Assembly (NCBI RefSeq): GCF_001306175.1
Contig: NZ_LGKN01000003.1
Coordinates: 372,001 to 436,000, forward strand
Length of the DNA stretch: 64,000 bases
Reading direction: 5' to 3'
Source of the DNA: Ardenticatena maritima
GTDB taxonomy: Bacteria > Chloroflexota > Anaerolineae > Ardenticatenales > Ardenticatenaceae
Shown here: positions 1 through 64,000 of the stretch, in pieces
Numbering within the stretch: position 1 is the stretch's first letter
Layout: the number at the start of each line of letters is the position of its first letter
Made by a program: the position numbers and the translations under genes
The notes under the pieces: generated by a model
Databases searched by the model: none
What the model was told of the DNA's origin: nothing
What the model saw: only the letters and a program-made list of their open reading frames with translations

Positions 1-894
1 TTTGAGACGTATCATTTGCCGCACGATACACGTGAGCTCGTGTATGTCGCCGACCGCTTTGCCATCAAGCCTTTGTTGCGGCTGTTCGCCAATGATGGAC
101 GTTTCTATGTCCTCGCACTCAACCTGGGGGGCGTGCGGCTGTATGAAGGCAGCAAATACACGTTGCACGAAGTCGCCGCCGAGAGCATGCCGAAGAGTTT
201 AGGTGAAATTTTGCAGTACGATGAATTTGAACGCACATTGCAATTCCACAGTGGCGTGGTTGCTCAAACTGACCGCGGGACAACCGGCTCGGTCGTCTTC
301 CACGGGCAGGGGGGCGGCGGCGATGAGAACTGGCGCAAAGAGGCAATGGTACGCTACCTCAAAGCCGTAGATGCGGGGCTTCGCGAGATGTTGGGCGCCG
401 AGCAGCCTTGGGTTGTGCTGGCTGGGGTGGCGCATTTGCGTGGTATTTTTCGCGAAGTTTCCCGCTACCCGCGCCTTGCGCCCAACGATATTGACGCGAA
501 CCCGGACACCCTCTCGTCTGACGAATTGCATGCACGCGCATACGGCATTATGCGCCCCATTTTCATGGAGCGCGAAAAGGATGCCATTGCGCTTTTTGAG
601 CACTTGCTGGGCACACAAAGCCCCCGCGCCGCCACCGAGATGCGCGAAATTGTACCGGCGGCTTATTTTGCCCGCGTTGAGGTACTCTTTGCCGATGTTG
701 ATCGCCCTGTGTGGGGGACGTTCAATCGTGAATCGGGCGATGTGAGCATCCATGCCGAACAAACGCCTGAAAGCATTGACCTTCTCGATTTTGCGGTCGT
801 CCATACGTTGCGCAACGGGGGGACAGTGTTCGCCTTGCCATCCGAGCGGATGCCCGCTACAACGACGCCTGTCGCCGCCATCTTCCGATACTGA
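1..894 (+). CDS. baeRF-family protein, 5'-truncated by window edge
   Basis: The frame is open from position 1 and ends at the TGA at 892-894, so the N-terminus lies outside the window. The visible 297 residues resemble the bacterial archaeo-eukaryotic release-factor (baeRF) families. The segments VSRYP, VPAAYFARVEVLF, TLRNGGTVFALP and the terminal AIFRY are typical of them. Members have an eRF1-like fold and sit in ribosome-associated or stress contexts, but no reaction is established for this subgroup. A bidirectional terminator follows directly. The family call rests on recall of conserved blocks, not a search. The true start cannot be seen; the TTG at 16 is not a credible start because upstream codons continue the family pattern. 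Confidence 0.75.
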   Translation, partial: FETYHLPHDTRELVYVADRFAIKPLLRLFANDGRFYVLALNLGGVRLYEGSKYTLHEVAAESMPKSLGEILQYDEFERTLQFHSGVVAQTDRGTTGSVVFHGQGGGGDENWRKEAMVRYLKAVDAGLREMLGAEQPWVVLAGVAHLRGIFREVSRYPRLAPNDIDANPDTLSSDELHARAYGIMRPIFMEREKDAIALFEHLLGTQSPRAATEMREIVPAAYFARVEVLFADVDRPVWGTFNRESGDVSIHAEQTPESIDLLDFAVVHTLRNGGTVFALPSERMPATTTPVAAIFRY

Positions 895-915
895 TGGCGC
901 ACCTGGCAACAAAAA

Positions 916-938
916 ACGGCTCTCGCACAGAGAGCCGT
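916..938. terminator. Bidirectional rho-independent terminator
   Basis: A 9-bp stem (ACGGCTCTC/GAGAGCCGT) with a GCACA loop is flanked by an A-run on the left and a T-run on the right. It lies between two converging genes and can stop transcription from both sides. Confidence 0.85.
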
Positions 939-964
939 TTTTTCATGCAGCAAAGTGGCGGGCG

Positions 965-1597
965 TCATTCGCGATTTTCAAAACGAAAACCATGCCCCCG
1001 AATGGTGAGGATATATTGATGGTCGGGGTCAATCTCGGCCAGGCGTTCGCGCAGGCGGCGCACAAGGGCGTCAATCGCCTGGTCGCTCACGTGGTCGGCT
1101 TCATGTGGCGGCCAAATCAGGCTGACAATCTCTTCGCGTTCAACAATTTCACCAGCCCGCCGAAGCAGAAGCAGCAAGAGCGTGTATTGGGCTGTGCTAA
1201 GTGGTGGTTCAAGCAATTGCCCGTTGACATACACTTCATGTGCTTCCGAATCAACATGCACGCCAATCAACCGCCCTGATTTGATAGTGGGTTGTTTGAT
1301 ATAAAAAAGCAACTCAAAATGTGGGGGAATGTAAATAAGATCGCCATTGTGGAGCGGTTGAGAGGAGTGCACACGTTCACCATTCACAAACGTTCCATTG
1401 TCGCTTCCCAAATCCTCAATCACAAATCCATCGCTTGAACGGTGAACCGAGGCATGATGTTGGGCTACATCACGATGGGCAAGCACAATATCGTTGTCAG
1501 GCCAGCGCCCAATCGTTAGCAACTCGCCATTGAGAATCCACTCATGCGGTTCTGCAAACCCGGCCTGACTTTTCAAGGCGGCAATTTCATCGAGCAT
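965..1597 (-). CDS. FHA domain - winged-helix DNA-binding regulator
   Basis: 210 residues in two domains. Residues 25-95 form a forkhead-associated (phosphothreonine-binding) domain with the GR pair at 30-31, the HHASVHR segment near 47-53 and SDNGTFVNG at 65-73. Residues 110-206 form an OmpR/PhoB-type winged helix ending in IRGHGFRF. The layout suggests a one-component regulator whose DNA binding is switched by docking to a Ser/Thr-phosphorylated partner instead of Asp phosphorylation. No kinase gene lies next to it. A GGGAG ribosome site precedes the ATG at 1597. The gene converges with the truncated baeRF gene and is followed by a strong terminator. A second FHA protein lies 3.4 kb to the right. 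The domain calls are firm; the target genes are unknown. Confidence 0.85.
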   Translation of the reverse strand: MLDEIAALKSQAGFAEPHEWILNGELLTIGRWPDNDIVLAHRDVAQHHASVHRSSDGFVIEDLGSDNGTFVNGERVHSSQPLHNGDLIYIPPHFELLFYIKQPTIKSGRLIGVHVDSEAHEVYVNGQLLEPPLSTAQYTLLLLLLRRAGEIVEREEIVSLIWPPHEADHVSDQAIDALVRRLRERLAEIDPDHQYILTIRGHGFRFENRE

Positions 1598-1703
1598 GGA
1601 AAACTCCCATCGGCACTTGCTTCATAGGTTTGACGGGTGAGTTAGGCACATGGTACCGAAAAACAAAACACTCGACAAGCCCCCGGCCTTTGCGAACATG
1701 AAA

Positions 1704-1726
1704 AAAGGGGGCGCATCGCCCCCTTT
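1704..1726 (-). terminator. Terminator of hppA
   Basis: A GC-rich stem (GGGGGCG/CGCCCCC, loop CAT) extended by A/T pairs. Read on the minus strand it is followed by a T-run (AAAAAA at 1701-1706). It lies just past the hppA stop codon. Confidence 0.85.
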
Positions 1727-1742
1727 GCCAGTCGTTTGCCTG

Positions 1743-3713
1743 TTAGATGAGCAACGGTGCCAGTACCAGCGCCACAATGCTCATCAACTTGATGAGAATG
1801 TTCAGCGACGGCCCGCTCGTGTCTTTGAAGGGGTCGCCCACTGTATCACCCACCACGGCGGCTTTGTGGGCGTCTGACCCTTTGCCGCCCAGGTTGCCTG
1901 CTTCGATGTACTTCTTCGCGTTGTCCCAGGCGCCGCCGGCGTTCGCCATGGTGACCGCCAGCATGAAGCCCGAAGCAATCGCGCCAATCAGCAAGCCGCC
2001 CAGGGCTTCCGCGCCCAGCACAAAGCCCGTCACGATGGGCGCAATCACCGCCAGTGCACCGGGCAGCATCATTTCGCGCAACGCCGATTCGGTGCTAATG
2101 CCCACACAGCGGGCGTAGTCGGGCTTGGCGGTGCCTTCCATAATGCCCGGAATTTCGCGGAATTGGCGGCGCACTTCTTCGATGATAGCGCCCGCCGCGC
2201 GACCGACCGCCGTCATGGTCAGCGATGAGAAGAGATAGGGCAACATAGCGCCAATCAGCAAACCGACAACCGTTTTTTGCGTCAGCAAGTCCACAACTTC
2301 CAGGTTGACGGCTTCGGTGTACGCAGTCATCAGCGCCAACGCCGTCAACGCCGCCGAACCAATGGCAAAGCCCTTCCCGGTAGCGGCAGTGGTGTTGCCC
2401 AGCGAGTCCAGCGCGTCGGTGCGGTTGCGCACTTCCGGCGGCAGGTGCGCCATTTCAGCAATTCCACCAGCGTTGTCCGCCACGGGGCCGTAGGCGTCGG
2501 TCGCCAGTGTAATCCCCAACGTCGAGAGCATCCCCACAGCCGCAATGGCGATACCGTAGATGCCGGCAAACTGATACGCCACAAGAACCGCCACCGCTAC
2601 AATCAACGTGGGCGGCACAGTGCTCAGCATCCCCACAGCCAAACCTTCAATGATGTTCGTAGCCGCCCCGGTGAGGCTGGCTTTGGCAATGCGTTGCGTG
2701 GGCGGGTAGGTGTAGGCGGTGAAGTATTCCGTTGAGTAGGCAATCGCCAAACCAGCCACCAAACCCGCCAGAATCGCCCACACGACATTCCAGCCCTGGT
2801 TGAGGTAGAGCGTCACGCCAATGGCGAGCACCACAAAAATCGCCGAAGCGCCATACACACCGGCGCGCAAGGCTTTCAGCAAATCTTCTTGCGAGGCGTC
2901 TTCCTTCGTGCGCACAAAGAACGTCCCGATGATTGCCGCGATAATCCCCACGCCGGCAATCCAGAAGGGGAGCGCGATGGCGTTGGTGTCTTTCAGGTTG
3001 AAAGCGCCAATCGTTGCGGCGGCAATGATTGAGCCGACATAGGACTCGAAGAGGTCAGCGCCCATACCGGCCACGTCACCCACGTTATCGCCCACGTTGT
3101 CGGCGATGACGGCGGGGTTGCGCGGGTCGTCTTCGGGAATGCCGGCTTCCACCTTCCCGACCAGGTCGGCGCCGACGTCGGCGGCTTTGGTGTAAATCCC
3201 GCCACCCACACGGGCAAACAGGGCAATGCTCGACGCCCCAAACCCGAAGCCGGCCAGCGCTTCAATGTTGCCGCCGGTAATCAGGTAGAGCAACGAGAGC
3301 ATGAGCACACCGAACCCAACGACCGAAAGCCCCATGACTGCACCGCTCGAAAAGGCGACACGCAGCGCCGGGTTCAACCCTTCACGGGCGGCCGAGGCGG
3401 TGCGCACGTTGGCGCGAACGGCAATGTTCATGCCAATAAAACCGGTCAAAGCGGATGTAATAGCCCCAACGATAAAGTTGAACGCCGTCAATGGCGCAAT
3501 CGCCACAGCCAGCAGCACTGCTACAATGACAACGAAGACGGCAAGATAAGTGTATTCGCGGCGCAAAAAGGCTGTTGCGCCTTCCTGCACAGCACTGGCA
3601 ATCTGTTGCATCTCCGGCGTGCCGGTATCTTTGGCCAAGACCTGGCGTGCCAGAACAAGCACCATCATCAAGGCCAACACACCGGCAACAAGGCCAAGCA
3701 TGACTTCGTTCAC
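1743..3713 (-). CDS. hppA: Membrane-bound ion-pumping pyrophosphatase, K+-dependent type
   Basis: 656 residues with about 16 membrane helices. The enzyme hydrolyses pyrophosphate and uses the energy to pump H+ or Na+ across the membrane. The catalytic signature is clear: [20 protein letters not shown] near 179-198 and [12 protein letters not shown] near 205-216. At the K+-discriminating site the sequence reads NTTAATGKG, with Ala443 and Gly446 where K+-independent enzymes carry Lys and Thr. This predicts a K+-dependent enzyme, the class that includes the Na+ pumps. I could not decide H+ versus Na+ from sequence. Translation starts at a GTG (3711-3713) six bases after AAGGAGG. The gene is single, with its own promoter and terminator, and diverges from a Ca2+/Na+ exchanger. 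Confidence 0.95.
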
Positions 3714-3776
3714 GGTTCACCCTCCTTGTTGCTGGTTCGCATAGAATTTGAGGACACAGCGCTTGAAACGGCCGCG

Positions 3777-3805
3777 ATAATATCATACTTCAAGCAAGCG
3801 TACAA
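3777..3805 (-). promoter_or_regulatory. Promoter of hppA
   Basis: Minus-strand TTGTAC (3800-3805) and TATTAT (3777-3782) are separated by 17 bases and lie about 65 bases upstream of the hppA start codon. Confidence 0.65.
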
Positions 3806-3841
3806 GTACGGGGTGAAAAATATCACAAACGCTAAAACGCT

Positions 3842-3869
3842 TTGTCAATTTTTTTCGTATTCATATACT
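3842..3869 (+). promoter_or_regulatory. Promoter of the Ca2+/Na+ antiporter gene
   Basis: TTGTCA (3842-3847), a 16-base spacer and TATACT (3864-3869), about 45 bases before the start codon at 3914. It is back-to-back with the hppA promoter. Confidence 0.6.
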
Positions 3870-3913
3870 CGCTAACACTGTACATACCCTTCAACTCACA
3901 GGAGTGAAGCACG

Positions 3914-4885
3914 ATGGCCCTACACCTCATCCTGATTGTCATTGGCCTGGTTGGGCTCTTTTTTGGCGCTGACTGGCTGGTGAAAGGCGCGGCGCGTCTC
4001 GCGCAGTCGTTTGGCGTTTCGCCGCTGGTCATTGGCTTGACCGTTGTCGCATTTGGCACGTCAACTCCCGAATTGCTCGTGAGTTTGACGGCGGCGATAC
4101 GTGGGTCGAGTGATATTTCCATCGGCAATGTGGTTGGCTCCAACATTGCCAACATCGGCTTGATTCTGGGGCTGACCGGGCTTATTTTCCCCATCGTTGT
4201 GCATTCGCGCATTGTGCGCCGCGAATTGCCCTTGATGATTGGGATTTCGTTCGCCCTGGTGATTTTCATGTGGGATGGAAGTATCGGCCGGTTGGACGGC
4301 TTGCTGATGGTGCTGGGGTTGATTGCTTTCAATGTGGGGGCGTATTGGGAAGCCGAGCGCGGGAATGGACTGGCGGAAGAGTTCGCCGAATTTGAGGAAG
4401 TCGAGGAATTGATTGAAACGAGCGGTGAAATCAACCGCTTGCAGGAAGTCGGACGGTTGGGAGTGGGGTTGGTTGTGCTCATGATTGGTGCGCAACTGAC
4501 GGTGGACAACGCTGTGGCGATTGCGCGCGCGATTGGCGTCAGCGAGTTGGTGATTGGTGTCACGTTGGTGGCGTTTGGAACCTCGCTGCCTGAATTAGCG
4601 ACCTCGCTGGTGGCAGCGTTCCGCCGCGAAAGTGATATTTCTGTGGGGAATATCATCGGCTCGAATATCTACAACATTCTGGCGATTTTGGGGATTACGT
4701 CACTGGTACGTCCCATCAGCATTAGCCAGAATGTGCTCACGGTGCAAACACCGGTGATGTTGGCGTTTGCCATTGGGCTGTGGCCCCTGGTGTACCACGA
4801 ACACATTGACCGCAAACGCGCCGCGTTGATGTTTGCGGGATATGTGGCATACATTGTTGCGCTTTTTGTGTTCAAACCGGCTTGA
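3914..4885 (+). CDS. Calcium/sodium antiporter (CaCA family, YrbG-like)
   Basis: 323 residues, about ten membrane helices in two inverted repeats. Each repeat carries the alpha motif: GTSTPELLVSL with NVVGSNIANIG in the first half, GTSLPELATSL with NIIGSNIYNIL in the second. These Glu and Asn/Ser residues form the ion sites of the Ca2+/cation antiporter superfamily. The protein should exchange Ca2+ for Na+ (or H+) at the inner membrane. An acidic cytoplasmic loop lies between the halves near residues 150-180. A good AGGAGTG site precedes the ATG. The gene diverges from hppA. If hppA exports Na+, the two could be linked through the sodium gradient; that link is inference. Confidence 0.92.
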   Translation: MALHLILIVIGLVGLFFGADWLVKGAARLAQSFGVSPLVIGLTVVAFGTSTPELLVSLTAAIRGSSDISIGNVVGSNIANIGLILGLTGLIFPIVVHSRIVRRELPLMIGISFALVIFMWDGSIGRLDGLLMVLGLIAFNVGAYWEAERGNGLAEEFAEFEEVEELIETSGEINRLQEVGRLGVGLVVLMIGAQLTVDNAVAIARAIGVSELVIGVTLVAFGTSLPELATSLVAAFRRESDISVGNIIGSNIYNILAILGITSLVRPISISQNVLTVQTPVMLAFAIGLWPLVYHEHIDRKRAALMFAGYVAYIVALFVFKPA

Positions 4886-4950
4886 AAGTGCCTTTGTTCT
4901 GATTTACAATAGCCATTGCAGGGAGATCAATCACGGGGAGCTGCCGGGGT

Positions 4951-5526
4951 ATGGGTGAAATTGACTACTTGCTGGTCTTTATAAGCGCCGCCATTGGCTT
5001 TTTGTTTGGCGTGCTGGTGATGTGGTACACACGCCCCGGTGATGAGGCGCCTGCTTCGTGGGAGACGACCGACCAGCAGGCCATCCCCATTTCCAGCCTC
5101 ATGACAGCGCCAAACGAGGTGATAGGGCGCGCTTCATCGGTGCCCAGCCGTCAGGACCAGGCGACCGGGCAGCGTTCCGCTCCTGTGGGCGTTCTCAACG
5201 CCATTCGAGGTCCGTTGCGTGGTCAAACATTCTTGATTCGCCCCGGCACAACCTTGACGATTGGACGTGCGGATGATGCGGACATTGTCATCCGCGAAGA
5301 AGGGGTTTCGCGGTTGCATGCCCACATCACCCACCGTAATGATCCCACATCTCCTCACGAGTTCACGATTATTGATTACTCCACCAATGGCACCTTTTTG
5401 AACGGCAAGCGGATCAACGCTGTGGCCTCCTTGCAAGATGAAGACATCATCCGCATTGGGTCGAGTGAGTTTCAGTTTCGACGAGTGCGCCGCGCCATTC
5501 ACTCGCGCCCGCGTGCCGCCTTCTAG
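4951..5526 (+). CDS. Membrane-anchored FHA domain protein
   Basis: 191 residues: a short N-terminus, one membrane helix (about 5-26), a linker of about 60 residues low in hydrophobics, then a C-terminal FHA domain (about 90-180). FHA marks are TIGRADDADIVI, VSRLHAHI and STNGTFLNG. The protein probably docks to phosphothreonine-containing partners at the inner face of the membrane. It follows the antiporter by 65 bases on the same strand and its stop overlaps the stop of the converging gene by four bases. A GGGGAG run upstream is the likely ribosome site. Partner and process are unknown. Confidence 0.85.
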   Translation: MGEIDYLLVFISAAIGFLFGVLVMWYTRPGDEAPASWETTDQQAIPISSLMTAPNEVIGRASSVPSRQDQATGQRSAPVGVLNAIRGPLRGQTFLIRPGTTLTIGRADDADIVIREEGVSRLHAHITHRNDPTSPHEFTIIDYSTNGTFLNGKRINAVASLQDEDIIRIGSSEFQFRRVRRAIHSRPRAAF

Positions 5527-6644
5527 GGCCGATAGCGTGTTTGCACGGCTTGTTGCCACGCCGTGTTGAGTTCCTCAGGCGTTTGCCCGCGCCATGTTGT
5601 CAGCAGATGCTCTATTTGCTCCGATGAAGTGGCTTCGACGATTTGTGCGACCTGCCCCGTTGTTAGTCCTTCGCTCAGCAACCAGAGGTATGCGGTTGTT
5701 TGCAGGGTTGCGGGCGCTTCTCCCGACAGGACAGCGGCAAGCGGGGGGACATCTGCGCCCCATGTTTCGACTTCGCGAATGAGGGCGGTGTCGAAGAAGG
5801 GGTGCACCTCGTTCACCTGCCCCACCCAAAAACGCGCTACGGCTTGCAACGCCGCGCGTTGGCGGGGTGAAGCGGTTTCTACGGTCTGCAAAATCCCCCA
5901 GGCGATACGCGCACGCAACTCGGTTTCGGGCGCTAGGAAACCGTATGACGTCCACGGTGAGCGTGCCGCGATAAGCATGCCTTCATCCGTCTCTTGAAGC
6001 GTGACAGCCTCGAAGGGTTCCAGCGGGTCAATGGCAATCAGTAGAAGCGCCTCGTCGCGACTGCCCGTCAGGCGGCGCACATCTTCCAGGAAGGTGAAAA
6101 GGTCTGACAATGCGGGCGGGACGTCGCGCGCTTCATCCAGCCGATAGGTGATGCGGATGCCTTCGGCAAAAGGCAAAGTGGTTTGCGGACCCCACGTGGC
6201 GGTGACATTGGGGAATGTAGGTCGCCATTGCTCGCCGTCTTGCACAAAGTAGAGCCGCCAATACGCTGAAACAGGCACGCCGTCGGCGTCAAAAGTGCCG
6301 TTGAGCGAAACTTGTACAATGTTCGTCCCTTCGAGTTCAGCAACACGCTCAATGTGCCACTCCGTAAGAGGAACCCACAGGCGGCGGGGTTCGGTCGCCA
6401 GAACCGCCAGCCAGGCGGGGTCGGCGTTGGGGTCGGCCATGCTTTGCAAGGCGGCGGTGTCGCCCGCTTCCAGCGCTTCCAGGTAGGTCGCCACGTAGGG
6501 CGTGACGTTCTCGCGTGTACCGCCGACATTGCGCCCCAGGCGGACAGCCTGCCAGATGCTGCCCAGAATGGAGAGCACCAACAGCAGCAAGACCAGCACG
6601 AGCAAGCGCATATTCGCGCGTGAGCGTTCGCGTGTATCAATCAT
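5523..6644 (-). CDS. Unrecognised membrane-anchored protein
   Basis: 373 residues that I cannot assign to a family. The N-terminus is basic, followed by one long hydrophobic helix (about 13-33), so the rest is probably outside the cell membrane. The first extracytoplasmic part (about 45-150) reads like a small sheet-rich domain of the NTF2/DUF4440 type (YLEALEAGDTAALQSMADP, then VSAYWRLYFVQDGEQWRPTF); this is only a resemblance. The second half is helical and contains the W-rich C-terminus LLTTWRGQTPEELNTAWQQAV, similar in style to the end of peptidase-MA-like proteins but without a visible HExxH. GAGGG precedes the ATG at 6644. Confidence 0.7.
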   Translation of the reverse strand: MIDTRERSRANMRLLVLVLLLLVLSILGSIWQAVRLGRNVGGTRENVTPYVATYLEALEAGDTAALQSMADPNADPAWLAVLATEPRRLWVPLTEWHIERVAELEGTNIVQVSLNGTFDADGVPVSAYWRLYFVQDGEQWRPTFPNVTATWGPQTTLPFAEGIRITYRLDEARDVPPALSDLFTFLEDVRRLTGSRDEALLLIAIDPLEPFEAVTLQETDEGMLIAARSPWTSYGFLAPETELRARIAWGILQTVETASPRQRAALQAVARFWVGQVNEVHPFFDTALIREVETWGADVPPLAAVLSGEAPATLQTTAYLWLLSEGLTTGQVAQIVEATSSEQIEHLLTTWRGQTPEELNTAWQQAVQTRYRP

Positions 6645-6686
6645 CTGCTTCCCTCAATCCGAAAGGTTCAAGCCACCGACAAACCA

Positions 6687-6718
6687 AAACCTGACAGGTG
6701 GCGGCACCCGTCAGGTTT
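6687..6718 (-). terminator. Hairpin with ACCTGACAGGT core, likely terminator
   Basis: AAACCTGAC and GTCAGGTTT pair around an inner GGTG/CACC stem with one mismatch. It lies about 60 bases beyond the stop of the GlsB-like gene, which is transcribed towards it. No long T-run follows on either strand. The same core occurs in other intergenic hairpins of this window. Confidence 0.55.
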
Positions 6719-6779
6719 CAGAAACGGCTCACACTATAAGCAGAATGGCGCGACTGTCGAACGTGGTATGCTTGTTTGC

Positions 6780-7028
6780 TTAGCGTCGGCGGAAAATTGC
6801 CAGCAACAGAACCGCACCAATAAAAGCGGTCAGGAAACTGGCGAAAATGCCCGGGCGTGTGTGAAAGCCCGCCAATCGGAGCAAGAACCCGCCAACAATC
6901 CCACCGACGATGCCAAGCAGGATATTCGTCAAGCAGCCCTGGCGGTCATCTGTGCCCATGACGACACTGGCAGCCCAACCGGCCAGACCGCCAATCAAAA
7001 TCCACATCAAAAATCCAAGGCAACCCAT
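6780..7028 (-). CDS. GlsB/YeaQ/YmgE family stress-response membrane protein
   Basis: 82 residues with three glycine-rich membrane helices: FLMWILIGGLAGWAASVVMG, then ILLGIVGGIVGGFLL, then FLTAFIGAVLLLAIF and a basic RRR end. This matches the transglycosylase-associated (GlsB/YeaQ/YmgE) family, small inner-membrane proteins often induced by stress. The start at 7028 is chosen because GAGGAGG stands six bases before it and the family begins at MGxLxFLxWIL. An upstream in-frame ATG at 7124 would add 32 residues unlike the family and is rejected. Confidence 0.85.
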   Translation of the reverse strand: MGCLGFLMWILIGGLAGWAASVVMGTDDRQGCLTNILLGIVGGIVGGFLLRLAGFHTRPGIFASFLTAFIGAVLLLAIFRRR

Positions 7029-7181
7029 AGCGTCCTCCTCGTTGTGTTGGGAATGTGTGGGAGCAACGCCCCACATGCGAATATACGCGAGGCGAGCGGC
7101 GGCTGTTTCACCCCCTTCTTCCATTTGCCGCGCGTTCCATTTTTCGATAGTATGCCTTGCTAACTAATCTTGTCAACAAGA

Positions 7182-7532
7182 ATGCCTATGACCACACCAG
7201 CGAAAGAACCCAAGCCCAAACAACTTATCGTTGACCCCAAGCGCGCGCTCATGTACGTGCGTTGGCAAGATGACCATGAAAGCCTCATCCCGCTGCATGT
7301 GGTGCGCGAAGCCTGCCCATGCGCCTTTTGCGAGCAGGCGCGTCGTCGCCTGGCGCAGGGCGAGCCCGATGAGACGTTTTCGCGCGCCAGTATCGAACCG
7401 ACGGCGGTGAGCGAAGCGGGCAATTATGCGCTTCACATCTACTGGGCGGATGGGCACAGCGGCGGCTACTACACATGGTCGCTTTTGCGCTCGTTGTGCC
7501 CATGTGAAGCGTGCCAGGCGTCGCGTTCGTGA
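7182..7532 (+). CDS. DUF971 domain protein
   Basis: About 116 residues. The pattern RALMYVRWQDDHESLIPLHVVREACPC, then YALHIYWADGHSGGYYTWSLLRSLCPCEAC is that of DUF971, the small domain also found at the N-terminus of gamma-butyrobetaine hydroxylases and near Fe-S cluster (Mrp/ApbC) genes. Paired cysteines at both ends (CPCAFC, CPCEAC) could bind a metal. No clear ribosome site is visible. The ATG at 7182 is preferred, but a TTG at 7170 and an ATG at 7188 are possible. It lies 38 bases upstream of tldD on the same strand. Confidence 0.8.
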   Translation: MPMTTPAKEPKPKQLIVDPKRALMYVRWQDDHESLIPLHVVREACPCAFCEQARRRLAQGEPDETFSRASIEPTAVSEAGNYALHIYWADGHSGGYYTWSLLRSLCPCEACQASRS

Positions 7533-7570
7533 CGTACCGAATTCTATCAACCGAACAAAGGAGTTCTCCC

Positions 7571-9034
7571 ATGCAAGACCTTGTTCAGCGCGCTGTGGAT
7601 ACGGCTGTTGCCCTTGGCGCGCAGTACGCCGATGCGCGAATCGTCCACCAGCGGCACCAAAACATTCTCGTGCGGAACAGCGCCGTCGAAACGTTGCAGG
7701 AAACCGAAAGCCTCGGTTTGGGCGTGCGGGTGGTCGTAGATGGCGCGTGGGGGTTTAGCGCCAGCCATCTGCTCACCCCCCAGGAAATTGACCGCGTCGC
7801 CGCCGAGGCGGTGCGCATCGCCCGCGCCAGCGCCCGCGTACACAAACAACCTGTGCGGCTTGGTCCACCGGTAACCTCGCGCGGCTTCTACCAGACCCCC
7901 ATTGAGGAAGACCCCTTTGCGGTGTCGCTGGAAGAAAAAATCGCCCTTCTTCTGGAAGCCGATACCGCTATGCGCCGTGTCAATGGCGTGCGCATCACGC
8001 TTGCGAAACTTGCCGCCATGCGTGAACATAAATTCTTCGCCAACAGTGAAGGGGCGCTCACCGAGCAGGTGCTCTACGAGAGCGGCGGCGGCATTCAAGC
8101 CATTGCCGTGGGGAATGGCGACGTCCAGCAGCGCAGTTATCCGGGGTTGTTTGCCCAGCAACAAGTCACGGGGGGCTTTGAGCATGTCCGCCGCCTTGAC
8201 CTGGTGGGCAATGCCGAGCGCATTGCGCATGAAGCCGTTGAATTGCTGCATGCGCCGGTGGCACCGAGCGGGACGTTCGACGTGATTATTGACTCAACGC
8301 AGTTGGCGCTTCAAGTCCATGAAAGTTGTGGGCATCCTATCGAACTCGACCGCGTCTTTGGCACCGAAGCGGCGTTTGCCGGCACCAGTTTCCTCACGCC
8401 CGACAGGCTCTACACGTTGCGCTACGGGAGCGACGTCGTCAATATCGTTGCCGACGCCACCGCGCCGCTGGGGTTGGGCACCTTTGGCTGGGACGATGAA
8501 GGTGTGCCCGCGCAACGGGTGGATATCGTGCGCAACGGGCTCTTTGTGGGCTATTTGACCAGCCGCGAGACGGCACAACAATTGCACGAAATTGTGCCGA
8601 ATGCGCCCCCCACCAGCAACGGCACCATGCGCGCCGATGGGTGGAACCGCATCCCTCTCATTCGTATGACCAACATCAACCTCGAACCGGGGACATGGCG
8701 GCTTGAAGATTTGATTGCCGACACCGAGCATGGGCTCTATCTTGAAATGAACCGCTCATGGAGCATTGACGATAAGCGGCTCAACTTCCAATTTGGGGTA
8801 GAAGTCTGCCGCGAAATCAAAAACGGGAAACTTGGGCAACTCTACAAGAACGCGAATTACACCGGCATCACCCCTGAATTTTGGAGCGCGTGCGACGCCG
8901 TCTGCAACGCAGACTACTGGACACTCTGGGGCGTCACCAACTGCGGCAAAGGGCAACCCATGCAACTCAGCCATGTGGGGCATGGCGCTGCCCCCGCCCG
9001 TTTCCGCGGTATCCGCGTCTTCGGCACCCAGTAA
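7571..9034 (+). CDS. tldD: Metalloprotease TldD
   Basis: 487 residues, catalytic subunit of the TldD/TldE (PmbA) protease that degrades unfolded peptides and matures some RiPPs. The zinc site is visible as HESCGH at 250-255, the family's HExxxH motif, followed by PIELDR. AAAGGAG lies eight bases before the ATG at 7571, which decides against the longer frame opening at 7511. The partner gene follows after 45 bases, giving the usual heterodimer pair. No RiPP precursor is visible nearby, so the substrate is unknown. Confidence 0.93.
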   Translation: MQDLVQRAVDTAVALGAQYADARIVHQRHQNILVRNSAVETLQETESLGLGVRVVVDGAWGFSASHLLTPQEIDRVAAEAVRIARASARVHKQPVRLGPPVTSRGFYQTPIEEDPFAVSLEEKIALLLEADTAMRRVNGVRITLAKLAAMREHKFFANSEGALTEQVLYESGGGIQAIAVGNGDVQQRSYPGLFAQQQVTGGFEHVRRLDLVGNAERIAHEAVELLHAPVAPSGTFDVIIDSTQLALQVHESCGHPIELDRVFGTEAAFAGTSFLTPDRLYTLRYGSDVVNIVADATAPLGLGTFGWDDEGVPAQRVDIVRNGLFVGYLTSRETAQQLHEIVPNAPPTSNGTMRADGWNRIPLIRMTNINLEPGTWRLEDLIADTEHGLYLEMNRSWSIDDKRLNFQFGVEVCREIKNGKLGQLYKNANYTGITPEFWSACDAVCNADYWTLWGVTNCGKGQPMQLSHVGHGAAPARFRGIRVFGTQ

Positions 9035-9079
9035 TGCCGGGAACATGCAGGCAAAACGTGAAGGACAAAGGAGCCACCC

Positions 9080-10426
9080 ATGTTGAACGAACAAACCTTG
9101 CGCGACCTTGCCCAGACGGTGTTGCTCGCCAGCCGCGCAGATGAAACCGAAGTCGTCTTGCTGGCTACCCATGCCCGCCTGACCCGCTTCGCCAACAATG
9201 AAATTCACCAAAACGTTGCCGAGCATAACCTGGAAGCCCGTATCCGCGTGGTAAAAGGGGGGCGCGTGGGCGTGGCAATCAGCAATAGCGCCGACCGCGA
9301 CGCACTGCTGAAAACGCTCGAACAGGCCGAAGCGCTTGCCGCGAATACGCCGCCTGTGCCTGATTGGCCCGGCTTGCCGCACGATACGCGCCCCACCCCT
9401 GAAACCGAAACGTGGAGCGAAGCCACCGCCTCAGCCACGCCCGAACGCCGCGCCGACCTCGTAGGTGACGTCTGCCGCACTGCTGACGCGGCGGGGCATG
9501 TGGCGAGTGGGGCGCTCGAAACCAACACACAGGCGCTCTACATCGCCAACTCGCACGGCGTCGAACGCTATGTGCCGCGCACCGTGGCTTCGTTTGTGAC
9601 CGTGGTGATGAGCGACACAGGAAGCGGCTACGCCGCCGGCGCCCACCGCGACCTGAACGCCATTCCCGTTGCCGACCTGGGGCGTGAAGCCGTTGAAACG
9701 GCGACGCGCAGTCGCAACCCTATTGACCTGGAACCCGGTGTGTACGACGTCGTGTTGGACACCTACGCCATGGCGGATATCCTCTCGTTTGTCTGTTCGC
9801 TGGGCTTTGGGGGGCAAGCCTACGCTGAAGGACGCAGTTTTGTGAGCGGCAAACTGGGCGAGCAGGTGCTTGGTGAAAACATCACCATCATTGACGACGG
9901 CTTGTCGCCAGACGGGTTGCCCTTGCCGGTTGACTTTGAGGGGGTTGTACGCCAGCGCCTGCCCCTGGTTGAACACGGCGTTGCCCGTGCTGTGGCGTGG
10001 GATTCGCGGTGGGCGGCGCGCGCAGGCACAGAGAGCACTGGGCACGCCCTGCCCGCCCCCAACTGGTGGGGACCTGTGCCGCTGCATCCCCACCTGGCGG
10101 CTGGGGAGACCCCGCGCAGCGAACTGGTGCGCCATGTCGAGCGTGGTATCTACGTGACGCGCTTCAACTACACGCGCACCGTCAACCCCGGTCGCGTCAT
10201 CGTGACGGGGCTTACGCGCGACGGCACGTTCCTGATCGAAAACGGCGAAATCGTCGCCCCTATCAAGAACTTGCGCTTTACCCAAAGTTATGTTGAAGCA
10301 TTGCAAAATGTTGTGGCGTTGAGCCGCGAACGGCGCATACTGGCCTCTTTTGGCACGGTCGGCGCCATGAAAGTCCCTGCCGCCGTCATTCGCAACTTCA
10401 CATTCACGGGGAAAACGCAGTTTTGA
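9080..10426 (+). CDS. pmbA: TldE/PmbA protease subunit
   Basis: 448 residues, homologous to TldD but without HExxxH, as expected for the non-catalytic half of the protease. The N-terminal TRFANNEIHQNVAEHNLEARIRV stretch and the C-terminal glycine-rich core (GFGGQAYAEGRSF, GENITIIDDG) are family features. An AAAGGAG site precedes the ATG. The stop codon overlaps the TTG start of the next gene by three bases, so the RNA methyltransferase is probably translationally coupled. Confidence 0.92.
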   Translation: MLNEQTLRDLAQTVLLASRADETEVVLLATHARLTRFANNEIHQNVAEHNLEARIRVVKGGRVGVAISNSADRDALLKTLEQAEALAANTPPVPDWPGLPHDTRPTPETETWSEATASATPERRADLVGDVCRTADAAGHVASGALETNTQALYIANSHGVERYVPRTVASFVTVVMSDTGSGYAAGAHRDLNAIPVADLGREAVETATRSRNPIDLEPGVYDVVLDTYAMADILSFVCSLGFGGQAYAEGRSFVSGKLGEQVLGENITIIDDGLSPDGLPLPVDFEGVVRQRLPLVEHGVARAVAWDSRWAARAGTESTGHALPAPNWWGPVPLHPHLAAGETPRSELVRHVERGIYVTRFNYTRTVNPGRVIVTGLTRDGTFLIENGEIVAPIKNLRFTQSYVEALQNVVALSRERRILASFGTVGAMKVPAAVIRNFTFTGKTQF

Positions 10427-11541
10427 AGCGCAAACATCGTTCAGCCAAATCAAAATCCCGCCGCAGGCGAACCGAGGCGACGCAAAGCGCGCTGCCCGCC
10501 CCGCTCTACGAAGCCGACGTCGCGGATGGGCTGGAAGCGCTGGCGGCGGAAGAGGTGCGCAGACGCCTTCAGCCGCACGTCTCGATGGAGCCGGTGGCGT
10601 TGCGTGGTGCGGTGCGCTTCCGCTTTGGGGATGCGCCGCGCCGCCTGTTCGATTTGAAGACAGTGCTGGCGGTGTTCCAACTGCACCGCTTGGATGTGCC
10701 CCGCCCGCGCGCCTTGCTGGGCGACCAACATTGGCGCGCGCTCTGCACCGCCGCTGCTGCCATTGTGCACCTGCACCCACCTGGCGCATTTGAAACGTTC
10801 TACCTTAGCGCGGCGGGCGCGCACACCGCCACCATGCAGCGCATCGCCGAGGGAATGGCGAACCATCTGGGCTTGCGCCGCGTGCAAACACCCGACGAAG
10901 GGCACTTTCTCATGCGTATCCGTCGCCCCCCTGAAGGGAGTGCCGGATGGGATGTCTTGTTTCGCTTGACGCCACGCCCCTTGTCGGCGCGCGCGTGGCG
11001 CGTGTGCAACTACCCCGGCGCTATGAACGCGACCGTTGCCCATGCGATGGCGTTACTTACTGCGCCGCATCCTGATGATATCGTCTTCAATCCCTGCTGC
11101 GGCTCGGGGACGTTGCTCATCGAACGGGGGTTGATTGCACCTGCGGCGCGCTTGCTGGGGTGCGATATCGAACCCGCTGTGTTGGCGTGCGCCCGCGAGA
11201 ATGCGCTGGCGGCGGGCTTGGCGGAGCGCATCGAGTGGGAAGCATGGGACGCGTGTCAAACCCCACTTCCTGAGAAGAGCGTGGATGTCATTCTCAGTGA
11301 TTTGCCGTTTGGCGGCTTGGTCGGCTCGCATGCTGAGAACGAGCGCTTGTACCCCGCTTTTGTGCAAGAAATGGCGCGCATCGCTCGCCCTGGCGCTCGC
11401 GGGGCGCTCATCACCCACGAAGTGCGTTTGCTGAACACCGTTCTGGAAGCGCAAACAGCGTGGCGTGTGGAACAGGTGCTCAAAGTGACACTGGGGGGGC
11501 TGCACCCACGCATTTTCTTACTGCGTCGCCAAGTGTGGTGA
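10423..11541 (+). CDS. THUMP-type RNA methyltransferase (Trm14/TrmN/RlmL-like)
   Basis: 372 residues. The basic N-terminal tail is followed by a THUMP-like RNA-binding part (about 25-165) and a class I methyltransferase domain (about 190-365). SAM motif I reads NPCCGSGTLLIE and the catalytic loop reads SDLPFGG, the (D/S)xPF-type motif of N2-guanine methyltransferases. It probably makes m2G in tRNA or rRNA; which RNA cannot be told. It starts with TTG inside the pmbA stop region. An ATG start is not available until well inside the conserved domain. Confidence 0.82.
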   Translation: MKRKHRSAKSKSRRRRTEATQSALPAPLYEADVADGLEALAAEEVRRRLQPHVSMEPVALRGAVRFRFGDAPRRLFDLKTVLAVFQLHRLDVPRPRALLGDQHWRALCTAAAAIVHLHPPGAFETFYLSAAGAHTATMQRIAEGMANHLGLRRVQTPDEGHFLMRIRRPPEGSAGWDVLFRLTPRPLSARAWRVCNYPGAMNATVAHAMALLTAPHPDDIVFNPCCGSGTLLIERGLIAPAARLLGCDIEPAVLACARENALAAGLAERIEWEAWDACQTPLPEKSVDVILSDLPFGGLVGSHAENERLYPAFVQEMARIARPGARGALITHEVRLLNTVLEAQTAWRVEQVLKVTLGGLHPRIFLLRRQVW

Positions 11542-11554
11542 AAGGAGCGCGGGC

Positions 11555-11782
11555 ATGGCTTCTCAAAAACCGCCAACCGATATGCGCCGCCAACGACAGC
11601 GCGATGAGCGCGCCTATGTGCTGGCGTTCGTTATTCTGCTGGTCTGTGTCGGAGGGGCGCTGATTGCGTGGCGCTACGGAACCGGCGCCGCTCTCTTGGG
11701 GATCACTTGCGCATTGAGCGTGTTTTCGTTGGTGGGGCTGTTGTGGCTGGTGCTGGTGTTGATTGAACGCTGGACAGCGTAA
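11555..11782 (+). CDS. Small two-helix membrane protein
   Basis: 75 residues: a basic, hydrophilic N-terminus (about 1-20) and two hydrophobic helices (about 22-42 and 46-70). No family recognised. AAAGGAGCG precedes the ATG, and the gene lies 13 bases after the methyltransferase, so it probably ends this operon. Confidence 0.7.
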   Translation: MASQKPPTDMRRQRQRDERAYVLAFVILLVCVGGALIAWRYGTGAALLGITCALSVFSLVGLLWLVLVLIERWTA

Positions 11783-11851
11783 GCGTGCGCTGCGCCCTCT
11801 TTTCGCGTGTATGTTTGCGTTTTTTCACCCCGCATTAGTACCACGGGCACA

Positions 11852-11880
11852 TTGACGCCTTCCACTTCTCATGATATCCT
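11852..11880 (+). promoter_or_regulatory. Promoter of the hairpin-led gene
   Basis: TTGACG (11852-11857), 17 bases, TATCCT (11875-11880). The transcript would begin near 11887, exactly where the first leader hairpin starts. Confidence 0.65.
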
Positions 11881-11886
11881 CGCGCA

Positions 11887-11940
11887 AGGTGGAGAGACGA
11901 AAGTCTCTCAAATCCCACCACAAACAGGACGAAAGTCCTA
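11887..11940 (+). promoter_or_regulatory. Structured 5' leader: two GAAA-capped hairpins
   Basis: Hairpin 1: AGAGAC (11893-11898), GAAA, GTCTCT (11903-11908), enclosed by GGTGG (11888-11892) pairing with CCACC (11915-11919). Hairpin 2: AGGAC (11926-11930), GAAA, GTCCT (11935-11939). The ribosome site begins a few bases later. Both loops carry the same GACGAAAGTC decamer. It does not match a riboswitch class I know. Confidence 0.6.
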
Positions 11941-11958
11941 AACCAGAAGGAGTTGGGT

Positions 11959-12447
11959 GTGAACGTTTCACCCTTGCGTTATGAAGTAATTAAGCGTACT
12001 GGCAAGCATCCGTTGCAAGACGTTTTTGTCCGTATTCACATCACCGATACCAATGACCCGACGCATTCGCTTTTCATCGAAGGTCCTTTGGGAATGGAAC
12101 TTTCGTATCTCATGCATAGCTTCATTGCCCTCTACAATGACCATGAAGACGAATTTTTGTTGCCGACCAATCGCCAGCCTGTGCGGATTACACGCTTGCC
12201 CAACGGGCTTGAATTTCACGTCCTGGATGAAGCCTTCGACACAGCCACCTGGCAAGTCAGCGCTCCCATCACGCTCGACCACCGTACATTTTTGAGTGGG
12301 TTGAGTGCGCTGGTAGAAGAGGTGCTCTCTTCGATTGATGAAGCCTTTGCCGAAGACGATTTCGTCCACATTTTGGTCTATCAGTGGGAGCAACTTTGGC
12401 AATTGGCAAGCCGTCTCATGACCGGGCGTGTGATTGCCCTTCCCTGA
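11959..12447 (+). CDS. Unrecognised cytoplasmic protein with structured leader
   Basis: 162 residues from the GTG at 11959, chosen because AAGGAG ends six bases before it; a TTG two codons upstream overlaps that site. No membrane helix or signal peptide. The sequence alternates short beta-type segments (VFVRIHITD, FLLPTNRQPVRITRLPNGLEFHVL) with a helical C-terminus containing VLSSIDEAFAEDDFVHILVYQWEQLWQLA. I do not recognise a family. It is a single-gene unit with its own promoter, an unusual leader and a strong terminator. Confidence 0.75.
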   Translation: MNVSPLRYEVIKRTGKHPLQDVFVRIHITDTNDPTHSLFIEGPLGMELSYLMHSFIALYNDHEDEFLLPTNRQPVRITRLPNGLEFHVLDEAFDTATWQVSAPITLDHRTFLSGLSALVEEVLSSIDEAFAEDDFVHILVYQWEQLWQLASRLMTGRVIALP

Positions 12448-12473
12448 ATTAGAAAACGCTCCTTTCCTCACAC

Positions 12474-12507
12474 AAAAGCCCCGTGGAAGCACGGCCACGG
12501 GGCTTTT
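12474..12507. terminator. Strong bidirectional terminator
   Basis: A 13-bp stem AAAAGCCCCGTGG/CCACGGGGCTTTT with an 8-base loop, between converging genes. Confidence 0.9.
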
Positions 12508-12526
12508 GGTTTGGCATCTTGCCGCT

Positions 12527-15500
12527 TTATCCCAGATATTGAAGAAAAGCCTGCTTGGTCTGCTCAAACGCCTTTTCGACCTCTGGGAAGCGGGCTTCGA
12601 TAGTATCCCATTCTCCATCACGCCCTAACGCCTCTAATTCGCGACAGATTTCCGAAAATGGCATAGCGCCAATCGTGGCTGCGCTCCCTTTCAGGGTGTG
12701 CAGACAGCGCACAAATGTCTCTTGGTCGCGTGTGGTGATGGCGTCGCGGGCTTCTTGCAAGCGTTGGGCGGCGTCTTCCAGAAAAACGGGAGCCATATCG
12801 GGCAACATTTCTTCAACCAGATCGCCCAGGCGCTGGTGCAGTTGCTCAAAGTCAATGAAGGCGGCGGGCGTTTTGGGGGCGTGTGTGCTGTGATGCGCGT
12901 CTTCGTGGGGTGGACAGCGCAATAATGCTTCTACGAGCTCTTCAACCAGAATGGGTTTGCTAATGTAATCGTCCATGCCGGCTTCAATGTATTCTGTGCG
13001 ATGGTGTGGGAGGGCGTTTGCCGTCATCGCAATGATACGGGGGCGGTGTTCACCCCATTCCTCAATAATGCGTCGCGTCGCTTCGACGCCGTCCATTTCG
13101 GGCATTTGTACGTCCATGAGCACAACATCGTAGGGTTGTCGGCGTAGGGCGGCTAGCACTTCGTGCCCGTTTGCCGCTACGTCGGCGCGGTAGCCGAGGC
13201 GCTCAAGCATTCGCAGCGCAACTTTTTGGTTGACGACGTTATCCTCGGCGAGCAAAATGCGCAATGGGTGGCGCTCGCCCAAGGTCGCATCGAAGAGGCG
13301 CGTGCTTGATTCTTGAATATCTTGCGCGGAGATGACGTCTTGTTGCTCGCCCAACACGTCGAGCAACGCGTTCATCAATGGTTCAGGCTTGATGGGTTTG
13401 ACGAGGTATTTTTCAAACAACCCCGACTCGCGGACTTCACGGCGCTTTTCAATGGATGTTAGCAAGATGAGCGGTAGCCCGCGTGCGGTGGGAATGGTAC
13501 GAATTTGATGCGCAAGCATGAGCCCGTCTATTTCGGGCATTTGCATATCGAGAATAGCAACATCGAAAATATCCCCCCGATACAGGAGCGCCAATGCTTC
13601 CTGCGCTGAGGCAACTGCAACCACCGATATCCCCCACTTGTCGAGTTGGCGGGTCAGAATAGTGCGGTTGGTGGCGTTGTCATCCACTACAAGCACACGT
13701 TTGTGCAGGAGTTGGCGGGGTTGCGCCATGCGACGTATCACTGTTGTGGGGCTTGCGGCGACGCGCGCCTGGATGGTGAAGTAGAACGTTGACCCTTTGC
13801 CGACTTCACTTTCCACCCAAATCTCGCCCCCCATCAGTTCGACCAGACGCTTTGAGATGGCAAGCCCCAAGCCTGTGCCGCCATAGCGGCGGGTGGTGGA
13901 ACTATCAACTTGCTGAAATGCCTGGAAGAGCCGATCGCGTCGTTCTGGGGGAATGCCGATACCGGTATCGCGCACCATGAATTGCAGCTGATACTGCTCG
14001 CCTTCCCGTTTGACCACGGAGACGCCAACAAACACCTCGCCCTCTTCTGTGAACTTGACCGCATTCCCCACCAGGTTGACAAGCACCTGTCGCAAGCGTG
14101 TCACGTCGCCTTCGATGACGGGGGGGACGTCATCCTCGATGAAGTACGCCAGCTCCAACCCTTTTTCTTGCGCCTTGGCGACCAGCAGGTCGAGCGCGGT
14201 TTCCACACAATCGCGCAAGTCGAAGGGGATGGATTCCAGCTCCATCTTGCCCGCTTCGATTTTGGAGAAGTCCAGAATGTCGTTGATGAGAGCGAGCAGT
14301 GTGTCGCCGCTGTTGCGAATGGTCTCGACGAAGTCGCGTTGTTCGTTGGTGAGCGGTGTGTCAAGAAGCAGGTTGGTCATGCCGATGATACCGTTGAGGG
14401 GGGTGCGAATTTCGTGGCTCATGTTGGCAAGGAATTCGGATTTGGCGCGGGCGTAGGCTTCGGCTTCTTCGCGTGCGCGCACAAACTCGCTCACATCGTG
14501 GTAGATGCCAATTGCGCCGACTTGCTGACCGTCAACGAACACGGGCACGCCAAAAATTTCTACGTCGAACTCGCTGCCATCTTTGCGTTTGCGCCGCGTG
14601 GTCAGATGCACAACCTCGCCGGCGGTGGCTTGCGCCGTGGCTTGCAGGGCTTCATCTTTGCGTTCTTCACTCACAATAAGGTCGTCTAGTGTAACGCCAA
14701 TTACCTCTTCCGCTGTGTAGCCAAACATGCGCTCGAAGGCTGCGTTGCATGCGGTGATGCGTTGCTCCAAATCAAGCGCGACAATGGCGACAGGACTGTG
14801 GTTGAAAATGGCTTCAAAGAAGCGTTTTTGGCGGCGCAATTCACGTTCGGCTTCAACTTCGCGGGTAATGTCGCGTGCTGAACCGCGCACATAGCGCTGT
14901 TCACCGTTTTCTAGCAGTACAGAAGTGTTGTAGCGCAGAAGACGTGTGTCGCCTTGCTTTGTTTGGACGTACATCAGCCCGGCGGCGTGCCCACGCCGTT
15001 TGAGAATTTCCAGATACGTGGCAAAACGGGCGCGATGTTCAGGAACAATGAATTCGGCGATGGAGCGACCAATCACTTCTTCGGGGGTGTAGCCGAGTGT
15101 GCGTTCAACGGCGGGGTTGATGCTCAAAAAGACGCCGTCCATATCGTGCATGAAGAGCAAATCGCTGACGTTCTCGAAAATATCGCGGTAGAGCGCTTCC
15201 GAACGACGCAGGGCTTCTTCGGCGGCAACTTGGGCGCTGATGTCGCGTGCCACAACTTGGATGGCCGGTTTGCGCCCCCATTCAGTGGGCATGGCGGCCA
15301 CCTCTGCGTCAAAAGCTGTGCCGTCAAGGCGTACCAATTTTTCGCGCACAAGCGGGGCCGGCTCGTCCCACTCCGTCAACGCGCGAATTCGCTCCCGTAC
15401 CATGTCCAGGTTGTCTGGATGGACAAAATCAAGAACGGCGCGGCCAATCAGGTCCTGTGGTGAATGCGCTCCCAGCATGACGGCGGCGGTTTCGTTGGCG

Positions 15501-16306
15501 AAGACGATACGCCCTTCACAATGCACAATGACCGCATCGGGGAGCATATCCACTAATTGGCGGTAGCGGTTTTCGCTGCGGCGCACTTGTTTGAGGGCGT
15601 CTTGCAGGGCGATGGTGCGCTGTTCAACTTCCTGTTGCAGGGAAGCGCGCAGGCGTTCCAGTTCGGCGTTGGTGGTGGAGAGTTCGGCGTTGAGTTGTAC
15701 AAGGTCATTTTGCATGGCGAGCATGTCTGCGATAACGCGCAAGGTGATGTTCCGCAAGGCGTACAGAATGACCAGAATAAAGAGAAAAATGCCGCCTTCC
15801 AGTAACCAGTTCAGTGAAGAGGTGGGCGGTGAGAGTCGCCATGCCGTGGGGATTGGCAAAACCGGCGTGCTGTTGAGCCAGATAACGAGACCGAGCGCGA
15901 GAGCGGCTTGAAGCGCACCGTGGAAAACCCCAACAATGGTGGCGGTGAGGATAATGACCAACAAAAAGGTGAGAAGCGTGGCTGTGGAGATGGTGCCCAT
16001 GAGGAGCGAGATACTGACAAGCCCCAGCCAAAACCCCCACCCGAAAAGGAGCATGGCCGCACGTTCTTTGCCGCGCCATGCCAGCCACGTCGTTCCCAGA
16101 GAGAAAAGTGTGAAGAGAGCGGCAATGCGACTACTGAGCGCCAAAGGGGTTTGGGTTAGAGCGATGAAAAGGGTGACAAGCGCGTCGAAGAGTGTGTTGC
16201 CCAAGAGCAGATAGCGCGCAAACGGTGCGAACGAGAGGGACAAGACCTGTTCGACGTTCTTTTGCTGGTGGTCTACTGGTCGTGTCTCGTTGACTGACGG
16301 CTGCAT
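12527..16306 (-). CDS. Hybrid sensor histidine kinase (6TM-PASx3-HisKA-HATPase-RECx2-HPt)
   Basis: 1259 residues. About six membrane helices lie in 30-190, a coiled coil at 200-245, and three PAS domains at about 246-360, 370-485 and 492-610. HisKA has the phospho-acceptor His631 in [10 protein letters not shown]. The HATPase has the N box near 746, DTGIGIP near 780 and [11 protein letters not shown] near 810-820. Receiver 1 has Asp920 (ILDMQMPE), receiver 2 has Asp1065 (LMDVQMPE), and the C-terminal HPt has His1203 in CLHTLKGSA. This is a complete BarA/ArcB-like phosphorelay in one chain. It needs a separate response regulator, and none with a DNA-binding output is adjacent. A GGGAG site lies about eight bases before the ATG. 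Confidence 0.93.
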
Positions 16307-16370
16307 ACGTCACGCTCCCGCGAAATATGTGTTATGCTCGATCGACATAAGCGACTATAGAAAAGAAAAT

Positions 16371-16396
16371 GCCCGATGTCTATGGGAACATCGGGC
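16371..16396 (-). terminator. Terminator of the partner-switching operon
   Basis: Stem GCCCGATGT/ACATCGGGC with an 8-base loop. On the minus strand it is followed by ATTTTCTTTTC. It lies 20 bases beyond the last gene of the leftward operon. Confidence 0.8.
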
Positions 16397-16416
16397 GATG
16401 CGGCACCATGCTCTCC

Positions 16417-16803
16417 CTATCCCGCCACGATGTAGGAGCCCAAAAAGATGAGCGCCCCGCCAATGAAATCGCGTGGGAAGCGTGGTTGTTCGCCAAACAC
16501 AAGAAACGAGAAAATGATCATCATCAACAATGAGAGTTCAGCCGCAAGGGCGGAGCGCGCAATACCAATCAGGCTGAAAAGCGCCAGCCGCACGACGGAC
16601 GCCGTGAGGGCAAGCGCCAGCCCGCTGATGAAGAAGGGATTGGTTACAACGCGAAACACGTAGGTAAGCGTTGACATAAGGTCGCGATCCATCGGCATAG
16701 CGCCAATGCGCGTGAATGCCATGCCATACATCACGTACGAGATGGCAACTAACGTCGCAAACAGGAAGTTGACGCCCCATGTGAGCAAAAGTGTCTTGTC
16801 CAT
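16417..16803 (-). CDS. 4-TM EamA/SMR-like small transporter-type membrane protein
   Basis: 128 residues from the ATG at 16803 (GGAGC upstream). An alternative ATG at 16854, with GGGGAGG inside the upstream gene, would add a charged 17-residue tail. Four hydrophobic helices: about 8-30, 47-66, 70-90 and 95-125. The end, LLMMIIFSFLVFGEQPRFPRDFIGGALIFLGSYIV, resembles the last helices of an EamA repeat (E in the FGE position) and of ArnE/ArnF-type subunits that flip undecaprenyl-linked sugars. It is the last gene of an operon that begins with a polyprenyl-phosphate glycosyltransferase-like gene. A role as a glycolipid flippase subunit is plausible but inferred. Confidence 0.75.
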   Translation of the reverse strand: MDKTLLLTWGVNFLFATLVAISYVMYGMAFTRIGAMPMDRDLMSTLTYVFRVVTNPFFISGLALALTASVVRLALFSLIGIARSALAAELSLLMMIIFSFLVFGEQPRFPRDFIGGALIFLGSYIVAG

Positions 16804-16855
16804 ATGCCTGCTCCGTTTTTCTTCAAGATGATCGAGTGTCTCGATGCGTTGCATT

Positions 16856-17515
16856 TCACAACACCTCCCCCGCACGTTCAAGCAGTGCGCGACTGCGTTC
16901 CAGTACCGGGTCGTTTTCTGGCGGCATGAACGCTGTTGGCAACGGGAGCATGCCGAGTGATGCAAACAGCATTTCCGAGCGTGAAAGGACCAGCGAGAAG
17001 GGCGGCAGGTGCTCCAAAGGAAGGGTTGCCGCCTCTTGTTCTTCAGGCGGTAGAACGCTGCGAATGACGGCGGCGTCCTCTGACAGGTTGAAGAGCACGC
17101 GCGCGAGCGTTGCACGGGCATTTTCAGCGTCAAATGGGACGCCGGCGCGTGCGCTGATTTGCGCCATGAGATTGGCGATTTCCCTGGCACGCAACCGTTT
17201 GCGCGTGTTGGGGGCGCGGATAAAGAGAGGGTCGCTCGCTTTGAGATTGTTGCGCTCTATCCACGCGTGCAATGCTCGCGCTGCCCGTTGGTTGAGCGGT
17301 ACGATGGCATGATGGCGAAGCCCGCGGTGGAGCATGAGCCAGCGCCCATCGGCGCTGATGTCGCGTACATGCAAGCGTGCCATGTCGGCGGGGCGCAACC
17401 CTGTGTTGAATGCCAGCGTCACGATGAGCGCGTCGCGTTCACCTTCCCACGTGCCGGTGTCGCAAGCGGCGTAGAGCCGGGCGACGTCGTCAGGTGTGAG
17501 TGCGGGCAGCGACAT
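16856..17515 (-). CDS. Tyrosine-recombinase-like protein lacking catalytic C-terminus
   Basis: 219 residues. The front (about 5-120) matches the catalytic-domain start of phage-integrase-type recombinases: an LTPDDVARLYAA helix, NTGLRPADMARLHVRDI carrying the first catalytic Arg, and IVPLNQRAARALHAW. The rest lacks the expected HxLRH box, the following His/Trp and the tyrosine. Where they should be the sequence reads FDAENARATLARVLFNL, then a Pro/Glu-rich tail. The N-terminal core-binding domain is also absent. It is therefore unlikely to recombine DNA and may be a DNA- or protein-binding relic. The start at 17515 has AAAGGAGG seven bases upstream and overlaps the receiver gene by 26 bases, so it is firmly within the operon. 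Confidence 0.65.
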   Translation of the reverse strand: MSLPALTPDDVARLYAACDTGTWEGERDALIVTLAFNTGLRPADMARLHVRDISADGRWLMLHRGLRHHAIVPLNQRAARALHAWIERNNLKASDPLFIRAPNTRKRLRAREIANLMAQISARAGVPFDAENARATLARVLFNLSEDAAVIRSVLPPEEQEAATLPLEHLPPFSLVLSRSEMLFASLGMLPLPTAFMPPENDPVLERSRALLERAGEVL

Positions 17516-17903
17516 GGTCGTCCTCCTTTGGCGTCTCTGTCGAGCGCAGGAGCGTTTCGACGGTTTCAATCAGCCGCCAGGAACTGACCGGCTTGGTCAG
17601 ATACCCGTCAACATGTTCTTGCTGAGCACGCTCACGGTCGAACTCATCATTGCTGGCTGTGAGCATAACAACGGGCAGGTTGCGCCATGTTTCATGCGCG
17701 CGCAGGTGCGCCAGCAATTCCCATCCGTCCATCACGGGCATTGTCACATCGACAATCACCAGGTCCACGGGTGATGTTTCCAACAGCGCCAGAGCTTGGC
17801 GGCCGTTGGCGGCGGCAAGCACATGAAAGCCATGCTGGCGCAGCACAAAGCCGATGGTGCGTGTGATGACAGGTGAATCATCTACAACGAGAATGGTTGC
17901 CAT
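17490..17903 (-). CDS. Single-domain response regulator (receiver)
   Basis: 137 residues, essentially one CheY-like receiver. The acidic pair is in VVDDSP (residues 7-9), the phospho-acceptor Asp is in VIVDVTMPVMDG, the Thr/Ser is in VVMLTAS and the Lys is in YLTKPV. A short charged tail follows. It has no output domain, so it must act by protein contact, perhaps on the phosphatase or the recombinase-like protein of the same operon. Its start lies eight bases after the STAS gene stop. Confidence 0.92.
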   Translation of the reverse strand: MATILVVDDSPVITRTIGFVLRQHGFHVLAAANGRQALALLETSPVDLVIVDVTMPVMDGWELLAHLRAHETWRNLPVVMLTASNDEFDRERAQQEHVDGYLTKPVSSWRLIETVETLLRSTETPKEDDHVAARTHT

Positions 17904-17911
17904 AGCGCCTC

Positions 17912-18250
17912 CTAGAAGCGTTGCAACGCCTCCTCTGGTGTTTCGGCGATGTCAAAGACACGGTCGAACTTCGTCAGGTGCAGAATGCGACGCGCCGCCT
18001 CATGGTAGGGCCACACAAGTTTCACGTCGCCCCCTTTTTCACGGGCGCGTTTCAACAGGCTGACGATGACAGCCATCCCGGCACTATCCATGAATGGCAC
18101 ATCGCGCAGGTCGAGCACGAAACGGGTAACGCCTTCATCGAGCAGGGCATACAGACGTTCGCGCACGTCCGGCGCATTGAAGGCGTCTAGACGTTCTGTC
18201 AGTGTCACAACGGCGGTGCGGACCACGTGTTCTTTCACGGCGATACTCAT
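17912..18250 (-). CDS. STAS-domain anti-sigma factor antagonist
   Basis: 112 residues, a lone STAS domain of the SpoIIAA/RsbV type. The phosphorylatable serine lies in PFMDSAGMAVIV. In partner switching the anti-sigma kinase phosphorylates this Ser and a PP2C phosphatase removes the phosphate. The unphosphorylated form captures the kinase and frees its target. Kinase-like and phosphatase genes stand directly upstream in the same operon. One of two STAS genes here. Confidence 0.92.
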   Translation of the reverse strand: MSIAVKEHVVRTAVVTLTERLDAFNAPDVRERLYALLDEGVTRFVLDLRDVPFMDSAGMAVIVSLLKRAREKGGDVKLVWPYHEAARRILHLTKFDRVFDIAETPEEALQRF

Positions 18251-18265
18251 AGGAGCCTCCTCTTT

Positions 18266-18739
18266 TCACCATTTGACGACAAGCCGCCAATGATTGCGTG
18301 ATGCTTCGGGAGTGTACACCACTTCATCAACCAATTGGCGCACCAGAAAAAGCCCGTATCCGTGCACTTGCGGTTCATCGAGGTTGGGTTCACGTACACT
18401 GGAAGGGTCAAAGCGTACACCGTAATCGTACAGATTGATTTCAAGCTGCTGGGCGTCTTCATCCAGGAAGAAGAGCACTTGAATGCGCCCGTTTTCAATG
18501 TCCTTGTAAGCGTGGTTGACGATGTTGGTGCAGATTTCATGCACCGCGAGTTGGGTGTTGTAGGTTTTGATTTCGCGCTCAGGAATATTGGACATCCGCT
18601 CAAACAGCGCCTCCACACAACTCCCGACAACATTGAGGAAGCGGTGTTCGGCTGGGATGTTGAGCTCGACGACATGGTAGGCGTGATCGAATGTGGCTGT
18701 CTGGTTTTGAGATGATGGATTGCGTCGCCAGAATCCCAT
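18266..18739 (-). CDS. Anti-sigma factor-type serine kinase (RsbW/SpoIIAB-like HATPase)
   Basis: 157 residues with a single GHKL ATPase fold: N box HEICTNIVNHAY, G1-type DYGVRFDP, G2 HGYGLFLVRQLVDEV. This is the HATPase_c_2 form found in RsbW-type anti-sigma kinases. It should phosphorylate one or both STAS proteins and bind a sigma factor or other client. No sigma factor gene is in the window, so the client is unknown. Two bases separate it from the phosphatase gene upstream. Confidence 0.88.
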   Translation of the reverse strand: MGFWRRNPSSQNQTATFDHAYHVVELNIPAEHRFLNVVGSCVEALFERMSNIPEREIKTYNTQLAVHEICTNIVNHAYKDIENGRIQVLFFLDEDAQQLEINLYDYGVRFDPSSVREPNLDEPQVHGYGLFLVRQLVDEVVYTPEASRNHWRLVVKW

Positions 18740-18741
18740 TG

Positions 18742-20316
18742 CTACACCCCTTTCAGAACTAACAAGGTTTGGTCATCCAGCATGGGGGTGCCTGCGGTGA
18801 ACTCTTGCACTGCCTGATAGAGTGCGTTGCCAATCTCAGCCGCCGAACGGTGCCCCACAGAGGTGAGGATGTCGAATATGCGTTTCAATCCGAACATTTC
18901 TCCGCGCGTATTCGTGGCTTCATGGAAGCCGTCTGTTGCCACGACAAAGACATCGCCGGGGAGCAGTGAAACCTTGCGGTCCACGTGAAAACTCTCCGGC
19001 AAAACGCCCAGGGCGGTGCCGTCGGGTTCAACCAGGCGCGGCCCTTCGCCGGCGGGCATGTAGATGATGGGAGCATGCCCCGCGCTGGCGAGAAGAAATG
19101 TGCGCGAATCTTCCCGATAGGAGCCTACAAATGCCGTGGCGAACATGCTCACGTTCGTAAAATCTTCGTATAAGTCCTCATTCGCGCGCGCCAGAATGTT
19201 TTCCGGCGTAGGTGTGGGCAGGAATTTGGCTTTGGTGCGCAGGACGGTGCGCACAACCGCCATCAGCAAGGCGGCTGACATCCCCTTGCCGGAAACGTCG
19301 CCGACTGTGAAAATCATCCAACCATCGCCTTTCGGCACGAAGTCGTAAAAATCACCGCCAACGTGCAGCGAAGGCACCGATTTGGCGAAGATGTCGAGTG
19401 TCTCGAAATGGGGTGTTGTTTGCGGCAGCAATTGCGCTTGCACACGTTTGGCAAGCTCCATCTCGGTCAACAATCGAATGCGCTTCAGCTTTTCCTGATG
19501 AAGGATCTCATTTTCAAAGTACGCCCCTACCTGTTCGGCAATCGTCATAGCCAGCTTGACATCGGGTGTGGAGAAGGCTGATGGACGATTGCAAAGGACG
19601 AGAACGGCTTGCACTTCACCTTCGATACCAATCGGAATAGCCATCAGCGTTTGGACGTTGGCGGGGACAATGTGCCCTGTGGCTTGTGATTCGGTCAGGA
19701 TTTCCTGACGTTGGCTTACACGTTGCAAGTATTGGTGCAATGTTTCATCATCAAAGAGCGGTGTGGGGTGCCAGTGCACAAAATGCCCGTTGGGCACTTC
19801 GACCAGCATCCCCACGCTTTGCACGCGAAACAGACGTTGCGCCACGACGGCAATGGCGTGCGCCATATGGCGCAAGTCGGACGCCTGGCGTACCGACTCG
19901 GCCAGCTCATAGAGCGCCATCAATTGGTCCTGATATGTGCTGAGCTGGGCGCTCAATACGTCAAGTTCCTGATGTTGCGTGAGCACCTGGGCGACCAAGT
20001 GGGCTTCTGCGGCCAGGCGTTGGCGGTGGGCTTGCGTCGGCGGGACGCCGTAGAGCCGCATTTCGCCCAAGATGTTTTCGGCGTGGCGAATGGGCGCCCG
20101 CAAAGATGGAGGCACGTTGCGCCAGGGAAAATTGCTCGGTGAGACAAAAACGGCATGTTGGCGCGAAACAATGCTGACGGCGTGCGCCCCATTTTCATGC
20201 CAGCTATCCGCCCACATCGCCAGGTAGGTTGACAGGCATTCCCAACCCTGTTCTTCGGTAGAGAGCACCTCGGGCGTAAACAAACTGCCTGATGTGAGGA
20301 GTGGCTTGGTGCTCAT
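18742..20316 (-). CDS. GAF-SpoIIE (PP2C) serine phosphatase
   Basis: 524 residues. After an N-terminal sensory-looking part and a coiled segment (about 110-145), a GAF domain spans about 145-270 and a SpoIIE/PP2C phosphatase domain about 310-522. Metal-binding acidic motifs are visible: GGDFYDF near 320-326, VGDVSGKGMSAAL near 338-350, ATDGFHEA near 460-467 and LDDQT near 513-517. It should dephosphorylate the STAS partner(s) in response to a ligand of the GAF domain. The start at 20316 follows AAAGGAG; the frame extends 18 codons upstream but across that site. Confidence 0.92.
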   Translation of the reverse strand: MSTKPLLTSGSLFTPEVLSTEEQGWECLSTYLAMWADSWHENGAHAVSIVSRQHAVFVSPSNFPWRNVPPSLRAPIRHAENILGEMRLYGVPPTQAHRQRLAAEAHLVAQVLTQHQELDVLSAQLSTYQDQLMALYELAESVRQASDLRHMAHAIAVVAQRLFRVQSVGMLVEVPNGHFVHWHPTPLFDDETLHQYLQRVSQRQEILTESQATGHIVPANVQTLMAIPIGIEGEVQAVLVLCNRPSAFSTPDVKLAMTIAEQVGAYFENEILHQEKLKRIRLLTEMELAKRVQAQLLPQTTPHFETLDIFAKSVPSLHVGGDFYDFVPKGDGWMIFTVGDVSGKGMSAALLMAVVRTVLRTKAKFLPTPTPENILARANEDLYEDFTNVSMFATAFVGSYREDSRTFLLASAGHAPIIYMPAGEGPRLVEPDGTALGVLPESFHVDRKVSLLPGDVFVVATDGFHEATNTRGEMFGLKRIFDILTSVGHRSAAEIGNALYQAVQEFTAGTPMLDDQTLLVLKGV

Positions 20317-20341
20317 CCTGTGGCTCCTTTTCGGCGGTGCG

Positions 20342-20689
20342 TTATTCGGCAACCGGCTGGAAGTAGGCAAGCGCCTCTTCCTCTGTCTCGAAAATGCGGA
20401 AGGCTTTATCCAGGCGCGTCAATTCAAAGATGATGCGCACAGGCTGTTGCAAGCGGCAGAGAACGAGGTCGCCGCCATGCTGGCGTGCATGTTTCATGGC
20501 CTGCACCAGGGTGGCCAAGCCTGTTGAATCAATGAAGTTGACGCCGCTCAAATCAATGATGATGTTGTGCGTGCCGGCTTTCATGGTGTCGTCCAGCCAT
20601 TCAGCGACAGCAGGCGCCTGATAGGCGTCGAAGCGCCCTGCGAGGTGCAACATGGCTTTGCCTTCTTCATAGCGCGGTTTCAGTTCCAT
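20342..20689 (-). CDS. STAS-domain anti-sigma factor antagonist, second copy
   Basis: 115 residues, a lone STAS domain with the target serine in FIDSTGLATLVQAM. GGAGG lies eight bases before the ATG at 20689, excluding the longer upstream frame. It stands between the glycosyltransferase pair and the phosphatase gene. With the second STAS gene downstream, the module has two antagonists for one visible kinase, which allows competing or sequential outputs. Confidence 0.9.
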   Translation of the reverse strand: MELKPRYEEGKAMLHLAGRFDAYQAPAVAEWLDDTMKAGTHNIIIDLSGVNFIDSTGLATLVQAMKHARQHGGDLVLCRLQQPVRIIFELTRLDKAFRIFETEEEALAYFQPVAE

Positions 20690-20709
20690 AGGTATGCCTC
20701 CTTGTACTT

Positions 20710-21966
20710 TCAGTTGTGAGCAACAGTTTGTGATTCCTGCTTGGTCATCTGCGGTGTTTCGCCGCCATGCCGTTGTGCAATCAGCGTTTGGAAGTGCAAC
20801 AGATACCAATCCACCACGTCGTCCATGCCCAGCCCTTTCGACGCGAGATAGTTGCGCCACCCCACTTCACGGCGGTATTCATCATTCAGCAGGAATGTTT
20901 GAATAGCGTTCGCCAGGCTTTCGATGTCCCCGGGGTCAAAAAATTCGCCGGCATAGCCTTCTTCACGCACCAATTCGGCAAGGTCGCCAATATCCGGCAG
21001 GACGGCGGCTTTGCCATAGTTGCCTGCTTGGTGCAACACCCCGGAGCTCCCGGTGGTGGCTGTGTAAGGGAAGACCACCACGGCGGCTTCGCTGAAAATA
21101 CGCGGCACATCCTCTTCTGGAACGTAGCCCGTAAACCGAATGTTGGGCACGTCGCGGTATTGCTCGCGTACACGTTCCAGGTAGCCGGGGGCGTTCGGGC
21201 TGTTGGTGCCTGCAATCACCAATTCGAGCGGCATATCGAGCCGTTCTTGCAACAGGCGAAATGCTTCAATCAGCATTTCGACTTTCTTGTATGTGCCGAA
21301 CTTGCCAAAGGCGAGAATGCGGCGCGGTCCATCAGGCAAATCAAGTGAGGGTTGCGCCACTTCGTCGAACGAGCCATGCGGGGCAAGGATGACGTTTTTG
21401 GCTTTATACTTGGTTTCCAAAATCTCCACGTATTTGGGAATGGTGACCGCCACCAGGTCCGCCATCAAAATCATGCGAGTGACAACCGTGCCCGCGGTAC
21501 GAATAACCCATTCAACCAGCGGGTTGGTGGCGAAGCCGGCTTTTTTCAGGTCAACCGTTTCCATAATGTTGTGGAGCAGGACGACGCTGGGAATGCCCAA
21601 CATACGCACCAGGAGAGGCGTCATGAGCCCCAGGGTGGCGGGGATTTTGCGGTCGCCAAAACTGGCGAACTGAATGTTGAAAAGCACCACGTCGGGGCGT
21701 GTGGCGCGCACGGCTTGCATGATGCGCCAGGGATTGCGCCAATCGTTGAAACGCCAGCAGGTGCGGACGTGTACCGGCGCGAGCGGGTGTTGCGGCGTTC
21801 CCTCTGGGAACGTGTAGGTTTGCCCTGCTGGCAATTCGTCCGCATACACAATCACTTCGGCGACTTCCGGTTTGGCGCGCAGGTGGCGCACAAAGTGGTA
21901 GCCATACTCGTTCAACGTGCCTTTGCCGGGCGGATGGGTTGTCACAACACCAACACGCATGCTCAT
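20710..21966 (-). CDS. Glycosyltransferase, GT-B fold (GT4-like)
   Basis: 418 residues. N-terminal start VGVVTTHPPGKGTLNEYG, then a donor-binding half with RRILAFGKFGTYKKVEMLIEAF, NIRFTGYVPEEDVPRIFSEAAVVVFPYT and GSSGVLHQAGNYGKAAVLPDIGDLAEL, which is the family 4 pattern including the acidic donor-site region. The likely role is transfer of a nucleotide-activated sugar to a lipid or glycan. The ATG at 21966 overlaps the stop of the upstream glycosyltransferase in an ATGA arrangement, so the two are coupled. Acceptor and sugar are unknown. Confidence 0.87.
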   Translation of the reverse strand: MSMRVGVVTTHPPGKGTLNEYGYHFVRHLRAKPEVAEVIVYADELPAGQTYTFPEGTPQHPLAPVHVRTCWRFNDWRNPWRIMQAVRATRPDVVLFNIQFASFGDRKIPATLGLMTPLLVRMLGIPSVVLLHNIMETVDLKKAGFATNPLVEWVIRTAGTVVTRMILMADLVAVTIPKYVEILETKYKAKNVILAPHGSFDEVAQPSLDLPDGPRRILAFGKFGTYKKVEMLIEAFRLLQERLDMPLELVIAGTNSPNAPGYLERVREQYRDVPNIRFTGYVPEEDVPRIFSEAAVVVFPYTATTGSSGVLHQAGNYGKAAVLPDIGDLAELVREEGYAGEFFDPGDIESLANAIQTFLLNDEYRREVGWRNYLASKGLGMDDVVDWYLLHFQTLIAQRHGGETPQMTKQESQTVAHN

Positions 21967-22760
21967 GCGATGACCTCCTGTGGATACCCTACCTGGCGGA
22001 TGTAGAGACCGCGCCAATCGTTGACTTTGATGCGCACCATGTCCGCGAGGAATTGCCGCACGACCTTGAACGACTGCACTTTGGAGCCGGGGGCGTCTAT
22101 CCATTCCACGGGTACTTCGGCAACCCGATACCCGAACTTGTGGGCGAGGTAGAGAATTTCGAGATCGAATGAAAACCCCATGATGGTTTGTGCGCGGAAC
22201 AGGTGATGGGCGGCCTCTCGTGTGAAGAGTTTGAAGCCGCATTGCGTATCGTGAACGCCAATGTGCAGAATGTTGCGCACCATCCAGCGCAAGCCGGCGC
22301 TGAGAATACGGCGGTGGAGTGGGCGGTACTGTTCTTCGGCGCCCTCCACCGCACGCGAACCGACGGCGATGTCGTAGCCTTCGTCGGTGAGTTTGGTGAG
22401 CAACTTGTTTAGTTCTTCAATGGGGGTGGAATTGTCAGCGTCGGCAAAGAGAATGTAGCGCCCACGCGCCGCCAATACGCCGCGCCGCACAGCACTGCCT
22501 TTTCCGCCATTGCGCGGGGCTTGCAGTACGCGCACGTTGGCAAACCCCAATGATGTGACCAGTTCCACCGTCTTGTCGCGTGAGCCGTCGTCAGAGACAA
22601 TGAGTTCCCATGGGAAGCCGAGACTGCACACATGTGCGGCAATTGCGCCGATGGTCGGCAAAATGCGAATTTCTTCGTTGTAGGCTGGAATGACAACCGA
22701 CAAAAAAGGCTCGCCTTCAATCGGGGTGCTTTTCCAGCGTTCATAGGCTTCAAATGTCAT
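21963..22760 (-). CDS. Dolichyl/polyprenyl-phosphate glucosyltransferase-like GT2
   Basis: 265 residues, GT-A fold of family 2. LSVVIPAYNEEIRILPTI opens the domain, IVSDDGSRDKT holds the nucleotide-binding acids and ILFADADNSTPIEE holds the DAD metal motif. The pattern HDTQCGFKLFTREAAHHLF, then MGFSFDLEILYLA is characteristic of the DPG-synthase/ALG5 type, which charges a polyprenyl phosphate with sugar. No C-terminal membrane helices are seen. GGAGG precedes the ATG at 22760. This is the first gene of the nine-gene leftward operon. Confidence 0.87.
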   Translation of the reverse strand: MTFEAYERWKSTPIEGEPFLSVVIPAYNEEIRILPTIGAIAAHVCSLGFPWELIVSDDGSRDKTVELVTSLGFANVRVLQAPRNGGKGSAVRRGVLAARGRYILFADADNSTPIEELNKLLTKLTDEGYDIAVGSRAVEGAEEQYRPLHRRILSAGLRWMVRNILHIGVHDTQCGFKLFTREAAHHLFRAQTIMGFSFDLEILYLAHKFGYRVAEVPVEWIDAPGSKVQSFKVVRQFLADMVRIKVNDWRGLYIRQVGYPQEVIA

Positions 22761-22970
22761 CACAACCTCCTTGCCCCTTCGCACCTTTCCTATGTTTCAA
22801 GTACACATGTATTTGATGAAAAGAAGATGAACTTTTGATAAGAAAGCGTTGCCCAATTGTTCAAGTGGATATGGGACAAAAGGACTATTTGGAAGGGCAA
22901 AGAGGCGCTTTGTATGAACAAGGTGTGATTGAGAGGGAAAGATGGATGAAACGGCTGTGAACAGCCGGGG
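22761..22970. other. 210-base intergenic region upstream of the glycosyltransferase/partner-switching operon
   Basis: Comparatively A/T-rich for this genome. It must hold the operon promoter on the minus strand, but I found no pair of hexamers close to consensus with good spacing, which would fit an alternative sigma factor. At its right end a small hairpin CGGCTG/CAGCCG (22952-22967) lies just beyond the stop of the DUF4129 gene and may end that transcript. Confidence 0.4.
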
Positions 22971-24551
22971 CTATTGCGATGCGGAAGGGGTCTCTTCTTG
23001 ATGTGCCAGGTGTTCGCGCCAGATGTGCAGGGCGTTTTCGGCACGCGCTACATGTTCCTCGTTCAGGGGGTAGGGTGTGTAGCGGGCGCGCTCAAAGACA
23101 GCGGTCATGATGTCGAGGGGCGGCGCGGCGTCAGGGCGTTGGCGGCTGACGGTTTGGGCGTATTCGTGCGGGGTTTGGGTGGGAAGGCGCGGCAAGCCGT
23201 GTTCCGCTCCTGTGTTGAGGGCGCGCTGATAGAGCGCAAAGATATGTTCGCGTGGGGTGCGGGGTGTGGCTGGGCGGCGCGGGTTGGAAGCGCTTTGGGC
23301 GGGGGTGGATGTGGCCAGCCGCGCATTCGCGATGAGGCGGCGCGTTTCCGCCTGAACAGCGCGCCCCATGCGGCGCAGCCAGTGCCAGAGGCGGCGCAAC
23401 CACGCTATGGGGCGTAAAGCGTGCAGGGCGGCGACGGCTTCCGGATGGTCTGCCAGATAGGCGCGAAAGAGCGCGCTGACCGCGTAGAGCAGTAGCCCCC
23501 AAAAGATAATGGCGCGCAGAATGTCAAACCAGACGCCGGGGGGGCTGCCGCTTTGTTGCGCCAAAAATTCGGTAGGGGGTGGCGGCGCTTCGGGTTGGAG
23601 CGCCGACCCATCGTCAAACCGCGACATGAGCCAGGCGAAAGGCAATGTGAACAAGAACATGAGGAGCAACACAACATAAAACAGCATGGTGTACAGCAGC
23701 CAGAGGATTTCAACCGTGAACGAGACAATCTCGGAGAGCGAGCGAAACGCGCCGGTGCCTACGGGCGGCAATAGAAGTGCCAGGACGCCGGCGGTGATGA
23801 GGAGCAACGCCGTGTAGAGTGCCCACCGCAGGCTGAGCGTGGCGGTGATGTGGGCGCGTTCGTGCGCCCACATGTGCACTTGTGTGGCAAAGTGGACTTC
23901 CGCCAGCAGCATGAGCCCAAAAACGAAGTAGGTCATCAGGATGGCGAGAATGACCCACGCGGGCGGCGGCGTGATGTTGGGCGATGTGCGGGCGTCGGCG
24001 AGCAGCGCGCCGAAGACAAAGAGCAAGACCATACCGCCCCAGAAGAAGCGTGTGGCGATGGCGTGCAGGGGTGGGGTTTCGTCCTGGTGCTGTTCGGACG
24101 GCATGCCGGCGCGTTCAAAGTCGCGGGCGGCGTCGAGGGCGAACAACCACGTGAGCACCACAAGCATGTAGGTGACCACGACTTCGACCGAAAGCATGCG
24201 CAACGGCTCGCGAGGCCAGAGCAGTAGTTCGTGCAGAATGTCGCGGGGTGTGTCGCCGAGGAAAACGCCTACACGCACGAGCACGAGCAGAACAAGCAAT
24301 TCAATCAGGCGAAAGCGCCAGAAATCATTGCCGCGCTGGGGGCGCAAGCGCAAAATGTGGTGGGAGAAAATCGCTTCGGCGGTGGCGAGCAGCGGCGCAA
24401 GCAGGATGAAAAGCGTGTTCCATGAAGGTTTGATTTGCCGCACGAAAAGCGCAATCGCCAGTGCGATGCAGGCCGTCATGCCCGCCAACGCAACCGAGCG
24501 AAAGACCCACTGCCCCAATGTTGTTTCGGGAATCTCTTGTTGTTGGGTCAT
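22971..24551 (-). CDS. Multi-TM protein with C-terminal DUF4129 domain
   Basis: 526 residues: about ten hydrophobic helices in the first 390 residues, then a soluble tail. The last 90 residues (ALYQRALNTGAEHGLPRL, QTPHEYAQTV, FERARYTPYPL) match DUF4129, a domain usually found at the end of transglutaminase-like membrane proteins encoded beside MoxR and DUF58. No transglutaminase Cys-His-Asp core is visible. The ATG overlaps the DUF58 stop in an ATGA arrangement. Function unknown; probably envelope or chaperone related with its two partners. Confidence 0.8.
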   Translation of the reverse strand: MTQQQEIPETTLGQWVFRSVALAGMTACIALAIALFVRQIKPSWNTLFILLAPLLATAEAIFSHHILRLRPQRGNDFWRFRLIELLVLLVLVRVGVFLGDTPRDILHELLLWPREPLRMLSVEVVVTYMLVVLTWLFALDAARDFERAGMPSEQHQDETPPLHAIATRFFWGGMVLLFVFGALLADARTSPNITPPPAWVILAILMTYFVFGLMLLAEVHFATQVHMWAHERAHITATLSLRWALYTALLLITAGVLALLLPPVGTGAFRSLSEIVSFTVEILWLLYTMLFYVVLLLMFLFTLPFAWLMSRFDDGSALQPEAPPPPTEFLAQQSGSPPGVWFDILRAIIFWGLLLYAVSALFRAYLADHPEAVAALHALRPIAWLRRLWHWLRRMGRAVQAETRRLIANARLATSTPAQSASNPRRPATPRTPREHIFALYQRALNTGAEHGLPRLPTQTPHEYAQTVSRQRPDAAPPLDIMTAVFERARYTPYPLNEEHVARAENALHIWREHLAHQEETPSASQ

Positions 24552-25750
24552 GGCGCACTCCCCACACCACCCAAGGCAAATAAGTGTTCATCCCACACGA
24601 CATAAAACGGTACGCCCAACAGGTCTGTGGCGCGTCGGGCTTCGCGCACGCTCAGACCGGGACGTACCGCGATGAGGGTGACATGAAACCCCAAGCGCCG
24701 CCAGGTAGCCACGTGTTCAAGTGTGGCGGCGTCCACATCGCCTGTAACCAAAACAATTGTCGCGCCCCATGCCAGTTGGGCGATGGCGCGCCGCACGTGC
24801 GGCAACACGGAGACATCGTCGGCGGGCTGAATGCGCGCAAGCAGTTCCAGCATGTGGACCAGGTGCGCGTGCCCGCTTTGCACGGGAAGCCAGTAGAGGG
24901 TGCGTGTTTGTTCCAAGCCGTCCATGCCGTGCGCGAGAAGCCCAACCGCTTGTTGCGCGGTTTGCACCAGGTGTACCGCCATCGAAGCCACGGCGGTGAT
25001 GGCCAGTTCCGTCGCGGTGTAGCGCTGCCCGTGGGCGTACCGCGCCAAATCAACATCCAGCACGAAAAGCGTTTCGCGGGCGATGGTAGGCTCAAAGGTT
25101 TTGACCATCAAATCGTCCAGATGCGCCGAAGCCGACCAGTGAATCATGCGGGGGGGATCGCCTTCGGCGTAGGGGCGTACCCCCACAAAACGGGATGGGT
25201 CGTGCAGAAGTGGCACGCGGTTCTTCATCCCAACGAACGGCGCATGGGCAGGCAAGCCCAATTGGGCAAGCGGCACCACGCGCGGATAGACGATTATGGT
25301 GTCCACATCGCCGCCGATGATGCGCGCCGGCACCAGCCCGAAAAGGTCGCCCAGGCGCACCGTGAGCGGCCCGACGGTGTACACGCCCCGTTTGCGACAG
25401 ACGAGGCGGTAGGTGATGGTATGGCGCTCATGCCCCAGCAGGGAGACGACTTCATGGGGAGATTCGCCCGAGGCAAGCGCCACGGGGAGTGATTCGTGCA
25501 CATCAAGCCAGGCGATGGGCAAGCGGCTTTTGTTTTCCAGCCAGACTTCACCTTCGACGGTCTCACCCCAAAACGCCCGCTGGGGAAGGCGACGCCCAAA
25601 AACAAGCGCACGCATACTTTGGCGCGCCCACAGCCGCGACAGCAGATAGACCAGCGCGACCAGGTAGAGCACCGAGAGAAAGGCTTCCACCTGAAAGAAC
25701 GCCGCCGCCGCCAGGAGCAGAAGCACGAGCAAGACAAAAATTTGCCACAT
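24548..25750 (-). CDS. DUF58 domain protein
   Basis: 400 residues: two N-terminal membrane helices (about 3-40), a beta-rich segment, then the DUF58 core with FVGVRPYAEGDPPRMIHWSASAH near 190-215 and a von Willebrand A-like C-terminal half with FVLDVDLA. DUF58 proteins are nearly always encoded with MoxR ATPases, as here: the ATG shares one base with the MoxR stop. They are thought to be clients or effectors of the ATPase; the molecular role is not settled. Confidence 0.9.
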   Translation of the reverse strand: MWQIFVLLVLLLLAAAAFFQVEAFLSVLYLVALVYLLSRLWARQSMRALVFGRRLPQRAFWGETVEGEVWLENKSRLPIAWLDVHESLPVALASGESPHEVVSLLGHERHTITYRLVCRKRGVYTVGPLTVRLGDLFGLVPARIIGGDVDTIIVYPRVVPLAQLGLPAHAPFVGMKNRVPLLHDPSRFVGVRPYAEGDPPRMIHWSASAHLDDLMVKTFEPTIARETLFVLDVDLARYAHGQRYTATELAITAVASMAVHLVQTAQQAVGLLAHGMDGLEQTRTLYWLPVQSGHAHLVHMLELLARIQPADDVSVLPHVRRAIAQLAWGATIVLVTGDVDAATLEHVATWRRLGFHVTLIAVRPGLSVREARRATDLLGVPFYVVWDEHLFALGGVGSAP

Positions 25751-26718
25751 CAGGCGCTTTCTCCCAGCGACACTTCGACACGTTCCAGCACATCGGCGAT
25801 GATATGCGCCCCGGTTCGTCCCCGCAGTTGGCTTTCGGGGCGCACAATCAGGCGGTGTTCCAACACGTAGGGCGCAAGGTGTTTCACATCGTCGGGGAGC
25901 ACGTAGTCGCGCCCGCGGAGCGCCGCGAAGGCTTGGGCGGCTTTGTAAAGCGCGAGTGAGCCGCGGGGGCTGGCGCCCAGCAAAAGGTCGGGGTGGGCGC
26001 GGGTGGCGTGGACGATGTTGAGGATGTAGGTTTCAACGGTTTCATCCACATGAACAGCCGCCACGCGCGGTTGGAGCGCGAGCAGGTCTTCACCTTGCAC
26101 GACCGGTTGCACCTGTGAGATGGGATGCTCGCCGCGCAAACGGCGCAACATGGCACGCTCTTGCTCCAAATCAAGATAGCCGAGCCGCACACGCAAAAAG
26201 AAGCGGTCGAGTTGGGCTTCGGGCAGGGGGAATGTCCCTTCGTATTCGATGGGGTTTTGTGTAGCGAGCACGAGGAACGGGCGTTTGAGGGGGTGGGTTT
26301 TCCCATCCACAGTGACCTGGCGCTCTTGCATGGCTTCCAGCAGGGCGGATTGGGTGCGCGGCGTGGCGCGGTTCAATTCGTCCGCCAGCAAGACATTGAC
26401 GAAGATGGGACCGGGGCGAAATTCAAACACGCCTTGTTGACGGTTGAAGACGCTCACCCCCAGCACATCGTTGGGGAGCAGGTCGGGCGTGCATTGGATG
26501 CGGCGGAACGAAACCCCCAGACTGGCCGCCAACGCGCGCGCCAGCATGGTTTTTCCCGTGCCGGGGACATCTTCCAGCAGGACGTGCCCCTCACACAACA
26601 GCGCGATGACGAGCAGTTCGATGGCGTCGCGTTTGCCGACGAGCACGGTTTCGACGTTGGCAATCACGCGCTCTGCAAACGCTTTCACCGGCTCGACATC
26701 AACACCCTGTCCAGGCAT
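25750..26718 (-). CDS. MoxR-family AAA+ ATPase
   Basis: 322 residues, single AAA+ module: Walker A EDVPGTGKTM, Walker B LLADELNRA, the MoxR-specific TQSALLEAMQE and sensor 1 ATQNPIEYEGT, and a C-terminal lid with SPRG. MoxR ATPases act as chaperones that mature metal-containing or membrane protein complexes together with VWA/DUF58 partners. The start at 26718 follows AAAGGAGC; a frame continuing 38 codons upstream crosses that site. It is first in the MoxR-DUF58-DUF4129 operon. Confidence 0.92.
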   Translation of the reverse strand: MPGQGVDVEPVKAFAERVIANVETVLVGKRDAIELLVIALLCEGHVLLEDVPGTGKTMLARALAASLGVSFRRIQCTPDLLPNDVLGVSVFNRQQGVFEFRPGPIFVNVLLADELNRATPRTQSALLEAMQERQVTVDGKTHPLKRPFLVLATQNPIEYEGTFPLPEAQLDRFFLRVRLGYLDLEQERAMLRRLRGEHPISQVQPVVQGEDLLALQPRVAAVHVDETVETYILNIVHATRAHPDLLLGASPRGSLALYKAAQAFAALRGRDYVLPDDVKHLAPYVLEHRLIVRPESQLRGRTGAHIIADVLERVEVSLGESA

Positions 26719-26875
26719 GGTGGTGCTCCTTTGGTCATTGGTCAGTGTTGTATGCAAATGTTCCCCAAACGGGCGGAAAAGGCAATTTTGCGGCGGGAAT
26801 AGGCTCCATACTTCACAGAAGCCGCGTTTCACGTATCATCTTTGTTTGTGTATCCAGCAAGCAAACGGAGGGGCT

Positions 26876-27760
26876 ATGTCGCGTTGGCAAGCCGACCTGA
26901 CTCTTGTTTTCATCACCGTCATTTGGGGGTCCACATTCGTCATGGTGAAAAACGCGCTGGACGATGTTCAGCCGATGACGTTTGTGGCATGGCGGTTCTG
27001 GATTGCCACGTTGGTGCTGGTCTTTTTGTTTCGGCAACAGGCGCGCACCATCTCGCAGGCGGAATGGCGCGCTGGTATGCTCATCGGGCTTTTTTTGGCG
27101 ATGGGCTACATTTTCCAGACGATTGGGCTGCAATACACCACATCCGCCAAAGCGGGCTTCATCACGGGCTTGAACATTGTGCTTGTGCCCATTTTTTCGG
27201 CGATGTTGTTGCGCCAGGCGCCGGGGCGCTGGGCGGTGCTGGGTGTTGTTTTGGCGACGGTGGGGCTGGCGTTGCTTTCGCTCAATGCCGATTTGACCTT
27301 GCAACGCGGCGATGCGTGGGTGATGGCGTGCGCCGTGGCGTTTGCCCTGCATATCGTCAGTATTTCGCATTTCACGGCGCGCCATAGCGCCATTTCGCTC
27401 GCCATTGTGCAGATTGCCACGGTGGCGCTCGCTGCCACGCTGGCGGCGTTCGTCTTCGAGCAACCGCGGGTGCGCTTGCCGTTGGACACGTGGGGCGCGA
27501 TTGCGTTCACCGGCGTTGTGGCCACCGCGCTTGTTTTCAGCCTGCAAACGTATGTCCAGCGTTTTACCACCGCCACCCATACCGCGCTCATCTTCAGCCT
27601 CGAACCGGTGTTTGCCGCGCTGTTTGGCTGGTGGTGGGCGGGCGAAGTGCTGGGACCGCGCGAAGTGGTCGGCTCGGCGCTGATTTTGGGCGGCATGCTC
27701 GTGGCGGAGTTAGGGGCGCTGGTTGTGGCGCAGAAAAACCTGGAATTGGAAGAAGCGTGA
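26876..27760 (+). CDS. EamA (DMT superfamily) transporter
   Basis: 294 residues, ten membrane helices in two EamA repeats. The first repeat starts LVFITVIWGSTFVMVKNAL and the second ends TALIFSLEPVFAALFGWWWAGEVLGPREVVGSALILGGM, the usual family ending with the conserved EP and GE. Substrate not predictable; metabolite or amino-acid efflux is typical. The ATG at 26876 has GGAGGGG just upstream. A long palindrome begins at its stop codon. Confidence 0.9.
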   Translation: MSRWQADLTLVFITVIWGSTFVMVKNALDDVQPMTFVAWRFWIATLVLVFLFRQQARTISQAEWRAGMLIGLFLAMGYIFQTIGLQYTTSAKAGFITGLNIVLVPIFSAMLLRQAPGRWAVLGVVLATVGLALLSLNADLTLQRGDAWVMACAVAFALHIVSISHFTARHSAISLAIVQIATVALAATLAAFVFEQPRVRLPLDTWGAIAFTGVVATALVFSLQTYVQRFTTATHTALIFSLEPVFAALFGWWWAGEVLGPREVVGSALILGGMLVAELGALVVAQKNLELEEA

Positions 27761-27801
27761 GACCTGTCAGGTCGTCTCCTCATCAACGACCTGACAGGTC
27801 T
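27760..27801. repeat. Long intergenic palindrome with ACCTGTCAGGT core
   Basis: AGACCTGTCAGGTCGT and ACGACCTGACAGGTCT (16 bp) flank a 10-base loop. Each arm is itself nearly palindromic. It lies between converging genes, with no T-run, so it is either an unusual terminator or a dispersed repeat. A separate perfect GGGGTTAACCCC palindrome overlaps the rnz stop codon at 27809-27820. Confidence 0.75.
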
Positions 27802-27812
27802 GTTGGTGGGGG

Positions 27813-28730
27813 TTAACCCCGTTTCACCACCACACGGTCGAAGTCGCGCACGACATACGCTTCGGGAAAGATGGTGCGGGCTTCGGCTTCTACTTCGGGA
27901 CCGCGGTAGCGGCGGCTGATGTGGTTCAGGTAGAGTGTCCTGACCCCCGCCTCACGCGCCAACCAGGCGGCTTGTTTGGCGGTGATGTGCCCATGTTGCG
28001 CCGCCATCTCGCGCTCTTCCTCGGTGTAGGTCGCTTCGATCACCAGTGCGTCCGCCCCGCGTACAATCTCCACCAGCGGCTCGACGGCGTCCACGTCGCC
28101 GACATAGACCAGTTTGGTGCCTTTCTCAGGGGGACCCAGCACGTCGTCCGGCGTGATGACGCGCCCATCGGCAAGCGTAATGGATTCGCCGGCGACCAGC
28201 CGCCCCCGCTCGGGACCAAACGGCACGCCCAGCGCGGTGGCGCGTTCGTTCAGGAAGCGGCGTTTGGGGTGCTCCTCGAACACAAACCCGTAGGCGTCCG
28301 CGCCACGGTGAATGACGGGGAACGCTGTGACGCGAAAAGAAGTGTCTTCGTACACCACAAACCCATCTTTCAAGGTGTGGTAGGTGATGTTGAGCGGGCT
28401 ATTTTGCTCCTGAATGACGATGTTGAGCAGGCGGCGCACCCGTTGCAGGGTTTTTCGCCCGCCGTAAATGTGCAAGGCTTCGTGCAGTTCCCAGCGGGCA
28501 AACGTTGACGCCAGCCCCGCCAGCCCCAGAATGTGGTCGAGGTGGGAGTGGGTGATGAGAATACGGTCGAGTTTGCGGAAACCCAGTTCACTTTTCAGCA
28601 ACTGCCGCTGCGTGCCTTCGCCGCAATCAATCAAAAAGCGGTTGCCGCGGGCGAGTACCATTGTTGCGCTCACGTTGCGCGTCACCGACGGCGCAGATGC
28701 CGATGTGCCTAAAAAGACAATCTCGAACAT
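27813..28730 (-). CDS. rnz: Ribonuclease Z
   Basis: 305 residues of the metallo-beta-lactamase fold. The zinc motif is ITHSHLDHILGL with His61, His63, Asp65 and His66, and further ligands lie in VYVGDVDAVEP, IEATY and the HITAKQAAWLA segment. The enzyme trims the 3' trailer of tRNA precursors. The start FEIVFLGTSASAPS is the family start. The ATG at 28730 is therefore used, although a longer frame opens at 28742. The gene is transcribed alone from its own promoter. Confidence 0.93.
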   Translation of the reverse strand: MFEIVFLGTSASAPSVTRNVSATMVLARGNRFLIDCGEGTQRQLLKSELGFRKLDRILITHSHLDHILGLAGLASTFARWELHEALHIYGGRKTLQRVRRLLNIVIQEQNSPLNITYHTLKDGFVVYEDTSFRVTAFPVIHRGADAYGFVFEEHPKRRFLNERATALGVPFGPERGRLVAGESITLADGRVITPDDVLGPPEKGTKLVYVGDVDAVEPLVEIVRGADALVIEATYTEEEREMAAQHGHITAKQAAWLAREAGVRTLYLNHISRRYRGPEVEAEARTIFPEAYVVRDFDRVVVKRG

Positions 28731-28819
28731 GCATACCCCCAACAGAAAGCGGCTGATACGCCGCTTGTGGTTTTGTCCTCTCTTCGTTTCATCGTATCAT
28801 AGGCGCTTGCAACCGGCGC

Positions 28820-28848
28820 ATTATACGAACTCTGTCAATCTCGACCAA
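28820..28848 (-). promoter_or_regulatory. Promoter of rnz
   Basis: Minus-strand TTGGTC (28843-28848), 17 bases, TATAAT (28820-28825). The -35 box overlaps the start codon of the divergent gene. Confidence 0.7.
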
Positions 28849-29324
28849 TGGATGCAACATTTCGGCTGGCAATCTCATACAGCGCACACCTGCTCGGCAC
28901 CATTCTTTGGATTGGGTGGAGTTTTTTGCTTGTTGTGGCAAGCACCACGCAAGATGACGTTTTTGTGAACCGCTTGCGCCGCTGGATGCCGTGGGCATTG
29001 TTGGGCTTTGCTGTGCTGGGTGGCAGCGGCTTCTACCAGATGGTGGTGGATGCCCATTACGAGGATTTGCTCGCCATCACCAACGCATGGAGCCGCGCCA
29101 TGCTTGTCAAACACCTGTTGTATGGGCTTGAATTGGTGTTGCTTGTGTGGTTGGAACTGGTTTTCTTCCCCGAATTTGGGTTGCAACAACGTATCCGCGA
29201 CGCTGGACGTTTCGCGCCGCACTATGAAACCATGCTTCGCCGCTTGCGCCTGGTGGCGTGGGTGAATGGCTTGCTGGCGGTGTCTGTGCTGGTGGCAACA
29301 GCGTACATGACGGCGCTCCCATGA
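28848..29324 (+). CDS. CopD-like four-helix membrane protein
   Basis: 158 residues with four membrane helices. A His in the first helix (SAHLLGTILWIGWSF) and another in the third (MLVKHLLYGLELVLL) are placed as in the CopD/YebZ copper-resistance or cytochrome-b-like membrane domain. The match is by pattern only. No convincing ribosome site precedes the ATG, and the start lies within the divergent rnz promoter, so the transcript may be near-leaderless. It overlaps the next gene in an ATGA arrangement. Confidence 0.65.
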   Translation: MDATFRLAISYSAHLLGTILWIGWSFLLVVASTTQDDVFVNRLRRWMPWALLGFAVLGGSGFYQMVVDAHYEDLLAITNAWSRAMLVKHLLYGLELVLLVWLELVFFPEFGLQQRIRDAGRFAPHYETMLRRLRLVAWVNGLLAVSVLVATAYMTALP

Positions 29325-30325
29325 TGTGGCAACGTGGACGGCAATCGGGCGGGTGGGTTTTTCTGTTGCTGGTGAGCCTCGGCATGGCGGTTGCCTGCAC
29401 GGTTTCGCCCACTTTGCTTGAACCGACCCCAACACAGCCACCCACGCTCACACCCGCGCCCACATTCACGCCCGCGCCGCTGCCCAGCCCAACCCCCACG
29501 GTGGAACCGCTTGCCCTGCATGTGGCGTGGTCGCCCAAACAGGTTGCCCAGGGGGAAACCGCCTTGCTTCTGGTGCGCACCACGCGCCCGGCGACCATCA
29601 GCGCCATTTTCGACGGGCTGCACCTGGCGCCCATCCCCTTCGCGCCGGATGCCGCGTGGGCGCTGATGCCGATCGCGCCCTGGAATCGCACGGGCGAGCG
29701 CCCGCTGGTGGTGCAAGCCGCCACCGCCGAGGGGGAAGTTGCCGAAGTGGTGGTGCGTGTTCCTGTTGTCGAACAGGCGTTTGAAATTCAGTACCTTGAA
29801 GTTCCCCCTGACCGTGTTGACCTGCTCGACCCACAACTGATTGCCGAAGAACGCGCCATGCTCTCGGCGATTTACCAGCAAGCCACGCCGCGCCGTCTCT
29901 GGAACAGCGCCTTTGCCTGGCCCCTGGGCGACGTGCTCGGCATTCTCACCACCGCATTTGGCACGCGCCGCAGTTATCAGGGCGAACCGCCGGGCGCGTA
30001 TCACGCCGCCCTGGATATTGCCGCCGAAGAGGGGACACCCGTCTATGCGTCCGCCGACGGCGTTGTCGCCTTTTCCGACGATGTGCATGTTCGCGGGAAA
30101 CTGGTTATCATAGACCATGGTGCGGGGCTCTATTCGGCGTACTTCCACATGGCGGAGCGCCTGGTTGCCGTTGGGCAAACCGTTTCACAGGGCGAACAGA
30201 TTGGCACTGTCGGCAACACCGGTTTGAGCACTGGTCCCCATTTGCATTGGGAACTGCGTATTCTGGATGTGCCCGTCAATCCGCGTCAGTGGATGCAACA
30301 AACCTGGCTTCCGCCCAACCCATAA
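29321..30325 (+). CDS. M23 (LytM) peptidase lipoprotein
   Basis: 334 residues. A signal sequence ends at Cys26 (GMAVAC), followed by a Pro/Thr-rich spacer (about 32-60), a small beta domain and a C-terminal peptidase M23 domain (about 215-325). The zinc site is given by HAALDIAAEEGTPVYA (HxxxD, with Ala in place of the usual Gly) and HLHWEL. M23 enzymes cut peptidoglycan cross-bridges or act as envelope regulators when degenerate; here the ligands appear intact. It is probably lipid-anchored on the outer face of the membrane. Coupled to the gene upstream. Confidence 0.87.
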   Translation: MMWQRGRQSGGWVFLLLVSLGMAVACTVSPTLLEPTPTQPPTLTPAPTFTPAPLPSPTPTVEPLALHVAWSPKQVAQGETALLLVRTTRPATISAIFDGLHLAPIPFAPDAAWALMPIAPWNRTGERPLVVQAATAEGEVAEVVVRVPVVEQAFEIQYLEVPPDRVDLLDPQLIAEERAMLSAIYQQATPRRLWNSAFAWPLGDVLGILTTAFGTRRSYQGEPPGAYHAALDIAAEEGTPVYASADGVVAFSDDVHVRGKLVIIDHGAGLYSAYFHMAERLVAVGQTVSQGEQIGTVGNTGLSTGPHLHWELRILDVPVNPRQWMQQTWLPPNP

Positions 30326-30364
30326 CCATCTCGCAAGACTATGCGATAACGAGAGAGAACGACC

Positions 30365-31882
30365 ATGCATGACACGACAACGCCATCGCTGACCATTGTT
30401 CTCAATTCGGCGATTGAAGAAACGCCCGAAGGGTGGCGGCATGGCATTCGCCCCGCCGCCGCCGCACGCTTTCGGACGCTTATTGACGCTTTGCGGCTCG
30501 ATGAAGCCGAAGGCGTCCATCTCATCGAAGCCGAACCGCTTGATGAAGACGTGTTGGGCGCGTTTCATGCGCCCGAATACCTGGCGACCATCAAAGCCGT
30601 CGCCGAAGAAGGCGCGAGTTTGCTGGATGAAGCCGCCTACGGGCTTGATGACGCCCAGGTGCCCATCTTCCCAGACATGCACGCCTATTTCGGCGCGCAG
30701 GTCGCCACGCTGCTCACCGCCGCCCGTCAGATTGCGCTGGGGCGCACGCGCCATGCGCTGACGCCTGCGGGGGGAGCGCACCACCCGCGCCCCGCCGAAG
30801 CGCGCGGTTTGAGCCTCTACAACGATGTAGCGCTGGCGCTCCATCTGCTGGCTGAACACGGCTTGCGTGTGCTCTACCTCAACCTGGACGCCCACCACCC
30901 CGACGCCGTGCAAGACGCCTTCTGGCAAACCGACCGCGTGGTGGTGCTGTCAGTCCACGAAGGGGGCGATTTTCTTTTCCCCGGCACCGGCGAACCGGAA
31001 GAAATTGGCGACGGTCCCGGACGCGGCGCGACCATCAACCTGCCGTTGCCGCCGCTTGCGGACGATTCCCATTTGGAACGCCTGCTCAACGAGGTCATCG
31101 TCCCCGTTGTCCAACATGTCGCGCCCGACGTGGTAGTGCTCCAACTTGGGGCGGATATCCACCCCGCCGACGACGTGGCGCATTTGCGCCTCACCACCAA
31201 CGGGCTTGATGCACTTTTTGAAGCGCTGACGCCGCACGTGCCGCATTGGTTGGTCATGGGTGGAGAAGGCACCGACCCCGCCGTCCCGCCCCGTTTTTTG
31301 CTGGTGGCGGCGGCGCATTTGGCGGAAACCATCGCCCTGCCCGCGGAGATGCCTGCGGCATACGTCTCTATGTGGGAAGCCGGCGCACTGCGTGATGAAC
31401 CGCCAGCGCCGTTGCCTGCGTCCTATGCCGCTTATGTGGACGCCTATTTGCAAGCCCACTTGACCCGTTTGCAAGCCGCCCTTGGGGAGAGCGTGCCGCT
31501 TGCCATCTCCTTCGAGGAGCGGAGCGAAACCGCCCCCGAAGCGTTCTCGCGTTGGCAAGGTTTGACCGAATACACCACCAGCCTGCCCGACGTGCAGGTG
31601 CCCCAATCCGTGGCGGAACGCATTGCTCGCGATGAAGCGCAACGCGCTGCGCAAGAGGCTGCGCCGTCTGAGGAAGTGGAGGACGGGGAAGAAGAAGACG
31701 CGTCCGAAGCAAGCGCACCATCTGGCAAGAAGAAGCGGCGGCGTGGCGGCAATCGACGGCGCAGGAGCGGTGGGGGGAGCGCCGCCGGCAGCGAACCGTC
31801 GGCAACGGCGCGCAAGAAAGGGCAAAAATCGAAATCGAAAAAGCGCGGTGGTCGCAACAGCCGCCGCAAGGGCAAAAAATAG
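30365..31882 (+). CDS. Histone-deacetylase-family protein with basic C-terminal tail
   Basis: 505 residues. Residues 1-410 match the arginase/deacetylase fold: AGGAHHPRPAEARGLSLYNDVALA carries the His139-His140 dyad, and LNLDAHHPDAVQDAF carries zinc ligands Asp175 and His177. LQLGADIHPADDVAHL carries the third ligand, Asp264. The catalytic tyrosine loop (normally GGGGY) reads MGGEGTDP, so that residue is changed. From about 430 an acidic stretch leads into a Lys/Arg/Gly/Ser-rich tail of about 55 residues, resembling nucleic-acid-binding tails. The likely reaction is removal of an acetyl group from a small molecule or protein. Weak leader, no clear operon partner upstream. Confidence 0.82.
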   Translation: MHDTTTPSLTIVLNSAIEETPEGWRHGIRPAAAARFRTLIDALRLDEAEGVHLIEAEPLDEDVLGAFHAPEYLATIKAVAEEGASLLDEAAYGLDDAQVPIFPDMHAYFGAQVATLLTAARQIALGRTRHALTPAGGAHHPRPAEARGLSLYNDVALALHLLAEHGLRVLYLNLDAHHPDAVQDAFWQTDRVVVLSVHEGGDFLFPGTGEPEEIGDGPGRGATINLPLPPLADDSHLERLLNEVIVPVVQHVAPDVVVLQLGADIHPADDVAHLRLTTNGLDALFEALTPHVPHWLVMGGEGTDPAVPPRFLLVAAAHLAETIALPAEMPAAYVSMWEAGALRDEPPAPLPASYAAYVDAYLQAHLTRLQAALGESVPLAISFEERSETAPEAFSRWQGLTEYTTSLPDVQVPQSVAERIARDEAQRAAQEAAPSEEVEDGEEEDASEASAPSGKKKRRRGGNRRRRSGGGSAAGSEPSATARKKGQKSKSKKRGGRNSRRKGKK

Positions 31883-31894
31883 CGTGAGGCGTCT

Positions 31895-32299
31895 ATGAAC
31901 ACGATACAGCGACAAGTGCCCGGTTGGTTGATTGACCTGTTGTTGGTTGCAGGCATGATTGCCCTTTCGATTGCCGTCGAACGCGCGACCCAGGGGCGCA
32001 TTGCCAACACGTCCATCATCGTTTGGGTGGGCGCGGTCTATTTTGTGCTCCTGCGTGTCGGAGCGTTTTTGGCGCGTGTGGGGCAAACATTGGGATGCCT
32101 GGGGGCGCTGGTGATGGCGTGGGTACTCCCGTGCGGCTTTGTCGGCTGGTTGGCGCTTTCGCCCGACCGCCAGGCAATGGCGCGTGATTCCATTTACCTG
32201 TTCGCCCTGCAAGGCGTTTTCATCATCATCGTCATGTGGATGACCTTCGAGCGCATTCGCTATCACGATCAACAGCGTTTTGGAAACCACACGGGCTAA
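31895..32299 (+). CDS. Unrecognised four-helix membrane protein
   Basis: 134 residues with four predicted membrane helices (about 11-30, 40-58, 65-88 and 100-120) and a short basic tail. No family recognised. It starts 12 bases after the HDAC-family gene and shortly precedes the helicase gene on the same strand, so the three may be cotranscribed. Confidence 0.7.
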   Translation: MNTIQRQVPGWLIDLLLVAGMIALSIAVERATQGRIANTSIIVWVGAVYFVLLRVGAFLARVGQTLGCLGALVMAWVLPCGFVGWLALSPDRQAMARDSIYLFALQGVFIIIVMWMTFERIRYHDQQRFGNHTG

Positions 32300-32344
32300 C
32301 ATGCGTGCGCCGTCTGTCGTCTCTTGAAACCACAGGATGTACCG

Positions 32345-34648
32345 ATGTCTGCACTTGACGTGCTTGTGCAAACAATTGTCACCAGCCGTGAGTACGAGGG
32401 GCAAGTTGCCCACACGCGCTACCTGCCGGCGCGTGAGCCGCGATTTCGCTCCCTGTCGCGCCCCATCAAGCGACCGGTGGCGCAGGCATTGCGTGCGCTG
32501 GGTGTGCGGCGACTCTACACCCATCAGGCGCACGCCATTGACGCGGCGCGTGAAGGGCGGCATGTTGTTGTGGCTACCGGCACAGCCAGCGGGAAAACGC
32601 TCTGCTACAACGTGCCCGTGCTGGACACCTGGCTGCGTGATACCAACAGCCGCGCGCTCTACCTCTTCCCCACCAAAGCCCTCGCGCAAGACCAACTGCG
32701 CACACTCGAAACGCTATGCGCCACCGAGGGGCTCGAATCTGTACGTTTTGCCACATACGATGGCGACACCCCCAAAGCCGACCGGGGGCGTATTCGTCGG
32801 CGGGCGCATATCATTTTGACGAACCCCGACATGCTGCATGTGGGCATTTTGCCGAACCATGCCGCGTGGGCGCACTTTCTCGCCAATCTGCGCTACGTGG
32901 TAATTGATGAAGCCCACTACTACCGCGGCGTCCTTGGTAGCCATGTCGCCAACATTCTGCGGCGGCTCTGGCGCTTGTGCGACTTCTACGGAAGCCGCCC
33001 GGTGGTGATTGCCGCCTCGGCGACGATTGCCAACCCCGGTGAGCATGTCGAGCGCCTGATTGGCATGCCCGTCGAAGTGGTGAATGAGGACGGTGGACCG
33101 CGTGGGCAGCGCATTTTTCTGCTCTGGAATCCCCCATGCCTGGACCGCGCCTGCCTTTCGCGGCGTAGCGCCAACACCGAAGCCGCAAACTTGCTCGCCA
33201 TGCTCATGCAGAATGATTTGCGCACCATCGTTTTCACGCGGTCGCGCCGTGCCGCCGAACTCATTTTGCGCTACGCCCGTGATCGGCTTGAAGCCCATGC
33301 CCCGGAGTTGAGCGACCGCGTGGCCGCCTATCGCGCCGGCTACCTCGCCGAACAGCGCCGCCAAATCGAAAAAGCCCTGTTTGATGAAGAGTTGCTGGGC
33401 GTCACCGCGACCAACGCGCTCGAACTGGGGATTGACATCGGCGGGCTGGACGCTGTGCTCACGGTGGGGTTTCCCGGCACGATTGCCAGCCTTTGGCAGC
33501 AAGTGGGGCGCGCCGGGCGCGGCGCGCGCGAATCGCTTGCCGTGCTCATCGCGCAAGACAACCCGCTCGACCAGTACCTCATGCACCATCCCGAAGCCAT
33601 CTTTGAACGCCCGGTTGAGCAGGCGCTGATTGACCCCGAAAACGAGCACATCCTGCGCGACCATCTGCTGTGCGCCGCCTACGAACGCCCCCTGGACGAG
33701 AGCGACCGCGAGCGTTTTGGCGGCGACGCCTTCGATGAGATGGCACGGCTGCTCGAAGGCGTGGGGCTGCTGCAAGAACGCCATGGTCGCCTCTTCTACA
33801 CAGGGCGCGACGAGTATCCCGCCCAGCATGTCAACATTCGCAGTTTGGGGGGCGACCCCTACCTGCTTTTGTTGCGCACGCGGCGCGGTGAAACCATCAC
33901 CTTGGAAACATTGGAGCCTGCGCTGGTGTTTGAACGCGCCCACCCCGGCGCGGTCTATCTTCACCAGGGCGAATCCTACCTTGTCGAAGAAGTGGACATG
34001 GCGCGGCGGCGTATTTGGCTGCGCGATGATGACGTGGATTACTACACCCGCCCGCGCCTGGAAACAGATTTTCGCTTGGAGCGCGTTTGGGAACAGAAGC
34101 AACTCGGCGCTGTGACCGTCTTCTTGGGTGAACTGACTGTTGTCCAGCAAGTGGTTGGCTACCGTCGCCATCGGCTGTTCACCGAAGAAGTGCTCAGCGA
34201 GCACGACCTCACACTCCCCCCAACTGAATTCCGCACGGTAGGCGTCTGGTGGACGGTGCCGCTGGCTTGGGCGCCCGAAATGGCGCGCTTGGGGCTGGAT
34301 TTTGCCGGCGGGCTACATGCCGCTGAACATACCGCCATTGGTTTGCTGCCCCTGTTTGCCATGTGCGACCGGTGGGACATTGGCGGCGTCTCAACCCCCA
34401 TGCACCCTGATACCGGCACACCACTCATTTGTATTTATGATGGGCATCCAGGCGGCGTCGGCATTGCTGAACGGGGCTATGAGCAATTGGAAACACTTTG
34501 GCACGCCACATTGGACCATCTGGAGACATGCCCCTGTCAGGATGGATGCCCTGCTTGTATTCAAAGCCCAAAATGTGGTAATAATAATTTGACGCTTGAT
34601 AAGCATGCCGCCCGCTGGCTTCTTCGACGCCTGCTGGCATCTCTCTAA
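32345..34648 (+). CDS. DEAD/DEAH-box helicase with C-terminal cysteine cluster (MrfA/YprA-like)
   Basis: 767 residues. Two RecA-like domains: LYTHQAHAI (Q-like), ATGTASGKTL (Walker A), VIDEAHYYRG (DEAH), ASATIANP (motif III) and WQQVGRAGRGA (motif VI). The C-terminal part includes HPGGVGIAERGYE and the cysteine set CPCQDGC-PACIQSPKC, the DUF1998-type metal site of YprA/MrfA (Hrq1-like) DNA-repair helicases. The family unwinds DNA 3'-5' and in Bacillus repairs mitomycin lesions with MrfB. The ATG at 32345 is preferred; a TTG at 32324 is possible. Confidence 0.88.
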   Translation: MSALDVLVQTIVTSREYEGQVAHTRYLPAREPRFRSLSRPIKRPVAQALRALGVRRLYTHQAHAIDAAREGRHVVVATGTASGKTLCYNVPVLDTWLRDTNSRALYLFPTKALAQDQLRTLETLCATEGLESVRFATYDGDTPKADRGRIRRRAHIILTNPDMLHVGILPNHAAWAHFLANLRYVVIDEAHYYRGVLGSHVANILRRLWRLCDFYGSRPVVIAASATIANPGEHVERLIGMPVEVVNEDGGPRGQRIFLLWNPPCLDRACLSRRSANTEAANLLAMLMQNDLRTIVFTRSRRAAELILRYARDRLEAHAPELSDRVAAYRAGYLAEQRRQIEKALFDEELLGVTATNALELGIDIGGLDAVLTVGFPGTIASLWQQVGRAGRGARESLAVLIAQDNPLDQYLMHHPEAIFERPVEQALIDPENEHILRDHLLCAAYERPLDESDRERFGGDAFDEMARLLEGVGLLQERHGRLFYTGRDEYPAQHVNIRSLGGDPYLLLLRTRRGETITLETLEPALVFERAHPGAVYLHQGESYLVEEVDMARRRIWLRDDDVDYYTRPRLETDFRLERVWEQKQLGAVTVFLGELTVVQQVVGYRRHRLFTEEVLSEHDLTLPPTEFRTVGVWWTVPLAWAPEMARLGLDFAGGLHAAEHTAIGLLPLFAMCDRWDIGGVSTPMHPDTGTPLICIYDGHPGGVGIAERGYEQLETLWHATLDHLETCPCQDGCPACIQSPKCGNNNLTLDKHAARWLLRRLLASL

Positions 34649-34686
34649 TGTACCCCGCTGTTGATCAACCAAACTGAGGAGGCTGT

Positions 34687-35199
34687 ATGAAGCAAAATGT
34701 GGCCGTTGTCGCCGCCATGACCGCTTATTACATTTTTCGGGGGCGCGTTGTGACTGGGAGCAAACGCCTCTCGGATGTGTTGAACGACCGCCTGACGGAT
34801 TACGTGGATATCGAAGATGTCCGCGTGTACAATCTTAAATCCCCCCAGACGCCCATTGATACGCCTAAAACGCTCTATCTGCGCAAGCGCGAAATTGAAG
34901 TCATTGCCATTCTTGAAGAACATATTGCAGACCCCTCAGGGCGGCTCTATTCCTATGTTGAGCGTGTGAAGAAGCCCGCCATCATGTACGTGCATACCTA
35001 TCGCGTCTATGGATTGATGGCGCTGCGTTCCAAACGTGAATCTATGGGTCCCCTCATCCGTGAAGGCGATGTGTTTACGCCGATGATTCAGGCGGAAATT
35101 CTTTCAGCGACTAACCCACATATTCGCGTCAAAACACCTGTGGCGCTTGTCAACGTCAACTCGTTTGAAGCATTTTCATTTGTGGAGGAACAGGCATGA
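34687..35199 (+). CDS. Unrecognised protein, DUF6812-like repeats
   Basis: 170 residues, no membrane helix. The first half contains RLSDVLNDRLTDYVDIEDVRVYNL and the second, KPAIMYVHTYRVYGLMALRSKRES, repeats a similar beta-rich layout. The RLSDxLN pattern recalls small proteins of the DUF6812 type, but this is a weak resemblance. A GAGGAGG site precedes the ATG. The stop overlaps the start of the hydrolase gene (ATGA). Confidence 0.7.
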   Translation: MKQNVAVVAAMTAYYIFRGRVVTGSKRLSDVLNDRLTDYVDIEDVRVYNLKSPQTPIDTPKTLYLRKREIEVIAILEEHIADPSGRLYSYVERVKKPAIMYVHTYRVYGLMALRSKRESMGPLIREGDVFTPMIQAEILSATNPHIRVKTPVALVNVNSFEAFSFVEEQA

Positions 35200-36065
35200 G
35201 CCAAGCGTCCATCTTGGCGACACTCCTCGTGCCGCCGGGCGCTGATTGGTGGCTGATGCGCAAACTCTTGGCGCGTCGTCCCCCCGACCCGGCGCGTAAT
35301 CCGGCGGCGTTTGGATTGGCGTACGAAGTCGTGACCTTTCCCGCCCGTGATGGCACACGGTTGATGGGATGGTGGATGCCCGCACCGGAGCCGGCGCGTG
35401 GAACGGTCGTCATCCTGCATGGGCAAGCGGGGAGTATGGATGGCGATCTCCATTATGCGCCCCATCTGGTGCGGCGCGGCTTCAACGTGCTCATGTTCGA
35501 TTTTCGCGCCCATGGTCGTTCGGACGGCGAGATCGTGACCTTTGGCTACTGGGAAGTGTGCGATGTGCGCGGCGCACTGGATTGGCTTGCCGCGCGCGGT
35601 ATTGAGCGTGTGGGCGTATGGGGCTGTTCAATGGGGGGCGGCGTGGCGTTGACAACCGCCGCCCATGATGCACGTATCGCCGCCCTTGTGCTGGATTGCC
35701 CCTTTGCGGTGCTGCCGCATGTTGTTGCCGGGGCGCTGCGTGAGCGGCATGTGCCGTCATGGTTTGCCGACGCGTGGGTGCGCCGCGCTTTGTGGCTGGC
35801 CGACCGCCGTTTGCATGTGGCCTTGCGCGTGGCCGAGCCGCTGCGTTGGGCGGCGCGGGTGCGTGTCCCTACGTTGATGTTGCACGCTGGGCGTGACCGG
35901 TTTATCCCGCGTGAAGACCGGGAGGCGCTTTTTGCCGCATTGGGGGCGTCGGTCAAAGAGCATTGGGTTGTCCCAGAGGCAGACCATCGCGAGATTGAGC
36001 ACGTCGCACCGAACGAGTATTTTTCGCGCATCCCCGCCTGGTTTGAGGCGCATTTAGCCTCGTAA
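35196..36065 (+). CDS. Alpha/beta hydrolase
   Basis: 289 residues. Oxyanion-type HGQAG follows the strand VVILHG. The nucleophile elbow is GCSMGGG (Ser between Cys and Met) and the acid is probably Asp in LHAGRDRFIP. The catalytic His is in EADHREIEHV. The layout matches the ABHD/Dienelactone-hydrolase-like group with an N-terminal membrane-proximal segment but no clear signal peptide. Substrate unknown. Coupled to the preceding gene and followed by a strong terminator. Confidence 0.87.
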   Translation: MSQASILATLLVPPGADWWLMRKLLARRPPDPARNPAAFGLAYEVVTFPARDGTRLMGWWMPAPEPARGTVVILHGQAGSMDGDLHYAPHLVRRGFNVLMFDFRAHGRSDGEIVTFGYWEVCDVRGALDWLAARGIERVGVWGCSMGGGVALTTAAHDARIAALVLDCPFAVLPHVVAGALRERHVPSWFADAWVRRALWLADRRLHVALRVAEPLRWAARVRVPTLMLHAGRDRFIPREDREALFAALGASVKEHWVVPEADHREIEHVAPNEYFSRIPAWFEAHLAS

Positions 36066-36087
36066 GCCATTGGGGGGGACGCAGACA

Positions 36088-36115
36088 AAAAGGCGCTTCG
36101 TGCGAAGCGCCTTTT
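36088..36115. terminator. Bidirectional terminator between hydrolase and fabH
   Basis: A 12-bp stem AAAAGGCGCTTC/GAAGCGCCTTTT with a GTGC loop, flanked by A- and T-rich ends. Confidence 0.9.
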
Positions 36116-36136
36116 GTCTTTCCGCCGTGTATTCAA

Positions 36137-37255
36137 TTACGAGTCGCGACGTACCGTTTCCAGCAACTCATCCACACGATGCCCCAACCGGTGCCGCATG
36201 CTGACAAAGCGCGCGCGTTTGTCGTAGAACCACGAACGAGCGGTTGTCGTGCGCTTATGACCATTGGGCAACGGTTCAGGCCATTGGACAACCGCCGCCG
36301 CCCAGGTCAGCCCTGCACCAAATCCCACCATCACCACGGTATCGCCGGGTTTTAGGCGTCCTTCTTCGGCGGCTTCGGCACAGGCAACGGGAATACTGGC
36401 TGCGGATGTGTTCCCGTAGCGGTGGATGTTGACATAAACTTTCTCCATGGGCAACTGCAATTGTTTGGCGGCGGCTTCGATGATACGCAAATTCGCCTGG
36501 TGGGGAATGAACAAATCGATATCTTCGATGGTCAACCCGGCGCGCTCAATGGCTTTCTTGGCGGCAACGCCCATCACACGTGTTGCGAACCGATAGACGG
36601 CGCGCCCATTCATGTAAATGTAATCAGGCGAATTTTCCGGCCCGACGGCCGGCACGTAGCCACGCCCCACAAGCGGCCCCGTCAGCAACGCGCCGCCGGA
36701 ACCGTCCGCCCCCAACTCGAAACCGAGCAACCCACCCGGTCGCTCATCCGCTTCAAGGAAGAAAGCGCCCGCCCCGTCGCCGAAGAGCACGCAGGTGCTG
36801 CGGTCTTCCCAGTTGACAAGGTGGCTCAACGTTTCCGCGCCAATCACCAGCGCGTTGCGGTACGCCCCACTTTCAATCATCTTCGAGGCAACAGAGAGTG
36901 CATAGACGAATCCACTGCACCCCGCGCTCAAATCGAAAGCGGCGGCGTTGGTTGCCCCAATCAAATCTTGAATGACACACGAGGCTGAGGGAAACACCCG
37001 GTCGGGCGTGACGGTGGCAACGATAATCAACTCAACGTCGGCGGGGTCTGCCTGGGCGCGTGTGAGGGCTTCGCGTGCGGCTTTTGCGCCCATGGTAGCG
37101 GTTGTTTCTTCCTTGCCGGCCAAACGGCGCTCCGCAATGCCTGTTCGGGTGCGAATCCATTCATCGTTGGTGTCCACAATGCGTGCCAGGTCGTCGTTGG
37201 TCATCACATTGGCCGGCACATATTTTCCCCACCCGCGAATATGGGCGTGTGGCAT
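36137..37255 (-). CDS. fabH: 3-oxoacyl-ACP synthase III (KAS III)
   Basis: 372 residues. It condenses acetyl-CoA (or another starter) with malonyl-ACP to begin fatty-acid synthesis. The active Cys is in DLSAGCSGF, the His in IPHQANLRI and the Asn in RYGNTSAAS. The C-terminus runs about 40 residues past the usual end, with a basic stretch (ARSWFYDKRARFVSMRHRLG). The start at 37255 has TAAGGAGG seven bases upstream. It lies ten bases after fabF, so the two condensing enzymes form one operon. Confidence 0.94.
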   Translation of the reverse strand: MPHAHIRGWGKYVPANVMTNDDLARIVDTNDEWIRTRTGIAERRLAGKEETTATMGAKAAREALTRAQADPADVELIIVATVTPDRVFPSASCVIQDLIGATNAAAFDLSAGCSGFVYALSVASKMIESGAYRNALVIGAETLSHLVNWEDRSTCVLFGDGAGAFFLEADERPGGLLGFELGADGSGGALLTGPLVGRGYVPAVGPENSPDYIYMNGRAVYRFATRVMGVAAKKAIERAGLTIEDIDLFIPHQANLRIIEAAAKQLQLPMEKVYVNIHRYGNTSAASIPVACAEAAEEGRLKPGDTVVMVGFGAGLTWAAAVVQWPEPLPNGHKRTTTARSWFYDKRARFVSMRHRLGHRVDELLETVRRDS

Positions 37256-37265
37256 AGAAGCCTCC

Positions 37266-38534
37266 TTACTCGTTTTTCGTGCTGCCGTTTTCAAATCGGC
37301 GGAAGATGATGCTGGCGTTGTGTCCACCGAGCCCCATGGAATTGCTCATGCCGACGCGCACATCGGCTTTGCGCGCCACATTGGGCACGTAGTCCAAATC
37401 GCATTCGGGGTCGGGGTATTCGTAGTTGATGGTGGGGTGGATGATGCCCGTTTCAATGGTTTTCACAGTCACCAGCGCTTCCAGCGCGCCGGCCGCCCCC
37501 ATCAAATGCCCGGTCATGCTCTTGGTGCTGTTGACCGCGATGTCGTACGCCGCTTCGCCAAACACGGCTTTGATCGCGCGTGTTTCATTCACATCGTTCA
37601 GCGGCGTGCTTGTCCCATGGGCGTTGATATAGTCCACTTCGTGCGGTTCAAGACCGGCTTCGGCGAGGGCTTCTTTCATCGCGCGTTGAATCCCTTCGCC
37701 GTTTTCGGCGGGTTGCGCCAGGTGATACCCATCCACGTTGGTGCCGTAGCCCACCACTTCGGCGTAAATCTTGGCACCGCGTGCCAGCGCATGTTCCAGC
37801 GTTTCCAGCAGAAGCACAGCCGCCCCTTCACCCAGCACAAACCCATCGCGCGTGGCGTCGAACGGGCGCGAGGCTTTTTCAGGCTCATCGTTGCGTGTGC
37901 TCATCGCCCGCATCACATTGAAACCGGCAAATGCAAGGCGAATCATGCTTGCTTCGGAGCCGCCCGCCAATGCCACATCAGCAAGCCCGTTCTTCAACAT
38001 GCGGAACGCTTCACCAATGGCGTTCGTGCCTGTGGCGCATGCGCTCACCACACCAAAACTGGGGCCCTTGAACCCGTAGCGAATGGCAAGATACGCCCCG
38101 GCTGTATCAATAATCATGGCCGGCAGGAAGAAGGGGCTGACACGTTTGACACCGCGTTCCTTCATAATGTCATATTGCTCAAAAACCGTCTGAAAACCGC
38201 CGATACCACTCCCGATGATAATAGCCACCCGTGTGGGGTCTTCGTTTTCAGGCTTGATACCGGCGTCTTGTATGGCTTGGTCGGCGGCGGCAACCGTCAT
38301 GTGAACGAAGCGATCATGGCGGCGCACTTCCTTGCGGTCCATGTATTGCAGGGGGTCGAAGTCTTTCAATTCACCCCCAATGCGTGTATCAAGGTCGCTC
38401 GCATCAAACTGCGTGATGGGCCCAATCCCTGATACACCGTTGACCAGATTGCGCCATGTGGTTTCAACGTCGTTCCCGACAGGTGACACAACACCCAAAC
38501 CGGTGACAACAACACGTCGAGCACGGTTCTCCAT
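37266..38534 (-). CDS. fabF: 3-oxoacyl-ACP synthase II (KAS II)
   Basis: 422 residues. It elongates acyl-ACP with malonyl-ACP. The active Cys is in [16 protein letters not shown], the first His in [12 protein letters not shown] and the second in [14 protein letters not shown]. The start is uncertain. The ATG at 38534 is used because [15 protein letters not shown] is the family start, but GGGGGG stands better placed for a TTG two codons upstream (38540). First gene of fabF-fabH. Confidence 0.95.
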
Positions 38535-38698
38535 GGTCAAAAATATCCCCCCTTGGTATGTTCTAGAAGAAGGTAAAAAGCGTGGCCACAATGCCGGAGT
38601 TCATTCATGAAAACACACATCCTTGTGAAAAGATACGCAGACGGTGGCTATAATGCGCAAAGTCTCTCCCTTGGCAAATGAGCGCGTTGCTTGTGCAT

Positions 38699-38727
38699 TT
38701 GGTCACATATTCACCTTGTGCTATACT
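38699..38727 (+). promoter_or_regulatory. Promoter of rpsB-tsf
   Basis: TTGGTC (38699-38704), 17 bases, TATACT (38722-38727). It leaves a leader of about 125 bases before rpsB. A second TATAAT stands at 38649-38654 but its best -35 is 20 bases away. Confidence 0.7.
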
Positions 38728-38761
38728 CCGCGATTGGGCTTGTCCCTGCCGTATCAAGCAC

Positions 38762-38835
38762 GCACTTTCGACTCCGCCGGGGGTGCCACGTCGCGCACGT
38801 GGTTCTGGCGGGGGATGAGGAGTGCGGAAGTCGAA
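38762..38835 (+). promoter_or_regulatory. Structured rpsB leader, candidate S2 autoregulatory RNA
   Basis: Nested stems: TTCGACT (38767-38773) with AGTCGAA (38829-38835), CCGCC (38774-38778) with GGCGG (38807-38811), and CCACGT (38786-38791) with ACGTGG (38797-38802) closing a CGCGC loop. In addition GCACT (38762-38766) can pair with AGTGC (38821-38825), which crosses the first stem as a pseudoknot or competes with it. Many bacteria control rpsB through a leader that binds S2. Confidence 0.6.
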
Positions 38836-38859
38836 CCAACTTTTTCAGGAGGATTTTCT

Positions 38860-39801
38860 ATGCCTACACAAGTTACCATGAAAGACCTGCTGGAAGCAGG
38901 CGCCCATTTTGGCCACCGCACCCGCCGGTGGAACCCCAAAATGCGCCCCTACATCTTCACGGAGCGCAACGGGATTCACATCATTGACCTGGCGCAAACG
39001 CTCGAAGCCATGCAGCGCGCCTATGAAGCCGTGCGCGACGTGGCGGCTGATGGGGGCTATGTGCTCTTTGTGGGCACGAAGCGCCAGGCGCAGGACATTA
39101 TCGCCGAACAGGCGCAGCGCGCCGGCATGCCCTATGTCAACGTGCGCTGGTTGGGTGGCACGCTGACGAACTTCCAAACCATTCGCAAGCGCGTGGAATA
39201 CATGATTGAATTGGAACGCCAGCGCGCGAATGGGGAACTTGACCACCTGCCCAAGAAAGAGCGGCTGAAAATTGACCGCCTGCTTGAAAAACTGGAACGC
39301 CGCGTGGGTGGTTTGCGCAACATGGAAACGTTGCCCGATATGCTCTTCATCGTGGACCCCAACCGCGAACACCTGGCGGTGCACGAAGCGAACATCTTGG
39401 GCTTGCCCATCGTGGCGCTGGTGGACACCAACTGCGACCCCGACCCCATTCAGTATGTGATTCCGTCCAATGATGACGCCATTCGTACCATTCGGCTGAT
39501 GACCTCGTACATCGCCGACGCGATCATCGAAGGCAAGCAGATGCGCGAATCGGCTCTGCTTGAAGAAATTCGCGCCGAAGCCGAAAGCGCCCTGCCTGAA
39601 CAGCGCGTCTTCACGCCCGAGGACGAACCCGACTATGCCGATTTCGATCTCTTTGATGAAGACGAGGAAGAAGAAATCCTTGTGCGCCGCCGTGGGCGTG
39701 GGCGTGCTGGTGAAGAAGATGATGAAATCCGCCGTGTGGATGCCAAGCGTGGCAAGCGCAAGCCGCGCCAGCGCACCCACAAGGATGAAGCCGAAGACTA
39801 A
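38860..39801 (+). CDS. rpsB: 30S ribosomal protein S2 with extended C-terminus
   Basis: 313 residues. The S2 core is clear: [43 protein letters not shown] and [13 protein letters not shown]2 binds between the head and body of the 30S subunit and recruits S1. The protein is 50-80 residues longer than usual; the extra part is acidic ([11 protein letters not shown]) and then strongly basic ([19 protein letters not shown]). CAGGAGG lies before the ATG. In-frame codons run upstream through the leader but lack family similarity. tsf follows after 24 bases. Confidence 0.96.
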
Positions 39802-39825
39802 ACCAATCGGAAGTGAGGGAGAACC

Positions 39826-40431
39826 GTGGCTGAAATTACCACTGAAATGGTCAAAGAACTGCGTGAACGCACCGGTGCTGGTATCCTGGAATGCAAGAAG
39901 GTGCTCCAGGAAACCAACGGTGATATGGACAAGGCGATTGAATTGCTGCGCGAACGCGGTATCGCCAAGGCTGCCAAGAAAGCCCACCGCGTGGCGATGC
40001 AGGGCGTCATTACGTCCTACATCCACGCCGGCAATCAGATTGGCGCCATGGTCGAACTGAATTGCGAAACCGACTTCGTGGCGCGCACGCCGCAATTCCA
40101 GGAACTCGCCTACAACATCGCTATGCAGATTGCGGCAACCAGCCCGCAATACGTCTCGCGCGAGGATGTGCCCGCCGAAGTCATCGAAAAAGAAAAAGCC
40201 ATCCTCATGGAGCAGGCGCGCCAGGAAGGTCGCCCTGAGCACATCCTGGAACGTATCGTGGAAGGGCGTCTCGACAAATTCTTCCAGGAAGTCTGCTTGC
40301 TCGAACAACCCTACATTCGTGACCAGAGCGTGACCATCCAGGACCTCATCAAGCAGCACATTGCCCAGTTGGGTGAAAACATCGTTGTGCGCCGCTTCTG
40401 CCGCATGGCGGTGGGCGAAGTCGAAGGCTAA
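39826..40431 (+). CDS. tsf: Elongation factor Ts
   Basis: 201 residues, the short EF-Ts form typical of Chloroflexota, Thermus and related groups. The N-terminal UBA-like region [38 protein letters not shown] and [10 protein letters not shown] are family signatures. It catalyses GDP/GTP exchange on EF-Tu. Starts with GTG at 39826 after GTGAGGGA. Ends the rpsB-tsf unit before a terminator. Confidence 0.96.
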
Positions 40432-40447
40432 TCAGCGCATTGTTGAC

Positions 40448-40476
40448 GACCGGCGAGTCCTCAGGCTCGCCGGTCT
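40448..40476 (+). terminator. Terminator after tsf
   Basis: Stem GACCGGCGAG/CTCGCCGGTC with an 8-base loop, followed by TTTG. The short T-run may allow read-through into pyrH. Confidence 0.75.
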
Positions 40477-40501
40477 TTGTTTGCCCAAAGCCCCCTTTTG
40501 A

Positions 40502-41254
<753 letters not shown>

Positions 41255-41289
41255 AGACGCAAGAACACAACGATGCAAGGAGAGGCACT

Positions 41290-41847
41290 ATGTACCGGGA
41301 ATTTTTGAAGGACGCCGAACAACGTATGGACAAAGCCGTTCAGGCGCTTGACCATGATTTGCGTAGTTTGCGCACAGGACGTGCCACACCAGCCTTGCTT
41401 GAACGTGTCAAAATTGATTACTACGGCGTGCCCACGCCGCTGACCCAGGTGGCGTCGGTTACGGTGCCCGAAGCCCGCATGTTGCTGATCAAACCGTGGG
41501 ACCCCGGCACACTGAGCCTGATCGAACGCGCCATCCAGGAATCTGACCTGGGGCTCAACCCCAACAACGATGGGCAAGTCATTCGCCTGGTGTTGCCCCC
41601 CTTGACGGAAGAACGCCGCCGCGAATTGGTGAAGGCTGTGCATCACCGTGTTGAAGAAGCCCGCATCGCCATTCGCAATATTCGCCGCGATGTGTTGCAC
41701 GACCTGGAACAGTTGAAAAAGGAAGGCGAAATCAGCGAGGACGACTTCTTCCGCGCCAAAGAGGAATTGCAGGAATTGACCAATAAGAAAATCAAGGAAG
41801 CAGAAGAAGTTGGACAGGCGAAAGAAGAAGAAATCATGGAAGTGTAG
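41290..41847 (+). CDS. frr: Ribosome recycling factor
   Basis: 185 residues. [31 protein letters not shown] and the C-terminal [18 protein letters not shown] are RRF signatures. With EF-G it splits post-termination ribosomes. AGGAGAGG precedes the ATG; 35 bases separate it from pyrH and eight from uppS. Confidence 0.96.
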
Positions 41848-41855
41848 GCAAGCGC

Positions 41856-42596
41856 ATGGGACAAGAGATGAGCGAACAGCCGTTTGATTTGCCCCCCGAA
41901 AAAATCCCGCGCCATGTCGCCATTATCATGGACGGCAACGGGCGGTGGGCGCAACAACGCGGTTTGCCTCGCTTGGCGGGGCATCGTGCCGGAACGGACA
42001 ATTTGCGCCGCATCCTGGAAGCATGTGTCGAGTTTGGCATCGAAATCTTGACCATTTACGCGTTCTCGACCGAGAACTGGAACCGCCCACCGCGCGAAGT
42101 GCGCGGCTTGATGAGCATTTTGGAGCGTGTCATTGACCGCGAGTTGGAATCGTTGCATGCGCAGGGGGTGCAGATTCGCCATATTGGACGCATGGAAGGT
42201 ATCGAGCCCCGTTTACAGAAGAAAATTCGCAAGGCGGTGGAATACACCAAAGACAACGACCGCCTGATTTTGAATGTCGCGTTCAACTACGGTGGCCGCG
42301 CCGAGATTTTGGATGCGTGCCGTCGCATTATGAAAGAAGGGCTCGATCCTGATACGCTCGACGAAGAAACGTTCAGCCGCTACCTCTACACCTACCCGTG
42401 CCCGGACCCCGACCTGGTCATTCGCACGGGCGGAGAGTATCGTCTGAGCAATTTTTTGCTCTGGCAAGCGGCGTATTCCGAAATTTATTCGACACCGACG
42501 TTTTGGCCAGACTTCGACAAAGAAGAGTTGCGCAAAGCCATTCTCGAATACGCTCGCCGCGAGCGCCGCTTTGGGCGTGTGCCGCAAAAAGCGTAA
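41856..42596 (+). CDS. uppS: Isoprenyl (undecaprenyl) diphosphate synthase
   Basis: 246 residues. [24 protein letters not shown] holds the catalytic Asp and Arg. [11 protein letters not shown] and [19 protein letters not shown] are the other signature blocks of cis-prenyltransferases. It builds the polyprenyl diphosphate carrier for peptidoglycan and glycans by adding IPP units. The two GTs of the 16-22 kb operon would use such a carrier. Confidence 0.95.
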
Positions 42597-42632
42597 GCAT
42601 GGCGCGCGCAACAATTTGAGGAAGCAGTCTTC

Positions 42633-43418
42633 ATGCGAACTCGCATCGTTAGCGCCCTGGTCTTGATTGCTCTCATAGCCCTGCCACTCTGGCGGGGCGG
42701 TTTTCTGTTTGCGGGTCTTGTCTTTGTCGCTACATTGCTGGGCACGTGGGAATTCTTGCGCATGGTGTTGAAAACGCGCTATCAGCATCTGCTGCTGCCG
42801 GCCGCCGCCGCGTTGCTGGCTTTTGTGAGTGGTGCAGCGCAAGGCGATCTGGTCGTGGTGGCGCTGGGGCTCTCTGTGCTGGTCTTGGGGGGGCTGGTTT
42901 TGCAACTGGCGCTTGATGACTCCCATGACAAAATCCGTGAATGGAGCACCCTCGTCGCCGCCACGCTCTATCTCGGATGGCCCAGCATGTTGCTTGTGCT
43001 CCTGCGCAATCGTGAAGATGGGTTATGGTGGGTGGTGCTGGTGGTCATTGCCACGACCGCAACAGACAGCGGCGCCTATTTGACGGGGCGGATGTTTGGT
43101 CGGCACCTCTTTTCGCCACGCTATAGCCCGAAAAAGACATGGGAAGGCGTCTTTGGTGGTGTTTTCACGTGTATCGGTGCTATGCTGGTGTATGGCACAC
43201 GTGTGCTTGCGCTGGATTGGCGCTTGACCATTCTCATCGGTGTTGCTTTATCGCTAGCGGCTGTGTATGGCGATTTGGCGGAAAGTATGCTCAAACGCCG
43301 TGCGGGCGTGAAGGATAGCAGTCATCTCATTCCTGGGCATGGTGGGGTGCTCGACCGTGTGGATAGCCTGATTTTCGTGACCACTGTGGCGTTTTTCCTT
43401 ACCTACTGGTTGGGGTAA
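42633..43418 (+). CDS. cdsA: Phosphatidate cytidylyltransferase
   Basis: 261 residues with about seven membrane helices. The signature near the C-terminus is visible: SPKKTWEGVFGG, GDLAESMLKRRAGVKDSSHLIPGHGGVLDRVDSL. It makes CDP-diacylglycerol from phosphatidate and CTP at the membrane. Follows uppS by 36 bases with GAGGAAG before the ATG. In many bacteria dxr comes next; here it does not. Confidence 0.95.
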   Translation: MRTRIVSALVLIALIALPLWRGGFLFAGLVFVATLLGTWEFLRMVLKTRYQHLLLPAAAALLAFVSGAAQGDLVVVALGLSVLVLGGLVLQLALDDSHDKIREWSTLVAATLYLGWPSMLLVLLRNREDGLWWVVLVVIATTATDSGAYLTGRMFGRHLFSPRYSPKKTWEGVFGGVFTCIGAMLVYGTRVLALDWRLTILIGVALSLAAVYGDLAESMLKRRAGVKDSSHLIPGHGGVLDRVDSLIFVTTVAFFLTYWLG

Positions 43419-43460
43419 GGTCTCACTCACGGCATCGAGGCTTGCAACGCGCACGGTACA

Positions 43461-45440
43461 ATGCCCATGAATTCCAATAATCTGTTGTTAGAACTGCTCA
43501 ACCGATTGAATTTGGCAATTTCAGCGGCGAATTTGCTGCTGACATTTTCGCTGTTCGTTTACATCGTCACGCATAACTTCCGCAATTCCGCCGCCCGCGC
43601 GTTTGCCGCTTTGCTGGGGTTTGTCACCATTGTGAATGGCGTGGATGTGGTGATTGCCCAGGTCAATAACCCCGAAGCGGCGACGGGCTGGCTCAAATTG
43701 CAGTGGATTGGCATCGCGATGGTGCCCGCCGCCTACCTGCATTTTAGCGACGCGCTCTTGCGCAGCACGGGCAATGTCTCCCGTTTTCGGCGCTGGGCGA
43801 CCGTCGTGGCGTATGCCACAGGTGGGCTCTTTTTCATCCTCGTTTGGACAACCGACCTGATTGTAGACCGCGCGGTTGCTTACGCACCGTGGGCGACCCA
43901 ACTCACCGCGGGTCCCTTCTTTTGGGTTTTCGTGGCGTACTTCTTCATCACCTCGGCGTGGGGCTTTGCCAACACGCTGTGGGCGCGCCAACGCGCCTTG
44001 ACGCCCACCTCACGCCGCCGCATGACCTACCTGGTGGCCTCGTTCGCCGCGCCCGGCCTGGCGGTTTACCCCTATTTGTTGCTGGCGAGTGTGCCCGCCC
44101 GCTTGCCGCCGATGGTGATTATCATCCTGCTTCTGGTAGGCAACATTGGGGTTGGCACCATGATCGTCGTCATGACGTACAGCGTGGCGTATTTGGGCGC
44201 ACTCGCACCCGACCGCGTCATCAAACATGATTTGGTGACGTACATCTTCCAGGGGCCCCTCCTTGGGCTTTTCGTCTTGACGGCGGTCTTGTTGTTGCCG
44301 CCGCTGGAAGAGTGGTTGGGGCTTCCACGCGAAACCGTGCTCGTCTTCATCATCGTGGGGGGGATTATCTTCTACCAGGTGATTTTGGAGTGGCTCAAGC
44401 CCGTGTACGACCTGCTGGTTTACCAGCGCGACCGCTCCGAAATTCAACTGTGGCGGGCGTTGCGCGACCGCATGCTCACCGCCAGCGACATCAATCAAGT
44501 GCTGGAAAACATTCTCACCTCGATTTGCGATTTGCTCCGCGTTGAGCACGGTTTTGTGATTGTGCTGGATGAAGGGCGCTTTTCGGTGGCGGCGTCTTCG
44601 GGCGACCCCAGCGTTGCCCAAGCGTTTCTCAACGCTTTTGACTTGACCGAACTGGCGGGGTTGAACGGCGACATTGCAGCCGACGACCTGACAACATGGC
44701 CTGAACGCCACGGCTTGCGGCTCTATCCGCTCCGCTCGCAAGATGGCGCGTTTCTGCTGGGGTTGCTGGCCGTGCAAATGCCCACCCAGTTGGGCGAAAT
44801 GAGCGACCGCGAACGCAACTTGCTCGACCGCTTGCTGAAACAAGCCCAAATCTCGCTGGAAGACCGCCATTTGCAGCAAGGGGTGCTCACATTGCTGAAA
44901 CAACTGCAACCCCAATTCGACAATATCCAGCGTTGGCGCACAACCGTGCCCTACACCGCGCCAACAGCGGTATTGCAGCATACCCCGCTCCAGGCCGCCG
45001 ATTTTCCCCAATTTGTGAAAGACGCCTTGCGCGACTACTGGGGCGGTCCACGCCTGACCCAAAGTCCGCTCTTGCATTTGCGCGTGGTGCGCCAGCGCCT
45101 GCGCGAATTCGACAACAACCCCGCCAAAGCCTTGCGGGCGGTGCTGACCGAAGCCATGGAAGCCTTGAAACCGCCCGAAGGGCAGGCGCATAGCCAGCAG
45201 GAGTGGTTGCTCTACAACATTCTCGACCTCAAATTCATTCAAGGGTATCGTTCTCGCGACGTTGCCCAACGCCTTGCCATGAGCGAAAGCGACCTGTACC
45301 GCAAACAGCGTGCGGCCATCGAAGAATTGGCGCGTGCGATTCTGGCAATGGAGCAAGCCCTGGCGGAAGAAGAAACTCTGGCATCCGCAACCGATGAACA
45401 TGCAACGGCTGACAAAAACGAAAAAGGGACGAACCAATGA
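43461..45440 (+). CDS. 7TM-GAF protein with C-terminal helix-turn-helix
   Basis: 659 residues. The first 245 form seven membrane helices like the histidine-kinase N-terminal 7TM sensor domain; two more helices lie at about 262-305. A GAF-like domain spans about 335-465. There is no His box or ATPase domain. The C-terminus (about 575-635) contains FIQGYRSRDVAQRLAMSESDLYRKQRAAIEELARAI, which looks like a helix-turn-helix of the sigma-region-4/LuxR style. This reads as a membrane-bound one-component regulator. Its stop overlaps the HMG-CoA reductase start by four bases, so it may regulate that gene or its pathway. Confidence 0.75.
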   Translation: MPMNSNNLLLELLNRLNLAISAANLLLTFSLFVYIVTHNFRNSAARAFAALLGFVTIVNGVDVVIAQVNNPEAATGWLKLQWIGIAMVPAAYLHFSDALLRSTGNVSRFRRWATVVAYATGGLFFILVWTTDLIVDRAVAYAPWATQLTAGPFFWVFVAYFFITSAWGFANTLWARQRALTPTSRRRMTYLVASFAAPGLAVYPYLLLASVPARLPPMVIIILLLVGNIGVGTMIVVMTYSVAYLGALAPDRVIKHDLVTYIFQGPLLGLFVLTAVLLLPPLEEWLGLPRETVLVFIIVGGIIFYQVILEWLKPVYDLLVYQRDRSEIQLWRALRDRMLTASDINQVLENILTSICDLLRVEHGFVIVLDEGRFSVAASSGDPSVAQAFLNAFDLTELAGLNGDIAADDLTTWPERHGLRLYPLRSQDGAFLLGLLAVQMPTQLGEMSDRERNLLDRLLKQAQISLEDRHLQQGVLTLLKQLQPQFDNIQRWRTTVPYTAPTAVLQHTPLQAADFPQFVKDALRDYWGGPRLTQSPLLHLRVVRQRLREFDNNPAKALRAVLTEAMEALKPPEGQAHSQQEWLLYNILDLKFIQGYRSRDVAQRLAMSESDLYRKQRAAIEELARAILAMEQALAEEETLASATDEHATADKNEKGTNQ

Positions 45441-46711
45441 CGACAACGCCTTTTAGCGGATTTTACAAACTCTCTGTTGAAGAACGTGTGGCGCGCATTG
45501 CTGAATTTTGCCGCCTGTCGCCCGATGAGCAACGCATCTTGCACACATGCCTTGATTTGGAGCGCGCCGACCGCCTCATCGAAAACGTGATTGGCATTTT
45601 CGCCTTGCCGCTCGGTGTCGCGGTGAACTTCATTGTCAATGGGCGCGAAGTGGTTGTGCCCATGGCGGTTGAAGAACCGAGCATCGTGGCGGCGTGCTCG
45701 TTTGCCGCCAAACTGGCGCGCGACGGCGGCGGTTTTACCGCCGAAAGCGATCCCCCCATCATGATTGGTCAAATCCAAGTGCTGGACGTGCCCGACATCG
45801 AAGCCGCAACCCGCGCCCTGCTCGCCGCTGAGGAAGAACTGCTGGCGCAAGCCAACCGCCTGCACAAGACGATTGTGGCACTGGGGGGCGGTGCGAAGGG
45901 CATCGAAGTGCGCCATTTGCCTGATACGCCTGCGGGACCCATGCTCATCGTCCACATTTTGCTGGACACGCGCGACGCCATGGGGGCGAACGCCATCAAC
46001 ACCACATGCGAAGCGCTGGCGCCGCGCATTGAAGCGCTCACAGGGGGGCGCGTCAACCTGCGTATCCTCAGCAACCTCGCCGACCGCCGCCTTGCCCGCG
46101 CCCGCGCTGTCTGGACGCGCGACGCCTTTGCCGCCAGCGGATTCGACCCCGACCGCGTCATTCAAGGCATCATCGAAGCCTGGGCGTTTGCCGCCGCCGA
46201 CCCCTACCGTGCCGCAACGCACAACAAGGGCATTCTCAACGGAATTGACGCCGTCGCCGTCGCGACGGGCAACGACTGGCGCGGTATCGAGGCGGGCGCA
46301 CACGCCTACGCCGCCCGCGAAGGACGCTACACCTCGCTCACCCGCTTTGGGCGCACGCCCGAAGGCGACCTCTTCGGCGAAATCGAACTGCCGCTGGCGG
46401 TGGGCGTGGTGGGCGGTACGACCAAAGCCCACCCCACCGCGCAAGTGGCGCTCAAAATGCTGGGCGTGCAAAGCGCCAGCGACCTGGCGCAGATTATGGC
46501 GGCGGTTGGGTTGGCGCAGAACATGGCGGCGTTGCGGGCGCTTGCCACCGAGGGCATTCAGCAAGGGCACATGGCGCTCCACGCGCGGCAAGTGGCGCTC
46601 GCGGCGGGGGCGACGGGCGCCCTGGTGGATGAAATCGCCGCGCGCCTGGTTGCCGAGCGCAACATCCGCGTGGAACGTGCGCGCGAATTGCTTGCCGAAT
46701 ATGAGGCGTAG
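45437..46711 (+). CDS. mvaA: Hydroxymethylglutaryl-CoA reductase, class II type
   Basis: 424 residues. Catalytic Glu is in VPMAVEEPSIVAA. The Lys block is THNKGILNGIDAVAVATGNDWRGIEAGAHAYA and the catalytic His is near ALHARQVALAAGA. Length and blocks match class II (bacterial) enzymes. The reaction is HMG-CoA to mevalonate, the committed step of the mevalonate route to isopentenyl diphosphate, though some class II enzymes act catabolically. The position after uppS-cdsA, where dxr often stands, favours the biosynthetic role. Coupled to the regulator-like gene upstream. Confidence 0.94.
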   Translation: MTTTPFSGFYKLSVEERVARIAEFCRLSPDEQRILHTCLDLERADRLIENVIGIFALPLGVAVNFIVNGREVVVPMAVEEPSIVAACSFAAKLARDGGGFTAESDPPIMIGQIQVLDVPDIEAATRALLAAEEELLAQANRLHKTIVALGGGAKGIEVRHLPDTPAGPMLIVHILLDTRDAMGANAINTTCEALAPRIEALTGGRVNLRILSNLADRRLARARAVWTRDAFAASGFDPDRVIQGIIEAWAFAAADPYRAATHNKGILNGIDAVAVATGNDWRGIEAGAHAYAAREGRYTSLTRFGRTPEGDLFGEIELPLAVGVVGGTTKAHPTAQVALKMLGVQSASDLAQIMAAVGLAQNMAALRALATEGIQQGHMALHARQVALAAGATGALVDEIAARLVAERNIRVERARELLAEYEA

Positions 46712-46747
46712 CGTGCAAACACCCACAGGCACACAAAAGGGGGCTTT

Positions 46748-47770
46748 ATGCGATTGATTGACTTGCGTAGCGATACGGTCACCCAGCCGTCGCCCGCCAT
46801 GCGGCGCGCCATGGCCGAAGCCGACGTGGGCGACGATGTCTATGGCGAAGACCCCACGGTCAACCGCCTGCAAGCCATGGCGGCGGAACTGCTCGGCAAA
46901 GAGGCGGCGCTTTTTGTGCCCAGCGGCACCATGGGCAACCTTATTTGCCTGCTGGTGCATTGTGGGCGCGGCGATGAGTACATCGTCGGCAACGCCCAGC
47001 ATACCTACCTCTACGAAGCCGGCGGCGCGTCGGCGGTGGGCGCCATTCACCCCTGGGTGATTCCCAACCAGCCGGACGGCACGTTGGACCCCGCCGAGAT
47101 TGAAGCGGGCGTGCGCCCCAACGACCCCCACGACCCGCGCACACGCCTTATCTCGCTTGAAAACACGCACAACCGCATGGGCGGGCGCGTTCTCCCCCCC
47201 GATTACCTCTGGCGCGTGCGCCAGATTGCCGACCGCCACGGTTTGCGCCTGCACTGCGATGGCGCGCGGCTCTGGAACGCCGCCGTGGCGCTCGGTGTGG
47301 AGCCGGCGGTGCTGGCGGAACCGTTCGACAGCCTGAGCGTCTGTCTCAGCAAAGGATTGGCGGCGCCGGTGGGAAGTTTGGTCGTCGGTAGCCGCGACTT
47401 CATCGCTGAGGCGGTGCGCAAACGCAAACTGCTGGGCGGTGGAATGCGCCAGGCGGGGGTGCTGGCGGCGGCGGGCATTGTCGCGCTGACCGAAATGCGC
47501 GACCGCCTGGCGGAAGACCACGCCAACGCTCAGCGCCTTGCCGAAGGGTTGGCGGCGTTGGGCTACCGCATTTTGCATCCCGTGGAAACCAACATCGTCA
47601 TCTTTGAGCAACCGGATGAAACCGACCCCGCCGCGCGGGCGGCGCGCTGGCGTGCCGAGGGCGTGCTCATCAACCCCATTGGCGGGCGGCGCTACCGTGC
47701 GGTGACGCATTACGGCATCACCGAGGCGGACATCGAGCAGGCGCTGGATGTCATCCAGCGGGCTGAATGA
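46748..47770 (+). CDS. ltaE: Low-specificity L-threonine aldolase
   Basis: 340 residues, fold type I PLP enzyme. The start [39 protein letters not shown] is the family start. The PLP lysine is in [14 protein letters not shown] and the aspartate in [10 protein letters not shown]. It splits threonine/allo-threonine to glycine and acetaldehyde. AAAAGGGGG precedes the ATG. Six bases separate it from the methyltransferase gene. Confidence 0.94.
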
Positions 47771-47776
47771 GGGCGC

Positions 47777-48961
47777 ATGCGGGCGCTTACGCTTGAGACG
47801 GTGCGCTTTTTGCTGAGCGAACGTGCTCAGCGTGCGCTGGCGCGGCTCGCCGATGAAGACCTGCGCGCGGAAAACACGCTGGCGCTTCTCACCCACCTGC
47901 GCCGCGAATTTTCACCCGACGAAGCCGCGGCGTTGCTCGACCAGGCGCGCTTGCGACGGCGGGCGGTGGGCAAATTCCCGCACGCCGACGCCTTGCTCTA
48001 CACCGACGAAGCCTTGCAGCAGGCAAGCAGTCGGGCGGTGGCGACCTACCGCGCTCAACGGTTTGCACCTTTCGCCCATGTGGCAGACTTGGGGTGCGGC
48101 ATTGGCGCGGATACGATTGCGCTTGCCGAAGCCGGTTGCCGCGTGCTCGCCGTCGAACGCGACCCCGTGCGGGCGGCGCTGGCGGAAGCCAACGTGGCGG
48201 CGCTGGGGCTGGCGGCGCGCGTGCGCGTGGTTTGCGCCGACTGGACAACGTTGCCCCTGGAAGGCGTTGAAGCGGCGTTTGTGGACCCCGCCCGTCGGCG
48301 CGATGGTCGGCGGCTCTTCCACGTGCAGGCGTTGGAACCGCCGCTCGACCGCATTCTCGCCTTGCGGGCGCACGTGGCGGCGCTGGCGGTCAAACTCCAT
48401 CCCGGCGTGCGCGATGCGGAACTCCCGCCCGATGGCGCGCTTGAAATCATTTCGGAAGCAGGCGCATGCAAGGAAGCCTTGCTCACCTTCGGCGCGTTGC
48501 AACCCACAGCGCAACGTCTGGCAACCTGTCTGCCGGGGCCGCACCATCTGGCGGCTGAGACGCCCGCCCCCGATGTGCCCGTTGCGCCGCCGCACGGCTG
48601 GCTCTACGAACCGGATTGCGCGGTCATTCGTGCGGGCGCGGTGCGCCACCTTGCCGTTCGCCTCAACGCCGCCCTGCTCGACCCCACGATTGCCTACCTG
48701 AGCGGTGATGAAGCCGTTGAGACGCCGCTGGCACGGCGTTGGCGCATTGTGCAGCATGGCGCGTTTCACCTGAAAACGCTCAAAAAGTGGCTCCGCGCCC
48801 TCAATCCTGGCGACGTTGTCGTCAAGAAACGGGGGTTTGCGGTGGACCCGATGGCGTTTCGGCGCAAGTTGCCGCGCGGTGCGGGTGAGCAGACGTTCAC
48901 CGTCTTCCTCACACGTTGCCAGGGTCAACCGTGGATGATTGTGGCGGAAGAGGCGACCTGA
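47777..48961 (+). CDS. SAM methyltransferase with THUMP-like domain
   Basis: 394 residues. A helical N-terminus (about 1-95) precedes a class I methyltransferase domain with motif I VADLGCGIGADTIALA, the acidic VERDP and the FVDPARR catalytic-position loop. The C-terminal part (KLHPGVRDAELP, VVKKRGFAVDPMAFRRKLP, TVFLTRCQGQPWMIV) matches the THUMP-like domain seen in putative RNA methyltransferases. Substrate unknown. A strong terminator follows. Confidence 0.82.
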   Translation: MRALTLETVRFLLSERAQRALARLADEDLRAENTLALLTHLRREFSPDEAAALLDQARLRRRAVGKFPHADALLYTDEALQQASSRAVATYRAQRFAPFAHVADLGCGIGADTIALAEAGCRVLAVERDPVRAALAEANVAALGLAARVRVVCADWTTLPLEGVEAAFVDPARRRDGRRLFHVQALEPPLDRILALRAHVAALAVKLHPGVRDAELPPDGALEIISEAGACKEALLTFGALQPTAQRLATCLPGPHHLAAETPAPDVPVAPPHGWLYEPDCAVIRAGAVRHLAVRLNAALLDPTIAYLSGDEAVETPLARRWRIVQHGAFHLKTLKKWLRALNPGDVVVKKRGFAVDPMAFRRKLPRGAGEQTFTVFLTRCQGQPWMIVAEEAT

Positions 48962-48972
48962 ACGTAGTAAAA

Positions 48973-49003
48973 AAGGCGACGCACCCATCGCGTGCGTCGC
49001 CTT
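48973..49003. terminator. Bidirectional terminator before uvrA end
   Basis: Stem AAGGCGACGCAC/GTGCGTCGCCTT with a 7-base loop; an A-run on the left serves the leftward uvrA transcript. Confidence 0.88.
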
Positions 49004-49018
49004 GTGGTGTGGCGGGGG

Positions 49019-52000
49019 TTAGTTCAGCAGTTCTTCGGCTTCTTCGTCTAGCCGTTCTTCCTCTTGTTCGGCTTCTTCATCTTCGGCTTCGTCATCAAAC
49101 GGGGCAAGGTCTTCTTCCGGCGGCCATTCGCCGTAGGTGGCGCGTTCCAGCACCGCTTTCAGGTAGTAGCCCGTGAACGAGCCGGGTGTAGCGGCAACTT
49201 CTTCGGGCGTGCCCTGCGCCACAATTTGCCCGCCGCCCGCCCCACCTTCGGGACCAAGGTCAATGATGTGGTCGGCGACTTTGATGATGTCGAGGTTGTG
49301 TTCGATGACCAGCACGGTGTTGCCTTTGTTGACCAGGCGGTTGAGCACGCGGATGAGTTTGGCGACGTCGTGCGTGTGCAGCCCCACGCTCGGCTCGTCC
49401 AGAATGTAGAGCGTGCGACCGGTTGCCACACGCGACAGTTCTTTCGCCAGTTTCACGCGCTGGGCTTCGCCGCCTGAGAGCGTGGGGGCGGGTTGCCCAA
49501 GCCGAATGTAGCCCAAGCCGACGTCGTAGAGGGTTTGCAGTTTGCGCCGAATTTTGGGCACATTCTCGAAAAATTCGAGGGCTTCCTCGACGGTCATGTC
49601 CAGCACGTCGGCGATGCTTTTGCCTTTGTATTTGATTTGCAGGGTCTCGCGGTTGTAGCGCCGCCCTTTGCAGACTTCGCATTTGACATAAATATCGGGC
49701 AGGAAGTGCATTTCGATTTTGATTTCGCCGTCGCCCTGGCAGGCTTCACAGCGCCCGCCTTTCACGTTGAACGAGAAGCGCCCCGGCTTGTAGCCGCGCA
49801 TTTTGGCTTCGGGCAAGGTGGCAAAGAGTTCGCGGATGGCGGTGAAGACGGTGGTGTATGTGGCGGGGTTGGAGCGCGGCGTGCGCCCGATGGGTGATTG
49901 GTCAATGTTGATGACTTTGTCAATGTGTTCGATGCCCAGAATGGCGTCGTGTTCGCCGGGGTGCGCTTTGGCGCGGTGCAGAAGTTGCGCCAGCCGCTTG
50001 TACAAAATTTCAACCACCAGGGTACTCTTGCCGCTCCCGCTGACGCCTGTCACGCAGATGAATTTGCCGAGCGGGATTTCGACGGTGATGTTTTTCAGGT
50101 TGTGTTCGCGTGCGCCTTTGATGATGAGTGATTTGCCATTGCCGTCGCGCCGTTTGGGGGGCACGGGAATGTAGGCTTTGCCGCTGAGGTAGCGTCCGGT
50201 GATGGAGTTGGGATTGTTCATGATATCTTCGACGGTGCCCGTCGCCACCACGCGCCCCCCATGTTCCCCCGCGCCGGGACCAAGGTCAACAATCCAGTCG
50301 GCGGCGCGGATGGTGTCTTCGTCGTGTTCAACCACGATGAGGGTGTTGCCGAGGTCGCGCATTTTTTCGAGCGTGCGGATGAGGCGCTCGTTGTCGCGCT
50401 GGTGCAAGCCGATGCTGGGTTCATCGAGGATGTAGAGCACGCCCACCAGCCGCGAGCCGATTTGAGTGGCGAGGCGGATGCGCTGGGATTCACCACCTGA
50501 AAGCGTGTTCGCCGAGCGGGAAAGCGTCAGGTAGCCCAATCCTACGTCCGCCAGAAAGCCGAGGCGGGCTTCCACTTCGCGCAGAATTTGGTCGGCGATT
50601 TGGCGCTGGGTGGTGGTGAGTTGGGAGAGCGTGCCTTCCTGTTCGACAACCATGTTCGGGTCAATGGTGGGGGCGTTCATCACCTCGCGCACCCAGGCAA
50701 GCGCCTCTTCGACCGACATGTTGACCACGTCGGTGATGCTTTTGCCCGCCACCAGCACGGCGCGCGCTTCGGGTTTGAGGCGTGTGCCGTTGCAGGCGGG
50801 GCAAGGGTATTCAGCCATGTAGCGCTCGATTTCGGAGCGCATGTAGTCGCTGGTGGTCTCTTTGTGGCGGCGTTCCAGGTTCGGGATGACGCCTTCAAAA
50901 ACGGTTTCGTAGATGCGCATTTGCCCGTTGCGGGCTTTGTAGCGCACTTTGACGGGTTGCCCGCGGCTTCCGTAGAGAATGATGTTTTGGTGGAAGGGCG
51001 ACAGGTCTTTCCAGGGCGTATCGAGTGAGAAGCCGTAGTGTTCGGCGACGGATTCCAGCAGGTTTTTGAAGAACGATTCGGTGGTGCTGGCGCGGCTCCA
51101 CGGGGCGATTGCGCCCTCGTTGAGCGAGAGATCGGGGTTGGGCACAACCAGTTCCGGCGCAATTTCTTGCTTGATGCCCAGCCCCTGGCATTCGGGACAT
51201 GCGCCGTGGGGTGAGTTGAACGAAAAGGTGCGCGGCTCGATTTCGCCGATGCTGATGCCGCACTGTACACACGCAAATTGCTCGCTGAAAATCAAATCGC
51301 GCGATTGCGAACGGTCTTCGGGGTCAATCACGTTGACCACGACCAGACCATTCCCCAGTTCCAGCGCCGTTTCGACGCTGTCCGCCAGGCGGGTTTCATC
51401 ATCGTGGCTGTGCTCGTGCCGAATGACGAGGCGGTCAACCACGATTTCAATCGTGTGCAACTTGTAGCGGTCCAGTTCAATCTCTTCGTTGACGTCATAA
51501 ATTTCGCCGTCCACACGGGCGCGCACAAAGCCCGCTTTGCGAATATCCTCAAACACTCGCTGGTGGTGTCCTTTGCGCCCCCGCACCACCGGCGCCAGAA
51601 TCTGAATGCGGCTCCCGTCGGGCAGGCGTTGCAGGGCGTCCACAATTTGCTGGACGGTTTGCGACGTGATGGGACGACCGCATTGTGGGCAGTGGGGCGT
51701 CCCGACACGGGCGAAAAGCAAGCGCAGGTAGTCATAAATTTCGGTGACAGTTCCCACCGTGGAGCGTGGGTTGTGGCTGGTGCCTTTCTGGTCAATCGAG
51801 ATGGCGGGCGACAACCCTTCGATTTGGTCTACGTCGGGCTTTTCCATTTGCCCGAGGAATTGGCGGGCGTAGGATGAAAGGCTTTCGACGTAGCGGCGTT
51901 GCCCTTCGGCGTAGAGCGTGTCGAACGCCAGTGATGATTTGCCGGAGCCCGAAAGCCCCGTGAAGACGATGAGTTTGTCGCGCGGGATTTCCAGGTCAAT

Positions 52001-52051
52001 GTTTTTCAGGTTGTGAACACGTGCGCCACGTACAATGATTTTGTCCGTCAT
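49019..52051 (-). CDS. uvrA: Excinuclease ABC subunit A
   Basis: 1010 residues from the ATG at 52051; a GTG three codons earlier is possible. Two ABC modules: Walker [15 protein letters not shown] at the start and [12 protein letters not shown] in the second half, with signatures [14 protein letters not shown] and [15 protein letters not shown]. Zinc-binding cysteine sets are present ([24 protein letters not shown] with CEVCKGRRY). It detects bulky DNA lesions and loads UvrB. The last 30 residues are highly acidic. UvrB and UvrC are not in the window. Confidence 0.97.
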
Positions 52052-52089
52052 AGGTTTCACACGTCCTGTTTGGTCTTTTCAAAAAGAAA

Positions 52090-52112
52090 CACGGCTTACA
52101 GACGAAGCCGTG
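52090..52112 (-). terminator. Terminator of the tungstate transport operon
   Basis: Stem CACGGCTT/AAGCCGTG. On the minus strand TTTCTTTTT follows. It lies 80 bases beyond the stop of the fused transporter gene and just upstream of uvrA. Confidence 0.75.
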
Positions 52113-52194
52113 AATGTGTGTGGGTCGGAATCGCACGGGGATTATAGCCACGATGCTGGTTTTGGCGAAGCGGCGATGCGGGGATTGGGGCGGT

Positions 52195-54060
52195 TCAGGC
52201 GGGCGAAAAGATGTGGATGGCTGTGGCTTTGAAGGCGGCTTGCACAGGCGCGCCGGGGCGCAACGCCAACGTTTCGGCGGATTGGTGCGTGATGAGCGCC
52301 ACCAGCGTCATGCCGTTGCAGGCGATGAAGACGCGCCGCAAGGCGGTTCCCACGGCTTCAATCCCCACAACCGTGCCGCGCACGCTGTTCCGCGCGCTCG
52401 ACGGCGGGATGGGCGCGTGCGCCGCCCAGAGCACCACGCTTTCGGGGCGCAGCCCCAGCCGCACATGTTCGCCGGGGCGAAGCGGCGCGGCAACGTCCAA
52501 CGTTGTGCCGCCCACTTGCACGCGGCTCACGCCCCCGTGTGAAGCGAGTACACGCCCCTGCCAGATGTTTTCGATGCCGACGAATGCCGCCACGTCTTCA
52601 TCGCAGGGGCGCCCGAACACCTCTTCGGGCGTGCCCACCTGGCGCACGCGCCCCCCAAACATGACGGCGATGCGGTCGCCGAGCATGGCGGCTTCGTCCC
52701 GTTCGTGGGTGATGAGCACGGCGGTTTGCCCAGTTTCACGCAACAGGCGCGCCAGGTCGGCGCGCAGGGTGTGGCGGGTGGGTGCGTCAAGGGCGCTGAA
52801 CGGTTCATCGAGCAAGAGCAGGTCGGGTTCGGTGGCGAACGCACGGGCGAGCGCCACACGTTGGGCTTCACCACCGGAGAGCGTGCGGGCGCGGCGTTCC
52901 GCCAGGTGCGCGATGCCGAGGCGTTCCAGCCAGGTTTGCACGCGCTGCGTGCGTTCGTCTGCGTTCAGCCCGCGGAAGCGCAAGCCGAGCGCTACATTCT
53001 CGGCGACCGACATGTCGAGCAAGAGCGGCGCTTGCATGACGAGGGCGAGCCGTCGGCGGTAGGCGGTGGGGGGGCGGGGTGGCAACGGTTCGCCGCACCA
53101 GACCAAGCGCCCTTGCGTGGGGCGACGCAACCCCGCCAGCAGGAGCAGAAGCGTGCTTTTGCCTGCGCCGTTGGGTCCCATGACGACGAGGGTTTGCCCG
53201 TCGAAAATGTCGAAATGGGGAATGTCGAGCAGGGTGCGTCCGCCTTCTTCCACGCGCACACTGTGCAGGTGGACGCGGGGGCGTGCGTCCGCCGTGTGGG
53301 GGCGTGGCGGTGGAAGCGGTGCAGGCGGGCGCGGCGGCGTGGGGGGTGGTGCGGGGGGCGCGGTGTCGGGCGTGGTGCGGTGTTGCAGGGTGGTGAGCGC
53401 AAAGGTGACCAACCATGCCAGCAGAAGAAGCAACAGCCCCAGCGCCATGGCGGTGGCGAAGTGTCCGCGGCTTGTTTCAAGCACAATGGCTGTGGTGAGC
53501 ACGCGGGTTTGGTGGGCGATGTTGCCCCCTACCATCATGGAAGCGCCGACCTCGGAGAGCGCCGCACCAAAGCCCGCCATGACCGCGGCAAGGATGGGCA
53601 AGCGCGCTTCCCACAGCAACGTTGCGACCAGTTGCGCGGGGGAAGCACCCAAGCCGAGCAGTTGCCAGCGCAAGCGGGGGTCCAGGTGTTCGAGCGCGGC
53701 TTGGCTCAACCCGATGATGAGCGGCAACGCGAGCAGGGATTGCGCCAGAATCATGGCGGCGGGGGTGTAAATCAACCCCAATGCACCCAGGGGACCACTG
53801 CGCCAGAGCAAGAGCGCCACCACCAGCCCGACGATGACGGGGGGCATGCCCATGCCCATGTTGACCAGGCTGATGAGGAGTGTGCGCCCACGAAAACGGG
53901 TGAACGCCAGCAAGGTGGCAATCGGCAACCCCACTAGCAGGCTGAGCAGGGTGGCTGTGCCGGAAACAAAGAGCGTCAGCCCGGCAATCTCGCGGATGGC
54001 GGGGTCGCCGCTGAGGAGCAGGCGGATGGCTTCGGTGAGTCCGTCAAGAAGTGTCTGCAT
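52195..54060 (-). CDS. Fused tungstate ABC transporter permease-ATPase
   Basis: 621 residues combining what are usually two genes. Residues 1-225 are a TupB-type permease with about six helices and the EAA loop LGASPAQLVATLLWEARLP. Residues 228-260 form a Pro-rich linker. Residues 262-480 are the ATPase with Walker A GPNGAGKS (295-302), signature LSGGEAQ (394-400) and Walker B LLLLDEP (414-420). A C-terminal TOBE/Mop-like domain (about 500-620) probably binds oxyanion. It would import tungstate or molybdate with the binding protein encoded three bases upstream. The frame is unbroken, so this is a true fusion. Confidence 0.9.
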   Translation of the reverse strand: MQTLLDGLTEAIRLLLSGDPAIREIAGLTLFVSGTATLLSLLVGLPIATLLAFTRFRGRTLLISLVNMGMGMPPVIVGLVVALLLWRSGPLGALGLIYTPAAMILAQSLLALPLIIGLSQAALEHLDPRLRWQLLGLGASPAQLVATLLWEARLPILAAVMAGFGAALSEVGASMMVGGNIAHQTRVLTTAIVLETSRGHFATAMALGLLLLLLAWLVTFALTTLQHRTTPDTAPPAPPPTPPRPPAPLPPPRPHTADARPRVHLHSVRVEEGGRTLLDIPHFDIFDGQTLVVMGPNGAGKSTLLLLLAGLRRPTQGRLVWCGEPLPPRPPTAYRRRLALVMQAPLLLDMSVAENVALGLRFRGLNADERTQRVQTWLERLGIAHLAERRARTLSGGEAQRVALARAFATEPDLLLLDEPFSALDAPTRHTLRADLARLLRETGQTAVLITHERDEAAMLGDRIAVMFGGRVRQVGTPEEVFGRPCDEDVAAFVGIENIWQGRVLASHGGVSRVQVGGTTLDVAAPLRPGEHVRLGLRPESVVLWAAHAPIPPSSARNSVRGTVVGIEAVGTALRRVFIACNGMTLVALITHQSAETLALRPGAPVQAAFKATAIHIFSPA

Positions 54061-54063
54061 GGC

Positions 54064-54921
54064 TTACGGTTGAACGGCGTCTGGAATGAAGAGCGGCTCG
54101 CCGTAGGTTTCGACGCCGAACGTGCGAATGAGGGCTTGTGTGTCGGGGGTGGTGAGAAAGGCGGCAAAGGCGCGTGCGCCTTCAACGTTGACGTTGGGGT
54201 GGGCTGTGGGGGAAACGATGATGACGTGATACGGGTTGAAGAGCCGTCGGTCGCCTTCAACCAGAATGTCGAGCGCCAGCGTGTTTCGTATAGCCAAAAA
54301 TGTACCTCGGTCGGCAAGCGTGTAGGCTTGTTTCTCCGACGCAATGGTGAGCGTCGCCCCCATGCCTTGCCCGGTCTCGTTGTACCACGTCGCCCCCTCA
54401 GGCGAGATGCCCGCTTCCGCCCAGAGCGCCCGTTCTTTCTTGTGTGTGCCCGAATCGTCCCCGCGCGAGATGAACCGCGCCCCTTGCGCTGCGATGTGTT
54501 GGAGCGCCGCGATAATCGAACGCCCGCGTATGGACGCGGGGTCGTCGGGGGGACCGACAAGCACGAAGTCGTTATGCATGACGGGGAAGCGCGCCATGCC
54601 ATGCCCTTCGCGCATGAAGGCTTCTTCGGCTTCGGGCGCGTGAACGAGCAGCACGTCGGCGTTGCCGTCGCGCCCCATTTGCAGCGCCGCCCCCGTGCCG
54701 ACGGCAATCATCTTCACCCGATACCCACTTTGGGCTTCAAAACGGGGGATGAGCACGTCGAGCAAGCCGCTGTCGCGCGTGCTGGTGGTTGTCGCCAAAA
54801 GCACGTCGCGCTGTGCGGCGGTACGTCCTGTGCAGGCGGTCAGCACCAGCACGCCAAGCAACACGAAAAGAAACCCGCCAGGCGTTCGCCCACCTGGCAG
54901 GTTTTTTGCCCATCCACGCAC
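54064..54921 (-). CDS. tupA: Tungstate-binding lipoprotein TupA
   Basis: 285 residues from a GTG at 54921; TTG codons at 54954 and 54939 are alternatives overlapping the upstream gene, and none has a good ribosome site. A signal peptide ends at the lipobox VLTAC. The mature protein begins with LLATTTSTRDSGLLDVLIPRFE, the TupA signature with the oxyanion-binding TTTST, and contains SRGDDSGTHKKERALW and YNETGQGMG. It captures tungstate outside the membrane for the fused transporter. A terminator-like hairpin lies inside the signal-peptide codons. Confidence 0.9.
   Translation of the reverse strand: MRGWAKNLPGGRTPGGFLFVLLGVLVLTACTGRTAAQRDVLLATTTSTRDSGLLDVLIPRFEAQSGYRVKMIAVGTGAALQMGRDGNADVLLVHAPEAEEAFMREGHGMARFPVMHNDFVLVGPPDDPASIRGRSIIAALQHIAAQGARFISRGDDSGTHKKERALWAEAGISPEGATWYNETGQGMGATLTIASEKQAYTLADRGTFLAIRNTLALDILVEGDRRLFNPYHVIIVSPTAHPNVNVEGARAFAAFLTTPDTQALIRTFGVETYGEPLFIPDAVQP
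54870..54907. terminator. Terminator-like hairpin inside the tupA signal-peptide codons
   Basis: Arms containing CCGCCAGGCG and CCACCTGGCAGG, with A/T-rich ends on both sides (a T-run of six at 54902-54907 on the plus strand, TTTCTTTTC on the minus strand). It could attenuate tupA-tupBC transcription coming from the SDR-DUF503 genes. Its core differs from the ACCTGACAGGT repeats by one base. Confidence 0.55.
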
Positions 54922-54925
54922 TTTT

Positions 54926-55207
54926 TCAAACTTCTTCAATGCTGTACTCCACAATCACAACGTCGGGACGCTCGCGCTCAACCCACGCCACCACTTGTTC
55001 CAGCAGCCCTTCGGCGTAGCGGTAATCGTTGCTCACAGTCACAAAGCAGAGCGTGGCTGAACCGACAACATCCTGCAACTCCATTTCCGCAGCGGCGACA
55101 TTGAAATGCTGGCGCACACGGTTGACAATGTGTTTGACGATGCTCCGCTTCTCTTTGAGCGTGCGCGAGGGCAAGTCGAGTTCAAGCCAGCATGAGACGA
55201 TTGGCAT
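54926..55207 (-). CDS. DUF503 (YlxP-like) protein
   Basis: 93 residues. The start IVSCWLELDLPSRTLKEKRSIVKHIVNRVRQHFNVAAAEME and FVTVSND are typical of DUF503, the small ferredoxin-fold protein usually encoded near rbfA and nusA. Its function is unknown. Here it stands between an SDR gene (seven bases upstream) and tupA. GAGGGTGG precedes the ATG. Confidence 0.9.
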   Translation of the reverse strand: MPIVSCWLELDLPSRTLKEKRSIVKHIVNRVRQHFNVAAAEMELQDVVGSATLCFVTVSNDYRYAEGLLEQVVAWVERERPDVVIVEYSIEEV

Positions 55208-55214
55208 ACCACCC

Positions 55215-56006
55215 TCACAACAATGATTTGACTGCGCCGCCGTCCACCTGAATGGTAGCCCCCGTCACAAAACTGGCGCGTTCGGAGCAGAGGAACGCCA
55301 CCACGTCGCCAAACTCCTCAGGGCGTCCAAGGCGTCCCATGGGAATGGTGCTCGTCCAGCGTTGGCGGGCTTCTTCCCATGAAATGCCTTCCCGTTCCAC
55401 GGCGGCTTGCATGAGGTGTTGCAACCGTTCCGTTTCAATGGGACCAGGGCAGATGTTGTTGACGGTGATGCCCTTGGGCGCGAGAACATTGCTCAGCGTT
55501 TTGGCGAACGCCACCAATGCGGCGCGTGTGGCGTTGCTGAGCACGAGCGTGTCAATCGGCTGTTTGACCGACATGGACGTGATGTTGACGATACGCCCCC
55601 ATCCGGCGCGTTCCATGTCAGGCACAGTCAGCCGAATGAGCCGCAACGCGCTGAAAAACACCTGGTTGAATGCGGCATGCCATTCTTCATCCGTAAAGTC
55701 AAGCGGCATGCCTGACGGCGGTCCGCCGTTGTTCGTCACCAGAATGAGCGGCGCGCCCCACGTCTCGCGCACGGTCGCCACCAGCCGCTCAATCTCTTCG
55801 GCGCGGTTCAAATCAGCGACAACCGGCAGAACGTCCGCCCCCGTTTCGGCGCGAATACGCTCGGCTGCGGCGTTGACCCGCTCTTGCGAATGAGAGCAAA
55901 TCGCCACACGCGCGCCTTCCTGCGCCAGACGGTACGCTGAGGCGAATCCCAAGCCACGGCTGGCAGCGGCGACAAGCGCCACTTTGCCCTGAATACCAAG
56001 GTCCAT
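55215..56006 (-). CDS. SDR-family oxidoreductase lacking the Tyr-Lys pair
   Basis: 263 residues, Rossmann fold. The NAD(P) site reads AAASRGLGFASAYRLA and NNGGPPSG stands at the NAG position. The catalytic Ser is in NITSMSV. Where YxxxK is expected the sequence reads LSNATRAALVAFAKTL, so Tyr and Lys are replaced by Ser and Arg. The C-terminus (TVNNICPGPIETERL, GRPEEFGDVVAFLCSERASFVTGATIQVDGG) is classical. This S-N-x-x-R variant occurs in a subgroup annotated as 3-oxoacyl-ACP-reductase-like. Catalysis is uncertain. AAAGGAGC precedes the ATG; first gene of the leftward run to tupBC. Confidence 0.88.
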   Translation of the reverse strand: MDLGIQGKVALVAAASRGLGFASAYRLAQEGARVAICSHSQERVNAAAERIRAETGADVLPVVADLNRAEEIERLVATVRETWGAPLILVTNNGGPPSGMPLDFTDEEWHAAFNQVFFSALRLIRLTVPDMERAGWGRIVNITSMSVKQPIDTLVLSNATRAALVAFAKTLSNVLAPKGITVNNICPGPIETERLQHLMQAAVEREGISWEEARQRWTSTIPMGRLGRPEEFGDVVAFLCSERASFVTGATIQVDGGAVKSLL

Positions 56007-56050
56007 AGCCTGCTCCTTTAGTCTGGTGGTTGGTGGGTCTCTGCGTGGGG

Positions 56051-56078
56051 ATTATATGCACGCCTTCTCTCCACACAA
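56051..56078 (-). promoter_or_regulatory. Promoter of the SDR-DUF503-tup run
   Basis: Minus-strand TTGTGT (56073-56078), 16 bases, TATAAT (56051-56056), 45 bases before the SDR start codon. Confidence 0.6.
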
Positions 56079-56194
56079 AGCCGTATTCCACTTTGTTGCA
56101 CGTGCTTTCATCCAAAAGTAGCAATTTGTTCGTATCAACGGGTAGATGTATGCTCCCAAGAGAGTGGCATGGTGAAAAAACCGAGGAATTGCCT

Positions 56195-58342
56195 ATGCAA
56201 GCCCGCCTGCGTCCCGTAGCGTATAGTTTGCTCTTGTTGCTCCCGACCTGGGTGTGGCTCTTCTTCACACTCGTCCCCGCGCTGGACGTGCGTTTTGAGA
56301 ACCGTCTTCTGCATTTCTACCTGGTTTCGTACACCAGCCTGTTGATGGCGCTCAGTGGCTGGTTGCTCTTCATCTTCCTGCACGATGTGCGCAACGTGCG
56401 CCTCTTCTGGATTTTGCTGGGGAACGCCCTGCTGGCGAGTTTCTTCCTCGTCCACGGCTTGACCACCCCCGGCGCACTGCTTGCCGGCTTCAACCCATCG
56501 GTTGCATGGTCTGTTGGGCTGGCGGTGCTCAGCGCGACCCTCTGCTTCTGGGCGGCTGTTCTGGTCTCGCGCCCCGCTTTTGCGGCATGGACCGAGCAGC
56601 ACCAGCGCGCCATTTTGGCGACGGCGGTGGGGGCGTACCTGCTCTGGCTGCTGCTCACCTTTGCCGCAGATGATTGGCTGCTTGACCTGTATGCCCGACT
56701 TGGCGACGTGCTGACGCGCTTCATCGAATGGAGCACGCTTGTTCTGCTGGCGGGGTTGCTTGTGGCGGCGTTGCGCCTGATTGGTGAGCGCGCCACCGCC
56801 CAGCGGCGCATTCTGCTGGTGGCGGCGCCGCTTCTTTTGCAAACCTTGCTCATCGAACCCAACGCCCCGCAATGGCAACTCTCCTGGTGGATGTTCCATG
56901 TCTGGCTGTTGGTCTTCTTCGTTGTCTCGGTGCTCATTCTGCTGAACGAATACGAGAACCTGCGCCGATTTCGGCTTCTCCCCTACTACGCGGTGTTTAG
57001 CCTGGCTATCATCGGTTTCCTCACCATCGTGCTTTCCGAAAGTGTCTTCCGTCTGGCGCGCGATGTCTTGCTTGAACAGGCGCGCGCCGAAGCCGAAGAC
57101 CTGGGTGCCCATTTGGCGGTTCTGCTCAGCCAGCAGGTGGATTTGGAGATGTTGCGCGGCAACACCGAAACGCCCGGCAGCATGGCGGATATGGTCTTGA
57201 AGCAGGTTGAAGGGTTGGGGCGGGTGCGCTTGCTCAGCCTTGCCGATCCCCAGGGACGTGTTCTCCTCAGCACGAACCACCAGCAAATTGGGCGGCGACT
57301 CCCCCTTGACGCCCCTTTGACGACGCCGTCGCACACCTTCTTGCCCGTGGGCGCGCCAATGCCGTCGGGGGAATACGGCGACCTTGCGCCAAGCGAAGCG
57401 CCGCTTTTGCAGTCGGTGTTGCCGGTGCAAATAGGCAACGATGCCGCGCTCATGCTGCTCATCACAGACGTGAGCGGGCTGATTCAGCGCGCCGAGCGCC
57501 TGCGCTGGCGGATTGTGGGAACGGGGGTCGGGTTGATGCTGGTGTTGTTCACAGCGTTGCTGGTGCTTGTCTATCGCGCCGATACATTGCTCGAAAAGCG
57601 TTCGGCGGAACTGCGCCAAGCGCTCGATTCACTCAAACGCGCCGAACAAGCCCGCCTGGACCTGACGCGCATGATTGTGCACGACTTGCAAAACCCGCTC
57701 AACGTTATTCTGGGCACGCTTGAAATGGTGCGCGAAGGTGTTTTTGGCACATTGCCGGATGAACTGGATGCGATGCTGGCACGCGCCGAGCGCGCCAGCC
57801 ATTCCATGTCGCGATTGGTCAACGATATGCTGGAAATTGCGCGCCTCGAAAGCGGCTCTTTCACGCCGCGCAAAGAGGAGATTCACGTGCCGGCGTTGCT
57901 GCAAAACGAAGCCGATGCGTTCCGCCACCGCGCCGCGCAAAACGGCACCGACATTCACGTGGAAGCCGACCACGACTTGCCACCCGCTTATGGCGATGCG
58001 GGGCTTCTCACGCGGATTGTGGACAACCTGCTGAGCAACGCCATTCGCCACACCACCGATGGCGCAATTACCCTGCGCGCATTCGTGCATGATGGCTTCA
58101 TGCATGTGCAGGTCGCCGACACAGGCGAAGGCATTCCCCCCGACGAACTCCCCCACATTTTCGATCGCTTCCGCCAGGGCAAAAATCGGCGGGGCAGTTT
58201 GGGGTTGGGGCTGGCGTTTTGCAAAATGGCAACCGAAGCCCAAGGGGGGCGCATATGGGTTGAAAGCGAAGTGGGGCGTGGAACGACCTTCACCTTCACC
58301 ATCCCCCTGACGCCGGCGCAGCGCCTGGAAGCCCACCCATGA
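56195..58342 (+). CDS. Membrane sensor histidine kinase
   Basis: 715 residues. About eight membrane helices in the first 290 residues and another pair flank an extracytoplasmic sensor-like region (about 305-450). A final helix near 465 leads into a short coiled segment, then HisKA with the phospho-acceptor His in MIVHDLQNPLNVIL. The HATPase has DNLLSNAIRHT, DTGEGIPPDELPHIF and GSLGLGLAFCKMA. The start at 56195 has GAGGA eight bases upstream; a frame opening 55 codons earlier is rejected. No response regulator adjoins it, so the partner is elsewhere. A small terminator follows. Confidence 0.9.
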   Translation: MQARLRPVAYSLLLLLPTWVWLFFTLVPALDVRFENRLLHFYLVSYTSLLMALSGWLLFIFLHDVRNVRLFWILLGNALLASFFLVHGLTTPGALLAGFNPSVAWSVGLAVLSATLCFWAAVLVSRPAFAAWTEQHQRAILATAVGAYLLWLLLTFAADDWLLDLYARLGDVLTRFIEWSTLVLLAGLLVAALRLIGERATAQRRILLVAAPLLLQTLLIEPNAPQWQLSWWMFHVWLLVFFVVSVLILLNEYENLRRFRLLPYYAVFSLAIIGFLTIVLSESVFRLARDVLLEQARAEAEDLGAHLAVLLSQQVDLEMLRGNTETPGSMADMVLKQVEGLGRVRLLSLADPQGRVLLSTNHQQIGRRLPLDAPLTTPSHTFLPVGAPMPSGEYGDLAPSEAPLLQSVLPVQIGNDAALMLLITDVSGLIQRAERLRWRIVGTGVGLMLVLFTALLVLVYRADTLLEKRSAELRQALDSLKRAEQARLDLTRMIVHDLQNPLNVILGTLEMVREGVFGTLPDELDAMLARAERASHSMSRLVNDMLEIARLESGSFTPRKEEIHVPALLQNEADAFRHRAAQNGTDIHVEADHDLPPAYGDAGLLTRIVDNLLSNAIRHTTDGAITLRAFVHDGFMHVQVADTGEGIPPDELPHIFDRFRQGKNRRGSLGLGLAFCKMATEAQGGRIWVESEVGRGTTFTFTIPLTPAQRLEAHP

Positions 58343-58389
58343 TGAACGTTTCGTGCATTTGGCACTTTGTGGTATGATGAGCCTATCTC

Positions 58390-58410
58390 AACGCCGCCTT
58401 GTGCGGCGTT
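58390..58410 (+). terminator. Terminator after the histidine kinase gene
   Basis: Stem AACGCCGC/GCGGCGTT with a CTTGT loop, then GTTTCTG. A weak promoter (TTCGTG, 17 bases, TATGAT at 58373-58378) lies just before it and could serve ychF. Confidence 0.6.
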
Positions 58411-58453
58411 GTTTCTGTGTCAAGCCCAACTCTCAAGACTTCGAGGCAGAGCG

Positions 58454-59539
58454 ATGAAAATCGGCATTATTGGTTTACCAAATAGTGGCAAGACGACCGT
58501 CTTCAATGCGTTGACGCGCGGCGAAGCCGAAACGGCGGCGTTTTCGGGCGGGCATTTGCAAATCAACACCGCCGTGGTGGATGTGCCCGATGAACGGGTA
58601 GACCGCCTGAGCGCCATGTACAACCCGCGGCGTACCATCTACGCGCAAGTGACCTACAACGACATTGCGGGCATGACCAAAGGGGCGGGGGAGCGCGGCA
58701 TTAGCGGCCCCTTGCTCAACGCCATCAGCGCCAACGACGCCCTGCTGCACGTGGTGCGCGCGTTTGAAGACCCCAATGTGCCCCATCTGGATGATACCAT
58801 TGACCCTGTGCGTGATTTCCACGCGCTGGAAGATGAATTGGTGCTCAACGACCTGATTACCGTTGAAAAGCGCCTGGAACGCTTGGCGGACGAACTGCGC
58901 AAGCAAAACCTGCAAAAAAGCGCCCGCGAAGCGCTGGAAGAGGAAAAAGCCTTGCTCGAACGCCTGCGCGACCATCTCGAAGCGGGACACCCCCTGCGCG
59001 AACTCGACCTGACGCCCGAAGAAGAGAAGCGCATTCGCAGTTTCTCGTTCCTCTCGCAAAAGCCCATGCTTGTTGTCATCAACCTGGGAGATGAGCAACC
59101 CGAGCCTGATTTGAGCGCCTACCGCATTGGCAAACGCGCCATGATTACCACGCTCCGCGGGCGATTGGAAGCCGAGCTGGCGGTGATGGAGCCCGAAGAA
59201 GCGGCCGAGTTTCTGGAAGAGTTTGGCATTGAAGAACCCGGCTTGAAGCGCGTCATTCGCATGAGCTATGACCTGCTCAACCTCAAAACCTTCTTCACCG
59301 TTGGGGAAGACGAAGTCCGCGCCTGGACGGTGCCCGCCGACGCCACCGCTCCCGAAGCGGCGGGCGCGATTCACAGCGACTTACAACGCGGCTTCATTCG
59401 CGCCGAAGTGGTGCATTACAACGATTTGATTGAAGCGGGGAGCATGGCGGAAGCCCGCAAGCGCGGATTGGTGCGACTGGAAGGCAAAGAGTACGTCGTG
59501 CAGGACGGCGATATTTTGAGCATTCGCTTCAACGTCTAA
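58454..59539 (+). CDS. ychF: YchF-family (Obg-related) ATPase/GTPase
   Basis: 361 residues. The P-loop is GLPNSGKTTVFNALT, G3 is YNDIAGMTKGAGERG and the G4-position loop is VVINLGDEQ, lacking the GTP-specifying NKxD, as in YchF, which prefers ATP. A coiled-coil insertion (about 130-200) and a C-terminal TGS-like domain (about 270-361, ending in VRLEGKEYVVQDGDILSIRFNV) follow. YchF binds ribosomes and is implicated in stress and redox responses. The start at 58454 is the family start (KIGIIGLPN). Weak ribosome site. Confidence 0.93.
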   Translation: MKIGIIGLPNSGKTTVFNALTRGEAETAAFSGGHLQINTAVVDVPDERVDRLSAMYNPRRTIYAQVTYNDIAGMTKGAGERGISGPLLNAISANDALLHVVRAFEDPNVPHLDDTIDPVRDFHALEDELVLNDLITVEKRLERLADELRKQNLQKSAREALEEEKALLERLRDHLEAGHPLRELDLTPEEEKRIRSFSFLSQKPMLVVINLGDEQPEPDLSAYRIGKRAMITTLRGRLEAELAVMEPEEAAEFLEEFGIEEPGLKRVIRMSYDLLNLKTFFTVGEDEVRAWTVPADATAPEAAGAIHSDLQRGFIRAEVVHYNDLIEAGSMAEARKRGLVRLEGKEYVVQDGDILSIRFNV

Positions 59540-59560
59540 CCGCAACGTCTCGCCAACGAA

Positions 59561-59594
59561 AACGCCCTGTCAGGTGTGCGTCTGACAGGGCGTT
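59561..59594. terminator. Bidirectional terminator with CCTGTCAGG core
   Basis: A 13-bp stem AACGCCCTGTCAG/CTGACAGGGCGTT with an 8-base loop and a T-run of six on the plus strand. It separates converging ychF and the dapA-like gene. Confidence 0.9.
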
Positions 59595-59600
59595 TTTTCT

Positions 59601-60500
59601 TCATGGAAGGGCGGCGACGGCGGCGGCGATACGCGCGCGTTGCGCCTCATCCACAGGCGAAAGCGGTGGGCGTGATGGACCAGCCGCCCAGCCGCGTGCT
59701 TCAACCCCCGCCTTGATGCCCCCAATGCCTGTTCCGGCAAGCGCCTCATTCAGTGCGAGCAAGGCGCTGTGGAAGCGCCGCGCCTCTTCGATACGCCCGG
59801 CGCGCGCCGCGTTGAACAAAGCGACACACGTTTCGGGCGCGATATTAGCCAGCGCCAGAATCAACCCGTCAGCTGCGCCGTCGAGCAACGCCCCCAGGGC
59901 ATAGACCGCCGAACCGTTCAGGATGCGAAACGTCGGCGGCGTGGCGCGGCGAATGGCGAGCAGGCTGGCGGGCGCGCCGCTGGAATCCTTGATGCCGACA
60001 ATGTTGGGATGCGTTGCCAAATCGGCGACCAGCGCCGGCGAGAGCGTGATGTGCGTGAATTGCGGAATGTTGTAGAGCAAAACCGGCACCGGGCTGGCGT
60101 CCGCAACGGCTTCGTAATGGCGGCGCAGGGCGCTTTGGGTGTACTGGGGCGTGTAGTAGGTGGGAGCGACGACCAGCACTGCGTCAGCGCCCGCCTCGGC
60201 GGCGCGCAGCGTGGCTTCAATGGTAGCGGCGGTGCTGTTGCGCCCCGTGCCCACCAGCAACAGGCGGTCATGGGGAACGGTGCGGCGGGCGATTTGCACC
60301 AGCATGCCCTGTTCAAATTCGGTCAGCAGCGGTGTTTCGCCTGTCGAGCCCAGCACCAGGTAGCCCGTCAAGCCGAGGGAATTCCAGGCGTGCAGGTTGG
60401 CTTCAAAACCGTCAATGTCGAGCGTGCCATTCTCCAGCATGGGCGTGACGACGGCGGGAATGACGCCTTGCAACGCGCGGAGCACGTCTTCGCGGTTCAT
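59601..60500 (-). CDS. DapA/NanA-family aldolase (dihydrodipicolinate synthase-like)
   Basis: 299 residues, TIM barrel. GSTGETPLLTEFE is the phosphate/carboxylate loop, Tyr lies in PVLLYNIPQF and the Schiff-base lysine in IVGIKDSSG. The family includes 4-hydroxy-tetrahydrodipicolinate synthase and several pyruvate aldolases. The exact substrate is not certain because the neighbours are not lysine genes. The ATG overlaps the stop of the FdhE-like gene (ATGA) and follows GGAGACG. Confidence 0.85.
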   Translation of the reverse strand: MNREDVLRALQGVIPAVVTPMLENGTLDIDGFEANLHAWNSLGLTGYLVLGSTGETPLLTEFEQGMLVQIARRTVPHDRLLLVGTGRNSTAATIEATLRAAEAGADAVLVVAPTYYTPQYTQSALRRHYEAVADASPVPVLLYNIPQFTHITLSPALVADLATHPNIVGIKDSSGAPASLLAIRRATPPTFRILNGSAVYALGALLDGAADGLILALANIAPETCVALFNAARAGRIEEARRFHSALLALNEALAGTGIGGIKAGVEARGWAAGPSRPPLSPVDEAQRARIAAAVAALP

Positions 60501-61324
60501 GTCTCGTCTCCTTCGGCAAAATCTTCAAAGGCTTCGGGGCGTGTGTAGCCCTGTTCAACGGCTGAATAGTCCAGCCCCGGCGTCAAAAAGCGTTCCAGCA
60601 CGGCGTTGAGCGTGCCTTCAAAGCGGCGGCTATCCACGCCTTTGATGTAGGAACCGCAGGCGTCGCACACGTCAATGCGGTACACCTCATCCTCGGTGGT
60701 GTAGAACCCCAACATGTCGGGGGAATCTTCGCCGCAGAAGGGACAGACGCCGTTGGGGAAGCGCCATTCCGCGGCGCAGCGTTCGCAGAGCAGACGCCGC
60801 CATTTGTTGGAAACGATGACTTCAAAATCGGGAAACCCGCCGCAAACGGGGCAGTAGCCGCGCAGCCACTCATCCAGCGGCAGATGGGGCGTGAGTTGCG
60901 CGGCGGCTTCCCAAAGCCAAGGCGTCAAGGCGCTTTGCATGAGCGCATCCATGGCAGCGCCTTTGCCCGTCGTGTTGTCGTGGTAGTAGCGTGCCGCAAG
61001 TTCGACGCTTTCCTCCGGGGTGGGGGCTTGGCACTCAGGCACGCGCTCACGGAGCAACGCCGCCACCTGTTCCACCCAAGGGTGGAACGTTGACGGGGCA
61101 AGACCAAGCCACTCAAAGCGCAGCGCCGGTTCCCCCGAACGCAACCACTGCTTGCGGGAAAAGTCGGCGAGGTGCTTGCTCAGGTCAAGCTCCAGGGCGG
61201 CTTGTTGTTGGGCAAGCAAGGCAAACAGGCGGTGGTAAAAGTGCAACAGGTCGGCTTCATCTTCGGGCGCGTTGGCGCTCTGTGCCGCAAGGGCTTCGGC
61301 GAGGTCGGCCAGGGTATGCTTCAT
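60497..61324 (-). CDS. fdhE: FdhE-like formate dehydrogenase accessory protein
   Basis: 275 residues. Four CxxC pairs form the FdhE rubredoxin-like metal sites: CPVCGG, CERC, CPFCG and CDACGSYIK. The N-terminal half is helical. FdhE binds iron and helps activate molybdenum- or tungsten-dependent formate dehydrogenase. No such dehydrogenase lies in the window, but a tungstate importer lies 6 kb away. AAAGGAGG precedes the ATG. Coupled to the dapA-like gene downstream. Confidence 0.85.
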   Translation of the reverse strand: MKHTLADLAEALAAQSANAPEDEADLLHFYHRLFALLAQQQAALELDLSKHLADFSRKQWLRSGEPALRFEWLGLAPSTFHPWVEQVAALLRERVPECQAPTPEESVELAARYYHDNTTGKGAAMDALMQSALTPWLWEAAAQLTPHLPLDEWLRGYCPVCGGFPDFEVIVSNKWRRLLCERCAAEWRFPNGVCPFCGEDSPDMLGFYTTEDEVYRIDVCDACGSYIKGVDSRRFEGTLNAVLERFLTPGLDYSAVEQGYTRPEAFEDFAEGDET

Positions 61325-61364
61325 TGTGGCCTCCTTTGCGGGGTTGCGGGTTGATGAAAGAAAA

Positions 61365-61393
61365 AAGGCGAGCGGTCGAAACCGTCTCGCCTT
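61365..61393 (-). terminator. Terminator of acpP
   Basis: Stem AAGGCGAG/CTCGCCTT with an inner CGGT/ACCG stem and CGAA loop. On the minus strand a T-run follows. Confidence 0.85.
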
Positions 61394-61416
61394 CGTCGAG
61401 CCAGTCGTTTGGTGAA

Positions 61417-61656
61417 TTACGCTGCGCCGTGTTGTTCCAGGTAGCGGACGGCGTCGCCCACGGTCTGGATTTCTTGCGCTTCTTCGTCGGAGATTTCGCC
61501 GCCGAATTCTTCTTCAAACGCCATGATGAGTTCGACGAGGTCGAGCGAGTCGGCTTCGAGGTCTTCGCGGAAGCGAGCGTCCATCGTGACTTTTTCGGGA
61601 TCAACGTCAAGTTGCTCCACAATGATAGCACGGACGCGTTCAAAAATGTCGGACAT
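61417..61656 (-). CDS. acpP: Acyl carrier protein
   Basis: 79 residues, acidic, helical. The phosphopantetheine site is [20 protein letters not shown] with the DSL serine. It carries growing acyl chains for the FabF/FabH enzymes encoded at 36-38 kb. GGAGAGG precedes the ATG. The gene has its own strong promoter and terminator. Confidence 0.97.
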
Positions 61657-61719
61657 GGTTCCTCTCCTTTGCGAAATTGTTGTTTGCCTGCTTTATTCAA
61701 ACGTCGGCAACTGCGCGCT

Positions 61720-61748
61720 AGTATATCGGTTTGTTGCCCGAACGTCAA
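61720..61748 (-). promoter_or_regulatory. Promoter of acpP
   Basis: Minus-strand TTGACG (61743-61748), 17 bases, TATACT (61720-61725): one of the closest matches to consensus in the window. Confidence 0.75.
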
Positions 61749-61900
61749 TTGCCAAAACCCATGTGTACGGCAAAAGTTACTTGTGTGATAGGCAAAAATC
61801 GCGGGTGAGGTATACTACACCGTTGCGAGGTTCGTCAAGCGTGATGAGTCCGCCTGGAAGCAAAACAGAAGCATGTGAGGCAAAGAGGGAGCGAGGGGAT

Positions 61901-62647
61901 ATGCGTTTTGGGACGAGTCGTCAAGAAGTGCTGATTACGTTCACCTTGATGTTTCTGGGCGCGGCGGCTGGTTGGGCTTTTGCCGCCGGCACAGGGCGCG
62001 AAATTCCCGGTGCGCTCACGGGGGGCGCGCTGGGGGCGCTCTTTGGCGCATCGGTGGGGGAACTTTTTATGGAACTTGAACGCTCGCGGTTTGGCGCACT
62101 GGCGCTTGGCGGCGTGCTTGGCGGTGTCGGTGCGGGGGCGTTTTTCGCGCTCCGCTTGCCGCCGGAGCAAATGGGGGGCGCTATTCTTGCCGCTTTCACG
62201 GGCGCCGTCGCCGGCGCAATTCTCGCGTCCATGCTGGTCTGGGTGCGCCGTGATGGACCGGCACTCTGGCGCGCTTTTCTGGCAACCACTGCCACGCTCG
62301 ACACGGATGCGCCCGTGCTCAACCGTTTTCGCCTGACCGTCGCCCTCAGCGGCATGGGGGCGTTTTTGGCGCTGCTGAGCGGCTGGCTTCAGCGGATGGC
62401 GTTGCCGGTGGTGGCTGGGTTGGCGCTGGTGGGGCTGGCGCTCGGATTCGTGAACGGGTACGGCGGCACGCGCACGGTGCGCGGCACCGCGTTGGGGACG
62501 TTCGCCGGGCTGGTGCTGGGGCTACTGGGCGGCGTGCTGGGTGTTGGGGCGTCGTTTTTCGCCACGCTCATCTCCGGGCTTGCGCTGGGCATGTTGTTGG
62601 GCGGCGTGGGCGGCATGCTCTTCCCGATAGGTGGACGCCATGAATGA
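61901..62647 (+). CDS. Glycine-rich multi-helix membrane protein
   Basis: 248 residues with about eight short, Gly/Ala-rich helices (GALTGGALGALFGASVG, ALGGVLGGVGAGAFFAL and similar), suggesting tightly packed GxxxG helices. No family recognised. GAGGGAGCGAGGGG precedes the ATG. A TATACT at 61811-61816 is a possible -10 box without a convincing -35. Its last eight bases overlap the methyltransferase gene. Confidence 0.75.
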   Translation: MRFGTSRQEVLITFTLMFLGAAAGWAFAAGTGREIPGALTGGALGALFGASVGELFMELERSRFGALALGGVLGGVGAGAFFALRLPPEQMGGAILAAFTGAVAGAILASMLVWVRRDGPALWRAFLATTATLDTDAPVLNRFRLTVALSGMGAFLALLSGWLQRMALPVVAGLALVGLALGFVNGYGGTRTVRGTALGTFAGLVLGLLGGVLGVGASFFATLISGLALGMLLGGVGGMLFPIGGRHE

Positions 62648-63374
62648 CGTGCGCTACTACCAAACCCGTGGGCGCTGGTTGGCGGGCGCTATTCGCGCGG
62701 GCACATTCACACCCGAAGACGCTCAGCCGCGTTTCGAGTTTCTCATGCAGACCCCCATTGCGCGGGCGCGCCGTCTGCTGCACATTGGCAGCGGCACAGC
62801 CGGCGTGAGTTTGCTGCTTGGGCGGCATGGTTTTCGCCCCGTGGCGGTTGAATTGTCGGCAGACCTTGCCGCGCTCGCGCGTGAAGCCTCGCTGGCGCGT
62901 GGGTGGGCGGTGGCGGTGTTGAACGAAGATTTCCGCACGTTAGACTTTCCGCCCTACTTCGACGCGATTTTGGCTGACGGTATGTTGCCCTTTGGGCAGC
63001 CTTCCGAAGCCGAAACCGTCGAAGCGGTGCAAAAAGTGGCGGATTTGCTGCGACCAGGCGGCTATTTGCTCTTTGGCTCGCCTGAATGGCGACCAGCGCC
63101 GACGTGGCGACGCCGCTACACCACGCCGCAAGGCGAGGTACTGGAAGAAGCCGTTTTCGACGCCGAGACGCGCACCGTCCTGCGCACGTTGACCCCGCCG
63201 GAGGGGGAACCGCTGACACTGCGTCGGCGGTGGCAGACGCCGGCTGAAATGCGCGCCATGCTCGAAACAGCCGGGTTGGTGGTGGTTCAGCAGTGGCGTG
63301 CTTTCGACCCACAAGCCGCCTGGCAAGAGGCGGAAGATGGGACGGGGCTGGTTTGGTTGGCGCGTCGTCGCTAG
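62640..63374 (+). CDS. Class I SAM-dependent methyltransferase
   Basis: 244 residues. Motif I is LHIGSGTAGVSLLLG, the acidic end of strand 2 is PVAVELS, motif II-III is EDFRTLDFPPYFDAILADGML and LLRPGGYLLFGSPE is motif III. This is a small-molecule-type methyltransferase; the substrate is unknown. The ATG at 62640 overlaps the upstream stop; a GTG three codons earlier is possible. A small CCGCA/TGCGG hairpin (63381-63394) follows. Confidence 0.85.
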   Translation: MNDVRYYQTRGRWLAGAIRAGTFTPEDAQPRFEFLMQTPIARARRLLHIGSGTAGVSLLLGRHGFRPVAVELSADLAALAREASLARGWAVAVLNEDFRTLDFPPYFDAILADGMLPFGQPSEAETVEAVQKVADLLRPGGYLLFGSPEWRPAPTWRRRYTTPQGEVLEEAVFDAETRTVLRTLTPPEGEPLTLRRRWQTPAEMRAMLETAGLVVVQQWRAFDPQAAWQEAEDGTGLVWLARRR

Positions 63375-63505
63375 TACGACAACCGCACTTGTGCGGATAG
63401 AGTTTCTCGACTGTGATAGCGGTAAAGCCAAGGGGAGAGCGGACTGGACGAATTACGAAGTGCGTTCCTGACACAGTTGGTACCGGTATATCATGCTCTC
63501 CATGA

Positions 63506-63661
63506 TGGCCATGCATGGTTCGTCTCTCCGCTGCCGGGCAACGGAAAAAAGGGGCCAAGTTGGGATTGGCCGACCTGACGGTGCTGGAAGTGCGTCGGCT
63601 GCTGGCGGTGACGTTCCCCCTCCCCCCGCATTCGGTGGAGCTGTGGTATAAACCCCGATAA
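63506..63661 (+). pseudogene. Possible degenerate transposase C-terminus
   Basis: The plus-strand frame ending with TAA at 63659-63661 reads AKLGLADLTVLEVRRLLAV and then TFPLPPHSVELWYKPR. The LTVxEVRRLL pattern followed by a Trp/Arg ending resembles the last residues of IS701/IS4-like transposases. There is no start or catalytic domain. The preceding bases (63430-63560) stay open in a shifted frame (LDELRSAFLTQLVPVYHALH), consistent with a frameshifted relic. The match is by memory of a pattern and is weak. Confidence 0.3.
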
Positions 63662-63725
63662 GCGCGGTTGTAGTAATAGGCAATTGGTATTATCCACTGC
63701 TCTTCGAGCACTTCCCTTGGGCGAT

Positions 63726-63752
63726 TTGACAATGTCACCAACGGCGTATAAT
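63726..63752 (+). promoter_or_regulatory. Promoter with consensus hexamers
   Basis: TTGACA (63726-63731) and TATAAT (63747-63752) are perfect, but the spacer is only 15 bases. It points to the short ORF at 63896 and whatever lies past the window edge. Confidence 0.6.
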
Positions 63753-63810
63753 AGCGCCCGTTTTTGAAGCAGAAAGGCCGCGGCATCGCGGCATATCCGC
63801 AAACACTTCG

Positions 63811-63843
63811 GTCGTCTTCTTGTCGTCTTCGAGTCGTTCTCTG
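63811..63843 (+). repeat. Three 11-bp direct repeats (GTCGTCTTC-type)
   Basis: GTCGTCTTC at 63811 and 63822 and GTCGTTCTC at 63833, each exactly 11 bases apart, one helical turn. Such phasing is typical of tandem binding sites for OmpR/PhoB-type regulators. A possible -10 box (TATAAC, 63868-63873) lies 25 bases downstream without a -35. Confidence 0.55.
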
Positions 63844-63895
63844 CAAAGGCTGCTGCTGTCAACCACATATAACTTTCACTCCCGGAGGAAATCTT

Positions 63896-63952
63896 ATGGT
63901 GCATTTACGCCAGCTTGTACGTGTGGGGTTCATTAGCACTACCGGACTATAA
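63896..63952 (+). CDS. Possible 18-residue leader peptide
   Basis: GGAGGAAATCTT stands directly before ATG at 63896, and the frame closes with TAA at 63950-63952 after 18 codons (MVHLRQLVRVGFISTTGL). Strong ribosome site, clear promoter region and short length suggest a leader peptide upstream of a gene beyond the window. It could also be chance. Confidence 0.4.
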   Translation: MVHLRQLVRVGFISTTGL

Positions 63953-64000
63953 CTCAGCTACTCGCATCTCCGTTTTCAAGATTTCTGCAGGCACAACCAT

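Follow-up and report, generated by a model that had tools for sequence, protein, structure and literature searches.

A nine-gene operon of Ardenticatena maritima joins two glycosyltransferases to a partner-switching module that may control lipid-linked glycan assembly

The locus lies in a 64,000-nucleotide stretch of the genome of Ardenticatena maritima (Chloroflexota; contig NZ_LGKN01000003.1, positions 372,001 to 436,000), here called the window. Between positions 22760 and 16417 of the window, nine genes are found on the minus strand at the sites where an initial annotation, made from the sequence alone, had placed them, and its description of one leftward nine-gene unit held, all nine genes being confirmed in place. 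Each of the nine starts is preceded by a GGAGG-like ribosome-binding site, and the start-to-stop gaps are, in order, -4, 20, 25, 2, 15, 8, -26, and 1 bases. The gaps had been given as 2-53 bases or overlaps, which is only partly right, as the measured values range from -26 to +25. The last gene likely starts at 16854 instead of 16803, because an in-frame ATG is located 1 base past the stop of the preceding integrase-like gene, GGGGAGG is found upstream, and the resulting product of 145 amino acids is similar in size to its homologues of 141 amino acids. With this start, the 53-base gap probably disappears. The single terminator claimed at the end of the unit was found as an intrinsic terminator at 16371..16396 on the minus strand, with a 10-bp stem and a T-tract (MFE -18.9 kcal/mol, z -3.0); the remaining terminator-like matches are at chance level (15 found vs. 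14.0 expected). So are the promoter-like matches (4 found vs. 3.9 expected). Internal promoters splitting the unit would have argued against the initial annotation; none stands out by consensus within the nine-gene unit, which is weak evidence since the promoter type of the organism is unknown.

The first two genes encode glycosyltransferases. GT2 (21963..22760, minus strand; 265 amino acids) is of the polyprenyl-phosphate sugar synthase type and matches PF00535 (Glycos_transf_2) with an E-value of 6e-32. Its closest solved structures are dolichol-phosphate mannose synthase (5mlz, E 9e-18) and ArnC (9bhc), and hydropathy revealed no membrane helix in it. Its stop overlaps by 4 bases with the gene for GT4 (20710..21966, minus strand; 418 amino acids), which matches PF13692 (Glyco_trans_1_4) and PF00534. 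A single-sequence structure search revealed no solved relative of GT4, nor of the Wzx protein of related loci discussed below.

The next five genes encode the components of a switch. STAS1 (20342..20689, minus strand; 115 amino acids; PF01740, E 5e-25) and STAS2 (17912..18250, minus strand; 112 amino acids; PF01740) are both of the phospho-acceptor type, with the motifs IDSTG and MDSAG, respectively, and both score above the cut-off of TIGR00377. The phosphosite is Ser or Thr in 44/44 relatives of STAS1 and Ser in 44/45 relatives of STAS2, which is located upstream of the flippase slot in the relatives. Between the two STAS genes lie those for a GAF-SpoIIE (PP2C-type) serine phosphatase (18742..20316, minus strand; 524 amino acids; PF07228, E 1e-42, and PF01590) and an RsbW-like HATPase_c_2 serine kinase (18266..18739, minus strand; 157 amino acids; PF13581, E 1e-21). 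The phosphatase contains the metal-binding Asp motifs GGDF, GDVSGKG, TDG, and DDQT, and the catalytic Asp residues are kept in relatives. The kinase resembles the solved RsbW structure 6m36 (E 1e-10), with the NCBIfam RsbW models remaining under their cut-off. Its GHKL boxes are conserved, i.e., the Glu and Asn of the N-box and the GxG of the G2-box are each present in 34/34 relatives, and the corresponding motifs of the window copy are HEICTNIVNHAY and HGYGLFL. The fifth component is a stand-alone response-regulator receiver (17490..17903, minus strand; 137 amino acids; PF00072, E 8e-30) with an intact phospho-Asp pocket (DD, D, T, and K present). Lone receivers and hybrid kinases are frequent neighbors of the cassettes of relatives, and SpoIIE-RsbW fusions without a receiver match are found in two loci (L125 and L139). 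Thus, STAS phospho-acceptors, kinase boxes, and phosphatase Asp residues meet the sequence criteria for partner switching of the Rsb/SpoII type, while phosphorylation-dependent partner exchange and the activities of the kinase and the phosphatase are inferred.

In 45 further distinct Chloroflexota loci, GT4 has a close orthologue (about 57-71% identity), mostly preceded by a GT2 orthologue. These relatives were recovered by GT4 alignment; a scan of genome contigs with the SpoIIE protein gave none. The STAS, SpoIIE, RsbW, and STAS genes directly follow GT4 on the same strand in 45/45 distinct Chloroflexota loci, a count that covers loci with sequence downstream of GT4 and includes that of the window. 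This is the opposite of the situation that would have refuted the initial annotation, i.e., relatives in which the glycosyltransferase and switch genes never occur together, and the conserved linkage rejects chance adjacency. The complete set of nine genes is retained in the same order in two of the loci, L079 and L113. Four more distant GT4 homologues (about 31-35% identity) have no switch genes nearby.

The eighth gene (16856..17515, minus strand) encodes a tyrosine-recombinase-like protein of 219 amino acids, which matches PF00589 (Phage_integrase; E 3e-17) over residues 6-153 only. A three-way alignment showed no evident HxxR or C-terminal catalytic Tyr, and the first Arg is present in the window copy only. 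The protein is, therefore, a degenerate relative of tyrosine recombinases and probably not catalytic, which mends its earlier label "recombinase-like". Homologues with 34-38% identity are encoded in L079 and L113, in both cases directly before the 4-TM gene. Since the protein is degenerate and sits in this slot in two further genomes as well, the idea that a mobile unit had been transferred locally via this gene was rejected, and the gene is likely a resident of the operon, with a role that remains unexplained.

The ninth gene (16417..16854, minus strand) encodes an EamA/SMR-like protein of 145 amino acids with four TM segments. Its match to EamA extends across the whole protein and is sub-threshold (E 0.015; 16.0 bits vs. 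a cut-off of 28.2), so that Pfam confirms eight of the nine identities proposed initially (Glycos_transf_2, Glyco_trans_1_4, STAS, GAF-SpoIIE, HATPase_c_2, STAS, Response_reg, and Phage_integrase). A mediocre structure model (pLDDT 71), consisting mainly of TM helices, gave no PDB match. The protein has no Polysacc_synt match and fails the criteria for Wzx of the MOP superfamily (~430 amino acids, ≥12 helices). Elsewhere, the final slot of the cassette is occupied by a Wzx-type flippase, which is present in 36/40 cassette genomes. The 4-TM protein is found in exactly three of the four genomes without Wzx, including two (G351 and G396) with homologues of 55-59% identity, and in 0/36 genomes with Wzx. 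This mutual exclusion has a p-value of about 4e-4, not corrected for kinship; the 4-TM genomes fall into two separate parts of the GT4 tree, so only two lineages are involved, and G351 is 82% complete. The 4-TM protein is thus a likely candidate for a glycolipid flippase replacing Wzx in this genome, a role inferred from its distribution and the sub-threshold Pfam match.

Domain fusions provide further connections between switch and glycan genes. In four genomes (G100, G227, G347, and G121), RsbW-like HATPase_c_2 segments are fused to the Wzx flippase, with a separate full RsbW encoded alongside. The fused segments are partial, the first lacking the N-box and the second the G2 half, and a single-sequence structure model of the fusion was uninformative (pLDDT 43). 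At another locus, in 15/396 genomes of the class, a WecG-family glycosyltransferase is fused to two STAS domains, and most matches span both. In Bacteroidota loci with a GT4 orthologue, STAS adjoins Wzx in 36/45 without a neighboring kinase or phosphatase, and 33 of these 36 STAS proteins lack the phospho-Ser. Hence, a link between STAS and flippase can exist without a phospho-switch. Neither a relative of the cassette Wzx nor a HATPase-Wzx fusion was found in the window's own genome, so the most direct evidence for the main reading given below comes from relatives, which counts against it.

The initial annotation noted that sigma factors are the usual targets of partner switches and that none is present in the operon. 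The former statement has to be qualified by known exceptions, i.e., SypA, HmpV, and BtrV (PMC8256260), and the latter held. It can be extended: no SigB/F/G-class sigma factor scored above the curated cut-off of TIGR02980 in any of 19 cassette genomes (best score about 145 bits vs. a cut-off of 234; 1/14 control genomes above it), and a target of this class was rejected. In a less likely reading, the target of the RsbW-like kinase would be a sigma factor encoded elsewhere, which it sequesters, and the glycan genes would share the operon as members of one stress or biofilm program. The resemblance of the kinase to RsbW 6m36 is consistent with this option, as are the sigma-70-like and possible ECF-type partial matches in all cassette genomes; since sigma factors outside the SigB/F/G class are present, it is not excluded. 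However, no sigma gene was recognized at the cassettes examined, HATPase-Wzx and STAS-glycosyltransferase fusions exist, and the STAS protein of Bacteroidota stays with Wzx in the absence of kinase and phosphatase.

Alternatively, the switch might act indirectly, via a second messenger or another enzyme, with the glycan genes as mere downstream clients. SiaABC and HsbA systems act on diguanylate cyclases; the best NCBIfam match of the SpoIIE protein is SiaA, albeit far under the cut-off, and lone receivers and hybrid kinases commonly adjoin the cassettes. This option is nevertheless unlikely, with no diguanylate cyclase recognized in the cassettes examined and the fusions pointing to the flippase and a glycosyltransferase. 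Even less likely is a mainly structural or lipid-sensing role of the STAS proteins as flippase subunits, with phosphorylation tuning assembly rather than providing an on/off switch. The frequent lack of the phospho-Ser in Bacteroidota would fit, and MlaB offers a precedent for a STAS protein that binds a lipid transporter (PMC7367683), but Chloroflexota keep kinase, phosphatase, and phospho-Ser together.

On balance, we lean toward the reading that the operon encodes one step in the assembly of a polyprenyl-linked glycan, controlled post-translationally by a complete partner switch. The sequences themselves show the genes present, catalytic residues that are intact, a linkage conserved in relatives, the fusions, the membrane-protein exclusion, and the absence of SigB/F/G above the cut-off. 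Flipping is suggested as the target by evidence independent of gene order, namely the HATPase-Wzx and WecG-STAS-STAS fusions, the position of STAS beside Wzx in Bacteroidota, and the exclusion between Wzx and the 4-TM protein. The earlier suggestion of a possible direct control of glycolipid synthesis or flipping by the switch is thereby supported, while direct physical control, i.e., STAS binding to the flippase or a glycosyltransferase, and the sign of regulation are still inferences. According to this model, GT2 would make a polyprenyl-phosphate sugar, GT4 would extend or modify the glycan, and a membrane protein, probably the 4-TM protein here and Wzx in most relatives, would flip it. The RsbW-like kinase would phosphorylate both STAS proteins, and the GAF-SpoIIE phosphatase would strip the phosphates, cued by a GAF ligand and perhaps also by the receiver protein. 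A dephosphorylated STAS protein, most likely STAS2, would then quit the kinase and bind the flippase/GT4 assembly, thus turning on glycan export or synthesis. In some relatives, the RsbW-like segments fused to Wzx may serve as STAS-docking sites. A bolder reading, for which we see as much reason for doubt as for belief, is that these operons constitute a distinct class of partner switches, the output of which is a polyprenyl-glycan flippase together with its glycosyltransferases. The STAS proteins would be regulatory subunits of Wzx or its 4-TM substitute, docked in some lineages via the flippase-fused domains, the kinase-free form of Bacteroidota would be ancestral or reduced, and the same principle would apply to the WecG-type glycosyltransferase with built-in STAS domains.

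The closest parallel is the syp locus of Vibrio fischeri, where a STAS protein (SypA), a serine kinase, and a PP2C phosphatase are encoded within a polysaccharide locus with glycosyltransferases and the Wzx flippase SypK (PMC10120452, PMC5801674). SypA is active as the output in its unphosphorylated form, below the level of transcription, and its target is unknown (PMC10120452, PMC5801674). By analogy, the switch of the operon may work like SypA/SypE; both kinds of loci encode STAS together with glycosyltransferases and a flippase, the slot of which is filled by Wzx or the 4-TM protein in the cassettes. Some Vibrio retain SypA without SypE (PMC4517449), as Bacteroidota keep STAS without the kinase. 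However, SypE joins kinase and phosphatase around a receiver, whereas these are separate proteins in the operon, and the syp locus, of the Wzx/Wzy kind, is larger. The cassettes described here differ further in their two STAS proteins, in a GT2-GT4 pair not shared with syp, and in the fusions pointing to a candidate target. The HmpU/HmpV/HmpW proteins of Nostoc punctiforme form a full phosphatase/STAS/kinase set affecting motility and polysaccharide, also with an unknown STAS target, but the source mentions no fusion to a glycosyltransferase or flippase (PMC8256260). RsbU/RsbV/RsbW and SpoIIE/SpoIIAA/SpoIIAB share protein families and conserved motifs with the operon, in which glycan genes take the place of the SigB/F/G sigma factor. 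MlaB, which binds and regulates the membrane lipid transporter MlaFEDB (PMC7367683), is similar as a STAS protein acting on such a transporter, but Mla is an ABC transporter for a different lipid and has no partner-switch kinase or phosphatase. ArnC-type GT2 enzymes pair with the small EamA/SMR-like 4-TM flippase subunits ArnE/ArnF for undecaprenyl-phosphate aminoarabinose. The combination of an ArnC-type GT2 and a 4-TM protein is reminiscent of this pathway; however, none of the cassette genes could be assigned to the Arn pathway, the similarity of the 4-TM protein is sub-threshold, and Arn lacks switch regulation.

A full-text literature search revealed no report of a small docking protein whose reversible serine phosphorylation controls the flipping of lipid-linked glycans. 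Where the targets of SypA and HmpV, two STAS outputs acting on polysaccharide or biofilm below or independently of a sigma factor, are reported as unknown (PMC10120452, PMC8256260), gene order, fusions, and gene replacement here name the flippase and the glycosyltransferases as the likely target. If this is correct, bacteria would control the flipping of lipid-linked glycans post-translationally via such a protein, and the 4-TM protein would gain a role as a compact Wzx substitute.

The nine operon genes are real and contiguous, and all lie on the minus strand: GT2 (22760-21963), GT4 (21966-20710), STAS1 (20689-20342), GAF-SpoIIE (20316-18742), RsbW-like (18739-18266), STAS2 (18250-17912), receiver (17903-17490), recombinase-like (17515-16856), and 4-TM (16854-16417). 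In this order, they are separated by -4, 20, 25, 2, 15, 8, -26, and 1 bases, and a Shine-Dalgarno-like sequence is found at all nine gene starts. A strong hairpin with a T-tract is located 3' of the 4-TM gene (16396-16371). The leftward unit with a terminator proposed in the initial annotation was thus confirmed, except that its last gene probably starts at 16854 rather than at 16803. Internal promoters would split the unit; a scan for sigma-70-like promoters revealed none above chance within it, which is weak evidence since the promoter type of the organism is unknown. Just past the terminator, the same strand encodes a PAS-rich hybrid histidine kinase of 1259 aa with two receivers and an Hpt domain (12527-16306), with which, by inference, the lone receiver may pair.

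The protein families assigned initially were borne out by Pfam and NCBIfam, with the exception of the EamA/SMR-like 4-TM protein, for which a sub-threshold EamA match is the sole family match. The closest solved structures to GT2 are dolichol-phosphate mannose synthase and ArnC, and hydropathy revealed no membrane helix in it. Both STAS proteins score above the TIGR00377 cut-off and contain phospho-acceptor motifs (IDSTG in STAS1, MDSAG in STAS2). The RsbW-like kinase, which is similar to solved RsbW, contains an N-box and a G2 box, the SpoIIE domain its metal-binding aspartates, and the receiver an acidic pocket. The parts of a partner switch and their motifs are therewith shown.

Beyond the window's genome, GT4 orthologues (about 57-71% identity) are present in 18 genomes of the class, which belong to five other families, and in many more records from Chloroflexota, among them Chloroploca, Oscillochloris, Kouleothrix, and Herpetosiphon. 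After removal of duplicates, 46 distinct Chloroflexota loci remained, including that of the window. STAS, SpoIIE, RsbW, or STAS2 genes lie 3' of GT4 on the same strand in all 45 loci with any downstream sequence, which demonstrates the linkage and contradicts the possibility that glycosyltransferase and switch genes are never together in relatives. A GT2 orthologue lies upstream of GT4 in nearly all of them, and the commonest order is GT2-GT4-STAS1-SpoIIE-RsbW-STAS2-receiver-Wzx, Wzx being a polyprenyl-glycan flippase. GT4 homologues with about 31-35% identity (L083-L086) have no switch genes nearby. All nine genes are kept in loci L079 (genome G351) and L113, with 34-38% identity for the recombinase-like and 55-59% for the 4-TM protein. 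No match over thresholds was found in the same-genus and same-family genomes searched; hence, the cassette is patchily distributed.

In sequence searches, the Wzx family of the cassette was found in 36 of 40 cassette genomes and the 4-TM protein in three (the window's genome, G351, and G396); all three belong to the four genomes in which Wzx was not found. The remaining one, G341, has a completeness of 78%, and its cassette is cut off by the contig end. The chance of this exclusion pattern, itself shown, is about 4e-4, kinship ignored. The 4-TM carriers occupy two separate places on the GT4 tree and, therefore, represent two lineages or more. Even at E values of up to 10, a search of the window's genome returned no relative of the cassette Wzx. 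On the simplest reading, in which the function of the 4-TM protein is inferred, this protein and its recombinase-like neighbor stand in for Wzx. The "recombinase-like" label applies only to a degenerate protein: its Phage_integrase match is confined to residues 6-153, and no HxxR or tyrosine nucleophile is evident. The protein has a conserved C-terminal tail (LPPFS...; window 16856-17515, L079:4958-5638, L113:6790-7494), and its gene adjoins the 4-TM gene in all three known copies; its role is unexplained.

The strongest evidence for the switch acting on glycan proteins, an inference from sequence alone, comes from fusions of switch domains to a flippase and of STAS domains to a glycosyltransferase. 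The fusions themselves are shown. In four genomes (G100, G227, G347, and G121), a single open reading frame of 686-695 residues comes directly after the receiver gene and codes for HATPase_c_2 segments followed by Wzx, alongside a separate full-length RsbW. The first segment has a G2 box but no N-box, and the second an N-box but no G2 half; because each keeps just one of these boxes, they are inferred to be, probably, docking modules rather than kinases. In genome G112, a WecG/TagA-family glycosyltransferase and two STAS domains form one protein (L043:4924-6453), with relatives in 14 other class genomes (15 of 396 in total; L173-L186), most matches spanning both STAS domains. The genes next to it encode a further partner-switch set as well as a nucleotidyltransferase-sugar transferase protein. 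Other fusions, each between neighbors in the set, are GT2-GT4 (L106), pyruvyl transferase-Wzx (L097, L106, L124), and SpoIIE-RsbW (L125, L139). Another enzyme-STAS fusion, of a PHP-domain protein, lies within the cassette at L069:7439-8566 and L070:4107-5234.

GT4 orthologues with 50-60% identity also occur in Bacteroidota (Runella, Chitinophaga, Maribacter, and others). A Wzx relative is present in 45 of 48 such loci, directly preceded by a STAS protein in 36 of these 45; no SpoIIE or RsbW gene was detected near them. The phospho-serine position of these STAS proteins is Ser in three and Thr in one of 36, vs. Ser in 41 of 41 Chloroflexota STAS2 sequences in the same alignment. Thus, the STAS-flippase-GT4 association exists without a phospho-switch, and the serine is retained where kinase and phosphatase are present. 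The Bacteroidota proteins (L103-L171), in which the serine is mostly exchanged for Leu, Ile, Met, or others, offer a natural variant for comparison. A set of three further genes borders cassettes in both phyla, among them STAS-Wzx-GT4 loci of Bacteroidota: one encodes a large membrane protein (about 1,000-1,100 aa), one a Big/invasin-domain protein, and the third a GH2-like TIM-barrel protein. In the window's genome, this trio lies about 220 kb off on the same contig (L188 = G000:C3:156000-175000, at 5015-11438); its unannotated membrane protein (1126 aa) has no Pfam match and is 67% identical to the counterpart adjoining the G100 cassette. Such trios may supply polymerase and export functions to the same glycan system.

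Alternatively, the switch might target a sigma factor. No SigB/F/G-class sigma factor scored over the curated cut-off in the 19 cassette genomes searched; among 14 control genomes, one has such a match. Cassette genomes do contain other sigma factors, so this option is weakened, not excluded. The suggestion in the initial annotation that the switch might directly control glycolipid synthesis or flipping is supported and, by the linkage, the fusions, and the slot exclusion, sharpened towards the flippase, with binding remaining an inference. Among experimentally studied systems, SypA/SypE of Vibrio fischeri comes closest: SypA in its unphosphorylated form works below transcription, on a target that is unknown (PMC10120452), and the syp locus includes a gene for a flippase of the Wzx type (PMC5801674). 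A similar case is HmpV of Nostoc (PMC8256260), and MlaB exemplifies a STAS protein able to regulate a membrane lipid transporter (PMC7367683). No STAS- or HATPase-coupled glycan flippase was described in the open-access literature searched. On balance, we lean towards a model in which kinase and phosphatase would set the phosphorylation state of the STAS proteins, and unphosphorylated STAS would bind a flippase/GT4 assembly, thereby licensing glycan synthesis or export; the activities, the binding, the direction of control, and the 4-TM function are all inferred. The components are of known kinds; new are the fusions and, as inferred, the wiring of the switch to a flippase.
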